Shown: in pieces, positions 1 to 64,000 of the stretch
How positions within the stretch are numbered: position 1 is the first letter of the stretch
Layout: each line of letters opens with the position of its first letter
From: Alphaproteobacteria bacterium
Lineage (GTDB): Bacteria > Pseudomonadota > Alphaproteobacteria > UBA7985 > JAUIBT01
Direction of reading: 5' to 3'
DNA: 64,000 bases
Assembly: GCA_030428565.1 (NCBI GenBank)
Contig: JAUIDR010000013.1
Location: 1-64,000 of the forward strand
Made by a program: the position numbers and the translations under genes
The notes under the pieces: model-generated
What the model was told of the DNA's origin: nothing
What the model saw: the letters and a program-made list of their open reading frames with translations, nothing else
The model's database searches: none

Positions 1-143
1 GCAGGACATCAATGCTGCGCGCTCCGACAATGACAGAAAATGGGGTTCAATGCGCATGTTCACATCTGAATCGCTGGAGCCTGCCACGTCAAGGAAAACG
101 CGGATCCCTCAGGACTCGGAGTATATATCAAACGCTTTAGGCG

Positions 144-554
144 CTATTGCTGGCAAGGAAAGTGGCGCGATAGTGAAATTTGTATCGCAAACTCAGGATC
201 TTTCGGCAGCTCTTTGAGGGGCGTATTGTTAGCGAACTCCAAAAAATAGCTCCGCACGTCCACCACATTCAAGCCACCGACATCAGCAACAGACAGCTCT
301 TTGGGGGCGTACTGCCGCCCGCCGTCCTTGCGGATTTCGCAATTTCGCACGCCCACTTTGAGCGACGCCAACAAGTAGCCGAAGCAAAAGCCAATGGCAG
401 ACTCATCTTCGCGCTGGCAAATCTGGTTGAGTCGAGTGGTGTCAACCGCGTGGCCCAAGCTGGGCAACCCCAGCACAGCGGCCAAGCCCAGTGCTAGCAC
501 CAGCGTGCGGGGAGAGAACCGAATACCTAGGAAAAGGCGTTTGTGGGGCTGCAT
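144..554 (-). CDS. Secreted hypothetical protein, possibly Rap1a/Tai-like
   Basis: 136-aa ORF with N-terminal hydrophobic signal (LVLALGLAAVLGLPSLGHA) and Cys-containing GFCFGYLLA core; family assignment tentative. Confidence 0.55.
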   Translation of the reverse strand: MQPHKRLFLGIRFSPRTLVLALGLAAVLGLPSLGHAVDTTRLNQICQREDESAIGFCFGYLLASLKVGVRNCEIRKDGGRQYAPKELSVADVGGLNVVDVRSYFLEFANNTPLKELPKDPEFAIQISLSRHFPCQQ

Positions 555-855
555 GTAAAACCTTTGTTGAGTATAAAATTACGGCTCTCGAAAGATCCGC
601 GCGTCAAAGGATCGGCCCCCCACCAACCCAAGAGATTGAAATTCAATTTTCGCAAAATGCGCGCGTCTATGGCAGACGCAAACGTATTAAAATGCAAAAT
701 AACTGACGCGTTTCGCAAAACCTACCTATCCAAAGGGATAAGCTTCGCTCTCGAAAGAACAGGTTCAAACAAAAGCATGCGATTTCATTCCTGGTAGTGA
801 TGCTCTGCTGGCAGCCGCCCCCGCATGCAGCGGTTTTGTTACATATGCAAACGCC

Positions 856-887
856 AAAAAAAGAGGCCGCAAATCGCGCCCTCTTTT
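856..887 (-). terminator. Rho-independent terminator downstream of asd
   Basis: AAAAGAGG ... CCTCTTTT stem flanked by A/T tracts, just 3' of asd. Confidence 0.65.
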
Positions 888-977
888 CTAGAACAAAGTA
901 AGATCTGTGCGAAATCCAGGTCGCCTTCATTCGTATGCGGCCAACAAGCGCCGCTCGCTTGATTGCTTGGACCGAGT

Positions 978-1994
978 TTAAACCAACCCCATCTCGATCA
1001 TTTTTTCCGCGATTTGGACGGTGTTCAGCGCGGCCCCTTTGCGCAGGTTGTCGGCCACAACCCACATAGACACGCCATTATCAACGGTGTCATCCTGTCG
1101 AATACGGCTGACATAGACCGCATCTTCGCCCGCCGCTTCTTTTTGCGTGACATAGCCGCCATCGTCGCGGATATCCAACACGACCAGGCCCTCGGCCTCT
1201 TCGCGTAGGTATTCACGCAATTCAGCTTCGTCGATCGGGTTTTCGGTCTCAATATTGAGCATCTCAGCATGAGAAATGAAGACCGGCACACGCACGCAGT
1301 TGGCATGAAGCTTGATGGCCGGATCCAAGATCTTCTTGGTCTCGACCTTCATCTTCCATTCTTCTTTGGTCGCACCATCGTCCATGAAGACATCGATATG
1401 CGGGATACAGTTAAAGGCGATGGGCTTGGAGTAGACCTCAGGCTGCAGCGGCTCGTTCACATAGACATTCTTGGTCATGTGGAACAGCTCGTCCATTGCC
1501 TCGCGGCCAGAGCCCGAGACCGACTGATAGGTCGAAACGACAACGCGATTGATCTTGTAGCGCTCGTGGATCGGCTTCAGTGCCACGACCATTTGGATGG
1601 TCGAACAATTGGGGTTGGCAATGATTTTGCCCTTATGCGCCTCACGCAAGGCTTCGGGATTGACCTCTGGCACGACCAGCGGCACGTCGGGGTCCATTCG
1701 AAAATGTGAGGTGTTATCGATGACATAGCAGCCCTGAGCGGCCGCGCGCGGCGCGTATTGCGCGGAGACTTTGGCCCCTGGCGAAGAAAAGGCAAACGTG
1801 GTGCCTGTGAAATCATAGTCATCCAGGTTCTGGCACTTGAGGGTCTGGTCGCCAAACATAACCTCGCGACCAACCGACCGGCTGGAGGCCAGCGGCACCA
1901 GTTCATCGACCGGAAATCCGCGCTCGTGCAGAATGTTCATCATTTCGGTGCCGACGTTGCCGGTCGCACCGACTACAGCCACTTTGTAGCCCAT
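978..1994 (-). CDS. asd: Aspartate-semialdehyde dehydrogenase
   Basis: MGYKVAVVGATGNVGTEMMNIL N-terminus, NPNCSTIQMV active-site motif; start chosen at MGYK rather than the ORF-track start. Confidence 0.95.
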   Translation of the reverse strand: MGYKVAVVGATGNVGTEMMNILHERGFPVDELVPLASSRSVGREVMFGDQTLKCQNLDDYDFTGTTFAFSSPGAKVSAQYAPRAAAQGCYVIDNTSHFRMDPDVPLVVPEVNPEALREAHKGKIIANPNCSTIQMVVALKPIHERYKINRVVVSTYQSVSGSGREAMDELFHMTKNVYVNEPLQPEVYSKPIAFNCIPHIDVFMDDGATKEEWKMKVETKKILDPAIKLHANCVRVPVFISHAEMLNIETENPIDEAELREYLREEAEGLVVLDIRDDGGYVTQKEAAGEDAVYVSRIRQDDTVDNGVSMWVVADNLRKGAALNTVQIAEKMIEMGLV

Positions 1995-2005
1995 GGGCTC
2001 TATCC

Positions 2006-2266
2006 TCACTGTTGGGGGGAATTGTTAGACGGAGAGAAGGGTTTGAGTTGCAGGTCAACCAGCAAGCGCCCGTCATTACGGATGCCAGCGGTCGCCAACC
2101 CCATGCGTTCGACGACAAAGGCGCGTTTTTGGCCCTGACTATCGCGGGTCACGACCTGGCTGCCCTTTCCAAAATCAGCGTCGGCGCGGGTCACAAGGGC
2201 CTGCGCCAAGTAGTAATCTTGGTGTTCGATAAGATTAAAGACTTCTACCAAGTGCTTGGCTCCCAT
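2006..2266 (-). CDS. Possible small hypothetical protein upstream of asd
   Basis: 86-aa ORF co-directional with asd; coding status unproven. Confidence 0.3.
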   Translation of the reverse strand: MGAKHLVEVFNLIEHQDYYLAQALVTRADADFGKGSQVVTRDSQGQKRAFVVERMGLATAGIRNDGRLLVDLQLKPFSPSNNSPQQ

Positions 2267-2322
2267 TTGAGCGGCACTCAGGCCCTGATCGACCGTTCAG
2301 ACAAAGACGGAATCTCGGACAT

Positions 2323-2350
2323 AAAAAAAGCGCCCCTGCCTTGGGCGCTC
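2323..2350 (-). terminator. Rho-independent terminator (minus strand)
   Basis: AGCGCCC/GGGCGCT stem with a 7-nt A tract on the plus strand (U tract on minus). Confidence 0.6.
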
Positions 2351-2721
2351 TTGCAGCACACACCAGCAGGCCGACTTACGTCAGTCGCCCGTTGTCTTTG
2401 TGCTGGTTTTGGTGGTCAGGGCCCAAGCGGCCACGTCGAACAACATCATGCGCCCTTGTAAGACAGGGGCAATGCGAATCTCAAGCCCTTTGTCGCAAGC
2501 GTGGCGAAATGCGCCCTCTTGATCGCGCGCAGGGCAATTCCGTAGAAGCCCCATAATCGAAGGCAGCGTGCCCATAAATCGCCAGTTTTCATCGGCGACG
2601 GCAGTATTGCCACCCTATTTTGACCCTCAAGTTGTGCAAATTGCCAAAAAGGGCTTGACTTACTAAACTTTAGGTTGCATACCGGCAGTCATATTTAAAC
2701 TTATTTTTTAAGAGCATTGAT

Positions 2722-3852
2722 ATGATTGAATTATCTGCACGGCAAGCTGCAGCCTCAATCGCCGCTACCCTGGGCTTGGTTTTGGCGGTTCAGGCACAGG
2801 CCCAAGACACTGCGGTTTCAGACGGTCAAGATTTGACTGCGAGCGGCTTCGATGCCCTGGTTGCGCCTTTTCCCGACTTCGCCAGCGCGTCGGATTTCAG
2901 CTATGGCGATCCTTATTTAGACACCAAGTTCCCTGCTGGACTTGAAGAAACAACCGCGTTTTCGCTGCCAGGCTTTGGCAAAGGCCAAGGCTCTGCGCTG
3001 CCAATCAGCGTGACGCCGCCCGCACCTACCAACGCTCAGGACAGCTTGACAGCCAACGGCGTGCAACCCTATTCGCCCGCTGACGATAATATGACCTTGG
3101 CTGCGGCCAACGATCCCATCGTGCGCGGCCCTGACGGTCGCTTGTATCGCTTACCGCTGAACGCGCCTGTTCAACCCAACGCCGGTGGCTATGCGTCCAC
3201 CCCAGCCCAACAGCCGGGTTCGGGTTATTTCGGGCCCAGCGCGCCCGCTCCCAGCTACCAAGACGCGCGCATCCCCGCCTCAATTGGCGCACACGTGGGC
3301 ACGCTAGGTGTTGGTATCAACGGGACTTTCTTCCTGAGCGACGCCTACTCGGTCACAGCAATCTATGAGTACGGCAAGCTGGGATTTAACCGGGATACCA
3401 GCAAGATCGACAACCTGAACTACGACATCGATGGCGATTCGGGTTCGGTCTACATGAACTTCCATCCCATGCGCTCTAACCTACACCTGTCTGCGGGTCT
3501 GCAAAAAGGAGCGCCCGGCGTCTATGCCAGCGGGTCAAAGACCTTTGGCGCTACGACTGTCGACTTTATGGGTTCGCTGAAATCCTCTTGGAACTATGGC
3601 CCCTACCTGGGTATTGGCGTTGGCAGCCGCAAACGCTCGACCAGTGGCTTCTCCTATTATGGCGATCTTGGCGTCAGCTACATGGGTCAGTCAGACACCA
3701 CGTACAGCCAATCAGCCGCTTGTAGCTCGCTGGCGGCATCAGACCAGTCTTCTTGTCTGTCCTCCGCCAAAGCCTTCCGCGACCTGGTTGATGGTATCGA
3801 CGGCGAGTACATCTATCCCGTCCTTCGCTTTGGTGCCAGCTACCGCTTCTAA
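2722..3852 (+). CDS. Outer-membrane beta-barrel protein (paralogue 1)
   Basis: Signal peptide, alternating beta pattern, C-terminal ...LRFGASYRF ending in Phe; similar to the next ORF. Confidence 0.75.
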   Translation: MIELSARQAAASIAATLGLVLAVQAQAQDTAVSDGQDLTASGFDALVAPFPDFASASDFSYGDPYLDTKFPAGLEETTAFSLPGFGKGQGSALPISVTPPAPTNAQDSLTANGVQPYSPADDNMTLAAANDPIVRGPDGRLYRLPLNAPVQPNAGGYASTPAQQPGSGYFGPSAPAPSYQDARIPASIGAHVGTLGVGINGTFFLSDAYSVTAIYEYGKLGFNRDTSKIDNLNYDIDGDSGSVYMNFHPMRSNLHLSAGLQKGAPGVYASGSKTFGATTVDFMGSLKSSWNYGPYLGIGVGSRKRSTSGFSYYGDLGVSYMGQSDTTYSQSAACSSLAASDQSSCLSSAKAFRDLVDGIDGEYIYPVLRFGASYRF

Positions 3853-3931
3853 TCACGAACATTGCGGGACGTCCCTGGCCTGGCCACAGTACAGGTTCAA
3901 TGGGGCGTCCTCGCGGTTCGAATGATAGGAG

Positions 3932-5101
3932 ATGACGCTCATGTCAAACCCACGTCAAACTAGCTTCCCTCTCAGCAATCGGCGCCTTTTGAGGCAATCG
4001 CAACAGGCGCGTCTGTTTAGCAAGCCAAGAGCCCGCAATTGTGCAGCAGCCGTTGCCCTTCTGACCTCGACTTCGACCTTTGCCCTCGCGCAAGCGCAAG
4101 CCCCCCTCACAAGTGTAGGCCAGGACTGGACAGCAGGTTGGAACGAGCTCGGCACAAATGATTTGGCTGACAACTCCCCCGCTCGGTGGACATACCACAA
4201 TGAAAATTTACCATTTTTTGGGGTAAACGATCCTTTAACTAGCAAGCAAGCGCCGGACCAATTCCTGACAGAGGCCCTATCTGGTTCTGGCCTGTCCGGT
4301 TCTGGCCTGTCCGGTTCGTCAGGTTTGACGGCTTTCGCTTGGGGCCAAGACAGTCCGAACGCGGATTGGTTCGGTCACGGCACCGCTGCTTTGGGCGACG
4401 CTGGCCTTCCCACGACTTCCAATCCGACCGATGCGCTCTATGCTGGCCAAAAAGACAAGCGCCCCAAACTCTACATGGGTGCCCATACAGGCACCTTGGG
4501 TTTCGGGCTGCACGCGGGACTGTTCGCCAACGCCCAAGCTTCGTTCCGGTTGTCCGGCGATTTCCTGCATGTGGGCCTCGGTCTGGCGGGCGAAGATACC
4601 GATGCACTAAGCTCAAGCGGCGGCAGTACGACCGGTTACACATACAATGCATCTGCTGTGGTCGAGAACATCTCGGTCGCCATGAGCGGCAACTACCATC
4701 CCAGCAATGGTGGGTTCTTCGTTGGCGGCGGCGCGCAATTGGGTGCCCCGCACCTGACGCTTAAATCGAGCGGCAAAATTTACGAAGGCGCAAACTCCGT
4801 GCCTTACGCCTTGAACGCCAAGGTTGAACCCTCGTGGCTGGTCGGCCCCTATGCCAGCTTAGGATATTCCGCCCAATTGCAAGCCTCTACGGGCATCAGC
4901 TTCTTCGGTGAGCTTGGCGCGAGCTATTTCGGGCCCGTCGCGACCAGCCAGACCACCACGCTGGACTGCTCCAGCTTTGCAACGGCTGAGGCGCAGGCCG
5001 ACTGCCAAACCGTCAAAGACGACTTCACCAACGCCGTCGATAACTTCAAAGCCCAGTACTTCTATCCAGTCATTCGCCTGGGCTTTAGCTACCGCTTCTA
5101 G
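3932..5101 (+). CDS. Outer-membrane beta-barrel protein (paralogue 2)
   Basis: Shares GAHxGTLGxG motif, C-terminal Cys pair and YPVxRxGxSYRF end with the upstream ORF; start may be internal (e.g. MSNPRQ). Confidence 0.75.
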   Translation: MTLMSNPRQTSFPLSNRRLLRQSQQARLFSKPRARNCAAAVALLTSTSTFALAQAQAPLTSVGQDWTAGWNELGTNDLADNSPARWTYHNENLPFFGVNDPLTSKQAPDQFLTEALSGSGLSGSGLSGSSGLTAFAWGQDSPNADWFGHGTAALGDAGLPTTSNPTDALYAGQKDKRPKLYMGAHTGTLGFGLHAGLFANAQASFRLSGDFLHVGLGLAGEDTDALSSSGGSTTGYTYNASAVVENISVAMSGNYHPSNGGFFVGGGAQLGAPHLTLKSSGKIYEGANSVPYALNAKVEPSWLVGPYASLGYSAQLQASTGISFFGELGASYFGPVATSQTTTLDCSSFATAEAQADCQTVKDDFTNAVDNFKAQYFYPVIRLGFSYRF

Positions 5102-5124
5102 TACGGCAGGCAACCAGAAACATA

Positions 5125-5158
5125 AAAAAGGGGAGCGCCCACGGCCTCCCCTTTTTCT
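5125..5158. terminator. Strong bidirectional terminator
   Basis: AAAAAGGGGAG ... CTCCCCTTTTT perfect 11-bp stem. Confidence 0.85.
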
Positions 5159-5161
5159 ATC

Positions 5162-5220
5162 CTTGCCCAGTCGGATCTTGGCCAGTCGGCTCTTGCCCAG
5201 TCGGCTCTTGGCCAATTAGC
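5162..5220. repeat. 15-bp tandem repeat, ~4 units
   Basis: CTTG(C/G)CCAGTCGG(A/C)T repeated at 5162, 5177, 5192 and 5207 (last unit degenerate), running into the leuB stop. Confidence 0.9.
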
Positions 5221-6328
5221 GCGCCGCGGCGTTCAGCTCAGCAATAATGGCGTCGCCCATCTGACTGGTTGAGACCAGCTCACCGCCCTTGGTCATGATG
5301 TCTGCGGTCCGCTTACCAGAGGCCAGTACGCGATCAACCGCGCCTTCCAGCAAATCCGCCTCTGAACCCAAATCAAAGCTGTAGCGCAGCGCCATGGCGA
5401 ACGACAAGACGGTCGCCAGCGGGTTAGCCTTGCCTTGACCGGCGATGTCCGGCGCTGAGCCGTGGACCGGCTCATAAAGCGCTTTGCGCTTGCCGCCCGC
5501 ATCGGGCGCGCCCAGCGAAGCCGACGGCAACATGCCCAGCGAGCCGGTCAACATGGCCGCCACGTCCGACAGCATATCGCCGAACAGGTTATCACAGACG
5601 ATAACGTCGTATTGCTTGGGGTTACGCACCAACTGCATGCCGCAGTTGTCCGCCAAAACGTGCTCCAGCTCTACGCCGGCGAATTCGTTGTCGTGGACCC
5701 AAGTCACTTCCTCGCGCCACAATACGCCAGACTGCATGACGTTGGACTTTTCGCTTGAAGCGACGCGGTTCGAACGCTTGCCCGCCAAATCGAAGGCCAC
5801 CCGCGCGATGCGGCGGATTTCTTCGGTGGTATAACGCTGCGTATCGATGCCTTCGCGTTGGCCATCGGGCAGGTCGCGAATTTCTTTCGGCTCGCCGAAG
5901 TAAACGCCGCCGGTCAGCTCACGCACGATCAGGATATCCAAGCCAGACACCAGCTCGGGCTTCAATGAAGAGGCCTCAACCAGCGCGTCAAAACAAAGCG
6001 CCGGGCGCAAATTGGCAAACAGCTCCATGTCCTTGCGCAAGCGAAGCAGGCCGCGCTCGGGCTTAAGGTGGAATGGGTTGGGATCCCACTGGGGGCCACC
6101 CACCGCGCCAAACAGCACCGCATCTGCGGCCAAGGCTTTATCCATACACGCGTCAGATATGGCCTCGCCGTGCGCTTCCAGCGCCGCGCCACCGACCAAA
6201 TCTTGATCGACATTTGCATTGAAATCACGGTTCTCGCCAAACCAATCGATCAGGCGGCGAACCTCCCCCATCACTTCCGGGCCGATACCGTCACCAGGAA
6301 GGACTAAAACGTTGTATGCATTGCTCAT
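5216..6328 (-). CDS. leuB: 3-isopropylmalate dehydrogenase
   Basis: [50 protein letters not shown]; start set at MSNAYN, not the extended ORF start at 6637. Confidence 0.93.
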
Positions 6329-6737
6329 AGCCAGTGCCTTAGACCAAGGCCAGGCGCCCAGCAAGAGGCAAAATGCCCAAGACGCCGCGCACGCGACGAA
6401 GCGCCAAATTTGGCCTGCGCCTGGTGGTCTGATTAGCGATCCGTTTGGTGTTCCGTTTGGCGGTCTGTTTCGCGGTCCTGTACGCCAAGGGCAAAACCCC
6501 AAATCCCTCGACCATAAAGACATCGACCACAAAGCCGTGAAACAGCGCCCATACGCCTGCTCGTCGCTCAACTTTTGGTTGAAAATTGCACGATTTTTGA
6601 CTAGACTAGCCCAATTCGAATGCTGATTTAATCCCAATACCTTTTAGCACCGGTCTGGTATTCCCGCCTAGGTGTAACCGACTGGTTTACCCCGTCTCGA
6701 TTATCCTGTTCGGCTCACCTGTGAGTCCTGAGTCTTT

Positions 6738-8048
6738 ATGCTATTTTTTGCCCCGCGCCGCCTGACCGCGATTGCCTTGAGCCTTTTGGCGCTCGTCATG
6801 GTCGGCTGCTCGCGCCAAGCTTCTAAAAACCTGGTCAGCCAACCACCGCAAGCCCCCCTGGTCTACCCCGATCTAGAGCCGCAGCGCGTCGCGCTACGTC
6901 CGGTTGCGCTCTATAAGCTCGACGGATGGCAGCGCGATCGCGTCCAGCAGGTGCTGCCCGCTTTGCAGCAAAGCTGCCGCTCCTACCTGAAAATGCCAGC
7001 AAACAAGCCGCTAGGCAAAACCGCCTTAGGCGGCTACGCGGGCGACTGGCACCCGATTTGCAAGGATTTGTTGGCCCGAAATTTTCGATCTGACGGGGAA
7101 ATGCGTAGCTATATCGAGCACAATTTCAACGCCTATCTGGTCTCCAGCAACAAAGGCGACGAGGGCACATTTACTGGTTACTACACCGCCCATGTCCGCG
7201 CATCGCTGCGCCCCAGCCGCCGCTATGCTACCCCCCTCTATGCCGCGCCGAAGAACTGGAAAGACCTGAAAGGCAGTGCTGGCCTAACCCGTCAAGCGAT
7301 TGAGCAAGGCGCGCTTGCGGGCCAAGGTCTTGAAGTCATCTGGCTCGACAGCCCCGTTGATGCATTTATGCTGCATATTCAGGGATCTGGCATTGCCACC
7401 CTGCCCGATGGTCGCCAGGTCTCATTGCGCTATGCCGGGAACAATGGTCACAAATTCAAGTCGATTCACAAAGCCATGGCCGCCCAGGGTTATGACAAAT
7501 CTAAAGAAGGGCTAACCATGACCGCGGTCGCTTCCTGGCTGAAGCGCCACCCTGAAAAGGCGCGCCGCATCATGTGGCAAAATCCGCGCTTTATCTATTT
7601 CTCGCTGGACGACAAGCCGGAAACGATTGGCGCCATGGGAATTCCGCTGACCGCCACGCGCTCGCTAGCGGTCGATCCTAAGTACATACCGCTGGGGGTG
7701 CCCTTGTGGCTCAACACCAGTTTTTTGGACGCCGAAGGCAAGCGCCACGCCATCAATCGCTTGATGGTGGCCCAAGATACGGGCTCGGCCATCAAAGGCG
7801 CCATTCGCGGCGATTTCTTTTGGGGCGCTGGACCCGAAGCCCAGTGGGCCGCCAGCCGTATGAAGAACCCAGGCCGCTATGCAATTTTGCTGCCAAAAAA
7901 CCAAACCAAGGGCTTGCCAACCGCACAAAGCACCGCCAAATCAGCCAGCTATACAGCCATGGTCCTGTCAGACACGTCGATGGCGGATACGCAAGCTGGG
8001 CTGACCAGCGATTGGCAGAGCCTAGAAGAAGTCGCCGAAGACCGCTAG
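6738..8048 (+). CDS. mltA: Membrane-bound lytic murein transglycosylase A, lipoprotein
   Basis: Lipobox MVGC; GTFTGYYTAHVRASLRPS, VDAFMLHIQGSG, VAQDTGSAIKGAIRGDFFWG motifs. Confidence 0.9.
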   Translation: MLFFAPRRLTAIALSLLALVMVGCSRQASKNLVSQPPQAPLVYPDLEPQRVALRPVALYKLDGWQRDRVQQVLPALQQSCRSYLKMPANKPLGKTALGGYAGDWHPICKDLLARNFRSDGEMRSYIEHNFNAYLVSSNKGDEGTFTGYYTAHVRASLRPSRRYATPLYAAPKNWKDLKGSAGLTRQAIEQGALAGQGLEVIWLDSPVDAFMLHIQGSGIATLPDGRQVSLRYAGNNGHKFKSIHKAMAAQGYDKSKEGLTMTAVASWLKRHPEKARRIMWQNPRFIYFSLDDKPETIGAMGIPLTATRSLAVDPKYIPLGVPLWLNTSFLDAEGKRHAINRLMVAQDTGSAIKGAIRGDFFWGAGPEAQWAASRMKNPGRYAILLPKNQTKGLPTAQSTAKSASYTAMVLSDTSMADTQAGLTSDWQSLEEVAEDR

Positions 8049-8090
8049 GCTGGGCGCCAGCACCGCTTGACACCCGCCAGCGATCTTGCT

Positions 8091-8119
8091 TTGACAGGGA
8101 CCAAACTGTTCTAGATAAT
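8091..8119 (+). promoter_or_regulatory. Near-consensus sigma70 promoter
   Basis: TTGACA, 17-nt spacer, GATAAT. Confidence 0.6.
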
Positions 8120-8236
8120 TGATTTCGCGCGTTTTGTTCGCCCGCCCAGCGGTAGAGCGACAGGCACGCATCGGACACAACCGCAAGGCCGCCCTGCCTT
8201 TGGCACGCCAGACAGGGGCCGATCGAAAGATAGACC

Positions 8237-8872
8237 ATGAGCGCTGCGCCCAAGCATCTACAGCCCGTGATCGACGCCCAAGCGGCTGCGGGCAGCCTCC
8301 CCCCTACCGAAGAGCAGCAAGCGCTGAGCACTCTGGGCCCGCTGCTGCGCGCGCTCGTGAGCAGCGTTACCGAAGGCCTGATATTGGAGCTGGACGGCGG
8401 TCATGGCCTGCTCACCGCTTGGCTGCAAGATGGTCTGCACTACGATATTCCTCTGGTCATCATTGATCCAGATCGCGCCCGCTTGGCCCGCACTGAGTCT
8501 CACCTCTATCCCGATCTGCGCCTGGCCTACCACGCCCAATCGGGTGGCACCTTCCTGGCGGATATGAGCGATAAGCGCTTTGATTTGATCGTCGATCACC
8601 GCCTGCACGACAGCCCCGAAAGTTTTGCCCTTCTGGTCGATCGCCTGGCCAACGGTGGCATGGCCGTCACACGCCTGACCCCGGCCTTGTTGCAAGACAT
8701 GCAGGCCAGCAAGACCCCTGCCCTGGCGCGTCTACGTTGGTCTAACCTGTCCGCCGGCTGGCTCATGATGGCCGTCGGCCCAACGATTCCCGCGCGCCGC
8801 GGTGGCCGCTCTGGCCGTATGGCTGCGCGCCAAGATCGGGGCGAGCCATCGCTTGCCGCCCAAGGCTCGTGA
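8237..8872 (+). CDS. SAM-methyltransferase-like protein
   Basis: GLILELDGGHGLLTAWL, VIIDPDRARL, RFDLIVDH - Rossmann methyltransferase-like pattern. Confidence 0.55.
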   Translation: MSAAPKHLQPVIDAQAAAGSLPPTEEQQALSTLGPLLRALVSSVTEGLILELDGGHGLLTAWLQDGLHYDIPLVIIDPDRARLARTESHLYPDLRLAYHAQSGGTFLADMSDKRFDLIVDHRLHDSPESFALLVDRLANGGMAVTRLTPALLQDMQASKTPALARLRWSNLSAGWLMMAVGPTIPARRGGRSGRMAARQDRGEPSLAAQGS

Positions 8873-9540
8873 CCGGCGCCCGCCGCCGCAAGCCCTTGCT
8901 CAGCCAAGAGGATCGCGCTCTTTGGCAGGAAATGACCGCGAGCGTGACCCCGTTGGAGGCCAAGCCCTCCTTTTCCGACAAATTGGGCGCCTTGCCGACC
9001 GCTCCCGAGACACCGCCTGAGCCATTGATCGCCAAGACTGCCGCCGCCAGCGCGTCCGACAAGCGCCCACGCATTGCACGGCCCACGGCCCAGCTTCCGC
9101 CGCTCAGCTATCCGCGCGCACCCGCCGCGCCCAGCTACCTCAAGCACGGAGAAGCCCAAGGCATCGACAAGTGCAAGCTTAAGCGCATGCAGCGTGGCCA
9201 ACTTGAATTGCAAGCACGCCTGGATCTACACGGCTTTACCCAATCGCAAGCCCAAGCGGCGGTGATCGAGTTTTTGGAGCGCTGCCAAGCCCAGGGCAAA
9301 CGCAACGTTATCATCGTCACAGGCAAGGGCCTGGCCAAAGAAGGCGGCGGTATTCTGCGCTCGCGCTTGCCCGATTGGCTCAATCTCTCGCCCAACCGCG
9401 AACGGGTGCTGAGCTATGACTACAGCCAGCCCAAGGACGGCGGCACGGGCGCGCTCTATGTCGTTCTGCGTAAGCTGCGGGGAGGGAGCGCCGCTTCCGC
9501 TCCCTCCTCTCATGGACGCCGCTTTGGGAGGACGCGATGA
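8869..9540 (+). CDS. Smr (MutS2 C-terminal-like) domain protein
   Basis: LDLHGFTQSQAQAAV ... VIIVTGKG ... GGTGALYVVLRK; GTG start overlapping the upstream gene. Confidence 0.85.
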   Translation: MTGARRRKPLLSQEDRALWQEMTASVTPLEAKPSFSDKLGALPTAPETPPEPLIAKTAAASASDKRPRIARPTAQLPPLSYPRAPAAPSYLKHGEAQGIDKCKLKRMQRGQLELQARLDLHGFTQSQAQAAVIEFLERCQAQGKRNVIIVTGKGLAKEGGGILRSRLPDWLNLSPNRERVLSYDYSQPKDGGTGALYVVLRKLRGGSAASAPSSHGRRFGRTR

Positions 9541-10028
9541 TGGCCCCACGTTCAGGCGGTCGCCCGGTCCAGCGTCAGCGCCCCGGCCCCAAACCCAAGC
9601 GCCGGCAAAATGATCCCTCGTTGCCACCGCCCAACGCGCTCACCCCGCTGGGGTTACGACTGCGGTCTCTGCGCGAACAGCACGACCTGACCGCCGCAGA
9701 AATGGCGCGAGCGCTGGACGTCTCGCCAGCCTACCTGTCGGCTCTGGAGCACGGCCAGCGCGGCCGCCCCTCGCCGCGGTTGATGCATTTGATTTGCCAG
9801 TACTTTAATATCATTTGGGACGAGGCCGACGCGCTGTTGCTGCTGGCCGAGTTATCCGACCCCAAAGTCCGGCTGGAGACCGCCAGCTTGTCGCCCGAGC
9901 ACACGCTTCTAGCCAACCGCTTTGCCCGCGCCCTTCCCAAGCTGACCCCAAGCCAGGCCAGCCGGCTTCTGCGCACCTTTGAAAAGCTTGATCGTGACGA
10001 GCCATTGCCCGATACCGAGGCGGGCTAA
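9537..10028 (+). CDS. XRE-family helix-turn-helix regulator
   Basis: LRSLREQHDLTAAEMARALDVSPAYLSALEHGQRGRPS HTH; 4-nt overlap with Smr gene. Confidence 0.85.
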   Translation: MMAPRSGGRPVQRQRPGPKPKRRQNDPSLPPPNALTPLGLRLRSLREQHDLTAAEMARALDVSPAYLSALEHGQRGRPSPRLMHLICQYFNIIWDEADALLLLAELSDPKVRLETASLSPEHTLLANRFARALPKLTPSQASRLLRTFEKLDRDEPLPDTEAG

Positions 10029-10088
10029 CGGCGATGCAAGCCGATCAACCGGGAACCCAGACAGCTTGCATCTTTTTGGCCTCGGTGC

Positions 10089-10193
10089 CTAGAGCGTCGG
10101 GCACCGGTATTGCAACAGCCCATACGCTCTAGCTGACTGATTTCCAACGCAAGTCCATGCCCTCTCGTGTTGCCACTCGCTCGCGGCTTGCGC
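10089..10193. repeat. Dispersed structured repeat, copy 1
   Basis: 105 bp, ~91/105 identical to 50450-50554 by hand alignment; contains CTAGAGCG...CGCTCTAG and CGCAAG...CTTGCG dyads. Confidence 0.9.
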
Positions 10194-10207
10194 GAGCTGC
10201 GTTGAGT

Positions 10208-11305
10208 TTAGCGCAATTGTTCGCGTAAGCGCTCTAACCGCCGCTTGAAACTGGGGTGGGTCGACAACCACTCTGGCGGCGCGACGCCCCGCTGGCCTGC
10301 CTCGCTATTGAGCCTCTCAAAAAAGTCGATGAGGCCACTGGGCTCGAAACCCGCCTTGCTAGCGAGCGCGAGACCAAAATCGTCGGCGGCCTGTTCGTAC
10401 TCACGCGAATAAGCCAGGTCCAGCAACACGGTCGTGTTGACCAGCACGTCTTCGAAAATTGGCCCGACATCGCCAAACATCGCCAGCACCAACAGGTAGG
10501 TGCCCGCCGAACTGTACACGTTCTTTAAGCCGTGGCGTTCGACGACATGGCCCAGCTCGTGCGCCAGAACCCCGGCTATGGCGTCGGGGTCCGCAGCGAA
10601 CTCCTCGACCAAGCCATCGGTCACGACCAATGAGCCTCCGGGTAGTGCGAAGGCATTGATCATTGAGGCATCGGCAAAATACAGGTCGTAGCCGATGCGA
10701 TCTTTGGGCGGCAGCGCGGCCACCAAATTGTCGAGTAGACCTTGGACCTGCTGCTTCTGAGCGCTGGGCAAATCGCTGTCGAGCGACCAGCCTTGGCGCA
10801 AGGTGGCCAGCGATACCTGATCCATGCGATCCAGCCAAGATTGCGGCGTTGCCCAGGCCGCGACATGGGCAGCCATGGGCACGGCGGTGCGCCAGATCAT
10901 CCAAGCCGCCAGAATGATGCCAACCAGCATCACCAAAGACAGGTAGGAGAAGCGCTCTAGAATTGGCACAACGCGCGCGCGGCGGCTCTCAGGAAAAAGG
11001 CGCGCAATGTTGGGGTCTTGGGTGACGAACAAGTGGCCGCCAGGAAGCTTGACCCGGCGCGGGGTCGATCCAAGGGCAGGTTCCAATTTGGCTTGCCTTG
11101 GCTCGCAGTCAAAGAGCTGCTCTTTGTTGGCTTGCGCGATAAGGTAGAGGCGCCCGTCGCTTGGCCTTAACTCCAGCCGGGCTTCATGAACCGCTGACGT
11201 ACCATAGCGTAGGGCTTGCCCCGACACACACAGCGGCTGCGCGGCACCTGGGGGCTGCGCGGCGCCTGGGGGCTGCGCGGCGCCTGGGTCAAATTCTGTG
11301 TTCAT
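10208..11305 (-). CDS. M48-family membrane metallopeptidase
   Basis: HELGHVVERHG zinc motif, one TM segment; N-terminal GAAQPP repeats. Confidence 0.85.
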   Translation of the reverse strand: MNTEFDPGAAQPPGAAQPPGAAQPLCVSGQALRYGTSAVHEARLELRPSDGRLYLIAQANKEQLFDCEPRQAKLEPALGSTPRRVKLPGGHLFVTQDPNIARLFPESRRARVVPILERFSYLSLVMLVGIILAAWMIWRTAVPMAAHVAAWATPQSWLDRMDQVSLATLRQGWSLDSDLPSAQKQQVQGLLDNLVAALPPKDRIGYDLYFADASMINAFALPGGSLVVTDGLVEEFAADPDAIAGVLAHELGHVVERHGLKNVYSSAGTYLLVLAMFGDVGPIFEDVLVNTTVLLDLAYSREYEQAADDFGLALASKAGFEPSGLIDFFERLNSEAGQRGVAPPEWLSTHPSFKRRLERLREQLR

Positions 11306-11386
11306 AACGATGGCCTCTCGTCATTCTTGGCCCTTACCGGTGGCGGTCGTTCAAGGCGCATTGCCGCCTTGTCGCCGCGCGTTGCA

Positions 11387-12562
11387 TCAAAGACCAATGC
11401 CAAGATCAAGGCCTTCGAAGTCCCCGTAGGCCTCGCCAACACTATTTTGGTAGTCTTGCGCATCGCCCGCGAAGTCATCCAAGTTGCCCTCAACCAAGAC
11501 AAAGGTATTCTCGGCCATATAGCGATAATAGCGGATTTTCGCCCAAGGCAGCATAAGCCCAAAACTGAGCGAAACCGCGATGGCATTCGTCACGATGATT
11601 CCAACCACCTCTAGAACTTGCGCCGTCGAGCGAAACCGATGGCATTTGGTACCCCTACCAAGCTCAAGGTTTCGAAAAAGCAAGTTACGCACGCCGACAC
11701 GAAACGCGATGTAGCCGAGAATAAGGGAGCCATAAGAAAAAACCACAAGGGCTGGCAAGGCCGCAGCCGTCCAATAGACAAACACAGCGCTCAACGCGAA
11801 AACCACCAGTCCGAGCGCAGCGCCACCGACCGCCCCCAGTAAAACCGCGAGGTACATCACACCGAGATACTCGCTCAAGCGGGCGTCGATGCTAAATGGC
11901 AACCCGGCCAACCTGTGGCCGTTGACAGCGTACAATTGGACAAGGCGAAACAGCAGCGTCACAAAAAAGAGGGCAACGATCAGCGAAATCACAAATGCTA
12001 AGAGAAGCCTTGGCCAAACGTCTAATAGGGCCAAAAGTTTTCCTGTATCGGATAGACCGGCCAATTGCGACGGTTCAAGCGAGCTGCCTTTAGTTACGAC
12101 AAAAAACGTAGCCGTCACGAACACGATCAGTGCAACATATGCTAGGGCTGGATAGATGAGATAAATCACATAGGCCCGCGGGATTTTCCCCATAAAATCA
12201 AAGCGCACATTGGCCCAGCTAGAGTTGCGCGCATTGAAACGAGCACTCAACACCAAGGCCGCTGGCATGAGCAGGATCAGCACTGGCACCACGACGACCT
12301 GAATACCAGGCACATAGCTTAGAGCAATGACAACGGCGACAATGATACGGCCAATTAAAATGTTTTTTGGCCGGCCGTGGTAGTCAAAATTGCGCCCGCC
12401 GACATAGGTATTTTGATAGAAATATTTCTTAAAGCGCACCTTAGCCCAAGCGGAATAGATGCCCAGGGTGACAACGGTCAAAAAGACATTGGCAATCCAA
12501 ATCGCAAACCATTCACCGGCTTTGCCACGAAATTCTACGGGGTAGATGGGCGCTCTTTTCAT
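11387..12562 (-). CDS. DUF898 (YjgN-like) membrane protein
   Basis: Multi-TM; ...YPVEFRGKAGEWFAIWIANVFLTVVTLGIYSAWAKVR repeated-style motif; start set at MKRAPIYP. Confidence 0.8.
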   Translation of the reverse strand: MKRAPIYPVEFRGKAGEWFAIWIANVFLTVVTLGIYSAWAKVRFKKYFYQNTYVGGRNFDYHGRPKNILIGRIIVAVVIALSYVPGIQVVVVPVLILLMPAALVLSARFNARNSSWANVRFDFMGKIPRAYVIYLIYPALAYVALIVFVTATFFVVTKGSSLEPSQLAGLSDTGKLLALLDVWPRLLLAFVISLIVALFFVTLLFRLVQLYAVNGHRLAGLPFSIDARLSEYLGVMYLAVLLGAVGGAALGLVVFALSAVFVYWTAAALPALVVFSYGSLILGYIAFRVGVRNLLFRNLELGRGTKCHRFRSTAQVLEVVGIIVTNAIAVSLSFGLMLPWAKIRYYRYMAENTFVLVEGNLDDFAGDAQDYQNSVGEAYGDFEGLDLGIGL

Positions 12563-12741
12563 ACCATTCACTTCACGATTTTTTGATCCACTTATAGGTG
12601 AAGAGCAGGAATCCCCACCGGTCAAGTGTAAATCCCAAAAATTTGCCCCAGAACCGGGCAGCCAGGAATGCATATCAGGCAAAGGCTGGTTTAATCTTGC
12701 TGGCCTGAGCCCGCAGCTAGGCAGCTAACCTTGCCTTAGCC

Positions 12742-14193
12742 TTATCCTTGGCAAGCGCATAGCGCTGCTTCCAGCTCCTCGCAGAGCAAATCCACTTCCG
12801 CATCATACATGGCATAGTTGCTAATCGAGATACGGATGACCTTGCACCCGGCCCACTCGCCGTGACTGGGGTAGACCTTGGCGCGCGCCTGAACGGTCTC
12901 CAAGACCCGCATGGTCATATCGTCCCCACCGGTGCAGGCGACCACCACTTGGTTGCTGTGCACTTGGTTGAGAACCCTAAAGCCGTCGTTTTGACCAAGC
13001 CGTTTGGCCGCGCGCTCAGCCAAGCGGCAATGGCGCGCGATCATCTCACGCAGGCCCTGGCGGCCCAGCTGGCGCAAGATGGCATAGCTGGGCACGCCGC
13101 GCGCTCGGCGTGACAATTCTGGCGTTGAATCGCTCGGCTCCCAATGCGCGGTCACGTCGGGCAAGTAGGCCCCGCGGGCCGACATGGCGGCCACCAACCA
13201 GCGTCGCTCGCGCACCACTACTACGCCGCAGTCATAGGGCGCGTTGAGCCACTTATGCAGATCTACCGCCCAGCTATCCGCCTGCTGAACACCGGCCAAG
13301 CGACTGGCCAACTCAGGCACCGCTGCGAGCCAGAGCCCGAAGGCCCCATCGACATGCACCCAACCGGCCCGCTCGTGGACCATAGGGATGATTTCTGCGA
13401 AGGGATCAAAAGCACCGGTATTGATTTGACCCGCCTGCAAAAGGACCAAGGGCGGTGCCGGGCAGTCCTCCAGGGCCTGGCGAAAGGCTTGTGGATCGAT
13501 GCGACCTTGATCATCTGTCGCCACGCGCCGCACCCTGGCAGCCCCAAACCCGGCGTAGCGCAGCGCCGCCAGCGGCGCCGAGTGCGCGTCTTGGCCGACC
13601 AGAACCGGAATTTCAGGCGCGCCAAACAGACCTTGAGCTTCCACATCCCAGCCTTGGCGCGCCAGCAAGGCGTTGCGCGCGGCCATGATTCCGGCGGTGT
13701 TGGCAAGGCTGGCTCCGGTCACGAGGCCGACGCCGCTCTCCTGCGGTAGACCCAGCAACTCGATGACCCAGTTACAGACCTGGCGCTCCATGCCAGTTAT
13801 GGCGGGCGTTTCATAAGCCGAGGCCGCATTTTGCCCCCAAGCCGAGACCAGGAAATCCGCTGCCACGCCGACAGGGTGCGAACCACCGCAAACATAAGCG
13901 AAGAAACTAGGCGCGGTCATTTGGTGAATCCCGCCATCAGCGGCGTCAATCAGGTGCTGAATGACGACATCGTCCGCCATGCCAAGGTCGGCCAGGGGCT
14001 GAGCAAAACGCGCCACCGCTTCGTCGAGCGCCATGCTCGGGCGTGCGGGCAGGCTAGGAAGGCTCTGGCGATAGGTTAAGGCGGCTTGGCTCGCCTTGGT
14101 CATGGCACGAGCTTGGTTTGAGGTCAGGCCGAAAGCTGCCTTTTCTTGTTCTGACATTACGGGCTCAGCGTGCTGGTTTGAGGAGAGCATCAA
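12742..14193 (-). CDS. PLP-dependent decarboxylase (aromatic-L-amino-acid/glutamate decarboxylase family)
   Basis: GVGLVTGASLANTAGIMAARNALL, VHVDGAFGLWLA, SWAVDLHKWLNAPYDCGVV lysine motif. Confidence 0.85.
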   Translation of the reverse strand: MMLSSNQHAEPVMSEQEKAAFGLTSNQARAMTKASQAALTYRQSLPSLPARPSMALDEAVARFAQPLADLGMADDVVIQHLIDAADGGIHQMTAPSFFAYVCGGSHPVGVAADFLVSAWGQNAASAYETPAITGMERQVCNWVIELLGLPQESGVGLVTGASLANTAGIMAARNALLARQGWDVEAQGLFGAPEIPVLVGQDAHSAPLAALRYAGFGAARVRRVATDDQGRIDPQAFRQALEDCPAPPLVLLQAGQINTGAFDPFAEIIPMVHERAGWVHVDGAFGLWLAAVPELASRLAGVQQADSWAVDLHKWLNAPYDCGVVVVRERRWLVAAMSARGAYLPDVTAHWEPSDSTPELSRRARGVPSYAILRQLGRQGLREMIARHCRLAERAAKRLGQNDGFRVLNQVHSNQVVVACTGGDDMTMRVLETVQARAKVYPSHGEWAGCKVIRISISNYAMYDAEVDLLCEELEAALCACQG

Positions 14194-14276
14194 GCTAGAG
14201 GCGGTCGCCGCTCTTGGCTAGCTACTTAAGCGTGATGCCCGCCCAATAAATCCCCTAGTGACGCCGCGCGCGGCCC

Positions 14277-15326
14277 CTAGCCGAGCCAGCCGAGCCCCCA
14301 AAGACCAAGGGCGATAAAGCCCGCAATAAACAGAGTCTCGCCGACCAGCAAAGCAATGGCAGGTACCCCAACCTTAGCGATATCACGCAGCGATGTTTTC
14401 ATGCCAACCGCGGCGATGGCGGTCAGCAAAGCCCAGCGCGACACCGAGCTTGATGCCTCGCTAACTGCTGGCGGGATAAGGTGCAAGGCGTTGAACACGG
14501 CAAGCACCACAAAGGCCACGACAAACAAGGGCAATAAGGGCGGCCGCTTCTGCTCGGCTTGATCATCGCCGCTCACTTTTTGCGTGCGCCGCAAAATCAA
14601 TGAGCCGACCAGCACCACCGGCGCCAGCATGGCCACCCTGAGCAGCTTGGTGACGGTGGCCATCTCTCCGGCCTGATCCGAAATCGAAAAGCCCGCGCCG
14701 ACAACCTGGGCGACATCATGGATAGTGGCGCCGATAAAAATGCCCGCCTCGCGATCCTCTAGACCCATCATCGCCATTAAGATGGGGTAGAGGATCATGG
14801 CCACGGTTGACAGCAGCGTTACCCCCACCACGGTGAAGACCAAACGCTCCTCAGAGCGCTCGTCTTGCGGCAGGATCGCTGAAATGGCCATGGCAGCAGA
14901 AGCGCCGCAAATGGCGACCGACCCCGCAGACAGGAAAGCAAAACGATAACGATGCCCGAACAGGGGGGCGGCGATCAAACCAAAGCCAATCGTGGCTGCC
15001 GTCGATGCTACGATCAACAGAACAGCCGGCAGGCCTAGCTCTGCGGCCAAGTCAAAGCTAATCCGCATCCCCAGAAGCGCGATGCCAAAGCGCAAGACCT
15101 GGCGAGCGGTGAAGCTGATGCCCGCCACACAGCGCCCCTCCAACGACAGGAAGTTGAGCGCGATACCAAACAGCAGCGCCATCAACATAGCCGGGGCGCC
15201 ATAATGTTCCGCGATGAACTGTCCTGCCACGGCCACTAGGGCCGACAACAGCAGACCGGGAGCCAGCAATTGAAGGTTTGTGCCAAGGCGCGCGCTGTGG
15301 CGCCGCGCAAAAGTCAAAATGGCCAT
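14277..15326 (-). CDS. YeiH/UPF0324-family putative sulfate/sulfite exporter
   Basis: ~10 TM protein; FGIALLGMRIS, GSVAICGASAAMAI, FIGATIHDVAQVVGAG motifs. Confidence 0.85.
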   Translation of the reverse strand: MAILTFARRHSARLGTNLQLLAPGLLLSALVAVAGQFIAEHYGAPAMLMALLFGIALNFLSLEGRCVAGISFTARQVLRFGIALLGMRISFDLAAELGLPAVLLIVASTAATIGFGLIAAPLFGHRYRFAFLSAGSVAICGASAAMAISAILPQDERSEERLVFTVVGVTLLSTVAMILYPILMAMMGLEDREAGIFIGATIHDVAQVVGAGFSISDQAGEMATVTKLLRVAMLAPVVLVGSLILRRTQKVSGDDQAEQKRPPLLPLFVVAFVVLAVFNALHLIPPAVSEASSSVSRWALLTAIAAVGMKTSLRDIAKVGVPAIALLVGETLFIAGFIALGLWGLGWLG

Positions 15327-15359
15327 AGGGCAGCCCTTTGCTCGAAAGTCGTTGGGGGT

Positions 15360-16388
15360 CTAAGCCGTGCGGGAGGGATACGCGCCCGACGCCGCCGCCC
15401 GCACAGACTGCAAGTAGCGAGGCTGAACCATTAGCCCCCTCGCCTGCGCTTCGGCCAGACAGGCCAACCGCCGGGCACCGGGCAATCGCGCGCCGTCGCT
15501 GCCCTCAATCATGCTAAGCAAGCTGTCCAAACGCTGATAGAAGCTTGGAGACAGTCCCTTGGCGTCAATGGCAAGCAAGAGCTGGCCAACGCGCGGCGGC
15601 GGTCCCTCGGCGGCAAAAAAGGAGCTGGCTTCGCTGCTCAGAGCCGCAGAGGTCAAGACCGCGGCTAGAATTTCGACCATCAACGCCAAGCTGGTTCCTT
15701 TAGCGTCTGCGATTGGCAACATGGTGCCGTTAAGCGCCGCGTCCGGATCGGTTGTGGCTTGGCCATCTCGATCCAAGGCCCAGCCTTCTGGAATGGGCTG
15801 ACCGGTCTTTTTGGCGTTCATAATCTTACCGCGCGCCACCTTGGACAAAGACAGGTCGATGACCAGCGGGGCTTGAGCGAGGCGTGGCGCCGCAAAGGCA
15901 ATGGGATTGGTGCCAAACAAGGCCTGCTTGCCGCCCCAAGGTGCGATGGCTTTTGGCGCATTGGCAAACATCATGGCCACCAGGCCCTGCTCGGCCAGTC
16001 GCTCCACTTGGATCGACAGAGCGCCGCAATGATGCGAGTTGGTGACAGCCATGGCGGCGATGCCGTATTGCTTGGCTAAGGCCGCGCCTTGCTCGACGGC
16101 GGCATCCAAGGCGGGATAAGCAAAGCCACAATCGGCATCGATCAATAGGCTGGCCGGGCGCGGCGCATGTACCTTGATCTTGGCATGCGGATTGATCTTG
16201 CCGCTGCGCACTTGAGCCAAGTAATCGCCAAAACGCGAGAAGCCATGCCCGGCTTGCCCTTGGGCTTCGGCAGCCACCAGTGCCCCAGCGACCGAGCGCG
16301 CCGGCCCCACCGGGACGCCACTGGCACAAAAAGCAGACACAAGCATATCGGTCGCATCAGCCAGGCTGACCCGTTCAAGTGCTTCCAT
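15360..16388 (-). CDS. Ldh/malate dehydrogenase-family oxidoreductase, ComC-like (sulfolactate dehydrogenase candidate)
   Basis: AVTNSHHCGALSIQVERLAEQGLVAMMFANAPKAIAPWGGKQALFGTNPIAFAAPR family signature; context in sulfonate locus. Confidence 0.8.
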   Translation of the reverse strand: MEALERVSLADATDMLVSAFCASGVPVGPARSVAGALVAAEAQGQAGHGFSRFGDYLAQVRSGKINPHAKIKVHAPRPASLLIDADCGFAYPALDAAVEQGAALAKQYGIAAMAVTNSHHCGALSIQVERLAEQGLVAMMFANAPKAIAPWGGKQALFGTNPIAFAAPRLAQAPLVIDLSLSKVARGKIMNAKKTGQPIPEGWALDRDGQATTDPDAALNGTMLPIADAKGTSLALMVEILAAVLTSAALSSEASSFFAAEGPPPRVGQLLLAIDAKGLSPSFYQRLDSLLSMIEGSDGARLPGARRLACLAEAQARGLMVQPRYLQSVRAAASGAYPSRTA

Positions 16389-16462
16389 GGGACATTCCGA
16401 AAAGAAAAGTGGGCGGCCAATTCGCTGGCCACCCGTTGTCGTCGTTGGCGAGCTATGCCCGC

Positions 16463-17644
16463 CTAGGCGCTGCGATACAGCTTGGTCATGGAAAATTCCC
16501 GGTGACCCAGTGCTTCTGCTGCTGTGTTGCGACCGTTCGCGGTCCGGCAGATCATCTCGATCAACGCGTCACCCGCCTCATCAATGGTCTGATCGCGGCG
16601 CAGGATGCCCGACACGTCCACATCCACATGCTCAGACATGGTGCGCACGGTGCGCGGGTTCGCGGTGATCTTGATAACCGGAACGATGGGGTTGCCCACC
16701 ACGTTGCCTTGACCGGTTGGGAAGGTGTGAATGACGTAGCCCCCGGCAGCCATCAGGGTCACACATTCTGCGGCAGCCGATGAGGTGTCCATGAAGTAGA
16801 GGCCTTTTCCAGAATTTGGCTGTTCGGCAGGCTCCAGAATGTCGATGTACTGAGAGCTGCGGCCAATCTTTTCCAGATTGCCAAGGGCCTTTTCCTCGAT
16901 GGTGGTCAGACCGCCCAGAATGTTGCCCTTTGTCGGCTGGCTATCGGACAAGTCGTCGGTCTGGTGGGCGAAAATCACATCGTCCTGATAGGCCTTCCAC
17001 ATCTTGTACCAGCGCTCGCCCACCTCTTCGTTGATCGCGCGCTTTTTACAGATGTGCTCGGCACCGGTGATTTCTGAGGTCTCACCGAAACAGCCATAGA
17101 TGCCCTCGGGCAGCAGCTTGTCGTACATGTTGCCGACCGTCGGGCATGAGCCCAAGCCGGTCGTGGTGTCGCTCTCGCCGCACTTGGTGGAGACCCACAG
17201 CTCTGAAATTGAGCACTCTTCGCGCTGCAATTCGGTAGCGTAATGAACGAACTCTTTTGCTTTCCAGCTTGCCTTGCGGATGGTCTCAAAGTCGCCGTTC
17301 TGCTCGATTGAGAAGCCTTCAACCGGCTTGCCGGTGGCTGCGATACCGTCAACGATAACTTTAGTCCACTCGGGCTCAATGCCGATCACAACGACAGCGG
17401 CCACGTTAGGATTCGCGCCGGTGCCGATCATGGTACGAAAGTGCACGTCCAGATCTTCACCGAACTGCAAGCGACCGTAAGCGTGCGGGATCGCTAGCGT
17501 GCCCTTGACGTTGTTCGCGACCGCCTCAACAGCGGCGTTCGAGATATCGTCAACGGGCAGTATCAAAACGTGGTTGCGAACGCCAACACGGCCATTGTCG
17601 CGTCGATAGCCCTGGATCGTAAGATTGGAATACTTGGATGACAT
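16463..17644 (-). CDS. suyB: UxaA-family large subunit, probable (2R)-sulfolactate sulfo-lyase beta
   Basis: [38 protein letters not shown]; adjacent small subunit and hpsN-like gene. Confidence 0.8.
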
Positions 17645-17656
17645 GCTCGTTGCTCC

Positions 17657-17947
17657 TTACCAGCGCTTGGTCTTGCAATTGTGGGTGTGGACGTGGCCGC
17701 CCTTAGGGATGTCTGCGATGATCTTGCCGATGTCTTCGCCGTACTTGATGGCGGTGTCGCCCTCTTCCAGGTCTTTCAATGCGATCTTGTGGCCGATGGG
17801 AACGTCTGCACCAGCGGTCAGGTTGAAGGTCGAGTTATCGTGCGTGACGCAACAGAACATTTCCGTGCCTGCCTTCAAACCTTCGACGACGACAACACCG
17901 ACGTTGTCCTCGTGATCATGCACAAGAAGGTGCGGGATATTGGACAT
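17657..17947 (-). CDS. suyA: SAF/UxaA N-terminal small subunit, probable (2R)-sulfolactate sulfo-lyase alpha
   Basis: 96 aa; LLVHDHEDNVGVVVVEGLKAG ... HVHTHNCKTKRW. Confidence 0.8.
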   Translation of the reverse strand: MSNIPHLLVHDHEDNVGVVVVEGLKAGTEMFCCVTHDNSTFNLTAGADVPIGHKIALKDLEEGDTAIKYGEDIGKIIADIPKGGHVHTHNCKTKRW

Positions 17948-18140
17948 GTCATATCTCCATTAGGGTTCAGTGTAATTGGGGGCCCAGGCCCGAGAGCCCG
18001 GGGGTAGGTCAAGCCGCAGCCAAGGCGTGGGCATGCCATCGCCCAAGCGCACAGGTGCGACAAAGAGAGAAAAATTGAGGCTGAAGCGTCAGCCGCCCGG
18101 CGGGGAATGGGTTTGCTCGATTTTGCGCATATCGCCTGCT

Positions 18141-19139
18141 CTAGCCCCAAGGCCGGAGGATGATTTTCGGGGAGGCCACCTGGCCTGCTCGAATATCGGC
18201 GAAGGCCTGCGCGCCCTCAGTAAGGTCGCGTGCTTCCACCCAATCCAGTGCACCCAAGTGGCCCTCAAAAATGGCGGCGGCTGTCTGGCGAAAATCGTCA
18301 GCGGTGTAGGTGTAAGTTCCGATGAAGCTGATCTCTTGCAAGGTAAGGCGGCGGATGTTGAGCCCGCCCTCTGCCGACCCAAGACCGATATGCATGATGA
18401 CCCCGCCGGGGCGCACCAACGCGCTGGCCTGAGCGCGCGTCGCGGCATAGCCAACGCCATCGACCACCAAGTCAAAGCTGGCCGCCGGGTCCAAAGCGTC
18501 AGGCGTCAAAGCCTTTTGCCCGCAAGCCTGCTGCAAATAGGAGCGGCGCAGGTCATTGGGCTCGACAATGGTGACATCTTGGATGCCTTGCGCCTGGCAG
18601 CTCAAAGCTGCACCCAGGCCAATAGCCCCGCCGCCTAGGACCAGTGCCCGCGAGCCGTCCACGACGCCAGCCCCCAAGGCTTGGCGCCCCAAGCGCACTG
18701 CATGCCAACCACAAGCAATGGGCTCGGCCAAGGCTGCTTGATCGAAGCTCACGCCATCGGGCACCACCACCAAATTGCCCTCAGGCATAGTGAGCCACTG
18801 GGCAAAAGCCCCGTCACGCGGCGGCATTGAGATAATCTGGCGCTCGGGGCAAAGGTTATCGCGGCCGCCCCGGCAAGCTGGACAAATTCCACAAGTCACC
18901 AGCGGATTAACCGTCACACGTTGGCCATCGCGCGGGCCGCCAACGATGGTACCCGCTGCCTCATGGCCCAAAATCAGGGGCGCAGGACGTCGCTCGTCGT
19001 GACCCAAATAGGCGTGCATGTCTGAGCCACAAATACCGACAGACTCAACCCGGATCAGTAGCTCACCCGGGCCTGGTTCCGGCTTCAGGGCGTCCTGATA
19101 CGACAGACTTTCTTTACCAGTATAAACAAGCGCTTTCAT
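18141..19139 (-). CDS. Zinc-dependent alcohol dehydrogenase (HpsO/HpsP-type DHPS dehydrogenase candidate)
   Basis: GICGSDMHAYLG, LGHEAAGTIV, CGICPACRGGRDNLCP zinc-ADH motifs; ATGA overlap with SDR gene. Confidence 0.8.
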   Translation of the reverse strand: MKALVYTGKESLSYQDALKPEPGPGELLIRVESVGICGSDMHAYLGHDERRPAPLILGHEAAGTIVGGPRDGQRVTVNPLVTCGICPACRGGRDNLCPERQIISMPPRDGAFAQWLTMPEGNLVVVPDGVSFDQAALAEPIACGWHAVRLGRQALGAGVVDGSRALVLGGGAIGLGAALSCQAQGIQDVTIVEPNDLRRSYLQQACGQKALTPDALDPAASFDLVVDGVGYAATRAQASALVRPGGVIMHIGLGSAEGGLNIRRLTLQEISFIGTYTYTADDFRQTAAAIFEGHLGALDWVEARDLTEGAQAFADIRAGQVASPKIILRPWG

Positions 19140-19930
19140 TTTGCGGTAAAGCCTCCGTCAACCATCAAGACCTGGCCCGTCACGTAGTCGCTGGCGCGCG
19201 AGCAAAAGAACATCAGGGGTCCGTCGATGTCTTCCGGTTCGCCATTGCGCCCGGTACAGGTCTGCGCCGCGTTGCGAGCCGCCCGCTCTGGATCGTTGAA
19301 GACCGGCGCCGTCAGTTCTGTTCGAAAGAAGCCCGGACCAATGGCGTTGACGTTGATCCCGTCGGCAGACCAAGCTTGTGCCATGGCTCGCGTCAATTGG
19401 CTGATACCGCCCTTTGAAGCCCCGTAAGCCAGACCGCCTGGGAAGGCGCGGCTAGATTGCAGCGAGGCAAAATTGACGATCCTGCCCCATCCGCTTTCTT
19501 TCATGCCCGACACCAAGTACTGAGACAAAAAGAAGGGCGCCGCTAGGTTCAGGTTGAGCGTGATGTCCCAGCCTTCGGGCGTCACGTCATCGGCTTCTTG
19601 GCGGGTGTTGATGCCCGCCGCGTGTACAATAATATCCGGTGCACCAAAGGCCTGCTTTACCTTTTGGGCCAAATCTTCCAGCCCGCCGCGATCGCTAAGA
19701 TCAAAGCTGACGCCAGCAGTGCCCTGCCCTACCGGCTGCTTGTTCTGAGCTGCCACCTCTTCCTGCCAATCTGCCAAGGCATCGGCCCGACGTGCCACTC
19801 CCACGACCTGAGCGCCGGCAGCAGCCAAGACGGTCGCCGCGCGTCGCCCCAGACCGGCGCTGGCCCCCGTCACGCAAGCCACCTTGCCCGACAGGTCAAA
19901 GAAATTGGCAGGAGAAGCGCTGTTAGGCAT
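19136..19930 (-). CDS. Short-chain dehydrogenase/reductase (HpsO/HpsP-type DHPS dehydrogenase candidate)
   Basis: VTGASAGLGRRAA, YGASKGGISQLTRAMA, NVNAIGPGFFRTE. Confidence 0.85.
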   Translation of the reverse strand: MPNSASPANFFDLSGKVACVTGASAGLGRRAATVLAAAGAQVVGVARRADALADWQEEVAAQNKQPVGQGTAGVSFDLSDRGGLEDLAQKVKQAFGAPDIIVHAAGINTRQEADDVTPEGWDITLNLNLAAPFFLSQYLVSGMKESGWGRIVNFASLQSSRAFPGGLAYGASKGGISQLTRAMAQAWSADGINVNAIGPGFFRTELTAPVFNDPERAARNAAQTCTGRNGEPEDIDGPLMFFCSRASDYVTGQVLMVDGGFTAK

Positions 19931-21230
19931 CTGCGGTCAGATCAAATGTCTCGTTGGGGAAATACTTGGCCAGGCGCACATCAGCCGCGCGAGCGTGGCC
20001 TTCCATGCCCTCCAAGCGCGAAATGCGCGCGGTCGCTTCGGCCACTCCTTTAGAGCCCTCGCGGGTTGACCGCTGCCAAGTGACAATTTTCATGTACTTA
20101 TGGACCGACAGGCCGCCGGTATAAGAGGCAGCGCCGGACGTTGGCAGAACGTGGTTGGTGCCAGCAGCCTTGTCGCCATAGGAGACCGTCGTTTCCTCGC
20201 CCAAGAACAGCGAGCCATAACAAGACAGGCGGCCAAGCCACCAATCAAGATCGTCCGCCTGCACTGTCAGGTGCTCGGGTGCATAGTCGTCGGAGGTAGC
20301 GGCCATGTCTTCGCGATCATCGCAGAGGATCACTTCCGCATAATCGCGCCAAGCATCCGCGGCGTTCTTGCGGTTGGTCTCGGGCAGGTCTTCGATCAAT
20401 CCCGGCACCAACGCCATGACTTCTTCGGCTAAAGCGCGATGGTCTGTCACCAACCAAACAGGCGAGTTATAGCCATGCTCGGCCTGGCTCACCAAATCGG
20501 TTGCAACGATGTGGGCATCGGCGCTTGCATCCGCCAATATCAAGCTATCGGTCGGGCCAGCGATCATATCAATGCCGACGCGCCCGAACAAAATGCGCTT
20601 GGCTTCTGCAACGAATTGGTTGCCCGGGCCGACCAGGATGTTTGCTTTTGGCAAGCCAAACAGACCAAAGGTCATAGCGGCAACGCCTTGAACGCCGCCC
20701 ATGGCCATGATCGTATCCGCGCCGCAGATGTGCGCGGCATAGACGATCGCGGGCGCAATACCGACGCCAGGACGCGGCGGTGAGCAGGCGACGATGTGGC
20801 TGCAGCCCGCCACTTTGGCTGTGGTCACGGTCATAATGGCGCTGGCGATGTGGCTATAACGCCCGCCGGGGACATAGCAGCCCGCCGCTGCGACCGGGAT
20901 CGCTTTTTGACCTGCAACGAAGCCTGGCTGCAATTCAACCTCGATATCGGCGACCGTGGCCTTCTGAGCTTCGGCAAAGCGACGCACGTTGTCGTGAGAA
21001 AAACGAATGTCAGCCTTCAAGCGCTCTGGGACCAAAGCGCAGGCCGCTTCAATCTCCTCGGGCGAAAGAATGATATTGCCATCGTAGTTGTCGAACTTGG
21101 CGGCGTAAGCCAGTGCGACGTCATCGCCGCCTGCTTCGATTTCGTTCAAGATCTTGGTCACGATCTCGTTCACATCCGAAGCGCCAGACGTTGAGGTTAG
21201 ACTTGCCTTTTTGAGGTACTCTCTTGGCAT
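19923..21230 (-). CDS. hpsN: Histidinol dehydrogenase-family enzyme, probable sulfopropanediol 3-dehydrogenase
   Basis: PVAAAGCYVPGGRYSHIASAIMTVTTAKVAG, GPGNQFVAEAKR, AGPTDSL, APEHL; embedded in sulfonate operon; start at MPREYL. Confidence 0.8.
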   Translation of the reverse strand: MPREYLKKASLTSTSGASDVNEIVTKILNEIEAGGDDVALAYAAKFDNYDGNIILSPEEIEAACALVPERLKADIRFSHDNVRRFAEAQKATVADIEVELQPGFVAGQKAIPVAAAGCYVPGGRYSHIASAIMTVTTAKVAGCSHIVACSPPRPGVGIAPAIVYAAHICGADTIMAMGGVQGVAAMTFGLFGLPKANILVGPGNQFVAEAKRILFGRVGIDMIAGPTDSLILADASADAHIVATDLVSQAEHGYNSPVWLVTDHRALAEEVMALVPGLIEDLPETNRKNAADAWRDYAEVILCDDREDMAATSDDYAPEHLTVQADDLDWWLGRLSCYGSLFLGEETTVSYGDKAAGTNHVLPTSGAASYTGGLSVHKYMKIVTWQRSTREGSKGVAEATARISRLEGMEGHARAADVRLAKYFPNETFDLTADA

Positions 21231-21240
21231 CTTATTGATC

Positions 21241-22572
21241 CTACTTATAAATTTCGGGCAGCAGCGTGGTTGAAATCGCCGGAACGTAGGCGATGAGCAA
21301 CACGACAAGCAGCATGAAGAATACGAAGGGAATGGCGCGGCCCGCAATTTTTAAGATTGATTCTCCCGTCAAACCGGAGACCACGAAGAGATTGAGCCCC
21401 AAGGGCGGGGTGATGAAACCAACGCCTAGGGCGGTAATCATCATGATGCAGAACTGTATTTCGTTCATGCCGATATTGTCGGCCAGCGGCTTTAGGATTG
21501 GCGCCAAAATCACGATGTTGGGTGTGGTCTCCATGACGCAACCGGCCGCGATCAGAATACCGATCATCAGTAGGATCAACAGCGCCGGGCTGTCGGTCAT
21601 GGTCGTCACTGCGAAGACAAAACCTTGCGGCACTCCCAGAATGGCCAAGGCCTGCGCCAGCGGCAAAGAAAAGGCGATAATCGGCAAAATGACCCCGTTG
21701 ACCTTGGCCGAACTCACCAACATGGCCGGGAAGTCCGACAGCTTCAGCGTGCCCAGCACAAAGCCCATCAAAATGGTCACGACGACGGCGGTTGCACCGG
21801 CCTCGGTCGGCGTCAATCTGCCAGAAAAAATACCGAAGAAGATGATGCCAGGAACGATGAAGGCATACCAGCCGGAACGAAACGCCGACCAAAGTTGATC
21901 CAGCCACTCCGACCAGCTCATAAGCCCGCCACCCTCATAGGCGTAGATGCGGTTCATAATGAGGTTGGTCACAAGGATCGCGACCAAGATCGCCACCCCC
22001 GGAATGAGCGCCGCCAAAAACAGGGTTGATGCCGAAATGCCCAACACCAGGCCGATGATGATATAGGCGATAGACGGCGGGATAAGGATGCCCGTACAAG
22101 CACCAGCCGCCACCAAAGCGCAGGCGTAAGGCCGCGGGTAGCCGGACTCCACCAATCGGTCAATTGTCATACGGCCGACGGCCGCCGCGCCAGCAGCATC
22201 CGAGCCCGAGATCGCCGCGAACATACCGCAGACCAGGACCGTCGCAGAGCCAAAACCGCCTTTGGTCCAGCAGGTCAAGGCCTCGGCTACATTCAAGAAT
22301 TTGCGGCTAAGGCCGGTTCGCACCAACACGTCACCCGTCAAGATGAACAAGGGAACCGCGGTAAGCGCAAAGGCGTCGATGCCGTCGAACAGGCTCTCAC
22401 CAATCAGCGACAGCGGCAAGGCTCCAGAGAGCAGCAACATGGAGATAGCGCCGACGCCAATGGCCGCCCAAATCGGCACAGCCAAAGCCACGAGACCGAC
22501 GAACAGCAGGACGGGAATATAGAAGTCCCAACCCAGCACCACAGCTTGATTTTGCAATTGATTCCAAAGCAT
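21241..22572 (-). CDS. TRAP transporter large permease (DctM; HpsM-like)
   Basis: Multi-TM DctM pattern (SGSDAAGAAAVGRMTIDRLVESGYPRPYACALVAAGACTGILIPPSIAYII). Confidence 0.9.
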   Translation of the reverse strand: MLWNQLQNQAVVLGWDFYIPVLLFVGLVALAVPIWAAIGVGAISMLLLSGALPLSLIGESLFDGIDAFALTAVPLFILTGDVLVRTGLSRKFLNVAEALTCWTKGGFGSATVLVCGMFAAISGSDAAGAAAVGRMTIDRLVESGYPRPYACALVAAGACTGILIPPSIAYIIIGLVLGISASTLFLAALIPGVAILVAILVTNLIMNRIYAYEGGGLMSWSEWLDQLWSAFRSGWYAFIVPGIIFFGIFSGRLTPTEAGATAVVVTILMGFVLGTLKLSDFPAMLVSSAKVNGVILPIIAFSLPLAQALAILGVPQGFVFAVTTMTDSPALLILLMIGILIAAGCVMETTPNIVILAPILKPLADNIGMNEIQFCIMMITALGVGFITPPLGLNLFVVSGLTGESILKIAGRAIPFVFFMLLVVLLIAYVPAISTTLLPEIYK

Positions 22573-22585
22573 GGTCGCGCGCCCC

Positions 22586-23101
22586 CTAATCAAACAGCTT
22601 GTCGCCTTCGTACACGCACTGGCCGCGACGAAGGGCGCGCAGATCGCGCAGGAAGGACTGAATAAGGCGCAGGATCATAAGGGCGAAACCCAATGGTACA
22701 GCCGTTAAAAACCAGACCATAGAAATACGAAGACCGTGGCTTACCGAACCGAACTTGGCCGACACCATGACCGTTTCAAAGGAGTAGTAAATCGCGATCA
22801 GAGCGACGCCCAGCATGACCAAATCACCAAAGATGTAGAGCGCCGCTTTCAGGCGCGGGCTCAGATAGTGCAGCACCACATCAATACGAATGTGCGCGCG
22901 CTCTTTGACCGCTGCGGCTGCACCGATCCAGGCCAGATAAATGAAGGAGTAGCGGACGATTTCTTCGCCCCAAATCGACGAGAAAGCGAAGACTTCTCGC
23001 CGCAAGACCTCGACCGCCATGGTCACGACTAGCATGACGTAGAAGACCAACAAGGCCCACCTCTCAGCGTTTCGGTCGAGCGATTTTATTATCTCAGACA
23101 T
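22586..23101 (-). CDS. TRAP transporter small permease (DctQ; HpsL-like)
   Basis: 4 TM, FAFSSIWGEEIVRYSFIYLAWIGAAAAVKERAHIRID; start at MSEIIKS. Confidence 0.88.
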   Translation of the reverse strand: MSEIIKSLDRNAERWALLVFYVMLVVTMAVEVLRREVFAFSSIWGEEIVRYSFIYLAWIGAAAAVKERAHIRIDVVLHYLSPRLKAALYIFGDLVMLGVALIAIYYSFETVMVSAKFGSVSHGLRISMVWFLTAVPLGFALMILRLIQSFLRDLRALRRGQCVYEGDKLFD

Positions 23102-23261
23102 CCAGACCACCCTGTCGCCGCGACCCTCAATGTTGGATCTCTGGCACAATATCTTCCCAGCCAAGTCGCAGCACGCAAGGCACCCTTATCAACCTGTTCT
23201 GGGAATTTGGCGCCCGCCATTGAAAGGCATCTGCAACAGCGGGCATTCAAACAGCGAGGCG

Positions 23262-23290
23262 GCGGGCCGAGTTCTGCACTCGGCCCCGCT
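23262..23290 (-). promoter_or_regulatory. Intercistronic stem-loop between dctP and dctQ
   Basis: GCGGG(G)CCGAGT-GCAGA-ACTCGGCCCGC on the minus strand, immediately 3' of dctP stop, no U tract. Confidence 0.55.
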
Positions 23291-23299
23291 TTCGCTTGC

Positions 23300-24445
23300 T
23301 TATGCGTCGTGGACGTAGAGACGGCCCTGCGTATTCGCTGCTTCTTCCAAGCGCGCGAAGGCATCCATAGAGCCCGCCAGGTCGACCTTAAACTGATCCC
23401 ACTCAGAGCGCTGATAGCCACCGGCTGCCTGCCACTCAGCCAACTGATCGTCAGACAGTGAGTGGAACTCAACGCCAGATTTCCTCAACTCAGACATGGC
23501 ATAGCTGCGTGCAGCCGGAACTTTCGCCAGGTTTTGCTGCGCGGTGATTTCGCCTGCAAACTCAATACCTTCCTGCACATCGCGGGGCAGAGAGTTGAAC
23601 CACTCCAGGTTCATGGAGTAGACCTGGCTGTCAGGAACAGCTTGGGTAAATGTCACGTGGCTCAGGATGTCCTTGAAGCCGAAGACGTAGAGCGCGCCAA
23701 CCGACGGATCCAGAGCATCGGCAACACCTTGCTTGATCGCAGACGGTGTCTCGCCCCATGCAACCGGTGTCGGGTTAGCCCCTACCATGCGGTAATACTG
23801 CTGCAGCATCTTTGAGCCCGGCACACGGAACTTAACACCGTCCAGATCGGCCGGTGTGATAACCGCATTACCGCCCTTGCGCACCGCAACAACGCGCGGA
23901 TCAATAACGACGTAAAACAGAGCCTTAAAGCCAGAAGCTTCGACTTTGGGATGCACCTCTTTCTTCCAAGCCTCGGACGTCACTAGGTTGGTAAAGCGCT
24001 GGTTAGAACCACAGAAGTAAGGCATGTTGATCAGGTCAACAGCGCTGGCGAAAGGCGCAAAGTTCGACAGCGAGTGCTGCGCTGCCTGAATGGTGCCGGT
24101 CTGCACCTTTTGTGCCAAAGCGCCACCCGCGCCCAACTGGCCGCCGGGCGCCAGCTTAACGTAGACCTTGCCATTGGTTGCGTTCTGGATGTTTTCCTTC
24201 AGGTCCAATTGCAAGATGGGGTAGCTGCGCGATGCGCCCAGCACGTAAGCAGTCGCAACGGTCATGATATGATCGGCTGCTTTTTCGCGCTGTTTTTCTT
24301 CTGTAGCGGTCTGAGCGGCCGCCTCAGACGACCAAAGCGTACCCGCAGCGCCCGCCACTATGGCGGCCGTAAATCCGCCAGCGCCCGCCAGCTTCAAGAA
24401 ATTGCGGCGCTCGGCCGAAGCAATCGCTTTGCGTTCGTTATCCAT
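23300..24445 (-). CDS. TRAP transporter substrate-binding protein (DctP; HpsK-like), Tat-type signal
   Basis: ERRNFLKLAGAG twin-Arg signal; DctP-type fold motifs (GVKFRVPGSKMLQQYYRMVGANPTPVAWGE). Confidence 0.88.
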   Translation of the reverse strand: MDNERKAIASAERRNFLKLAGAGGFTAAIVAGAAGTLWSSEAAAQTATEEKQREKAADHIMTVATAYVLGASRSYPILQLDLKENIQNATNGKVYVKLAPGGQLGAGGALAQKVQTGTIQAAQHSLSNFAPFASAVDLINMPYFCGSNQRFTNLVTSEAWKKEVHPKVEASGFKALFYVVIDPRVVAVRKGGNAVITPADLDGVKFRVPGSKMLQQYYRMVGANPTPVAWGETPSAIKQGVADALDPSVGALYVFGFKDILSHVTFTQAVPDSQVYSMNLEWFNSLPRDVQEGIEFAGEITAQQNLAKVPAARSYAMSELRKSGVEFHSLSDDQLAEWQAAGGYQRSEWDQFKVDLAGSMDAFARLEEAANTQGRLYVHDA

Positions 24446-24458
24446 GATGTCTCCTCCT

Positions 24459-24650
24459 TCAGGATTTCGAATTTTGATTTTTTTTGGCTGCGGCCTCTCG
24501 CTTTAGGATCGCCGCGACGAAAGCCAGCGCGGCTGCGAACAGCAGCACCATTTCGCCCACGTCCCCCAAGAACGGCTTTTCGCCGATCGAGCCCATTGCC
24601 ACGTTTGCAGCAAAGCCGCCGAACAGGATGATTGCAGTTGTCAGGAACAT
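24459..24650 (-). CDS. 63-aa predicted membrane protein, first gene of the sulfonate operon
   Basis: Two hydrophobic segments, GGAAGG ribosome-binding site before ATG, stop 13 bp before dctP start. Confidence 0.65.
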   Translation of the reverse strand: MFLTTAIILFGGFAANVAMGSIGEKPFLGDVGEMVLLFAAALAFVAAILKREAAAKKNQNSKS

Positions 24651-24690
24651 GTTTGCCTTCCTTCATCACCGTGTTGCGGTGATTGCGGGC

Positions 24691-24708
24691 AATGTAAGCG
24701 CTTACATT
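24691..24708. promoter_or_regulatory. LacI-type operator 1
   Basis: Perfect 18-bp palindrome AATGTAAGCGCTTACATT. Confidence 0.75.
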
Positions 24709-24712
24709 TTAA

Positions 24713-24730
24713 AATGCAAGCGCTTACATT
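24713..24730. promoter_or_regulatory. LacI-type operator 2
   Basis: AATGCAAGCGCTTACATT, one mismatch from operator 1; centres 22 bp apart. Confidence 0.75.
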
Positions 24731-24811
24731 TGCAGCGAGCGAAAATGTGCGCGGCGCGTTCCCTTGCGCTGCGTTTTCAGGTAGACAACCGGGATAGACT
24801 GCGAGCTAAAC

Positions 24812-25843
24812 ATGAATAAAAACACCAATCTAACCCCTACCCTGGCAGACGTCGCCCAAAAGGCCGGTGTCTCTACAGCCACGGTCTCGCGCTGCCTCAA
24901 CTCACCCGATCAGGTCGTTGAGCGCACGCGCACGCGGGTCATGGAAGCGGTCAAGGAGCTTGGCTACGCGCCAAACTTCAATGCGAGAGCCTTGGCCGCC
25001 AAGCGAACATTTACCGTGGGTGCCGTGCTTCCGACGATGGAGAACGCCATCTTTGCGCGCGGTGTTCAGGCCTTTCAAGAAGAGCTACACGGCCTAGGCT
25101 TTACTTTGCTGGTTGCAAGCTCGCTCTATCGTAGCGACGTCGAAGATGAGCAAATCCGAACCCTGGTCGCACGTGGGGCGGATGCCTTATTGCTGATTGG
25201 CTATCACCGCGATCCTAGGGTCTACCGCTTCTTAGAAAAACGCGGCGTACCGGTCATCATCGCCTGGGCCCACCAAGCGGGCGAGAACCGCGCCTCGGTC
25301 GGCTTTGACAACCTGGCCGCTATGAAAGAACTCGCCAGCCTTGCCCTAGAACAAGGTCACCGCCGCATCGCCTATATTTCCGCTGAGCAGTCCGGCAACG
25401 ACCGGGCGCGCGATCGCGTACTTGGGGTGCGGGCGGCCATGCAGGACAAAGGTTTAGACCCTGATGGCCTCGCTCTTGTTGAGACCACCTATGCCGTTGA
25501 GAATGGCGCGCAGGCCTTTGAGCGCCTTATGCAAAATGGCGAGCAGCCCACTCTGGTAATGTGCGGCAACGATGTTCTGGCGGTCGGCGCGCTGCGTGCG
25601 GCTCGATCCCTGGGGCTGTGTGTGCCGAAAGACGTCTCTATCACCGGCTTTGATGATATCGAGTTGGCAACGGTCGTTGATCCGCCGCTAACCACCGTCC
25701 ATGTGCCGCACCGCGATATGGGCCGGCGCGCGGCCCGAGCCTTGGTCGAAATGATCGATGGCAACCAAGATATAACGCCGCTTGCCCTGAACACCTACAT
25801 ATGCAAGCGCGCGACCCTGGCACCGCCCAAGACGGCAAACTAA
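24812..25843 (+). CDS. LacI-family transcriptional regulator
   Basis: TLADVAQKAGVSTATVSRCLNSPDQV HTH and periplasmic-binding-like C-terminal domain. Confidence 0.93.
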   Translation: MNKNTNLTPTLADVAQKAGVSTATVSRCLNSPDQVVERTRTRVMEAVKELGYAPNFNARALAAKRTFTVGAVLPTMENAIFARGVQAFQEELHGLGFTLLVASSLYRSDVEDEQIRTLVARGADALLLIGYHRDPRVYRFLEKRGVPVIIAWAHQAGENRASVGFDNLAAMKELASLALEQGHRRIAYISAEQSGNDRARDRVLGVRAAMQDKGLDPDGLALVETTYAVENGAQAFERLMQNGEQPTLVMCGNDVLAVGALRAARSLGLCVPKDVSITGFDDIELATVVDPPLTTVHVPHRDMGRRAARALVEMIDGNQDITPLALNTYICKRATLAPPKTAN

Positions 25844-25913
25844 GCCGACGGGCGCGCCTCCAGAACTGCGCGCAAATCACTCCTGCTGTCGCCAAGACGG
25901 ATCGATCAAGGCC

Positions 25914-27275
25914 TTAAACCCCTGGCCCCGGCACCAGGCGGCTGCCGTCGGCAAAGCGCGAGAAGCGGAAGCGGCTGATGTCGTGACCGACCGCCTTGCC
26001 TTGCACCAAATCGGCGACGATCCGACCGAAGGCGGGACCGATACCAAAACCATGACCCGTCATTCCAGTTGCCACGGTCAGGCCCGGCAGATCGCCGACT
26101 TGATCCACAACCGGCACCATGTCGGGCATAAAGTCGATCATGCCCGCCCAATGCTGTATCAGCTCGGCCTTGTCTGCCGCATCGAAGCTATCCTTGAAAA
26201 ACCCTAAGGCCTTGGCCGTCGCGCGGGCGTTGGGCCGTGGGTTTAAGACACGCATGCGTTCAAACGGGCTCTGCTCATCGGCACGCCAAAAACGCTTGGT
26301 GCCCCAAGCATCGGGAAAATGGCGCGGCGCTGCGGGCCGGTAGGTCACTCGAAAGGGCTGACGCATCAATTGTCCCACAAAGAAGGGCAGAGCGCGGAAG
26401 GCATCCGGCCCTATGAACAAATCGCTGCGCACTTCTTGGGCCAGGGTATAGCCGCCATCTTGACGGCGGCGAAAACCGACGCGGCCATCGATTGCACCGC
26501 CCGAGTAAACATCATCAACCGCCGAGGTGCGCCCCGCCGTTGAGCGCACTGATAGCTGTGGAATCGACAGGCCATGGCGGCGCAAGAACAATGACGACCA
26601 AGCCCCGCCCGCCAGAACGACAGCGTTGGTCTTAACGCTGCCGTGTTCGCTAACGACCGCTGACACCTGCCCGGCTTCGGTCTCGATCAGACGCGCCGCG
26701 CAGGCCTCGCGGATTGTGACACCGGCGTCGCGGGCCAGTCGGGCCAACGCAGGGACAGCGACAAAGGGCTCGGCGCGCATGTCGGTTGGCGTCCAAAGCG
26801 CACCGGCCCATTGGCGACTGGCCTGGGGCATCAAATCGCGCACCGCATTGCTGTCCAAAAGCTCGCTCGAAACGCCCAATGGCTTTGCGCTCTCCAACCA
26901 AGCCGCGTATTCGTTGAGATCGGCCTCGCTCTCAGCCAGATAGGCCACCCCGCCTTGGGTCAGACCGATATCGCTTGCCACTTCTTGCGCCAGTTTTTGC
27001 CACAAGCCCTGGGCTTCAAGCGCGATGGGGACCTCCGCCAAGTCGCGGCCCGTCACCCGTATCCAACCCCAGTTTCGCGAGGATTGCTCGCCCGCGATTC
27101 GCCCTTTCTCCAACAGCGTGACACGCAGGCCCGCGCGCGCCAGAAACAAGCTGGCTGAGACACCGATCACGCCGCCGCCAATAACAACCACGTCGGCGCT
27201 AGAGGGCAGCGCGGCCCGGTGTTCCGGTGGCTGGGCTTCAGATATGGGAAAGACTTGCATTTTGAATTCGGCCAA
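25914..27275 (-). CDS. FAD-dependent oxidoreductase (DadA/glycine oxidase-like)
   Basis: ADVVVIGGGVIGVSASLFLARAGLRVTLLEKGRIAGEQSSRNWGW; TVATGMTGHGFGIGPAFGRIVADL. Confidence 0.85.
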   Translation of the reverse strand: MAEFKMQVFPISEAQPPEHRAALPSSADVVVIGGGVIGVSASLFLARAGLRVTLLEKGRIAGEQSSRNWGWIRVTGRDLAEVPIALEAQGLWQKLAQEVASDIGLTQGGVAYLAESEADLNEYAAWLESAKPLGVSSELLDSNAVRDLMPQASRQWAGALWTPTDMRAEPFVAVPALARLARDAGVTIREACAARLIETEAGQVSAVVSEHGSVKTNAVVLAGGAWSSLFLRRHGLSIPQLSVRSTAGRTSAVDDVYSGGAIDGRVGFRRRQDGGYTLAQEVRSDLFIGPDAFRALPFFVGQLMRQPFRVTYRPAAPRHFPDAWGTKRFWRADEQSPFERMRVLNPRPNARATAKALGFFKDSFDAADKAELIQHWAGMIDFMPDMVPVVDQVGDLPGLTVATGMTGHGFGIGPAFGRIVADLVQGKAVGHDISRFRFSRFADGSRLVPGPGV

Positions 27276-27416
27276 TCGTCAAACGTGGCGAGAGCCTAGA
27301 GCAAAGCACGCGCGCCTTGCAAGACTTGTGAGCAAGCATTTGCCTTTAATAACAGATGGCTATAGCGCCAGAATGCCTCTGCACTTCGCGCCAGCGCTCC
27401 GGACTACAGCGCCGCG

Positions 27417-27851
27417 CTATTGACCATGCTTGGGGTTGACCCCAGCGTTGGCCTCCTTGATTTGCTGCGGCCAGGTGGATTGAATAAAAGCCAGGACGTT
27501 CCAAATCTCTCCCTCACTCATCACCTCACCAAAGCCCGGCATACCGCTGTTGAAGTCGGTGATGCCACGCTCTTCCAGCAGCTTGGCGCCGCCTAAGCGC
27601 GTGTAGTCGAACAGCAGTTGAAAATCATGGTGCCAAGTATGGCCGCTGGCATCATGCGGCGGCGCTGGCAATATCCCGTCCTCGCCGGGCACACGCCAAT
27701 TGGCCTGGCCTTCCAGGTTGGCGCCGTGGCATTCCGCACAGTAGTCAGCATAGTTCTGGGCACCCTGGCTGATATCGCGATTGTTCAGCTCATGGTCGGC
27801 GAAGGCCGGTACGCTGATTGCGCAAGCCAATACAAACAGTAAAGTCTTCAT
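27417..27851 (-). CDS. Periplasmic c-type cytochrome
   Basis: MKTLLFVLACAISVPAFA signal; CAECHG heme motif; downstream Met region; ATGA overlap with multicopper oxidase. Confidence 0.85.
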   Translation of the reverse strand: MKTLLFVLACAISVPAFADHELNNRDISQGAQNYADYCAECHGANLEGQANWRVPGEDGILPAPPHDASGHTWHHDFQLLFDYTRLGGAKLLEERGITDFNSGMPGFGEVMSEGEIWNVLAFIQSTWPQQIKEANAGVNPKHGQ

Positions 27852-29176
27852 GTCACTTCTACCCATGTTTTCATACCAGCCGCTTGATGGCCCAGCATAT
27901 GGCAGTGCAACAGCCACTTGCCAGGATTGTCGAACACGCAAACAATTTCGCGTGTCTCCTCGGGCATTATCAAGGTCGTATCGCGCAGATCACCCAAGCT
28001 GCCATCGGCGGCCAGCTCATAAAAATGATGGCCGTGCAAGTGTATGCCATGGGGAAAAAGGGTCTCGTTAGCAAGGCGCATGCGGGCCGTTTTGCCCCGC
28101 GCGATGCGCATCACCGGATCTTGATCCAAGCCAGTACGGCCGCCCAGCGCCCAAATGCTGTCCAGCGCCATCATGCGCGGGTTCATGGCGCCGCCTTCCA
28201 TCTTGACCAAAATGTCTTCGCTTTTGACAAGATCGGGCTGTGCCAGCCGATGGGCCGGTAGCGGGGCTATGCCGGCCGTCCTTGGCGTCTGAGCCGCGCC
28301 TTTCACCGCAAGCTCGCCCAAAGAAAACTCACCATCGCGCAGAGGGGCCAAAATCACCACGGCCTCATCGCTTACCACGTCAGCGATGATGTCCACGCGT
28401 TGAGCGGGCGCCATCAGCATTTCTGTCAGTGGGCGCGGCTTGGACAACGGCATGCCATCAAGTGCCACTACTTGCCCCTCAACCCCGGCAAGCTTCAGCG
28501 GGAAGACTCGATCTGTAGCCACGTTTATCAGCCGCAAGCGAAGCCGCTGACCGCGTTGGACCGAGCCCTCGTCATCGAACAAGGCCCGTGCGTAGTTTCC
28601 CAGCCGTCCTTGGTGCGCTTGATCGTGCATATTGTCATAACCGGGAGCCAGCGCGCCAGTCTGCGTGAGCCGCCAATCGTCCACCATCACCACGATATCG
28701 CGATCCACGTCGGGCGGGCTGCTCTCTTCGACAATTATCGGCCCGTAGAGACCGCGCGCCACTTGCTCCCAAGAGCGATTGTGCGAATGATACCAAAAGG
28801 TTCCAGCATCCGGCGGGTTTAGAATATAGTCAAAGCCGCCTTTGGGCTGAACAAGGTCTTGGGTCAAGCCCGGCACCCCGTCCATGGCATTATCAATACG
28901 CAGGCCGTGCCAATGCAGCGCCGAGCCTTGATCGATCTGATTGTCAAAGCGAATGGACTGGCGCTCGCCCTGCTTCATACGCAACAAGGGCCCGGGCGAT
29001 GACCCGTTGATGCCGAGCATCGCGGTCGCCGGGTTGCCTAGCGGCAATAGCTGAGTTGTAACCGGCTCGGCAACCAAGGTCGTAGTGGCATCGGCGGCTT
29101 GCGCAGCGGTCTGCAGCCCCACCATTGGGGTCGCCGCGAGCGCGCCAACGCTCATCAAAAAATCTCGTCTTTTCAT
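27848..29176 (-). CDS. Tat-exported multicopper oxidase
   Basis: MKRRDFLMSVGALAATP Tat signal; LHWHGLR, WYHSHNRS, HLHGHHFYEL, HCHMLGHQAAGM copper ligands. Confidence 0.9.
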   Translation of the reverse strand: MKRRDFLMSVGALAATPMVGLQTAAQAADATTTLVAEPVTTQLLPLGNPATAMLGINGSSPGPLLRMKQGERQSIRFDNQIDQGSALHWHGLRIDNAMDGVPGLTQDLVQPKGGFDYILNPPDAGTFWYHSHNRSWEQVARGLYGPIIVEESSPPDVDRDIVVMVDDWRLTQTGALAPGYDNMHDQAHQGRLGNYARALFDDEGSVQRGQRLRLRLINVATDRVFPLKLAGVEGQVVALDGMPLSKPRPLTEMLMAPAQRVDIIADVVSDEAVVILAPLRDGEFSLGELAVKGAAQTPRTAGIAPLPAHRLAQPDLVKSEDILVKMEGGAMNPRMMALDSIWALGGRTGLDQDPVMRIARGKTARMRLANETLFPHGIHLHGHHFYELAADGSLGDLRDTTLIMPEETREIVCVFDNPGKWLLHCHMLGHQAAGMKTWVEVT

Positions 29177-29250
29177 TCAGTGCTCCCTGAAATGGTGAAA
29201 ATAGCACAAATGCAAACTTTGCCCGGCCGCTTTGGCTACGGCAGCAAAGC

Positions 29251-29306
29251 AAAAAAATGCCCCTGAACAACACCAGTCAAACACTAGTGACCGGGTGCTC
29301 AGGGGC
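29251..29306 (-). terminator. Terminator of the ABC/pyrimidine operon
   Basis: GCCCCTGA...TCAGGGGC stem followed by T7 on minus strand. Confidence 0.7.
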
Positions 29307-29377
29307 GCTGTGGTGTAACGCCGCCTCGCCTCACAACTGGGTGAGTGCGAAGCGGCGGCTAGCCGTCCGCGCGGTTC

Positions 29378-30376
29378 TTATTGCAGCGCTTCATCGGTAA
29401 TGGCGTGGGTCCAAGCGCCTGTCGGCTCCATGCTGATAACCGGATCAGAACCACCCGCCAGCAGCGTCGCAACGGTACGCTCGTAATCAGCTGGGTCCAG
29501 CGAACCATTTGAGCCCGCAGTCAGCTTGGCGATTTCGCCCATCATGCGGACCTGGTGTTCTTCGGTCTGGGCACCGGTGGCATCGTTTTCAAGCACGATG
29601 TCTGCCGCGGCTTCTGGGTTCTGCTCGGCCCATTTCCAGCCCTTCATAGAAGCACGAACAAAGCGTACCATCTTGTCCTTAAAAGCAGGATCCGACAGGT
29701 TTTGTTCCAGGACGTAGAGGCCGTCTTCTTGGGTAGCAACGCCCTGCTCAGCATACTTGAAGACCACCAATTCTTCCGGGGTCAGGCCCGCGTCAATGAT
29801 CTGCCAGTATTCGTTATAGGTCATGGTAGACACGCAGTCCGCCTGGCCTTGCAAGATGGGATCGACGTTAAAGCCTTGCTTCAAGACCTCGACACCTTGC
29901 GCCGAACCGTCGGTTGGGATGCCCAACTGGCTCATCCAGCTCAAGAAGGGGAACTCGTTGCCGAAGAACCAAACGCCCAGCGTCTTGCCAGGGAAGTCAG
30001 CGGGGCTGGCAATGCCCGAATCCTTGCGGCAGGTCAGCATCATGCCCGATGACTTGAAAGGCTGGGCGATGTTGACCAGAGGCAGGCCCTTTTCGCGCGC
30101 AGCCAAGGCGGCAGGCATCCACTCAACCACCACGTCAGCACCACCGCCGGCGATGACCTGGGTCGGCGCGATGTCGGGACCGCCTGGCTTGATGGTCACG
30201 TCCAGGCCTTCGTCGTCATAGTAGCCCTTATCGGCCGCCACGTAGTAGCCCGCAAACTGGGCTTGTGTCACCCACTTGAGTTGCAGGGTCACTTTGTCGG
30301 CGGCTTGCGCCAAACCAGCAGACAGTACCACAGCTCCGGAAAGAGCCCCGGCAATCAATGCGCTTTTCAATTTCAT
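29378..30376 (-). CDS. ABC transporter substrate-binding protein (NMT1/THI5-like)
   Basis: Signal peptide; VTLQLKWVTQAQFAGYYVAADKGYYDDEGLDVTIKPGGPDI. Confidence 0.9.
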   Translation of the reverse strand: MKLKSALIAGALSGAVVLSAGLAQAADKVTLQLKWVTQAQFAGYYVAADKGYYDDEGLDVTIKPGGPDIAPTQVIAGGGADVVVEWMPAALAAREKGLPLVNIAQPFKSSGMMLTCRKDSGIASPADFPGKTLGVWFFGNEFPFLSWMSQLGIPTDGSAQGVEVLKQGFNVDPILQGQADCVSTMTYNEYWQIIDAGLTPEELVVFKYAEQGVATQEDGLYVLEQNLSDPAFKDKMVRFVRASMKGWKWAEQNPEAAADIVLENDATGAQTEEHQVRMMGEIAKLTAGSNGSLDPADYERTVATLLAGGSDPVISMEPTGAWTHAITDEALQ

Positions 30377-30403
30377 AGTTTCCTCCTTTTGAACTTGAAA
30401 AGG

Positions 30404-31255
30404 TTATGGTTTCGTCCGCTCGCGCTGAGAGGGGTGCCAAAAGGTCAACCGCTGCTCAAAGTAAGACAAGACGCCATAAGTCCCCGTTCCGACCATGGCC
30501 ACAACGAGAATTTCTGCCCAGACCAGCTCCAAATTGAGCTGCCCGACTGCTGTTGAGATACGAAAGCCCATGCCCTTGACCGGCGAGCCGAAGAACTCGG
30601 CCACGATGGCGCCAATCAGCGCCAGGGTAGAGGCAATCTTAAGACCATTGAAGATGAAGGGCAGCGCAGCGGGCAAACGTAGCTTGATCAGCGCTTGCCA
30701 ATAGCTGCTGCCATAAGTGCGAATAAGATCGCGCTGCATTTGATCTGTGTCTTGCAGGCCTTCGACCGCATTCACCAGCACCGGGAAAAAGACCATGACC
30801 ACCACGACCGCGGCCTTTGATTCCCAATCGAAGCCGAACCACATGACCAGGATCGGCGCCAGGCCGATGATTGGCAGCGCCGCGACGAAGTTGCCGATCG
30901 GCAGCAGGCCGCGACGCAAAAACGAGTACTGATCGACCAAAATCGCGGCTCCGATAGCAGCGCTGCATCCCAGGATGTAACCCGACAGAGCGCCCTTGAC
31001 GACGGTCTGCACGAAGTCCGTGAACAGGATCGGCAAGGCGGTGAAAAATGTGGCGACGATGCTGGATGGAGGGGGCAGCAAAACCCGCGGTACACTCAAT
31101 CCGCGCACGATCGCTTCCCACAGAACCAGCAGAGCGATGCCAAAAATAATCGGCACGATTGCCCCGGCGTAAGGTAGGCTGGCTGAGCGCGAAAGGCGGA
31201 TATTGAGATAGAAGAGCGCCGCCCAAATTAAGATAGCAATCAGGATCATGATCAT
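30404..31255 (-). CDS. ABC transporter permease (SsuC/TauC/NitT type)
   Basis: EGLQDTDQMQRDLIRTYGSSYWQALIKLRLPAALPFIFNGLKIA EAA-loop; start at MIMILIAI. Confidence 0.88.
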   Translation of the reverse strand: MIMILIAILIWAALFYLNIRLSRSASLPYAGAIVPIIFGIALLVLWEAIVRGLSVPRVLLPPPSSIVATFFTALPILFTDFVQTVVKGALSGYILGCSAAIGAAILVDQYSFLRRGLLPIGNFVAALPIIGLAPILVMWFGFDWESKAAVVVVMVFFPVLVNAVEGLQDTDQMQRDLIRTYGSSYWQALIKLRLPAALPFIFNGLKIASTLALIGAIVAEFFGSPVKGMGFRISTAVGQLNLELVWAEILVVAMVGTGTYGVLSYFEQRLTFWHPSQRERTKP

Positions 31256-32127
31256 CGCACAAACCCCATCCGCTTCAGCGTGATCCGTTGCAGCAAGCCG
31301 ATCAGATTGACGAGCACAGCCGCCAGAACGGCCGCCATAATCAGCGCGCTCCAAATCTGAATGGTCTGGCCGTAATAACTGCCCGCCAACAGGCGCGCAC
31401 CTAGGCCTGCCACGGCACCAGTCGGCAGCTCGCCGACGATGGCCCCGACCAGCGAGGCCGCCATAGCGACCTTCAGCGATGCAAACAGATAGGGCACCGA
31501 GGCTGGCAAGCGCAACTTCCAGAATGAATCCGAATGGCTCGCGTTCCAGGTGCGCATTTGATCGAGCTGAATTTTGTCGGGGCTGCGCAGCCCTTTGACC
31601 ATCCCGACGACCACGGGGAAGAAGGACAGATAGGCCGAGATTATCGCCTTGGGCACCAGCCCAGAGATCCCAATCGAATTCAAGATGACGATAATCATCG
31701 GCGCAATGGCCAAGATGGGAATGGCCTGACTGGCGATGATCCAGGGCATCACGCTCATGTCAACGACACGAAAATAGACGATCAACACAGAGAGCCCTAC
31801 CCCAAGGCCAACACCGAAGGCAAAGCCCAAGACCGTGGAGCTCATCGTCACCCAGCTATGGAATATCAGTGAGCGCTTTGATGTAATTTTCTTTTCAACC
31901 GTGGTCTTGTAAATCTCCGCGGCGACTTGGTGGGGCACCGGCAGGCGCGGCTTCTTCTGGCTCCAGGTCTCCTGCACAAGCTCTACAGCGCCCAAGGTCT
32001 TACCCGCGCGCTCGGCGCGATCCAGGGCCCAGTTGGCGTTCAGCGCAATGGCGGCCAAATACCAGAAGGCTCCAATCGCCAGAGAGATTATTAAAACAGG
32101 CCCATAGCGGTGCCAGACCTTAGCCAT
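31252..32127 (-). CDS. ABC transporter permease (second subunit)
   Basis: KGLRSPDKIQLDQMRTWNASHSDSFWKLRLPASVPYLFASLKVA EAA-loop. Confidence 0.88.
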   Translation of the reverse strand: MAKVWHRYGPVLIISLAIGAFWYLAAIALNANWALDRAERAGKTLGAVELVQETWSQKKPRLPVPHQVAAEIYKTTVEKKITSKRSLIFHSWVTMSSTVLGFAFGVGLGVGLSVLIVYFRVVDMSVMPWIIASQAIPILAIAPMIIVILNSIGISGLVPKAIISAYLSFFPVVVGMVKGLRSPDKIQLDQMRTWNASHSDSFWKLRLPASVPYLFASLKVAMAASLVGAIVGELPTGAVAGLGARLLAGSYYGQTIQIWSALIMAAVLAAVLVNLIGLLQRITLKRMGFVR

Positions 32128-32902
32128 CCTGGTGGCCCCCTCTCAATCCCTCGCGCACCCGGTGGGACAGCGCCATGAATTCGGGCGTATCACGGATGTC
32201 CAAGGGCCGATCATCGGGCAGCGTATTGTCGATCACTTCCGTAATGCGCCCGGGACGCGGCGACATAACGACGATCTTGGTAGAGAGATAGACCGCCTCG
32301 GGGATGGAGTGGGTCACAAAACCAATGGTCTTTTTCGTGCGCCGCCACAGGGCCAAGAGCTGCTCGTTCAGGTGATCGCGCACGATCTCATCCAGAGCAC
32401 CGAACGGCTCGTCCATCAGCAAAATATCGGCGTCAAAGGAGAGCGCCCGGGCAATGGAGGCGCGCTGCTGCATGCCGCCCGAGAGCTGCCAGGGAAACTT
32501 ACCGCCAAAGTCGTCAAGTTCGACCAAAGACAGCGCGGCTTTGGCGCGCTCTTCTTGTTCTTCCGGATCGTACCCCATGATCTCCAGCGGCAGCTTGATG
32601 TTCTTGGCGATCGTGCGCCAAGGAAACAGGCCTGCCGATTGGAACACATAGCCATAAGCGCGGTTCATACGCGCCGTCTCGGGGTCTTGCCCGTTGACGC
32701 TGATCTTACCCGCGGTGGGCTTTTCAAGATCAGCAATGACCCGCAAGAAGGTGGTCTTCCCGCAGCCCGATGGACCAATAAAGCTAACGAACTCGCCGCG
32801 CTCTATGTCCAGGTCCACATCCTTCAGGGCATGGACCGGACCGTCATTGGTCTCAAATGTCAGGCTGATGCCGCGCGCGCTTATCGCGGTGTTGTCGCTC
32901 AT
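32120..32902 (-). CDS. ABC transporter ATP-binding protein
   Basis: Walker A GPSGCGKTT, LSGGMQQRASIARALSFDADILLMDEP; start at MSDNTAIS. Confidence 0.93.
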   Translation of the reverse strand: MSDNTAISARGISLTFETNDGPVHALKDVDLDIERGEFVSFIGPSGCGKTTFLRVIADLEKPTAGKISVNGQDPETARMNRAYGYVFQSAGLFPWRTIAKNIKLPLEIMGYDPEEQEERAKAALSLVELDDFGGKFPWQLSGGMQQRASIARALSFDADILLMDEPFGALDEIVRDHLNEQLLALWRRTKKTIGFVTHSIPEAVYLSTKIVVMSPRPGRITEVIDNTLPDDRPLDIRDTPEFMALSHRVREGLRGGHQDG

Positions 32903-32949
32903 TCGCCTCGCCCCTTCGGTTTGGATCGACCCATCGCTGTTTTCATCGG

Positions 32950-34413
32950 CTAGATACCCGCTGGGATGTTCATGGGATCGCGCTGGATGGCCTTGGGGCT
33001 GGTCAGCTCCTTCCACTTAGACAGCGCAATGTTTGCGGAATGGAACGCTGGGCGCGGCACAAAACGGCCTCGGCCAGGCTGAGGCTGCGAGTTCTGGCCC
33101 CAGGCCCAAATCACGTCACCGCGTGAGATTGTATAGCGCGCTTGCGCCTTGACTTCCCACCCTTCGAAGACATTGTAATCCAGGATGGAATGGTGGTTGG
33201 TGGCCGAAATCGTCTTACTGAGTTTGGGATCCCAGACCACAATATCCGCGTCCGCGCCTTCAACCAGCGCCCCTTTCTTGGGGTAGATGTTCAGGATCTT
33301 GGCAATATTGCTGGAGGTGACTGCAACGAATTCGTTGGGTGTCAGACGGCCGGTCTCGACCCCTTCGGTCCACAGCACCGCCAAGCGCTCCTCAAGGCCA
33401 TTTGAGCCATTGGGAATGAAGCAGAAATTATCCCGGCCCATGCGTTTTTGTTCGGTCGTAAAGGCAGCGTGGTCGGTCGCGACAACCTGCAAAGAGCCCG
33501 CTTGCAGCCCCGCCCACAGGCTGGCCTGGTGTTCTTTGTTGCGGAATGGCGGGCTCATGACGCGGCGTGCGGCGTGGTCCCAGTCCTTGTTGAAATATTC
33601 GCTCTCATCCAGGGTCAAGAACTGTACCAGCGGCTCGCCATAGACCCGCATGCCCTTCTGGCGTGCGCGTCGTATGGCTTCGTGGGCCTGCTCGCAAGAG
33701 ACGTGCACGACGTAGAGCGGCACCCCGGCAGCATCGGCAATGGTAATCGCGCGATTGGCCGCCTCACCCTCAAACTCGGGCGGGCGTGAATAGGCGTGGC
33801 CTTCGGGGCCGGTGATGCCCTTTTCCAGCATGGCTTGCTGCATGTCCGCCACCAGGTCGCCGTTCTCTGCGTGGACCATGGGCAGCGCGCCCAGCTCCTT
33901 ACAGCGCTTGAAAGAGGCGAACATCTCGTCGTCCTCGATCATCAGCGCGCCCTTGTAGGCCATGAAGTGTTTAAAGGAATTGACGCCCATATCGACGGCG
34001 TCTTTCATTTCATCGAAAACGTTCTCGTTCCAACCCGTAATGGCCATGTGATAGCCAATGTCAGAGCAGATCTGCGGCGCCGATTTGCGATGCCATTCGT
34101 GGATCGCATTCTTGATCGAGCCGTCCGTGCCGGGCAGGCAGAAATCGACCAGCATCGTCGTGCCGCCACAAGCCGCCGCCCATGTGCCAGTCTCAAAAGT
34201 CTCAGCAGCGGTGGTGCCCATAAAGGGCATTTCAAGGTGAGTGTGCGGGTCAATGGCGCCCGGAATGACATAGGCCCCTTCAGCGTCAATGTAGGTATCA
34301 CCCTTCAAATCTTCGCCGATCTGCTTGATGGTCTCGCCTTCGATCAGAACGTCGGCTTTCCAACTGCGATCGGCGGTGCAGACGGTTCCGCCCTTAACAA
34401 CTTTCGTAGACAT
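32950..34413 (-). CDS. Dihydropyrimidinase (D-hydantoinase family)
   Basis: GAIDPHTHLEMPFMGTTAAETFETGTWAA, FKHFMAYKGALMIEDDEMF, VVATDHAAF. Confidence 0.9.
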   Translation of the reverse strand: MSTKVVKGGTVCTADRSWKADVLIEGETIKQIGEDLKGDTYIDAEGAYVIPGAIDPHTHLEMPFMGTTAAETFETGTWAAACGGTTMLVDFCLPGTDGSIKNAIHEWHRKSAPQICSDIGYHMAITGWNENVFDEMKDAVDMGVNSFKHFMAYKGALMIEDDEMFASFKRCKELGALPMVHAENGDLVADMQQAMLEKGITGPEGHAYSRPPEFEGEAANRAITIADAAGVPLYVVHVSCEQAHEAIRRARQKGMRVYGEPLVQFLTLDESEYFNKDWDHAARRVMSPPFRNKEHQASLWAGLQAGSLQVVATDHAAFTTEQKRMGRDNFCFIPNGSNGLEERLAVLWTEGVETGRLTPNEFVAVTSSNIAKILNIYPKKGALVEGADADIVVWDPKLSKTISATNHHSILDYNVFEGWEVKAQARYTISRGDVIWAWGQNSQPQPGRGRFVPRPAFHSANIALSKWKELTSPKAIQRDPMNIPAGI

Positions 34414-34523
34414 GCTTTCCTCCTGTTAAATCCGCTTTGGCCGTTCGCACGCTCTAATTGGCGTACGCAGCCTGTTTCATTTTTGCGGTCAGCCATTTTG
34501 GATGGCTGGTGGCTAGCTTCATC

Positions 34524-35774
34524 CTAGCTGACGATCTCTGCTGTTTCGACGACCGCGTGAAACAGCACCTCTGCCCCTTTGGTGGACCAATCTTGCGAAA
34601 TCTCTTCCGCCTCGTTGTGGGACAAGCCATCGACACAAGGGCACATCACCATAGAAGTAGGCGCGACCGCATTGATCCAACAGGCATCATGACCCGCGCC
34701 TGAGATGATGTTCATGTGCGAATAGCCCAGCCGTTCAGCCGCCGAACGAACCGCCGTCACGCAGCCCGCATCGAAGGTCACAGGATCAAAGCCACCGACT
34801 TTCTCAAACGCGATGCTCAGCCCCATGTCGTCGGCAATTTTTTGCCCCTCGACCCGCAAGCGCTGCTCCATGTCCTGAATGACGGCGAGGTCCGGAGAGC
34901 GGAAATCCACCGTAAACACAACCTTGCCCGGAATCACATTGCGCGAGTTGGGGAACACGTCGATGTGACCGGCCGCGCCGACCGCGTGCGGTTTGTGTGA
35001 CCAAGCGATCTCATCGACCTTTTCCAAGACGCGCGCCATGCCCAGTCCCGCATTTTTGCGCATCGGCATGGGCGTCGAGCCGGTATGTGCGTCCTTGCCC
35101 TCGATTGTTACTTGCGTCCAGCTTAGCCCCTGGCCATGGGTGACAACGCCGATATCGGTCTCTTCAGCTTCCAAAATCGGGCCTTGCTCAATGTGCAGCT
35201 CAAAGAAAGCATGCATCTTGCGCGCGCCAACTTCTTCTTCGCCTCGCCAACCGATGCGCTTCAGCTCATCGCCAAACTTTAACCCCTTGGCGTCTTCGCG
35301 GTCATAGGCCCAGTCGAGCGTGTGCTTGCCAGCAAAGACACCCGAGGCCAGCATAGCGGGCGCATAGCGCGTGCCTTCTTCGTTGGTCCAATTGGTAACA
35401 ACAATGGGATGCTTGGTCTGGATACCCAAATCGTTCAAAGAGCGCACAATCTCTAAGCCCGCCAGCACGCCTAGGACGCCGTCATACTTGCCGCCCGTAG
35501 GCTGCGTATCCAGGTGCGAGCCGACATAGACCGGCACTGCGTTGGGATCGGCCCCTTCGCGGCGTGCAAACATATTGCCCATCTTATCGACGCCCATGCT
35601 ACAGCCTGCCGCTTCGCACCAGGATTGGAACAGCGCCCGGCCCTCTGCGTCTTCATCGGTTAGGGTTTGGCGATTGTTGCCGTCTGCGATGCCCGGTCCG
35701 ATCTTGGCCATCTCCATCAGGCTGTCCCACAGCCGTTGACCGTCGATTTTCAGGTTCTTGAGTTCTTCTGTCAC
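34524..35774 (-). CDS. Zn-dependent amidohydrolase (beta-ureidopropionase / N-carbamoyl-amino-acid amidase, M20 family)
   Basis: VGSHLDTQPTGGKYDGVLGVLAGLEIVRSL, TNEEGTRYAPAMLASGVFAG, ELHIEQGPILE. Confidence 0.9.
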   Translation of the reverse strand: MTEELKNLKIDGQRLWDSLMEMAKIGPGIADGNNRQTLTDEDAEGRALFQSWCEAAGCSMGVDKMGNMFARREGADPNAVPVYVGSHLDTQPTGGKYDGVLGVLAGLEIVRSLNDLGIQTKHPIVVTNWTNEEGTRYAPAMLASGVFAGKHTLDWAYDREDAKGLKFGDELKRIGWRGEEEVGARKMHAFFELHIEQGPILEAEETDIGVVTHGQGLSWTQVTIEGKDAHTGSTPMPMRKNAGLGMARVLEKVDEIAWSHKPHAVGAAGHIDVFPNSRNVIPGKVVFTVDFRSPDLAVIQDMEQRLRVEGQKIADDMGLSIAFEKVGGFDPVTFDAGCVTAVRSAAERLGYSHMNIISGAGHDACWINAVAPTSMVMCPCVDGLSHNEAEEISQDWSTKGAEVLFHAVVETAEIVS

Positions 35775-35891
35775 CTTTGCCTCCCGATGGGTTCGCGCGC
35801 CATACGCCGACTGAGCGCCGCGCCTTCAATCGCCTCGCCCGTCGCGCTCTTGCTAGGGGAGGCCTTTTTAATGACTGGGGCGCGTTAGGCC

Positions 35892-37199
35892 CTAGTCTAA
35901 CCTCTCCAAGACCCGCCGCAGCGTGCCAAATAATTCGTCAATTTGGGGTTTGTTAATGATGAGCGGCGGGCTTAGCGCTATGATGTCGCCAGTTGTGCGA
36001 ATGAGCAAGCCCGCCTCATAAGCATCCAAAAACGCTTGGAACGCGCGCTTGGTCGGCGCGCCGGCAATCGGCTCCAACTCGATCGCACCAATCAAGCCCA
36101 TGTTACGAATGTCAATGACGTGGGGCAGGTCGCGCAGGTCATGGATTGCCGCCTGCCAATAATCCGCCAAGCCAGCGGCGTTTTCGAACAGCCCTTGTTC
36201 CTTATAGACCTCAAGCGTCGCCAGGCCGGCCGCCGAGGCGATGGGATTGCCGGAATAAGTATAGCCGTGGAACAGTTCGATCAGGTTTTCAGGCCCGGTC
36301 ATAAACGCGTCATGAATGGCGGCTGTCGTCAGCACAGCGCCCATCGGAATGACGCCGTTGGTCAGCCCCTTGGCGGTCACCATCAGGTCAGGAAGAACGC
36401 CAAAATGCTCAGCGGCAAAAGACGAACCCAAGCGACCAAAGCCCGTGATGACCTCATCGAAAATCAACAGAATACCGTGCTTTTGAGCAATGTCGCGCAA
36501 GCGCTGCAGATAGCCCTTGGGCGGCAGCAAGACGCCCGTTGAGCCCGCCATGGGCTCGACAATGACTGCGGCAATTGTCTCTGCGCCGTGCAAGGCAATG
36601 ATCTTTTCAAGCGCGTCCGCCCGCTCGATGCCGTGTTCGGGCTGGCCTTTGGTAAAGGCATTGAGCTCGGGCAGGTGCGTATCTGGCAGGTGGTCCACGC
36701 CGGTAAGCAGCGATCCAAAGACCTTGCGATTGTTGACAATACCGCCAACCGAGATACCGCCGAAATTGACGCCGTGATAGCCGCGCTCACGCCCGATCAA
36801 GCGGGTACGCTGCCCCTCCCCACGCGCGCGGTGGTAGGCGATAGCGATCTTGAGCGCGGTCTCAACCGACTCAGAGCCCGAATTGGTGAAAAAGGCGTGC
36901 TCGATGCCCTCGGGGGCCATATCGACCAACTGACTGGCGAGCTGAAAGGCCTTGGGGTGGCCGATTTGGAACGCGGGGGCGTAATCCAACTCACCGGCTT
37001 GCGCGCGGATCGATTCAACGATTTTTGGTTGATTGTGGCCCGCGTTGCAGCACCAGAGCCCGGACGTTCCGTCCAGGACTTGGCGGCCGTCGGCCGTGGT
37101 GTAATACATGCCGTCCGCGGCAACAAACATGCGCGGGGACGCCTTGAACTGCCGATTCGCGGTAAAAGGCATCCAAAACGCCCGAAGGTCGTTCTGCAT
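35892..37199 (-). CDS. Class III aminotransferase (beta-alanine/omega-amino acid:pyruvate type)
   Basis: FWMPFTANRQFKASPRMFVAADGMYY, LLIFDEVITGFGRLGSSFAAEHFGVLPDLMVTAKGLTNG; start at MQNDLR. Confidence 0.88.
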   Translation of the reverse strand: MQNDLRAFWMPFTANRQFKASPRMFVAADGMYYTTADGRQVLDGTSGLWCCNAGHNQPKIVESIRAQAGELDYAPAFQIGHPKAFQLASQLVDMAPEGIEHAFFTNSGSESVETALKIAIAYHRARGEGQRTRLIGRERGYHGVNFGGISVGGIVNNRKVFGSLLTGVDHLPDTHLPELNAFTKGQPEHGIERADALEKIIALHGAETIAAVIVEPMAGSTGVLLPPKGYLQRLRDIAQKHGILLIFDEVITGFGRLGSSFAAEHFGVLPDLMVTAKGLTNGVIPMGAVLTTAAIHDAFMTGPENLIELFHGYTYSGNPIASAAGLATLEVYKEQGLFENAAGLADYWQAAIHDLRDLPHVIDIRNMGLIGAIELEPIAGAPTKRAFQAFLDAYEAGLLIRTTGDIIALSPPLIINKPQIDELFGTLRRVLERLD

Positions 37200-37268
37200 A
37201 ACCTGCCTCCCTACTCTGGTCGTCGACGACTTTAGTCGTTCTTGAGTCTTGCCTAACAAAATTCGCAC

Positions 37269-37299
37269 GATCGGTCAACAATTTTAGCATGATCGGTCA
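37269..37299. promoter_or_regulatory. Candidate TetR operator repeats
   Basis: GATCGGTCA at 37269-37277 and 37291-37299, 22-bp period, upstream of the transaminase operon. Confidence 0.4.
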
Positions 37300-37479
37300 G
37301 GAAATGTGGGGAACTTAGCACGGGCGGGGGCGAAAATTGATCTTTTGAACAAAAAAGCCTAGAAGTGAGACCAAGAACAGGGGCTTACGACAGCAGACCT
37401 GCTGCGTCGAAATGGGCCGAAATTGCAGACAAACAGCGGACTTCCAGCTCTGGTTTGAAGGCCGACGACGGGGAAACTG

Positions 37480-38139
37480 ATGGAAAAGCGGGCGCCAAAA
37501 AAGCAGAGCCAGAACCGGCAAAAGACCCTGAAGAAGATCCTGGACGCGGCCGAGCGAACCTTTGCTCAACACGGCTATACCGGGGCGTCCTTCAGCATGA
37601 TTGCCCGGGCTGCCGACATTCCAAAATCCAACATCCTCTATTATTTTCCGAACAAAGAGAGCCTCTATCGCACCGTCGTCGAAGACATTTTCAGCGTCTG
37701 GGTGCACGCCGCCGACTCCATTGAAGAAGACACCTGTCCGCGCGCCGCTTTGGCCAGTTATATCGACCTGAAAATGGAGCTGGCCCGCTCGCGCCCCTTC
37801 GGCTCTAAGGTCTGGGCCAACGAGGTCATTCAAGGCGCGCCGGTGCTGCAAGATTATTTGGTCACGGAGCTACGCGATTGGACCGAAACGCGGATTAAAG
37901 TCATCAATACCTGGATCGAAAAGGGCAAGATGCGCCCGGTCAATGCGCGCAATTTGCTCTACATGATTTGGGCCACCACCCAGCACTATGCCGATTTCAG
38001 TCACCAAATCGAAAAACTGAACAATAACAAGCCCATGAGCAGCGCCCAATGGGAGGAAGCCAAGGTTGCCGTCAAAGCCATCATCTTGGATGGAGTCTTG
38101 ACCGCCGACCCAGCGCCGCCCCCTTCGAATGACACATGA
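37480..38139 (+). CDS. TetR-family regulator (RutR-like) 1
   Basis: ILDAAERTFAQHGYTGASFSMIARAADIPKSNILYYFPNKESLY; RutR-like C-terminal region. Confidence 0.9.
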   Translation: MEKRAPKKQSQNRQKTLKKILDAAERTFAQHGYTGASFSMIARAADIPKSNILYYFPNKESLYRTVVEDIFSVWVHAADSIEEDTCPRAALASYIDLKMELARSRPFGSKVWANEVIQGAPVLQDYLVTELRDWTETRIKVINTWIEKGKMRPVNARNLLYMIWATTQHYADFSHQIEKLNNNKPMSSAQWEEAKVAVKAIILDGVLTADPAPPPSNDT

Positions 38140-38789
38140 CCACAGCTCCCAAGACCGAAAAACGCAGCCGCATTCAACGCAAGAACCGCAAGCTTATTCT
38201 GGAAGCGGCGTTGGATGTGTTTTCCGCCCACGGCTATCGCGGCTCAACCCTCGATCAAATCGCCGAGCAATCGGGGCTGTCCAAGCCGAACATCCTCTAT
38301 TACTTCCAAGGCAAAGAGGCGATCTACCAACACCTGCTGGCCAATATATTGGCCAGTTGGCTTGAACCCCTTGAAGCCATCGACCGAGACGGCGATGCGG
38401 TCGAGGAGATCATCGCCTACGTTCAGACAAAGCTGGCTCTCTCGCAACAACACCCGCGCCAGAGCCGCTTGTTTGCTAACGAGATTTTACAGGGCGCGCG
38501 CCGCATATCACAGCAGTCGAAAGACGAATTAAAGGTCTTGGTCGAAGCGACCGCCGAGAAAATTCGCGCCTGGATCGAGGCAGGGCGACTGGCCTCGGTC
38601 GATCCCTATCACCTGCTGTTTTCCATTTGGGCCTCCACCCAGCACTACGCTGATTTTGAGAGCCAAATCACCATGATCCTGGGTCAAGAGACACTCGGCA
38701 ATGCACAGGTTGGGGCTCTAGACGAACAGACCTTTGAGCAAGCCCATGCTTTCTTGGACATGCAGTTTCGACGCCTGCTGACGCCATAA
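38136..38789 (+). CDS. TetR-family regulator (RutR-like) 2
   Basis: ILEAALDVFSAHGYRGSTLDQIAEQSGLSKPNILYYFQGKEAIY; ATGA overlap with paralogue 1. Confidence 0.9.
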   Translation: MTTAPKTEKRSRIQRKNRKLILEAALDVFSAHGYRGSTLDQIAEQSGLSKPNILYYFQGKEAIYQHLLANILASWLEPLEAIDRDGDAVEEIIAYVQTKLALSQQHPRQSRLFANEILQGARRISQQSKDELKVLVEATAEKIRAWIEAGRLASVDPYHLLFSIWASTQHYADFESQITMILGQETLGNAQVGALDEQTFEQAHAFLDMQFRRLLTP

Positions 38790-38790
38790 A

Positions 38791-38825
38791 TAAACCCGAG
38801 GCTGCGGGCAGCGCTCGGGTTAATT
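38791..38825. terminator. Bidirectional terminator between convergent tetR2 and preA
   Basis: AACCCGAG...CTCGGGTT stem. Confidence 0.7.
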
Positions 38826-38839
38826 GGTATTTTGCCAGC

Positions 38840-40144
38840 CTATTCAGCCGCGATGTTAGCCGGGTTGTTGGGATGCGTGGTCCAATCGCCATGCTCAGCC
38901 ACCACGGTCTTACCCGTGCGCTCGTCAACTTGGCCGGGTGCGATCTGCTTCATCGTGATACAGCCCTCAACCGGACAGACATTTACGCAAAGATTACAAG
39001 CAACACATTCATCGTCTTTAACGGTGAAAATACGCTCGTCACTCATGTCAATCGCCTGGTGCGAGGTATCCTCACAAGCAATATAGCACCGGCCGCACTG
39101 GATACACTTGTCTTGGTCGATCACGGCCTTCGAGACGTAGTTCAGGTTCAAGTCTTTCCAATCACAGACCTTGGGCGTCGCTTGGCCTTGGAAGTCCGCC
39201 AGGCTGTCGTAACCCTTTGAATCCATCCAGTCGGTCAGGCCCGAAATCATCTCCTGCACGACCTTGAAACCATAGGTCATGGCCGCAGTACAGACCTGGA
39301 CATTACCCGCGCCCAAAGCGATGAATTCGGCCGCATCGCGCCAGGTCGTTACGCCGCCAATCGCCGAAATCGGCATATCGGCGGTCTCAGGATCGCGCGC
39401 GATATCAGCCACCATATGCATGGCTATGGGCTTGACCGCCGGGCCACAATAGCCCCCGTGCGAGCCCTTGCCATCGATGGTCGGTACGGGGGCAAAGGCG
39501 TCCAAATCCACCGACACGATAGAATTGATGGTGTTGATCAAGCTGACGGCATCAGCGCCACCGGATTTTGCCGCGCGCGCTGGATAGCGAACGTCGGTGA
39601 TATTGGGCGTCAATTTGACAATGACCGGCTTGGAATAGGCTTCCTTACACCAGCGCGTCACCATCTCAATGTACTCGGGCACCTGCCCCACCGCAGAGCC
39701 CATGCCGCGCTCGGCCATACCGTGCGGGCAGCCGAAGTTGAGCTCAATACCATCGGCGCCGGTCTGCTCGACCAGCGGCAAGATGGTCTTCCAAGCCTCT
39801 TCCTCGCAAGGCACCATCAAAGAGACGATCAGCGCCCGATCCGGGTAATCCGCCTTGACGCGGGTGATTTCCTCCAAATTGGTATAAAGATCCCGGTCGG
39901 TAATCAGTTCGATATTGTTGAGCCCCAACAAGCGGCGATCCGCGCCCCAGATCGCGCCATAGCGCGGGCCATTGACGTTGACAATCGGCGGCCCTTCGGC
40001 GCCCAAGGTCTTCCAAACGACGCCGCCCCAACCGGCTTCGAAGGCGCGGCGCACGTTGTATTCCTTATCCGTCGGCGGTGCGGAGGCTAGCCAAAACGGG
40101 TTCGGTGAAGAAATGCCCAAAAAGTTGCTCGCGAGCTTATTCAT
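38840..40144 (-). CDS. preA: NAD-dependent dihydropyrimidine dehydrogenase subunit PreA
   Basis: FLGISSPNPFWLASAPPTDKEYNVRRAFEAGWGGVVWKTLG; two 4Fe-4S motifs (CIQCGRCYIAC, CVACNLCVNVCPVEGC). Confidence 0.93.
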   Translation of the reverse strand: MNKLASNFLGISSPNPFWLASAPPTDKEYNVRRAFEAGWGGVVWKTLGAEGPPIVNVNGPRYGAIWGADRRLLGLNNIELITDRDLYTNLEEITRVKADYPDRALIVSLMVPCEEEAWKTILPLVEQTGADGIELNFGCPHGMAERGMGSAVGQVPEYIEMVTRWCKEAYSKPVIVKLTPNITDVRYPARAAKSGGADAVSLINTINSIVSVDLDAFAPVPTIDGKGSHGGYCGPAVKPIAMHMVADIARDPETADMPISAIGGVTTWRDAAEFIALGAGNVQVCTAAMTYGFKVVQEMISGLTDWMDSKGYDSLADFQGQATPKVCDWKDLNLNYVSKAVIDQDKCIQCGRCYIACEDTSHQAIDMSDERIFTVKDDECVACNLCVNVCPVEGCITMKQIAPGQVDERTGKTVVAEHGDWTTHPNNPANIAAE

Positions 40145-40167
40145 GATGTTTACTCCCGTTTCTCGCC

Positions 40168-41502
40168 TCAGCCCGCAAGCTGTGCGTTGATATCTTCAGC
40201 GGCGATCCGGCCCTCGGCCACCGCAGTTACAGTCAAATCTTCGCCGCCGCTCGCGCAATCGCCGCCGGCCCAAACGCCTGGCGTGCGCGTGCGCCCCGCT
40301 TCACCGACCAGGATCTTGCCTCCATCCAGCTCAGGCAGCTCACTGCTGTTCAACTTCTGGCCAATGGCGCTAAAGATTTGATCGGCGGGCAGGCTGAAGC
40401 GCTCGCCGGTCGGGTTCAGATCATCGTCGCTAAACTCAAATTCGACCTGCCACTGATCGCCCGATTTCTGCACGCCCAGGGGCGCGGCATTGGTGATGAT
40501 TTGCACGCCTTTGCTGGCGGCCAAATCTTGCTCGAAGGGGCTGGCGTTCATGCGCTCGCGCCCGCGGCGATAGACCAGCGTTACATTGAGGGCGCCCAAC
40601 AGCTTGGACTGAACAGCGGCATCAATCGCCGTCATGCCCCCACCAATCACCACGACATCGCGCCCGATGGCGACCTGGCTCATATCGCTAGCCTGGCGCA
40701 GCTCTGCGATAAAATCGACGGCGTTGGTCACGCCCGGCCATTCGCCGCCGTCGCGCGACAGCGCGTTGACACCGCCGAGGCCGATGGACAAAAAGACCGC
40801 GTCATAATCGGCACGCAGGCCTTCGAGCGAAAGCCCCTCACCCAACCGCTGGCCGGTCTTAACGCTGATGCCGCCGATTTGCAGCAGCCACTCCACCTCG
40901 CGGTGTGCGAAGTCATCGACCGATTTATAGGCCGCAATGCCAAATTCATTGAGGCCGCCCGCCTTGTCGCGTCCGTCGAACAGGGTCACATCGTGGCCGT
41001 GCATCGCCAAGCGGTGCGCGCAAGACAGGCCCGCAGGCCCGGCCCCAATCACCGCCACGCGCTTTCCGGTCGCAGCCGCGCGGCTGAAGGGGTGCGGCTG
41101 GTCCATCATGTGATCCGTGGCGAAGCGTTGCAGCAGTCCGATTTCAACCGGATCACCCTCGGCCGTATTGCGCACGCAAGCTTGCTCGCACAGGGTCTCG
41201 GTCGGACAAACCCGCGCGCACATGCCGCCCAAAATATTTTGGGAAAGGATGGTCTTGGCCGCGGCCAGCGGCGTGCCCGTGCTGATCTGACGAATGAACA
41301 AGGGAATGTCGATATCGGTCGGACAAGCCGTCATGCAAGGCGCGTCGTGGCAGAAGTAGCAACGGTCTGCCGCCACCAAGGCTTGGTGATCATCCAACGG
41401 CGGATGGAGATCAGAAAAATTGTCGGCAAGCTCTGTCAGGTCCAGCCGCCCGCAGGCAACGCCCGCTTTGAGTAACTGATTATTCATGTTTCGCACTCCC
41501 AA
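40168..41502 (-). CDS. preT: NAD-dependent dihydropyrimidine dehydrogenase subunit PreT
   Basis: CYFCHDAPCMTACPTDIDIP, CARVCPTETLCEQAC, VIGAGPAGLSCAHRLAMHGHDVTLFD. Confidence 0.92.
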   Translation of the reverse strand: MGVRNMNNQLLKAGVACGRLDLTELADNFSDLHPPLDDHQALVAADRCYFCHDAPCMTACPTDIDIPLFIRQISTGTPLAAAKTILSQNILGGMCARVCPTETLCEQACVRNTAEGDPVEIGLLQRFATDHMMDQPHPFSRAAATGKRVAVIGAGPAGLSCAHRLAMHGHDVTLFDGRDKAGGLNEFGIAAYKSVDDFAHREVEWLLQIGGISVKTGQRLGEGLSLEGLRADYDAVFLSIGLGGVNALSRDGGEWPGVTNAVDFIAELRQASDMSQVAIGRDVVVIGGGMTAIDAAVQSKLLGALNVTLVYRRGRERMNASPFEQDLAASKGVQIITNAAPLGVQKSGDQWQVEFEFSDDDLNPTGERFSLPADQIFSAIGQKLNSSELPELDGGKILVGEAGRTRTPGVWAGGDCASGGEDLTVTAVAEGRIAAEDINAQLAG

Positions 41503-41545
41503 TGCCTGTTTTGATTTTTTAGCATCTTAGCGAAATTTCAAAATT

Positions 41546-41579
41546 TTATCAAGCGATCAAAAATTTACCGTTCGATCAA
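41546..41579. promoter_or_regulatory. Candidate operator upstream of preTA
   Basis: CGATCAA at 41554-41560 and 41573-41579 plus ATCAAG just upstream, in AT-rich preT 5' region. Confidence 0.3.
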
Positions 41580-41674
41580 CTTGGCCAAAGCACCTGAAGA
41601 TCGACCTGGGAAGGCCCAACAGCCGCAAAACGCGAAGGCGCCGCGGTTACAAATCGCGAAGGCGCTGCGGCCAT

Positions 41675-41724
41675 AAAAAAAGCCCGAGGCTCCGGCCATG
41701 AATACTGGCTGAGACACTCGGGCT
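41675..41724 (-). terminator. Terminator for the 41808-42233 gene
   Basis: AGCCCGAG...CTCGGGCT stem with a U7 tract on the minus strand. Confidence 0.65.
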
Positions 41725-41807
41725 ATTGGTGCAAATCCACCCTTGTTAGGCGGATTCTGGCTCTTCAAAATCTGTGCAGTCCGCGCGAGCGGGTGCCAGG
41801 GCGCAAG

Positions 41808-42233
41808 CTAGGGTGCAAAGGCAATGACCGCGAAAATAACCGCTAGCGGCAAACCAACATGCGCCAACCGCGAAATTGATTTGATCTTCTTAAGATCGGG
41901 CGGCACGCCAGCTTTCTCGGCCTTGATGCCGATCAGCGTCATCATGCTTGCTGCAGCGAGCACCAGGGTCGCGCCGACCAGCTTGACCCAAAAGGCCCAA
42001 TTGAGAGCCGCCCAACCGCCGGTCATGGCGACCATGGCGATGCCGGTCAGCCAGAGCAACACGATGGCCACAAACCCCATCTTACCAATCATGCCCATGA
42101 CCTGACCGACGTAGGGCGGTGGCGGTTGGTCGGCCTTCATCACCTTGGCGGTCAGCAACCCATTGCCGATACCCGCAGCGCCGCCAACGTAAAGGGCAAA
42201 CATGTGTATGATCTTGAGTATTGCGAAAAGCAT
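41808..42233 (-). CDS. Uncharacterised 4-TM membrane protein
   Basis: 141 aa, four hydrophobic segments, own terminator. Confidence 0.7.
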   Translation of the reverse strand: MLFAILKIIHMFALYVGGAAGIGNGLLTAKVMKADQPPPPYVGQVMGMIGKMGFVAIVLLWLTGIAMVAMTGGWAALNWAFWVKLVGATLVLAAASMMTLIGIKAEKAGVPPDLKKIKSISRLAHVGLPLAVIFAVIAFAP

Positions 42234-42482
42234 TCATATCTCCCGAAAGATCGCGCCCAACCGCAAACCAGCGCTACTTGAGCGCCTTGTTGGGCTAACC
42301 GGTCCAAAACATAAGACGGGACCAGGCGATGCGACAGGCTGCCACAGCGTAAAGAATACGGCAAGTTTCTATGGCGATTTAGACAGCGAAGCTGGGGGCC
42401 GCCACCAACGGCCTTTGCCCCCAGAAAAGGCATTTCTTTAAAAACAGCCAGTTAGAGGCGCCAATTATGCCTCGGCAGGGCT

Positions 42483-43046
42483 CTAGTCGAGGAGGCCCGC
42501 GAGCAGGTCGGACACGCTGTCAGTGTCGATAAATTTCATCAAGCCAGCCGCGCCGCCGCCCGAGCTCATCAACATATTGACGGCCATAGTGGCCATCATA
42601 CCACCACCCGAAGGCTTGAAACTTCCTGAATCGATTTTGCCCAAGGCCCCGATAAACAGACCGGCGACCAACGGCAACAACGCCTGAAGGGGGCCAACAT
42701 CTAGGCCGATGCTCTCGCCGACACGGCTCGCTAGGCTCTGGGCACGCTCTTGACTGCCGAACAGAGCCGATATGACCTGCTCCCCTTGGCTACGAAAGCC
42801 CGCCAGCGCGTCCGCGTCATCGGCATCGACCGCACCAGCCAACTGCGCGGCCCCAAGCTGACGCACCACATCACCTACCGAATGCCCGCTCGCCTGGCTG
42901 TGACGCTCCAGCCCCGTCGCCAAGGCCGGAACCAACTTGCCGAAGGCGCCGACCATATCGCCCTTAGAAAGGCCCACTGTCTGGCCGTGATCCATCAGGG
43001 CGCGGCCGCCTTTGGTCATTTGCAGCAAGTCTACAACGTTCATCAT
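42483..43046 (-). CDS. DUF937-like protein
   Basis: MMNVVDLLQMTKGGRALMDHGQTVGLSKGD ... FGSQERAQSLASRVGESIGLDVGPLQALLPLVAGLFIGAL. Confidence 0.65.
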   Translation of the reverse strand: MMNVVDLLQMTKGGRALMDHGQTVGLSKGDMVGAFGKLVPALATGLERHSQASGHSVGDVVRQLGAAQLAGAVDADDADALAGFRSQGEQVISALFGSQERAQSLASRVGESIGLDVGPLQALLPLVAGLFIGALGKIDSGSFKPSGGGMMATMAVNMLMSSGGGAAGLMKFIDTDSVSDLLAGLLD

Positions 43047-43071
43047 GGCCTTTCCTGCACCCGGCAGCGCT

Positions 43072-44772
43072 CTAAAATTCTGCTTGCCGCCAATAAGCAT
43101 TCACGATGGGAATGCGCCGGTCCAAGCCAAAGCAGCGTTCCGACAGCTTAATGGCTGGGGCCGCCTGACGGCGCTTAAATTCAGAGATATGCAACAAGTG
43201 CCAGACTTGCTTGACTACGGCTTGATCAAAACCCGCGCCGACCATATCCGCGGGGCTCTTTTCCTGCTCAACAAAACCGTAAAGAATGGCATCCAGGACC
43301 GCGTAATCTGGCAGGCTGTCTTGATCTGTCTGATCTTCGCGCAGCTCTGCCGATGGTGCTTTGGTCAAAATACGCTCGGGCATAACGGCGCCTTCTGGTC
43401 CCAGCGCCCCTTTGGGCCGCGCTTGGTTGCGCCAACGCGAGAGCTCAAAGACCTGGGTCTTATAGAGATCACCGATTAGATTTAGCGCCCCACACATATC
43501 GCCATAGAGCGTCGCGTATCCCACAGCGACTTCGGACTTATTGCCCGTGGTCAGCAGCAAATCGCCACTCTTGTTCGACAAAGCCATGAGCATGAGCCCT
43601 CGGCTGCGCGATTGGATATTTTCTTCTGTCTCGTCTGCGGCCAGCCCTGCAAACGGCGCGGATAGGGCAGCCTCAATGGCTTCGACAGGCCCGGTGATCG
43701 GCAAACTTTGATAGGCAATGCCCAGTGCCTCGGCCAGCGCCCTGGCATCTTGCAGGCTCTCAGCGCTGGTGTAGCGCGACGGTAACATATAGGCTGACAC
43801 CTTATCCGCTCCCAGCGCGTCCACGGCCATAATGGCGGTCAGGGCCGAATCAATGCCGCCTGACAGCCCCAGCATGACGCTCTCGAACCCCGTCTTTGCC
43901 AGGTAATCGCGCAGCCCCATCAGAGCGGCTTGATAGAGCGCCTCTTCGGCGCTGGGCGGTGGCGTCAAATCATCACTCGTCAGCTCGCCGTCCTCATAGC
44001 GCAGGATACAAAATGCCTCTTCAAAGTGAGGCGCCTGCATGACCAAGCGCTTGTCCGCACTCAAAGCGAAGGCCCCGCCATCGAACACCAGCCGATCTTG
44101 CGCGCCCACCAAATTGGTATAGACAAACGGCTTGCCATGCTCGACGACTCGCTTGGTCGCCAGATTCAGGCGCTGCTCGCGCAAGCTGGGTGCAAAGACC
44201 GAACCATTGAGCGCGATCAAGATATCCGCTCCCGATTCCAACAAGCACTCGCAAATGTCTTCGTGCCAAACGTCTTCGCAAATGGGCAGCCCCAACTTGA
44301 CGCCCTTGAAAAAGACAGGACTGGGAAACTGGCCCGGCGTAAAGCAACGCAGCTCGTCAAAGACGCCGTAGGTCGGCAGATAGACCTTGTCGCGGAAGGT
44401 CTGAATTTTGCCATCGGCCAGCAAGAACACCGAATTGTGGATGCGTCCGCGCAGGCGCAATGCCGACGCCGAGTAGTCCGTGTCGTCGGCCTCCTCCGCT
44501 GCGGCCAAGCGCGGCGCGCCGACCAGCATGGCCGGGCCCTCTGCCGTGGCTTCAGCCAAGCGCTCTAGATGCTTCTGACAAGCTCGCAAGAAGCCCTCGT
44601 TGAAGGCAAGATCCTCAATCTGATAGCCGCTTAGCGCCATCTCGCTAGTCAGCAGAATATCCGTTTCCGCTACTTTGGCCCTGCGGTAAGCCGCCATAAT
44701 CTTGTCAGCGTTACCCTTCAGGTCGCCAACGGTGGGGTTGAGTTGTGCCAAGCCAAAGGTCAGGGAAACCAT
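43072..44772 (-). CDS. nadE: Glutamine-hydrolysing NAD+ synthase
   Basis: Nitrilase domain plus LGLSGGIDSALTAIMAVDALG and LLTTGNKSEVAVGYATLYGDMCG. Confidence 0.95.
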   Translation of the reverse strand: MVSLTFGLAQLNPTVGDLKGNADKIMAAYRRAKVAETDILLTSEMALSGYQIEDLAFNEGFLRACQKHLERLAEATAEGPAMLVGAPRLAAAEEADDTDYSASALRLRGRIHNSVFLLADGKIQTFRDKVYLPTYGVFDELRCFTPGQFPSPVFFKGVKLGLPICEDVWHEDICECLLESGADILIALNGSVFAPSLREQRLNLATKRVVEHGKPFVYTNLVGAQDRLVFDGGAFALSADKRLVMQAPHFEEAFCILRYEDGELTSDDLTPPPSAEEALYQAALMGLRDYLAKTGFESVMLGLSGGIDSALTAIMAVDALGADKVSAYMLPSRYTSAESLQDARALAEALGIAYQSLPITGPVEAIEAALSAPFAGLAADETEENIQSRSRGLMLMALSNKSGDLLLTTGNKSEVAVGYATLYGDMCGALNLIGDLYKTQVFELSRWRNQARPKGALGPEGAVMPERILTKAPSAELREDQTDQDSLPDYAVLDAILYGFVEQEKSPADMVGAGFDQAVVKQVWHLLHISEFKRRQAAPAIKLSERCFGLDRRIPIVNAYWRQAEF

Positions 44773-44853
44773 AGTGCGCGACTCACAATGAAAAAGGTGG
44801 AAGCGGCTTTACCGCCACTGATATCAGCGGTGCGAGCCCAGGATTAGCAGCCC

Positions 44854-46089
44854 TTAACCTGCCCGCCCCCGCGAACGCAACAAGAATTCGCGCCCAACCT
44901 TTACGCGCTCCTCACCATCGTATTCGATGATGTCGGCAGTAGCGTAGGTCTCGGTCCAGCGGCTCGGCAGATAGGAGCCCGAACCCACGACATCAATGGG
45001 GGCTTGCGCGACGCGCATCATGCGGCATTTAGCAGGGCCAAAGCCGCTGGAAGCGACGATCTTGGCCTTTTCAAAACCGGCGTCGTTGAGCGCGTTGCGC
45101 AGCGCGTGCAGCGCCGCAGCAGACGTGCCTTGCCCTACCAAATAGTTCAATTCTTGCTCAGTGCGATAGCCTTGGACGGAATCGGGAACCTTGGCCTGCA
45201 AAACCTCGTAAGAGCGGTAGGAATCCAGCCCTTCCAGATAGCGACCACCTGGCGTGTCAATCCGCAGTGCCAAGTGGCCCGCTTCGACCATATCGGGAAA
45301 CGCGCGACAGACTTCCAGACTATCGGTGATCTCCTGCGCGAAGTAGTCCACCAAGACCGTCATGGGCTCATCCGGGAAGGTCTCGTGATACATCTCTGCC
45401 GCGCGCAAGGTCGAACCGGCATAGCCGATTAGAGCATGGGGCATGGTGCCCAGGCCCGTCTTACGGCCAAAATGAGCCGCCGTTGCGTCGGTTGCGTTAC
45501 CGATGAAGCCCACGGCTTGCATCTCTTTTTTCGCCCGCGCAGAGCCGACCGAAGCGGCATAGGCCATCTGCTCGGCCATCTCCAGGCCCGCGCAGTGACG
45601 CCCGTCCATGGCCAAAAAGGCCACACCGGGCAGATCGGTACACATGAGATAGGCGTTGTAGGCCGCCACACAGGGCGGGCCCAGCTTTTGCAAAAGCAGC
45701 GTCTCCAGATCGGCCAACTGCTCAAACGAACCAGAGATATAGAGCAGCGGTTGGCCCGCACCGACCTGCTCGCCTTCTTCGTGCAGCAGGGTCAGATCAA
45801 AGGTCGTGCCGCGCTCGGCCTGGACTTGCTCCAACCAGGCCAGCATGAGCCGCGGCGCAAATAACACGGGCCGACGCATGAAGATGGCGTAGGTGACGCG
45901 TTTGTCGCCGAACTTACCGACGATCTTTTTCGTGCGTTTGAAATATTGGTCGGTCCAGCGGTCAATTTGCCGGTCATAGCTATCGACGACACAGGCGTCA
46001 AAAATGGCAGGGGCGACCCCGCGCTCAATGTTCGAACTCAAGTCAGCCTCTCCTTGCCTGGCCATTCGGGTTCCCCCCGGGGAGCGCAA
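44854..46089 (-). CDS. pncB: Nicotinate phosphoribosyltransferase
   Basis: RVTYAIFMRRPVLFAPR, FLAMDGRHCAG, VKVGREFLLRSRGRAG; start possibly 46065 (MARQGE). Confidence 0.8.
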   Translation of the reverse strand: MRSPGGTRMARQGEADLSSNIERGVAPAIFDACVVDSYDRQIDRWTDQYFKRTKKIVGKFGDKRVTYAIFMRRPVLFAPRLMLAWLEQVQAERGTTFDLTLLHEEGEQVGAGQPLLYISGSFEQLADLETLLLQKLGPPCVAAYNAYLMCTDLPGVAFLAMDGRHCAGLEMAEQMAYAASVGSARAKKEMQAVGFIGNATDATAAHFGRKTGLGTMPHALIGYAGSTLRAAEMYHETFPDEPMTVLVDYFAQEITDSLEVCRAFPDMVEAGHLALRIDTPGGRYLEGLDSYRSYEVLQAKVPDSVQGYRTEQELNYLVGQGTSAAALHALRNALNDAGFEKAKIVASSGFGPAKCRMMRVAQAPIDVVGSGSYLPSRWTETYATADIIEYDGEERVKVGREFLLRSRGRAG

Positions 46090-46164
46090 AGCGCCACGCG
46101 CCCAACCTTGCCCGCCGTGCTCGAAGCAGCGGGCCAGGTCTAGGCCGCTATTGCTGTATGGGCG

Positions 46165-47535
46165 TTAAGCCGCCTGCGCGATGCTGCGATCGCCCAGATA
46201 CTTGCGCATCAAGTCAGAGACCATAAAGGCCATCTCCAACGACTGCTCGGCATTCAGACGCGGGTCACAGTGTGTGTGGTAGCGGCTGGACAGATCTTCG
46301 GCCGAAACCGCGCGCGCACCGCCCATGCACTCGGTTACGTTCTTGCCGGTCATCTCCAGATGGATGCCGCCAGGGATCGTGCCTTCGGCCTGATGAACCG
46401 CAAAGAAGCCCTCGACTTCGCGCAGCACTTGATCAAACGGTCGCGTTTTAAAGCCCGTCTCGGCTTTGATGGTGTTGCCGTGCATGGGATCGCAAGACCA
46501 AACCACCGGGTGGTCAAGGCTCTTCACCGCACGCACCAGTGCAGGCATGTGTTCTTGAACTTTATCGGCACCCATGCGCACGATCAAGGTGATGCGCCCT
46601 TCTTCGCGCTCAGGGTTCAAGGTGTCGAGCAGCTTTTTCAGGTCATCGGTATCCATTGAGGGGCCGCACTTGACGCCCAAGGGATTGCCAACGCCGCGCA
46701 AGAATTCGACGTGTGCGTGGTCGGGCTGACGGGTACGATCGCCGATCCACAGCATATGCGCCGACAAATCGTAATATTTGTTGGTCAAGGAGTCGACGCG
46801 GGTCAGCGCGGTCTCATAGTCCAACAGCAGCGCTTCGTGGCTGGTGTAGTAGTCAACGGTCTGCAGGGCCGGCACTGAATCCGGCGTTAGGCCACAAGCG
46901 GCCATGAAGCTCATGGCTTTGTCGATTTCGCCGGCCAATTGCTCGAAGCGCTCGCCTTGCGGAGAATTGCGCACGAATTCCAGGTTCCATTTGTGCACGT
47001 TGGTCAGGTCAGCCATGCCGCCTTGAGCAAAGGCCCGGATCAGGTTGAGCGTTGATGCCGCCTGATAGTAAGCCCGCAGCATGCGCTCAGGATCGGGAAT
47101 GCGCGCTTCAGGGGTAAAGGCGCTGTCATTAATAATGTCACCGCGATATGAGGGCAGCTCCAGCTCGCCCTGCTTTTCCATATCGGAAGAGCGCGGCTTG
47201 GCAAACTGACCCGCCAGGCGGCCAATCTTCACTACCGGCTTTTGACCCGCGAAGGTCAAGGTCACCGCCATTTGCATCATCAGCTTGAAATTATCGCGGA
47301 TCATATCGGCAGAAAATTCCGCGAAGGCTTCCGCGCAGTCGCCGCCTTGCAACAAGAAGGCTTCGCCGCGGGCCACACGGCCCAAATCGGCCTTCAGCGC
47401 CCGGACTTCTTCGGCGAAGATCAACGGGGGCTGCGCGCTCAGGCGCTCGGCGACGGACTTGACCTGCTCGGCGTCCTGATATGTCGGCATTTGCTTAACG
47501 GGAAAAGCTTCCCAGGAACGAGGGCTCCAGGCCAT
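46165..47535 (-). CDS. Class II 3-deoxy-7-phosphoheptulonate synthase
   Basis: [66 protein letters not shown]; start at MAWSPR. Confidence 0.95.
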
Positions 47536-47899
47536 GTTTAACTCCAGGCTTACGGCCAAAGGCCGTGATATTGCGCAATTGAGCGCTTTTGTTACTCCAA
47601 CCGCGCCCACCTGCGCAACCGCTTTCAGAGACTCAATTGAGGCGGGTGCAGTTGCAATTTGCATCCACCCCAAGCTTTAAACACGCGCGATAAGGCTCGG
47701 TAATTTATCAAGAATGGCAAAATCAGGGCGAGCTTGACTAACGATTCGGCAGGGTTTATTCAACCTGAAATTGCAAGTCTTGTAGGAATCGCATTGTGAT
47801 TGGCGCGCCAGGCTTGCTTTAGGTTATTTTTAGCGACAGTCCTTAGTGTAACCATTTTTGGATACGACAGTCTTATTTCAGGAAAGCAGGACAGAAGGC

Positions 47900-49126
47900 A
47901 TGAGCATGTCCGTCACATTCGGCTCTATCGGTAAACTTGGCTCTATTGGCATGGTTGCTGCCTTGGCCTTTGCCACTGGCTGCCAGCAAATGGCCCAAGG
48001 CGAAGCGGGCTTCTTGGCACCTGCTGCTCCCACAACAGCGCAGGCCGCCGCAGCGCCCAGCCTGGCCAGCCACCCCGCCCAGGCCGGCCTGGTAACGCCA
48101 CGCACTGAAGTCGCGAGCTTCCAAATGCACCAGACCAGCAGCATGCAGCCTGCTGGCTTTGAAGTCTCGCCGGTACTAACCGCGCAAGCTAACACAGCAG
48201 TCCCGGGTGCGCAGCCCTTACAGCAAGCGCAAAACAGCCCGATCCCGCGCGCGCCGACCCCCGACGCTCCGCCGAACCCTAAGCCAGGCGAGTGTTACCA
48301 AAAGGTCATCATTCCCGCGCAATCCAACGTGGTCAAAGAACGCGTTATGGTGCGCCCAGCGGGCCAGCAGGTCAAAGTCGTGCCCGCACGCTACGGCACA
48401 GTGACCGAGCAGGTCGTGGTTCGCCAAGCCAGCGAAGAATTTGTCACCATCCCGGCCACCTATAAGACCGTGCAGGAGACCATCGTTGTCCGCCCTGCCG
48501 CCCAGAAGGTCGTCCCGGTGCCGCCCAAGTACGACACCGTGACTAAGCGCGTGCTGGTCAAGCCCGCTCAGACCGTTTGGAAGAAAGGCACCGGCGCCAT
48601 CACCAAGGTGGACCAAGCCACCGGTGAGATCTTGTGTCTGGTCGAAGAGCCCGCCGTTTATAAGACTGTGACCGAACGCGTCATGGTACAACCCGCCGGT
48701 ACCCGCCTGGAAACGATCCCAGCCGTGACCCGCGCCATTGAAAAGCAGGTCGTCGATCAGCCCGCGCGTGTCGAGCGCCGTATCAAGCCAGCCGTGACCC
48801 GCCCGGTTCAACGCCGCGTCATCTTGGAACCGGCACGCGAAGTCGTGGTGCCCATCCCTGCCGAGTACGCGCTAGTTGACAAGACCGTCGTGGCCTCCCC
48901 CTCGCGCACCGCTTGGATTTCGATCTTGTGTGAGACCAACATGACGCCGGGCATTATTTCACGCATCCAGCAGGGTCTGCAGGCGCGTGGCTTTAATCCT
49001 GGTCCCATCGATGGCAAACCGGGCCGCCGTACCCTGGCAGCTGTACAAGCCTTCCAGAAAGCCAATGGCCTGGGCGAATACGGCCTGACCATGGAAACGG
49101 TTCGCGCCCTGGGCGTGACTTTCTAG
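47900..49126 (+). CDS. Repeat-containing lipoprotein with C-terminal peptidoglycan-binding domain
   Basis: Lipobox FATGC; ~8 x 23-aa PAxYxTVTExVxVxPA repeats; C-terminal IQQGLQARGFNPGPIDGKPGRRTLAAVQAFQKANGL. Confidence 0.85.
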   Translation: MSMSVTFGSIGKLGSIGMVAALAFATGCQQMAQGEAGFLAPAAPTTAQAAAAPSLASHPAQAGLVTPRTEVASFQMHQTSSMQPAGFEVSPVLTAQANTAVPGAQPLQQAQNSPIPRAPTPDAPPNPKPGECYQKVIIPAQSNVVKERVMVRPAGQQVKVVPARYGTVTEQVVVRQASEEFVTIPATYKTVQETIVVRPAAQKVVPVPPKYDTVTKRVLVKPAQTVWKKGTGAITKVDQATGEILCLVEEPAVYKTVTERVMVQPAGTRLETIPAVTRAIEKQVVDQPARVERRIKPAVTRPVQRRVILEPAREVVVPIPAEYALVDKTVVASPSRTAWISILCETNMTPGIISRIQQGLQARGFNPGPIDGKPGRRTLAAVQAFQKANGLGEYGLTMETVRALGVTF

Positions 49127-49154
49127 GCCTAGCCAAACAATCCTTCGAGACAAG

Positions 49155-49190
49155 AAACCCCCTTGAGCCTCGGCCCAGGGGGTTTTTCTT
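49155..49190 (+). terminator. Strong Rho-independent terminator
   Basis: AACCCCCTTG...CAGGGGGTTTTTCTTTT. Confidence 0.85.
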
Positions 49191-49245
49191 TTGAGGGCAA
49201 TCAGCGCACTCGGCGCCTACGCCCTTCGAATTACGCCAGCGCAGG

Positions 49246-49716
49246 TCAGCGAATGCGGTAGCCCGCGTGGCAGGCATTGCAAGCTTGCGTAACCTCGGAC
49301 AGAGCCCCAAACAGCGCTTGTTGGCTCTCAACGCTCATGTCGACCTCGGCCTCGGTGGCCAGGGTCGCAAAACGGCTCGCCGCGCGGTGCATCTCGGTGC
49401 CAGCCTCCTGCATGGGCTGGGGCATAAAGGTGGCGATATGGGCTGCGCCATGCAGATCTAGCGATGACAGCCCCAAGCGTGCCTCGGCAACGTCGGCCGC
49501 ATCCTTACCGCGCCCGTCGGCCAGATAGGCCAGGATATCTTCCAGCGCACGGACGTGATCGCGCATATTGCCCAGCATGTGTTCTTGCATAATGGTCGGC
49601 ATCTCGACCATTTCGCGGGTGTCGTCTTCGGCTTGCGTTGCGCTGCCCACGGCGAGCGCGAGCAGGGTCGCTCCCGCAGCGGCCAGGGCCTTAGCGTTTC
49701 GTTTCTTGGTCATCAT
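49246..49716 (-). CDS. Cytochrome c'-like secreted protein
   Basis: Signal peptide; C-terminal CNACHAGYRIR heme motif; helical body. Confidence 0.75.
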   Translation of the reverse strand: MMTKKRNAKALAAAGATLLALAVGSATQAEDDTREMVEMPTIMQEHMLGNMRDHVRALEDILAYLADGRGKDAADVAEARLGLSSLDLHGAAHIATFMPQPMQEAGTEMHRAASRFATLATEAEVDMSVESQQALFGALSEVTQACNACHAGYRIR

Positions 49717-49811
49717 GATCTCTCTATGGCTGAGATTGCGAAAATCGGCGGTCGTCCCTTGGATAGAGCCCCACCCCAACAGCGACACTAGCCGAAAGCT
49801 CGGCGCCCCCT

Positions 49812-49827
49812 TATGATCGCAATCATA
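49812..49827. promoter_or_regulatory. Crp/Fnr-type binding site
   Basis: Perfect dyad TATGAT-CGCA-ATCATA containing TGAT-N4-ATCA, between divergent cytochrome and crp/fnr genes. Confidence 0.65.
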
Positions 49828-49853
49828 CGATTGAGCGACAACGAAAGCGAAGC

Positions 49854-50453
49854 ATGCAAGCAAGCGGTAACAAAATCGAGAGCCTGTGGGCGGACGCCCA
49901 ACAAGTCGACCTGGCACGTGGCGAGCGGCTGTTCTTGCGCGGAGACGCGCCCCAAGCGCTCTATTGGCTAGAAACAGGCCGCCTGCGCCTCAGCCGCTGT
50001 TCGATCGACGGTAGCGAGACCAATATGCAGACCGTGCACGCTGGCCAGACCTTCGCCGAAGCCTCGCTGTTCAGTCAGCGCTATCATTGCGATTGCTGCG
50101 CTGAAGAAACGAGCCGTCTTCGTTTTTTGCCGCGCGAGCAGGTGCTCGAGCGCCTTGAGACCAACAGCGGCTTCGCCTTGGCGCTCACGCAGCAACTGGC
50201 CTTGCAATTGCGCCAGGCCAGACTGCAAACCGAGCTATCGCATATTCGTTCAGCCAAAGAACGGGTGCTGACCGCGCTGCGTCTCCAGTCCAACGATGCG
50301 GGCCAAGCCGCGCTGCCCTCCAGCTGGAAAGACTTCGCCGCCCAGATCGGCTTGAGCCACGAAGCGGTCTACCGCGCCCTTGCCCAGTTGGAAAAAGACG
50401 GCTCTTTGCAACGTGAGTCGCGGCAGGTCCAACTGCGAGCCTTGCCCGACTAG
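49854..50453 (+). CDS. Crp/Fnr-family transcriptional regulator
   Basis: cNMP-binding-like N-terminus and C-terminal HTH (WKDFAAQIGLSHEAVYRALAQLEKDGSL). Confidence 0.88.
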   Translation: MQASGNKIESLWADAQQVDLARGERLFLRGDAPQALYWLETGRLRLSRCSIDGSETNMQTVHAGQTFAEASLFSQRYHCDCCAEETSRLRFLPREQVLERLETNSGFALALTQQLALQLRQARLQTELSHIRSAKERVLTALRLQSNDAGQAALPSSWKDFAAQIGLSHEAVYRALAQLEKDGSLQRESRQVQLRALPD

Positions 50454-50554
50454 AGCGACGGGCGCTGGGTTAGCAACAGCCCATCCGCTCTAGCTCACCG
50501 ATTTCTAACGCAAGTCCATGCTCAATCGTGTTGCCACTCGTTCGCGGCTTGCGC
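50450..50554. repeat. Dispersed structured repeat, copy 2
   Basis: 105 bp, ~87% identical to 10089-10193, same orientation; overlaps both flanking stop codons. Confidence 0.9.
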
Positions 50555-51663
50555 TAGCAGAACGGCAGGGTTGCGCGGGTCAAGCGACGCGGGCCGTCGT
50601 CCAGTTCGATCCGCAACCCATCCCCGCTGGCGTCACAAGCGATAAGGCCAACGCCGATGTTGCGCTCAAGTCGGCGCGAGAAGGCGACCTCGCTCAGCCA
50701 GCCAACGTGGCGATCTGCCTGCCACAACGGCAGCGCCGCCGCATTGCCCGAAAGGGGCGCGCCTTCAATAAAAAAGCCCGATCGCTCGCGCTTGGCACCT
50801 TGTTCGCGCAGCGCTTGCAGAGCCTCCTTGCCCACGAAGTCATGCGCGCCGTCCAGATCTAGCAGCGGCGCAAAGCCCATTTCAAACGGCGTGGCAGCAT
50901 GGCTCTGGCGGCGCATATCCGCGCCATAGGAAATAAGCCCGCTCTCCAGCCTTTCGATATCATTGGGAGCACCCGGGCCGATGTCATAGGGCTGCCCGGC
51001 CACCTTGACGGCCCGCCAGAGTTCAGAGCCAAAGCGGCGATCTTGCAAATAGAGCTCAAAGCCCCCTTGCTTCGACCAGCCCGAGCGCGCGACAAGCAGC
51101 GGAATGTCACCCAGCTTGGTTTCGCGGAACCAAAAATATTTGAGCTCGCGCACCCACTCGCCCAGCAGCGCTGAGATCACCGCCTCCGCCTTGGGGCCCT
51201 GAATAGCAAGCGGCGACACGTCGGGCTCGAACACCCGCACCTGCCAGCCGCGCTCGCGAGCAATGGCATCGGCCCACAGCGCCAAATCGCTGTCCGCTAT
51301 CGACAGCCAAAAGCGATCTTCCGCCAGCTTGAGCAGCACCGGATCGTTGATCAGCCAGCCATCGTAGTCGCAGATCGGCACATAGCGCCCCTGCCCGGCC
51401 TTTGTGCCCGCCAAATTGCGCGGCGTAAGGTACTGGGCTAAGCGCGCGGCATCGGGCCCGATAAGCTCGACCTGGCGCTGCGCCGCCACATCCCACATGG
51501 CAACACCATGAAGCAAGCGATGGTACTCGCCGTCGGGGTCGCCGAAATTGCCCGGGATGTACATGTGGTTATAGACCGAAAAGCTCCGCACCCCCTCGGC
51601 TACCGTTGCATCAAAGAAAGCCGACTGGCGGATGTTGGGGCCGATGTGAATGTTGTAGGACAT
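50554..51663 (-). CDS. GcvT-fold protein, probable DMSP demethylase (DmdA-like)
   Basis: SVYNHMYIP, MWDVAAQRQVEL, NDPVLLKLAEDRFWLSIADSDLALWA, EPDVSPLAIQGPKAE, RSGWSKQGGFELY, DIGPGAPNDIERLESGLISYG. Confidence 0.7.
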   Translation of the reverse strand: MSYNIHIGPNIRQSAFFDATVAEGVRSFSVYNHMYIPGNFGDPDGEYHRLLHGVAMWDVAAQRQVELIGPDAARLAQYLTPRNLAGTKAGQGRYVPICDYDGWLINDPVLLKLAEDRFWLSIADSDLALWADAIARERGWQVRVFEPDVSPLAIQGPKAEAVISALLGEWVRELKYFWFRETKLGDIPLLVARSGWSKQGGFELYLQDRRFGSELWRAVKVAGQPYDIGPGAPNDIERLESGLISYGADMRRQSHAATPFEMGFAPLLDLDGAHDFVGKEALQALREQGAKRERSGFFIEGAPLSGNAAALPLWQADRHVGWLSEVAFSRRLERNIGVGLIACDASGDGLRIELDDGPRRLTRATLPFC

Positions 51664-51701
51664 GGAGCCTCAAAGATTTTGGGAATGGCGCATTTTGCCA
51701 G

Positions 51702-51737
51702 AAAAAAACCCCACAGCGCAGCGGCAGCGGGGTTTTC
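51702..51737 (-). terminator. Terminator downstream of pyc
   Basis: AAAACCCC...GGGGTTTT stem with A/T tracts. Confidence 0.7.
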
Positions 51738-51759
51738 GTTTCTGCCGACTTAGGCCAGC

Positions 51760-54700
51760 TTATTCGACTTCCAGTTCCAGCAACAGGTCTTTGGCGTCGA
51801 TCTGTGCCCCGACCGAGACATGAATGGCAGACACCGTACCCGCGCGCTCAGCGTGCAGGCCCGTTTCCATCTTCATGGCTTCGATGGTCAGCAGCAAGTC
51901 GCCCGCCTTGATAGCCTGGCCCTGCTTGACAGCCAGCGAAGCCACCACGCCCGGCATGGGCGCGCCGACGTGGCCCGGGTTGGCATCGTCGGCCTTGGGG
52001 TGCTTGGCGACGTTGGCCGTCACACGGCGGTCAGCGACACGCGCGGTCCGCGGCTGGCCATTCAACTCGAAGAAGACGCGAACCGTGCCCTCATCATCGA
52101 CATCAGAGATGGCTTGCAGCCGGATTTCCAAGGTCACGCCGGGATCAATCTCGACCGATATTTCTTCGCCCAACTCCATGCCATAGAAGAAGTTCAGGGT
52201 CGGCAGGCAATGCACCGGGCCGAACTCGCGCTTGCGTCCTTTGTAGTCCAAAAAGACCTTGGGATACATGAGATAGCCGTTCAGCGCCTCATCGTCGATC
52301 GCTAGCCCTTCCAGCTTTTCGCTCAGCTCCTTGCGGGTTGCCTCCAGATCCACAGGCGCCAAAAAGTCACCATGACGGCGGGTCTCGGGCTTTTCACCCT
52401 TCAAGACCTTGGCTTGGATAGCGGGCGGGAAGCCGCCATGCGGCTGGCCCAGCGCGCCGCGCATCATGTCCACTACAGAATCTGGGTATGCCAGATCAAC
52501 GCTTGGGTCAGCCACTTGATCAATGGTGACGTTCTGGCTGACCATCATAATCGCCATGTCGCCCACCACCTTTGAGGTCGGCGTCACCTTCACAAGATCA
52601 CCGAACAGCGTGTTGACTTCAGCATAGGCCTTGGCGATGTCAGGCCAGCGCTCGATCAGTCCCATGGAGGCCGCTTGAGCCTTCAAATTGGTAAATTGAC
52701 CACCCGGCATCTCGTGGTGGTAGACTTCAGAAGCGGGCGCTGACAGCCCGGCTTCGAAGGCCTCGTACTGGTGGCGCACGCCTTGCCAATAGTCTGAGAT
52801 CTCCTGAATAGCCTGGCGATCCAGGCCAGTGTCGCGGTCGGTGTTGCGCAGGGCCTCGACAATCGAGCCCAAACAAGGCTGAGAGGTGCCGCCGGAAAAA
52901 CTGTCCATGGCAGCATCCGCCGCATCGACGCCAGCTTCCGCGGCCGCCAAAACCGTCGCCGCTGAAATGCCCGAGGTGTCGTGCGTATGGAAGTGGATCG
53001 GCAGACCGACTTCTTCCTTCAGCGCCTTGATCAAGATGCGCGCGGCGGCAGGCTTCAAGAGGCCAGCCATATCCTTCAAGCCGATCACGTGCGCGCCCGC
53101 AGCTTCTAAATCGCGCGCCATCTGCAGATAGTACTTCAGGTCATACTTGCTGCGCGCCGGGTCCAATATGTCGCCGGTGTAGCAGATCGTACCCTCGCAG
53201 ATTTTGCCTTGCTCGATCACCGCTTCCATAGGAACGCGCATCGAGGGCAACCAGTTCATGGAATCAAAGACGCGGAAAACGTCCACGCCCGAGCGAGCAG
53301 CCTGGCGAATAAACTCGCGCACCACGTTGTCCGGGTAGGCGGTGTAGCCGACGCCGTTCGAGGCACGGAACAGCATTTGCGTTAGCAGGTTGGGCATGCG
53401 TTGGCGCAGGTCGCGAAGGCGCTGCCAAGGGTCTTCCTGCAAAAAGCGGTAGGCCACGTCGAAGGTGGCGCCGCCCCAACATTCCATAGAGAAGAGCTGT
53501 GGCAAGTTATGCGCATAGACGCCCGCGATATTGACCATATCCAAGGAGCGCATGCGGGTCGCTAGCAAAGATTGGTGCGCATCGCGCATGGTGGTATCGG
53601 TCAACAGCAGCCGATCTTGCGCCAGCATCCAATCAGCGACCGCTTTGGGGCCTTCGGCCTCCAGCAAGTTGCGCGTTCCCGGTGCCGGGTTTTCGTAAGA
53701 ACAGTGCGGCACCTTGGGCTCGGCGTGCGGGCGCTGCGAGCCCTTAGTATCCGGGTGTCCGTTGACGGTCACGTCCGCCAAGAAATTCAACAGCTTGGTT
53801 GCACGGTCGCGGCGTGGCTTGAACTCCAGCAGCGACGGCGTGCTGTCGATGAACTTGGTGGTATAGCTGTGATCTTTAAATGCTGGGTGTCGCAGCAGGT
53901 TCTCGACAAACGCGATGTTGGTCGACACGCCGCGAATACGGAACTCGCGCAGCGCACGGTCTAAACGGTGGATCGCTTGCTCCTCGCCAGGCGCCCAAGC
54001 CGTCACTTTGACCAACAACGAGTCGTAATAGCGGGTGATGACGGCCCCCGAATAGGCGGTGCCGCCGTCCAGACGAATGCCCATACCGCTGGCACTGCGG
54101 TAAGCGGAAATGCGTCCGTAGTCCGGGATGAAGTTGTTGGTCGGATCTTCGGTAGTGATACGACACTGCAGGGCATGGCCGTTCAAGCGCACTTCGTCCT
54201 GGCTAGCCGCACCGGTCGCCTCGGCCAGGCTCTTGCCTTCGGCGATCAGAATTTGCGCGCGAACGATATCGATACCGGTCACTTCTTCGGTCACGGTATG
54301 CTCGACCTGGACGCGCGGATTGACCTCGATAAAAAAGAATTCGCCGGTGTCCATGTCCATCAAGAACTCAACGGTGCCCGCGCATTCATAACCTACGTGA
54401 CGGCAAATGCGCGCGCCTAGGTCACACAGCTTGGCGCGCTGTTCTTCGCTTAAGTAGGGTGCAGGGGCACGCTCGACGACCTTTTGATTGCGTCGCTGTA
54501 CCGAACAATCGCGCTCATAGAGGTGATAGATGTTGCCCTGGCTGTCGCCCAAAATCTGCACTTCGACGTGGCGCGCACGCTGAACCAGGCGCTCAAGGTA
54601 GCCCTCGCCGTTGCCAAAGGCCGCTTCGGCTTCGCGGCGACCTTCCAAGACCTTCTTTTCAAGCTCATCGGGCGAAAGAATGGGGCGCATGCCGCGGCCG

Positions 54701-55248
54701 CCGCCGCCCCAGCTCGCCTTGAGCATAAAGGGATAGCCGACCTCGTCAGCCATGGCGCGCACCTGGTCCATATCATCAGGCAGCACATCGGTCGCGGGCA
54801 CGACCGGCACGCCCGCCTCGATGGCCACGCGCCGCGCGCTGGCTTTGTCGCCGAGTTGGCGCATGGTCTTGGCTTTGGGGCCGATGAATTTGATGCCCGC
54901 CTTTTCGCAAGCGTCCACCAGGTCGGGGTTCTCCGACAATAGGCCATAGCCGGGGTGGATGGCATCCGCGCCCGACTCCACCGCGACTCGCATGATTTCG
55001 TCGATCGACAGATAGGCAGCCACCGGCCCCAGATCTTCGCCGATCAGATAGGCCTCGTCGGCTTTAAAGCGATGCAGGCCGAGCTTGTCTTCTTTGGCGT
55101 AGACCGCGACCGTTCGCTTGCCCATCTCGTTCGCCGCCCGCATGATACGGATGGCGATTTCACCACGGTTGGCGATCAAGATCTTTTTGAATTCGCTCTT
55201 GTTGTCAGACATGGAATTCGGCATGGAATTCGACGTGGGGTTCGACAT
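51760..55248 (-). CDS. pyc: Pyruvate carboxylase
   Basis: Biotin carboxylase, HMGL-like/PYC carboxyltransferase and C-terminal biotinyl domain (EAMKMETGLHA); true start may be 55212 (MSDNKSEF). Confidence 0.96.
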   Translation of the reverse strand: MSNPTSNSMPNSMSDNKSEFKKILIANRGEIAIRIMRAANEMGKRTVAVYAKEDKLGLHRFKADEAYLIGEDLGPVAAYLSIDEIMRVAVESGADAIHPGYGLLSENPDLVDACEKAGIKFIGPKAKTMRQLGDKASARRVAIEAGVPVVPATDVLPDDMDQVRAMADEVGYPFMLKASWGGGGRGMRPILSPDELEKKVLEGRREAEAAFGNGEGYLERLVQRARHVEVQILGDSQGNIYHLYERDCSVQRRNQKVVERAPAPYLSEEQRAKLCDLGARICRHVGYECAGTVEFLMDMDTGEFFFIEVNPRVQVEHTVTEEVTGIDIVRAQILIAEGKSLAEATGAASQDEVRLNGHALQCRITTEDPTNNFIPDYGRISAYRSASGMGIRLDGGTAYSGAVITRYYDSLLVKVTAWAPGEEQAIHRLDRALREFRIRGVSTNIAFVENLLRHPAFKDHSYTTKFIDSTPSLLEFKPRRDRATKLLNFLADVTVNGHPDTKGSQRPHAEPKVPHCSYENPAPGTRNLLEAEGPKAVADWMLAQDRLLLTDTTMRDAHQSLLATRMRSLDMVNIAGVYAHNLPQLFSMECWGGATFDVAYRFLQEDPWQRLRDLRQRMPNLLTQMLFRASNGVGYTAYPDNVVREFIRQAARSGVDVFRVFDSMNWLPSMRVPMEAVIEQGKICEGTICYTGDILDPARSKYDLKYYLQMARDLEAAGAHVIGLKDMAGLLKPAAARILIKALKEEVGLPIHFHTHDTSGISAATVLAAAEAGVDAADAAMDSFSGGTSQPCLGSIVEALRNTDRDTGLDRQAIQEISDYWQGVRHQYEAFEAGLSAPASEVYHHEMPGGQFTNLKAQAASMGLIERWPDIAKAYAEVNTLFGDLVKVTPTSKVVGDMAIMMVSQNVTIDQVADPSVDLAYPDSVVDMMRGALGQPHGGFPPAIQAKVLKGEKPETRRHGDFLAPVDLEATRKELSEKLEGLAIDDEALNGYLMYPKVFLDYKGRKREFGPVHCLPTLNFFYGMELGEEISVEIDPGVTLEIRLQAISDVDDEGTVRVFFELNGQPRTARVADRRVTANVAKHPKADDANPGHVGAPMPGVVASLAVKQGQAIKAGDLLLTIEAMKMETGLHAERAGTVSAIHVSVGAQIDAKDLLLELEVE

Positions 55249-55392
55249 GGGCTTTCATTCGCTTTGAAAAGGGTGAGCCAGAACGGCTATCCAAGGGGCA
55301 TATCCAGCGAACCAATACCTGGCAAGTAGGCCGATTGGCCGCTAGAGATTTTGCAGGTGCACTTCAGATATACAGTGAATTTTGTAAGAATA

Positions 55393-55410
55393 CGAACATA
55401 AAAATGTTCG
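55393..55410. promoter_or_regulatory. Perfect 18-bp dyad in the pyc/gntR intergenic region
   Basis: CGAACAT-AAAA-ATGTTCG. Confidence 0.45.
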
Positions 55411-55680
55411 CTAAATTACATTTTTGGTCGCATTGTTGGAAGTGGCAAAGCGTAAAAAGTCCAGCAATGGCAAGGATCCTTGGTCAAGTGCCAAGTCAAT
55501 TCGCTTCGTCACGCCTTTACCAGACGCCTCTGCCTCGGATTCGTTGCCTTAGAGAACAGCCGAAAAATTGGCAAAATTAGTTTACCAAACCATCAAAGCT
55601 GCTAAGCTGCCCTCTCAACCCTCCTCTTATCCTCCAATGTATCGGGCCTTGCATCTGGCACCGCTCGAATTCGAACTTTT

Positions 55681-56553
55681 ATGCCTTTTGAACCTGTTCA
55701 GAACCAAAAAGTCGCCGCACGGATCGTAGCACAAATCGAACAGCTGATCTTGTTTGGCGTGCTATCGCCTGGCGATGCCTTGCCTCCAGAACGCGATCTA
55801 GCTGACCAGCTCGCGGTGTCCCGCCCAACCCTGCGCGACGCGCTGGCTGACCTGGAGAGCCGCGCCTTGATCATGGCGCAAGAAAACGGCCGCGGCTATC
55901 GCGTCCAGCCGTTGGTCACGAGTGCATTTTCTCCGCAATTGCTGGCCCTATTCCAGCGCTATCCTGAGACTTTTTCTGACTACTTCCAATTCCGCCGTGA
56001 TATTGAAGGCTTGGCGGTCGAGCGCGCAGCACGTTATGCGACTGCACACGACAAAGAGCTGATACAACTCGCTTTTAATCGCATGGCACCGGAAGATATC
56101 GGCAGCCTAGAGGAGGAAGCCGACGCCGATGCAGCGTTTCACATGGCGCTTGTTGATGCCTGCCACAACACCGTCATGATCCACATGATGCGCTCGATCT
56201 TCGATTTGCTGCGCAGCGGGGTCTTTCAGTCCTTGAGCGAACTTTATCGCGATCAAGACCAACGCCGCCAAATTCGCGAACAGCACCAAGCCATCATGGA
56301 AGCCGTTTTGGCTAGCGACGACAAGCGCGCGCGCCAAGCCCTGGTTGATCACGTCAACTTTGTCGAAGAATGGTTCGAACAAGCCGGACGACTGCGCCGC
56401 CTGGATGCCATGGCACTCAAGCGGGTCGAGCGCGCTCAAATCGAAAGCGCCAGTGCCCAACGTGTCGCCAAGTCCGGCCCTAGAGCCGAAGCAAAGTCTA
56501 TGGCCAAGTCGTTGACCGACGACAACAAAACCTCTGAGGACCGCAATTCGTGA
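55681..56553 (+). CDS. GntR/FadR-family (FCD) regulator
   Basis: PGDALPPERDLADQLAVSRPTLRDALADLESRALI wHTH and FCD domain. Confidence 0.9.
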   Translation: MPFEPVQNQKVAARIVAQIEQLILFGVLSPGDALPPERDLADQLAVSRPTLRDALADLESRALIMAQENGRGYRVQPLVTSAFSPQLLALFQRYPETFSDYFQFRRDIEGLAVERAARYATAHDKELIQLAFNRMAPEDIGSLEEEADADAAFHMALVDACHNTVMIHMMRSIFDLLRSGVFQSLSELYRDQDQRRQIREQHQAIMEAVLASDDKRARQALVDHVNFVEEWFEQAGRLRRLDAMALKRVERAQIESASAQRVAKSGPRAEAKSMAKSLTDDNKTSEDRNS

Positions 56554-57467
56554 CCCAGCATCTAGCGCCGTTTTTGCTGCTGATCCTGGTCGGTTTGCTA
56601 GCAGGACGGCTGAAGTTTTTCACGCGAGAAGGCCTTGGCCAGCTCACCGTCTTTTTGCTCTACGTTGCCTTGCCGGCCATGTTCGTGCTCAAACTGTCCA
56701 GCCTCGACCTGCCATTACAACGCTGTTTGGCTTATCTGTTTATTTTCGGACTGGCCCACGTTGTGAATTTGCTCGCCAGTTTTGCCTGGCAGCGGTTGGT
56801 GCTGGGGCAAAGCCCCGTTGAAGCGGTGTCCTTTGCCAGCGCCAGCACCTGGCCCAATACCGGCTTTGTTGGGGTTGTGGTCGCCACAGCCTTCTTGGGC
56901 GATGAGGGTCTGCTAATCGCGCTGTCTTGCGTTGTGATGGAAGTGGTTGTCATTGCCACCACCATGTTGAGCCTGGAAAAAGGCTCCCAGTCGCCAACGC
57001 CCAAGAACCTGGCATCCAGCCTGGTACGTGCCTTGACCCTCAATCCTTATCTCATCGCGATCGCGTTGGGCGTCGCGGCAAGCCTGCTTTCGCTACCAAT
57101 TCCAAGCATTATAGCAAAGACCTTGGCCTATCTTTCCGATACGGTCATGGGTTTGGCCCTATTTTGTGTGGGGCTCGGACTGGCCTTGCGACCAGTTGGC
57201 AATATCGCGCAGGCCACGCCGACCATTCTATCAATCGTGGGATTCAAGCTGTTGTTGCACCCTGCGATCATGGCGGCCCTTGCTTGGGCTCTGGGCTTCC
57301 AAGGCTTGGAATTTAAGATCATCGTCGCCATGGGCGCCATGCCGGTCGCGGTCAATGCCTTTATCTTTGTGTCGCGATACGGCAAAGGCGACAATCGGGT
57401 CTCGGCGGCTATCTTGGTCTCAACCCTGCTTTCTTTCGCTAGCCTGGGCCTGATTATGGGGTTCTAG
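56550..57467 (+). CDS. AEC-family transporter (GTG start)
   Basis: ~10 TM; FLLYVALPAMFVLKLS, STWPNTGFVGVVVATAFLG; GTGA overlap with gntR. Confidence 0.85.
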   Translation: MTQHLAPFLLLILVGLLAGRLKFFTREGLGQLTVFLLYVALPAMFVLKLSSLDLPLQRCLAYLFIFGLAHVVNLLASFAWQRLVLGQSPVEAVSFASASTWPNTGFVGVVVATAFLGDEGLLIALSCVVMEVVVIATTMLSLEKGSQSPTPKNLASSLVRALTLNPYLIAIALGVAASLLSLPIPSIIAKTLAYLSDTVMGLALFCVGLGLALRPVGNIAQATPTILSIVGFKLLLHPAIMAALAWALGFQGLEFKIIVAMGAMPVAVNAFIFVSRYGKGDNRVSAAILVSTLLSFASLGLIMGF

Positions 57468-57476
57468 CAGCTGGTA

Positions 57477-57878
57477 TCAGGGGCGAATATGGCCCGGATA
57501 TACATCGCCGCGCGCTCCGACAAAGCGCAAGTGCCCTGGGTCCAGGGTGTCTTGTTCCAGCTGGTAGCAGCTCCAAGCGGTCGAAGGCGGCCATAACGAG
57601 CAGTAAAGATTGGCCCGCGCTTCCCATTGCCCGAATTCGGTCGCCCCACCGGTCTCGGCGTAGTAAGTGCGGCCCGAAGCGCTGAATTCCTGGCGCGCAT
57701 TGGCATAATCGATGATGTGTCCCGACAAAGCGGCCTCGATTTCATCCGTCCCCAGCCGTTGCCAGGTGCCAACCTCTTCACTGCCAACTTCTTCACTGCC
57801 GACCCTGGCGGCAACCAAGCTCACGACGACCGCGACCAACGCGGCGAGGCGCCTAAAATGGAGAGTTGACATAGCCAA
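57477..57878 (-). CDS. Secreted hypothetical protein
   Basis: Signal peptide; conserved-looking YYAETGGATEFGQWEARANLYCSLWPPSTAWSCY. Confidence 0.6.
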   Translation of the reverse strand: MAMSTLHFRRLAALVAVVVSLVAARVGSEEVGSEEVGTWQRLGTDEIEAALSGHIIDYANARQEFSASGRTYYAETGGATEFGQWEARANLYCSLWPPSTAWSCYQLEQDTLDPGHLRFVGARGDVYPGHIRP

Positions 57879-58028
57879 GCGCGCTCCCTTCGCGATCTAA
57901 GCTGCGAGATAAGATCGCCATTCTAGCGCATGAGCGCCAATTTCCGAGGCCTTGCGCGCCTCACATCCGCGTGCCTGCTTCGCTGCTTTGGAGGGGTCTG
58001 CTGCCCGGGTTCCCGGCCGGTTCCGGGC

Positions 58029-58793
58029 TTATTGCGCTGAAAACCCGGCCCAAGCGATAAAGCCCTCGTTGAAATATTCCGCCTTTCCGTAGCCAAAAGG
58101 CGTCTTGGCATCGGTTTGGGTGACGTGTCCACCGGCCGCGGCCAAGACCGCATGCCCGGCTGCCGTATCCCATTCCATCGTCGGTGCAAAGCGCGGGTAA
58201 ACGTCGGCCTCGCCTACCGCCAGCAAGCAAAATTTGAGCGACGAGCCGATCGAGACGGTTTGCGCGATGCCGTGCTTTTCTAGCCAAGCGTTGGTGGTCT
58301 CATCGCGGTGAGACTTGGAAGCCACCGCTACCGCGCCGCTGCCAGGCACCTGGCGAATACTGATCGCTTGGCCGTCTTCGAATGCGCCATGCCCGACGCA
58401 ACCGGTAAACATGCGATCCAGAGCCGGGGCATAGACTACGCCCAAGGTCGGCTGGCCGTTTTCAATCAGCCCCATATTGACCGTAAAGGCCCCTTGAGAA
58501 TCGCTACGCAGGAACTCCTTTGTGCCGTCTAGAGGATCGACCAACCAAAAGCGCTCACCTGCTGCCAAAGCGTGGCTGGCGGCGTTTTCCTCGGAGACGA
58601 CGGGGATGTCCGGCGTCAGATCCGCCAAGACGGGCAATATCACCGCCTCCGCAGCCGTATCTGCCAAAGTCACAGGCGAGCCATCGCCCTTCGTCGCCGC
58701 GCCTTTGTCTTTTCGGGCATAGACCTGCATGATGCGCTCACCGGCAAGGCGCGCGCAGTCCATCAAGGGGGGCAACAGTTCAGGGCGAGACAT
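58029..58793 (-). CDS. cysQ: 3'(2'),5'-bisphosphate nucleotidase
   Basis: IPVVSEENA, FWLVDPLDGTKEFL, EWDTAAGHAVLAAAGG inositol-monophosphatase family motifs. Confidence 0.9.
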   Translation of the reverse strand: MSRPELLPPLMDCARLAGERIMQVYARKDKGAATKGDGSPVTLADTAAEAVILPVLADLTPDIPVVSEENAASHALAAGERFWLVDPLDGTKEFLRSDSQGAFTVNMGLIENGQPTLGVVYAPALDRMFTGCVGHGAFEDGQAISIRQVPGSGAVAVASKSHRDETTNAWLEKHGIAQTVSIGSSLKFCLLAVGEADVYPRFAPTMEWDTAAGHAVLAAAGGHVTQTDAKTPFGYGKAEYFNEGFIAWAGFSAQ

Positions 58794-58932
58794 AACCAGA
58801 CTTTCTTATTGCGAGTTCGTCACATGCCTTGGGCCTAGCCAGCATGTTAGCTTGAGTGCAAGCAAAAAGGCGGCGCTGTCTCAAATAAACGGAGAAAATC
58901 CAAGACCGAACGCCAAAGCAAGGAAAGCGTTT

Positions 58933-60243
58933 ATGAAAATCGCCATTATAGGCTGTGGCATCGGCGGCCTGGCAGCGGCCCTTTTCCTGCAACGCCAAGG
59001 GCATACGCTGACCTTGTTTGAGGCCTTTGCCCAAGCTCGCCCGGTTGGCTCGGGCCTCATGATCCAGCCCACCGGACAGGCGGTGCTGGCGCGTTTGGGC
59101 TTGCTGGATCAGGCCCGCCAGCACGCGGCACAGATCGAACGGCTGGATGGGCGCGATATCAAGGGACCGCGCCCCCTTGATATAGGCTACAAGGATTGGC
59201 GGCCAAACGCCTTTGGCCTTGGTATCCATCGCGCCGAGCTGTTCGCCCTGCTGTTCGAAGCAGTGTTAGCCGCTGGCCTGGAACCCAAAACCGGTCATCG
59301 GGTTACGGCCAGCCGTATTGACGCCTCTGGCCGCTGGTTGACCTGCGATGTTGACAGTCAACCGCAAGAGATTGGCCCCTTCGACTTGCTCATTGATGCC
59401 AGCGGTGCGCACTCGCCGTTGCGTGGTGACTTGGTTACGCGCGACCGCCCCTTCCCTTTTGGCGCGGTCTGGAGCTGCGTGGAGAGCGACGCGCTGTCCG
59501 ATGACCGCCTGCATCAGCGCTTTGACGGATCGCGCTTGATGATGGGCGCGCTGCCCTTGGGTCGCGACCTGCCGCATGTGAGCAGCCAAGGCACAGCCGC
59601 GCAGTATGGACAAACGGCCTTCGCGATTTTTTGGTCCTTGCCGCGCTCGGGCTTGGAGGCGTGGCAGCAAAATTACGCGCCTTGGGTCGCTAGCTTGGCA
59701 GACTATTGGCCCGAATTGGCACCCGCCGTAGCGGCGCTGCCGGGACCAGAGGCTTTCAACGCCGCCTGGTACAGCGATACCTGCTTAAAGCGCTTTGTGC
59801 AGCCGCGCTTGGCGTACATTGGCGATGCCGCGCACACCACTTCACCCCAACTAGGCCAGGGTGGCAATCTTGCCTTGCTGGATGCTGCGGCCTTGGCCGA
59901 CGCCCTGCAAGGCGAAACAGATCTTGAAGCTGATCTTGAAGCTGGGTTGGCGGCCTATGACGCCAACCGCCGCCCGCATGTGCGGCTCTATCAACGCTTA
60001 AGCCGTTGGGTCACGCCGCTGTTTCAGAGCGACCGCTCCGCCTGGGGCTGGCTACGCAATACCGCCATGCCGGCAGCAGGCCGCCTTGGTTGGCTGGCCC
60101 GCACCCAAACCCGCGTCATGGCCGGGGTGCAAACGGGCCTCCTACCTTGGCAACACACCAAGGCCGAGGCCCTTGCCGGTGGTCCGTTTTTAGACCGCAG
60201 CGAGGTCGCGGCTAGAGGCCCAATTGATCCAGCGCAGCGCTGA
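58933..60243 (+). CDS. FAD-dependent monooxygenase
   Basis: MKIAIIGCGIGGLAAALFLQRQGHTLTLFE; YIGDAAHTTSPQLGQGGNLALLDA; start at MKIA. Confidence 0.88.
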   Translation: MKIAIIGCGIGGLAAALFLQRQGHTLTLFEAFAQARPVGSGLMIQPTGQAVLARLGLLDQARQHAAQIERLDGRDIKGPRPLDIGYKDWRPNAFGLGIHRAELFALLFEAVLAAGLEPKTGHRVTASRIDASGRWLTCDVDSQPQEIGPFDLLIDASGAHSPLRGDLVTRDRPFPFGAVWSCVESDALSDDRLHQRFDGSRLMMGALPLGRDLPHVSSQGTAAQYGQTAFAIFWSLPRSGLEAWQQNYAPWVASLADYWPELAPAVAALPGPEAFNAAWYSDTCLKRFVQPRLAYIGDAAHTTSPQLGQGGNLALLDAAALADALQGETDLEADLEAGLAAYDANRRPHVRLYQRLSRWVTPLFQSDRSAWGWLRNTAMPAAGRLGWLARTQTRVMAGVQTGLLPWQHTKAEALAGGPFLDRSEVAARGPIDPAQR

Positions 60244-61405
60244 TCTTCTGAACCGCTGCTTGCGGATCATAAAGCTTATCCAGACCGAACAAGCCCAGGC
60301 GGAAAGTCTTGAAGCTCTCGGGCTCATCGCAGGCCAGCGGCACACCGGCTGCGATCTGCATGCCAAGCGCGGCAAACTTAGCCCCCTTATGCACGCCATC
60401 ATCTTGGGTGTAGGAAACCACGACGCCGGGCGCTTCAAAGCCGGGCGCTGCAACGCTAGCAATACCGCGTTGAGCCAGCAATTGGCGCACGCCTTGCCCC
60501 AGCTCAACTTGGCGCTCGCGCAACTTGTCAAAGCCGTAGTCTTTGGATTCCAACATGGCATCGCGGAAACCGCGCAAGGCATCAGTGGGCATGGTGGCGT
60601 GATAAGCATGGCCACCACCGATATAGGCCTGCATGATGCTGTGCCACTTGGCCAAATCCAGAGCAAACGAGCTAGTTTGTGTTTCCGCCATGCGTGCCAA
60701 GGCGGCGCCATTCAGCATAACTATGCCCGCCGATGGCGAGGCGCTCCAGCCCTTCTGCGGCGCAGAGATCAGCACATCAACACCCAAAGCTTTCATATCG
60801 ACCCACATTGCGCCCGAAGCGATACAGTCCAACACCAGCAGACCTCCGACGCTGTGGACCGCTTCGGCCAACTTGGCGATGTAGTCATCGGGCAAGATCA
60901 ATCCAGCCGAGGTCTCAACGTGGGGCGCGAAAACCACACCCGGCTTTTTGTCTAAGATGCTGGCCGTAACCTCTTCGATCGGCGCTGGCGCCCAAGGCGC
61001 TTGGCTGTCGTCGCTTTGCGGGCGCGCTTTGCAAACGGTCTGCGACTTGGCAATGCCCGCAGCATCGAAAATCTGCGTCCAGCGGAAGGAAAACCAGCCG
61101 TTGCGCACGATCAAGACATCCTGGTCTGCCGCGAACTGGCGCGCGACCGACTCCATGCCATAGGTGCCGCCGCCGGGCACCAAAACGCAAGCCTCTGCCT
61201 GGTAGACCTGGGTCATGGTGGCGTAGATATCGCGCATGACCTGCTGAAAGGTCTGGGACATGTGGTTGAGCGAGCGGTCGGTAAAGACGACCGAAAATTC
61301 CATCAATTCATCATCGAGCGGTGCTTGAGCCACCTTGTGATCCTCTTCTCTGGTCGGTGAAGCGAGCAAGCAAGCCTTAGCAACGGCCTGCGCTTTGCTG
61401 GGCAA
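60212..61405 (-). CDS. Class V aminotransferase (alanine/serine-glyoxylate type)
   Basis: VLVPGGGTYGMESVARQFA, LLVLDCIASGAMWVDMKALGVDVLISAPQKGWSASPSAGIV; start possibly 61303 (MEFSVV). Confidence 0.85.
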   Translation of the reverse strand: MPSKAQAVAKACLLASPTREEDHKVAQAPLDDELMEFSVVFTDRSLNHMSQTFQQVMRDIYATMTQVYQAEACVLVPGGGTYGMESVARQFAADQDVLIVRNGWFSFRWTQIFDAAGIAKSQTVCKARPQSDDSQAPWAPAPIEEVTASILDKKPGVVFAPHVETSAGLILPDDYIAKLAEAVHSVGGLLVLDCIASGAMWVDMKALGVDVLISAPQKGWSASPSAGIVMLNGAALARMAETQTSSFALDLAKWHSIMQAYIGGGHAYHATMPTDALRGFRDAMLESKDYGFDKLRERQVELGQGVRQLLAQRGIASVAAPGFEAPGVVVSYTQDDGVHKGAKFAALGMQIAAGVPLACDEPESFKTFRLGLFGLDKLYDPQAAVQKISAALDQLGL

Positions 61406-61782
61406 TCCGTCGGCAGCCTAGACTCGCCCACCCTTAGCGCTCTAGCCAAATCGCCCGCGGCGGCAAAATCAACACGCATAACGCCGCCCCGCAGTCCCTT
61501 ATGCGTCCATCCTTGCCCTTTGCGGCGCAAGATTGCTGCGCAAGTGAATGCAAAGCGTTGCTTTCTTTACAAAGCTGACACGAGTTTTGCAGAAATAAAA
61601 AATAACATGGGCAACCGGGTCGCATTGTTGCTATGGAGCCTATACGCTAATCCCAGTCGCAAATTGACGCGTCTGCTTTGTGTTGAAACCCGCTGACCGA
61701 TCCTCTGGCCACGGCGGTTTTCTGCTCTAAATCAGACGCAAGACCTTAATTTGCCAAATTGAACAAAAGAGCGAGATTCAGG

Positions 61783-62187
61783 ATGGCTGACGCCAAGTCG
61801 CGAGAGGATAAGAGACCTCTTTCTCCCCACCTTCAAGTCTATCGCCTGCCCCTGCTGGCGGTGGTGTCCATTTTGAACCGCGCTGCGGGCGTCGCTCTGT
61901 CGGGCGTCCTGGTGCTGTTTATCGTTTGGTTGGCCGCCCTGGCCAGCGGCCCAGAGGCCTTTGCGATGGCCAACGGCCTCGTGCAATCGCTGATCGGCAA
62001 GCTCTTGATGGTTGCCGTCGCCTTCGGCTTGGGCTGGCACGGCGGCAATGGCTTGCGCCACTTATTCTGGGACGCAGGCAAGGGCTTTAGCATTCCGGCT
62101 GCGGAGACAAGTGGCTGGCTGGTCATTCTTTTTGCGCTGGCCTGCGGCCTAGGCGCGGCGGCCCTGCTGTTCTTGGGAGGAATTTAA
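61783..62187 (+). CDS. sdhC: Succinate dehydrogenase cytochrome b556 subunit
   Basis: RPLSPHLQVYRLPLLAVVSILNRAAGVALS; HGGNGLRHLFWD; start at MADAKS. Confidence 0.92.
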   Translation: MADAKSREDKRPLSPHLQVYRLPLLAVVSILNRAAGVALSGVLVLFIVWLAALASGPEAFAMANGLVQSLIGKLLMVAVAFGLGWHGGNGLRHLFWDAGKGFSIPAAETSGWLVILFALACGLGAAALLFLGGI

Positions 62188-62556
62188 ATGTCACGTTCAT
62201 TCGAAGGCCGTGTGCGCGGCTTGGGCACCGCCCACGAAGGTCTGCACCACTGGACAGCTCAGCGCCTAACCGCAGTTGCCAACATTCCGTTGATCGCTGT
62301 CAGCTTGCTGCTGCTCTGTAAGGCCAGCAAGGGCGGTTATGAAGGCGCTGTCGCCTATATCGGCCAGCCCCTGGTCGTGGCCTGGTTTGCGCTCACGCTG
62401 GTGGTGGCATGCTATCACGCGGCCTTGGGCCTGCAGGTCGTGATCGAAGATTACGTCTCCGGTAAGGGCGCAAAGTTCGCGCTGTTGTTCCTGGTTCGCT
62501 TTTTGGCGGCTCTGGGCGCGGTCGTCGGCTTGGCTTCGTTGATTTCTCTGCTCTAA
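62188..62556 (+). CDS. sdhD: Succinate dehydrogenase membrane anchor subunit
   Basis: HHWTAQRLTAVANIPLIAVSLLLL; HAALGLQVVIEDYV. Confidence 0.9.
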   Translation: MSRSFEGRVRGLGTAHEGLHHWTAQRLTAVANIPLIAVSLLLLCKASKGGYEGAVAYIGQPLVVAWFALTLVVACYHAALGLQVVIEDYVSGKGAKFALLFLVRFLAALGAVVGLASLISLL

Positions 62557-62568
62557 GGACACGCTTAC

Positions 62569-64000
62569 ATGACACAAGCTTACACTATCATCGACCACAC
62601 CTTTGACGTGGTGGTGGTCGGCGCGGGCGGCTCTGGTCTGCGCGCAACCGTGGCCTGCGTAGAGTCGGGCCTCAACACCGCCTGTATCTCCAAGGTCTTC
62701 CCGACCCGTTCTCACACCGTCGCTGCACAAGGCGGCATTGCCAGCTCGCTGGGCAACATGGGGCCGGATGACTGGCGCTGGCACATGTACGATACCGTAA
62801 AAGGCTCGGACTGGCTTGGCGACCAAGACGCGATCGAATACATGGTGCGCGAAGCTGTGCCCTCGATCATCGAGCTGGAGCACTACGGCGTGCCCTTCTC
62901 TCGTACCGAGGACGGCAAGATCTATCAGCGCCCCTTCGGCGGCATGACCACCGAGTTTGGACAAGGCCCCGCCGCCCAGCGTACTTGTGCTGCGGCTGAC
63001 TCGACCGGCCATGCCATCTTGCACACGCTCTACCAGCAGTCGCTGAAGCACCACGCACAGTTCTTCGTTGAATACTTCGCGCTGGACCTCATCATGGATG
63101 AGGAAGGCGCATGTCGCGGCGTCATTGCTTGGAACCTGGCTGACGGCAGCATCCACCGCTTCCGCGCGCAGCGCGTCATCCTGGCGACGGGCGGCTATGG
63201 CCGCGCCTACTTCTCCTGTACCGCAGCGCACACCTGTACCGGTGACGGCAACGCCATGGCGCTTCGTGCCGGCCTGCCGACGCAAGACATGGAGTTCGTG
63301 CAGTTCCACCCCACCGGCATCTACGGTGCGGGCGTCTTGATTACCGAGGGTGTTCGCGGCGAAGGCGGCATTCTGCGCAACAATTCGGGCGAACGCTTCA
63401 TGGAGCGCTACGCCCCCACCTACAAAGACCTGGCGTCTCGCGATGAAGTCTCCCGCTCTATGACGATGGAGATTCGTGAAGGCCGCGGCGTCGGCGAACG
63501 GGGCGACCACATCCACTTGGATCTGACCCACCTTGACCCCAACGTCATCAATAAGCGCCTGCCCGGCATCGCCAAGCACGCCAAGGTATTTGCGGGCGTG
63601 GATGTGACCAAGCAGCCGATTCCCGTTATCCCGACCTGTCACTACAACATGGGCGGCGTGCAGACCAACTTCCACGGCGAGGTTGTCACCATGCAGGGCG
63701 ATGATCCGCACGCGGTCGTACCCGGCTTGATGGCCGTCGGCGAAGCGGCCTGTGTGTCGGTCCACGGTGCCAACCGCTTGGGCTCAAACTCCTTGCTGGA
63801 TCTGGTGGTCTTTGGCCGCGCCGCTGGCCTGCGCTGCGGTGCAGAGCTGACACCGGGCGCAACGCAAGCCGAGCTGCCCAGCACCGCCAACGATCGCGCG
63901 CTAGAGCGCCTGGACCGCACCCGTCACGCCAAGGGTGAGACGGCGCCGTCGGCTCTGCGTGAAGAAATGCAGCGCACCATGCAAGAATGCGCAGCGGTTT
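62569..64000 (+). CDS. sdhA: Succinate dehydrogenase flavoprotein subunit, truncated by window edge
   Basis: Manual translation [64 protein letters not shown]...; absent from the ORF track because it has no stop in the window. Confidence 0.97.

Follow-up and report, generated by a model that had tools for sequence, protein, structure and literature searches.

A conserved two-helix membrane protein encoded ahead of hpsKLM is a proposed fourth component of a DHPS TRAP transporter

Introduction

TRAP transporters are defined as three-part systems, and the operon analysed here raises the question of what a fourth, very small gene does at its head. This gene, which we call ORF63, lies in a 64,000-nucleotide stretch of an alphaproteobacterial contig (JAUIDR010000013.1, positions 1 to 64,000; the window). 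An earlier sequence-only reading had described its product as an undescribed 63-aa membrane protein leading a sulfonate TRAP operon, and had offered two roles for it, i.e. accessory TRAP subunit or membrane chaperone.

The transporter has a described counterpart in HpsKLM of Ruegeria pomeroyi DSS-3 (SPO0591-0593), which is an experimentally verified importer of 2,3-dihydroxypropane-1-sulfonate (DHPS) (PMC10130141). DHPS is reported to be an important marine organosulfur currency between phytoplankton and bacteria (PMC11131964).

Results

ORF63 heads an operon matching the DHPS cluster of R. pomeroyi

The features of the locus, with coordinates in the window, are:

16463-17644, minus strand: suyB-like large UxaA-type subunit
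17657-17947, minus strand: suyA-like small UxaA-type subunit
18141-19139, minus strand: zinc alcohol dehydrogenase in the hpsP position (family match)
19136-19930, minus strand: SDR in the hpsO position (family match; order as in R. pomeroyi)
19923-21347, minus strand: hpsN-like gene, histidinol-dehydrogenase family (TIGR00069; probable true start near 21230)
21241-22593, minus strand: dctM/hpsM, TRAP large permease (TIGR00786, 302 bits)
22586-23164, minus strand: dctQ/hpsL, TRAP small permease (YiaM-like; synteny; probable true start 23101)
23300-24445, minus strand: dctP/hpsK, TRAP substrate-binding protein with a twin-arginine-like signal (NF037995; 89% identical to the R. pomeroyi locus)
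24446-24458, minus strand: spacer between ORF63 and hpsK with the ribosome-binding site AGGAGGAG (read from the sequence)
24459-24650, minus strand: ORF63, 63 aa, proposed fourth HpsKLM component (translation, dN/dS, conserved position, AlphaFold)
24656-24663, minus strand: ORF63 ribosome-binding site AAGGAAGG (read from the sequence)
24693-24706, no strand assigned: LacI-type operator TGTAAGCGCTTACA (palindrome scan; conserved in aligned loci)
24715-24728, no strand assigned: LacI-type operator TGCAAGCGCTTACA (palindrome scan; conserved in aligned loci)
24812-25843, plus strand: divergent LacI-family regulator, hpsR orthologue (syntenic in homologous loci)

The R. pomeroyi locus has the same operon, i.e. 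a LacI-type regulator, TRAP P-Q-M and HpsN-O-P. Because the gene order matches and DctP is 89% identical, we conclude from sequence comparison that the operon in the window is an orthologue of the DHPS cluster hpsR-hpsKLM-hpsNOP, in agreement with the earlier view of ORF63 as the first gene of a sulfonate TRAP operon. Moreover, the hpsN-like protein is 55.7% identical to the annotated hpsN product of Cupriavidus pinatubonensis, and SuyA/SuyB are followed on the minus strand by a sulfolactate-dehydrogenase-like protein and a YeiH exporter.

ORF63 is on the minus strand, which the sequence-only reading did not state; its coordinates and its peptide, letter for letter, are those given in that reading. 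The gene starts with the ATG at 24650 behind the good ribosome-binding site already noticed, and 13 nt, as previously counted, separate its stop from the ATG of hpsK at 24445, which has its own ribosome-binding site. The two operators, placed by the earlier reading just upstream of ORF63, sit between it and the divergent lacI gene; by chance, 0.10 such sites would be expected in the window. Of 11 aligned loci, 10 preserve the double operator 5' of ORF63 intact. A sigma-70 scan from the operators to ORF63 detected no promoter-like site, a result of low weight in an alphaproteobacterium.

In the published tags of the R. pomeroyi cluster (SPO0590-0596), hpsR (SPO0590) is followed by hpsK (SPO0591) with no gene between them (PMC4334477). 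The R. pomeroyi genome also has the small ORF (9789-9977 of the extracted locus, 62 aa); the small protein is thus undescribed and without a tag number in the published locus.

ORF63 is a protein-coding gene under purifying selection

In three congeneric pairs, the in-frame dN/dS of ORF63 was 0.09-0.16. Among ten Roseobacter-group copies, pS was 0.61 and pN 0.10 in its own frame, while in the two other frames of the same copies pN exceeded pS, i.e. the constraint vanished. A near-neutral substitution pattern had been named beforehand as an argument against the gene; the pattern observed is the opposite, and the gene is kept across genera. In total, we conclude that ORF63 is a real, conserved protein-coding gene under purifying selection and represents a new small-protein family.

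These data bear on the reading that ORF63 is a leader peptide or upstream ORF, the translation of which, and not the product, controls hpsK expression. ORF63 is indeed a short first ORF, and the gap from its stop to hpsK ranges from a few nt to about 60. However, this distance is variable, hpsK has a ribosome-binding site of its own, the strong amino-acid constraint is confined to the ORF63 frame, and one profile recognises ORF63 across families. A leader peptide would combine an unconstrained product with an essential upstream position, a combination that ORF63 does not display, and we regard this role as very improbable.

Homologues of ORF63 are named hypothetical protein in RefSeq and GenBank. 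The homologue in Rhodovulum sulfidophilum (AP014802.1, NHU_04457, BAQ71570.1; 4700-4924 of the extracted locus) bears the label 'major facilitator superfamily MFS_1', a wrong name for a protein of about 70 aa with two helices.

The product is a predicted helical hairpin distinct from known TRAP proteins

The family has a length of about 61 aa. The AlphaFold model of ORF63 is a helical hairpin with helices at residues 2-21 and 30-62 (mean pLDDT 90.5), the loop of the family is acidic with a mean net charge of -1.75, and the tail is basic with about three K/R; thus, the two hydrophobic segments, acidic loop and basic tail recognised by the sequence-only reading are all borne out. Given the acidic loop and the basic tail, the positive-inside rule predicts that both termini are cytoplasmic and that the loop is periplasmic. 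Near-invariant residues are F10, N16, V17 and G20 in helix 1 and D30, E33, M34, L37, A40, F44, V45, L49 and E52 in helix 2, and in each helix the conserved positions cluster on a single face (p 0.002 and 0.017), as they would in a membrane protein packing on a partner or on itself.

Whether ORF63 alone or 55 family members were searched against Pfam and NCBIfam, no model exceeded its cut-off and the sub-threshold matches were spread over unrelated families; none of the 55 members showed homology to known transporter-modulating small proteins (AcrZ, KdpF, CydX and similar) in these databases. A sequence search of the PDB with ORF63 returned one chance match (E 0.19), and Foldseek with the ORF63 model returned helical hairpins of a generic kind, all without significance (the best, a flagellar export gate chain, at E 0.70). 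In keeping with its earlier description as undescribed, the protein has no relative detected in Pfam, NCBIfam or the PDB and is hypothetical in RefSeq. Similarly, a search of the open-access literature found no description of a small extra TRAP subunit, and one may exist elsewhere.

ORF63 resembles DctQ in that both are small integral membrane proteins encoded with dctP and dctM; however, DctQ has four helices and ORF63 two. Two candidate identities were rejected. Hhalign probabilities of 0.1-4% speak against ORF63 being a piece of DctQ, DctM or DctP, and membership of the DctQ family is contradicted by the two helices instead of four, by an hhalign probability of 0.1% against HpsL and by the separate dctQ in the operon. 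TatT of Treponema pallidum, like ORF63, is encoded by an additional gene in a TRAP operon, but TatT is soluble and helical and has a central pore (PMC5812351), unlike a membrane hairpin.

ORF63 tracks the HpsK-type transporter

A family HMM was built from seven ORF63 copies and applied to the best 80 of 464 dctP relatives obtained from a scan of 85,462 species. All 80 of these HpsK loci contained exactly one match, always immediately 5' of hpsK and in the same orientation; like the genome counts below, this count is of non-independent cases because the genomes share ancestry. Lack of conservation in other hps loci had been the other outcome named in advance as counting against the gene, and these loci show the contrary. 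Among 385 sampled alphaproteobacterial genomes, 15 had HpsK, and the small ORF was present in 15 of 15. Two further genomes gave a match; the sole credible one adjoins an HpsK fragment at a contig end, and the second is weak and lies within a long unrelated frame. Scans at class and phylum level found the small gene in 22 of 22 HpsK loci, which partially overlap with the loci above. In the sample, HpsK forms a discrete clade: leaving aside the contig-end fragment, no match fell below 71% identity, and no further sequence passed E 1e-40. Finally, a scan of viral contigs with ORF63 gave no match.

Two matches were rejected as homologues, since they lie inside long open frames (329 aa in L008 and 632 aa in L025) and no hps neighbours were detected. 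Two loci from records titled Gammaproteobacteria MAG (L029 and L103) have an HpsK that is 85-88% identical and contain the small gene; either the operon moved into Gammaproteobacteria, or these contigs are misbinned.

As controls, we used 12 plasmid loci with HpsN-type dehydrogenases and without HpsKLM. No ORF63 homologue was detected in these 12 loci (best E 0.43), only two of which (L147 and L157) are clear LacI-hpsN-SDR-ADH clusters, while most others resemble related sulfonate (cysteate-type) pathways. In Paracoccus ferrooxidans, LacI-hpsN-SDR-ADH stands beside an ABC transporter, and the arrangement in C. pinatubonensis is LacI-hpsN-hpsO-MFS; the other ten appear to encode related sulfonate pathways with ABC transporters, unrelated TRAP transporters or no adjacent transporter. 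Moreover, among seven TRAP operons inspected in the host genome, a free-standing small two-helix gene was present in one, the hps operon. In the loci inspected (the best 80 of 464 dctP relatives), the gene was always with, and only with, the transporter genes. In total, we conclude that ORF63 tracks the transporter and not the DHPS pathway.

The P. ferrooxidans locus (L147; plasmid CP038201.1, 729-11027) is of separate interest: its hps cluster has no TRAP transporter, and a divergent ABC transporter and SuyA/SuyB-like genes adjoin it. By this placement, the ABC transporter is a candidate DHPS importer in place of HpsKLM.

A probable archaeal relative follows dctM

A plasmid of Haloarcula pelagica (NZ_CP126163.1, 541-8262) encodes YeiH, SuyA/SuyB-like and hisD-like proteins, DctP, DctQ and DctM, followed by a 93-aa hypothetical protein. 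The DctP is HpsK-like (54% identical). The 93-aa protein (WP_284011574.1), with two helices and encoded after dctM, is the top match of the family HMM in this locus; its score is weak (17 bits), and 2000 segment-composition-preserving shuffles reached a maximum of 11.4 bits. On this basis, WP_284011574.1 is probably a relative of ORF63. If this homology is true, the protein accompanies the TRAP genes even from a place other than the head of the operon, and a leader-peptide role becomes less likely still. The cluster itself suggests that DHPS or sulfolactate use was transferred between bacteria and haloarchaea.

The same locus bears on the proposal that ORF63 is a membrane chaperone or assembly factor for the insertion of HpsL/HpsM, or a membrane partner for the export of HpsK, and so lies outside the mature complex. 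In alphaproteobacterial loci the small gene is translated first, before the transporter genes, as would suit such a factor, and the Q subunit itself was at one time proposed to act as a chaperone (PMC8276074). However, the probable archaeal relative would be translated after dctM, and the other TRAP operons of the host genome manage without such a gene; we consider this role improbable.

A proposed fourth part of HpsKLM

We favour, with moderate confidence, the reading that ORF63 opens the DHPS operon controlled by HpsR and codes for a small integral membrane protein dedicated to HpsKLM as its accessory fourth subunit. The earlier suggestion of an accessory subunit or membrane chaperone has gained the support of conservation, selection and transporter specificity; physical association with HpsL/HpsM, the contact site and an effect on uptake are what we infer from sequence.

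In the proposed mechanism, the two-helix hairpin, with its termini in the cytoplasm and its short acidic loop at the periplasmic face, would most likely pack against HpsL (Q) and the scaffold portion of HpsM (M), which together make up the immobile scaffold. In this position it may make the complex more stable or help it to assemble, or it may give shape to the periplasmic face on which HpsK docks. In the solved SiaQM, the transport domain of M moves elevator-like and Q enlarges the fixed scaffold so that the monomer works (PMC9971032). This extension of the M scaffold by Q is a precedent for scaffold-bracing subunits, and a hairpin with polar residues at its periplasmic rim would suit scaffold bracing or a docking face for HpsK. 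On the other hand, TRAP transporters of known structure (SiaQM) function with no protein of this type (PMC9971032), which argues against the subunit reading. ORF63 was also compared for coevolution (MI with APC) with HpsK/L/M, and with HpsN, SDR, ADH and LacI for control; its signal with HpsL/M did not exceed that with soluble operon enzymes, its mirror-tree correlation was highest with LacI, and neither measure told the transporter subunits from the controls.

The main rival is a small membrane protein with a regulatory role, comparable to AcrZ, MgtS/MgtR or FeoC, that would adjust the activity or specificity of HpsLM or its turnover. Many small membrane proteins modulate other transporter families (PMC10710835), and ORF63 sequences share about 50% identity where those of HpsK/M share 85%, a faster divergence of the kind often seen in modulators. 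Sequence does not separate a modulator from a structural subunit; however, ORF63 is strictly operonic and accompanies the transporter in every inspected locus, and a constitutive part therefore fits better than an occasional modulator. We judge a modulator unlikely, if less so than a chaperone. In how it may work, an HpsKLM subunit of this kind would resemble AcrZ, MgtS, KdpF and LucB, each a very small membrane protein with a single transporter that it binds, stabilises or tunes (PMC10710835; for KdpF, PMC3618439), but these serve other transporter families.

The new element is a fourth gene of one TRAP clade, conserved but functionally undescribed, and with it the suggestion that a fourth part of the transporter has been overlooked. 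More tentatively, and with slightly more doubt than confidence, we propose that the transporters of this clade, which would span marine alphaproteobacteria and a haloarchaeon, consist of four parts, with an obligate two-helix subunit in the membrane complex, and that P-Q-M models would be incomplete there. Reconstituting HpsKLM alone may then omit a needed part, and ORF63 would offer a direct route to what limits TRAP assembly and binding-protein docking. The neighbourhoods of other TRAP clades could be screened for a similar small gene.

Neighbouring genes in the window

Beside the hps operon, positions 29378-38789 of the window look like a cluster for pyrimidine/hydantoin catabolism that includes an ABC transporter of its own. 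As judged from translations, its genes encode a substrate-binding protein, two permeases, an ATPase, and hydantoinase-like, amidase-like and aminotransferase proteins, followed by two TetR-like regulators.
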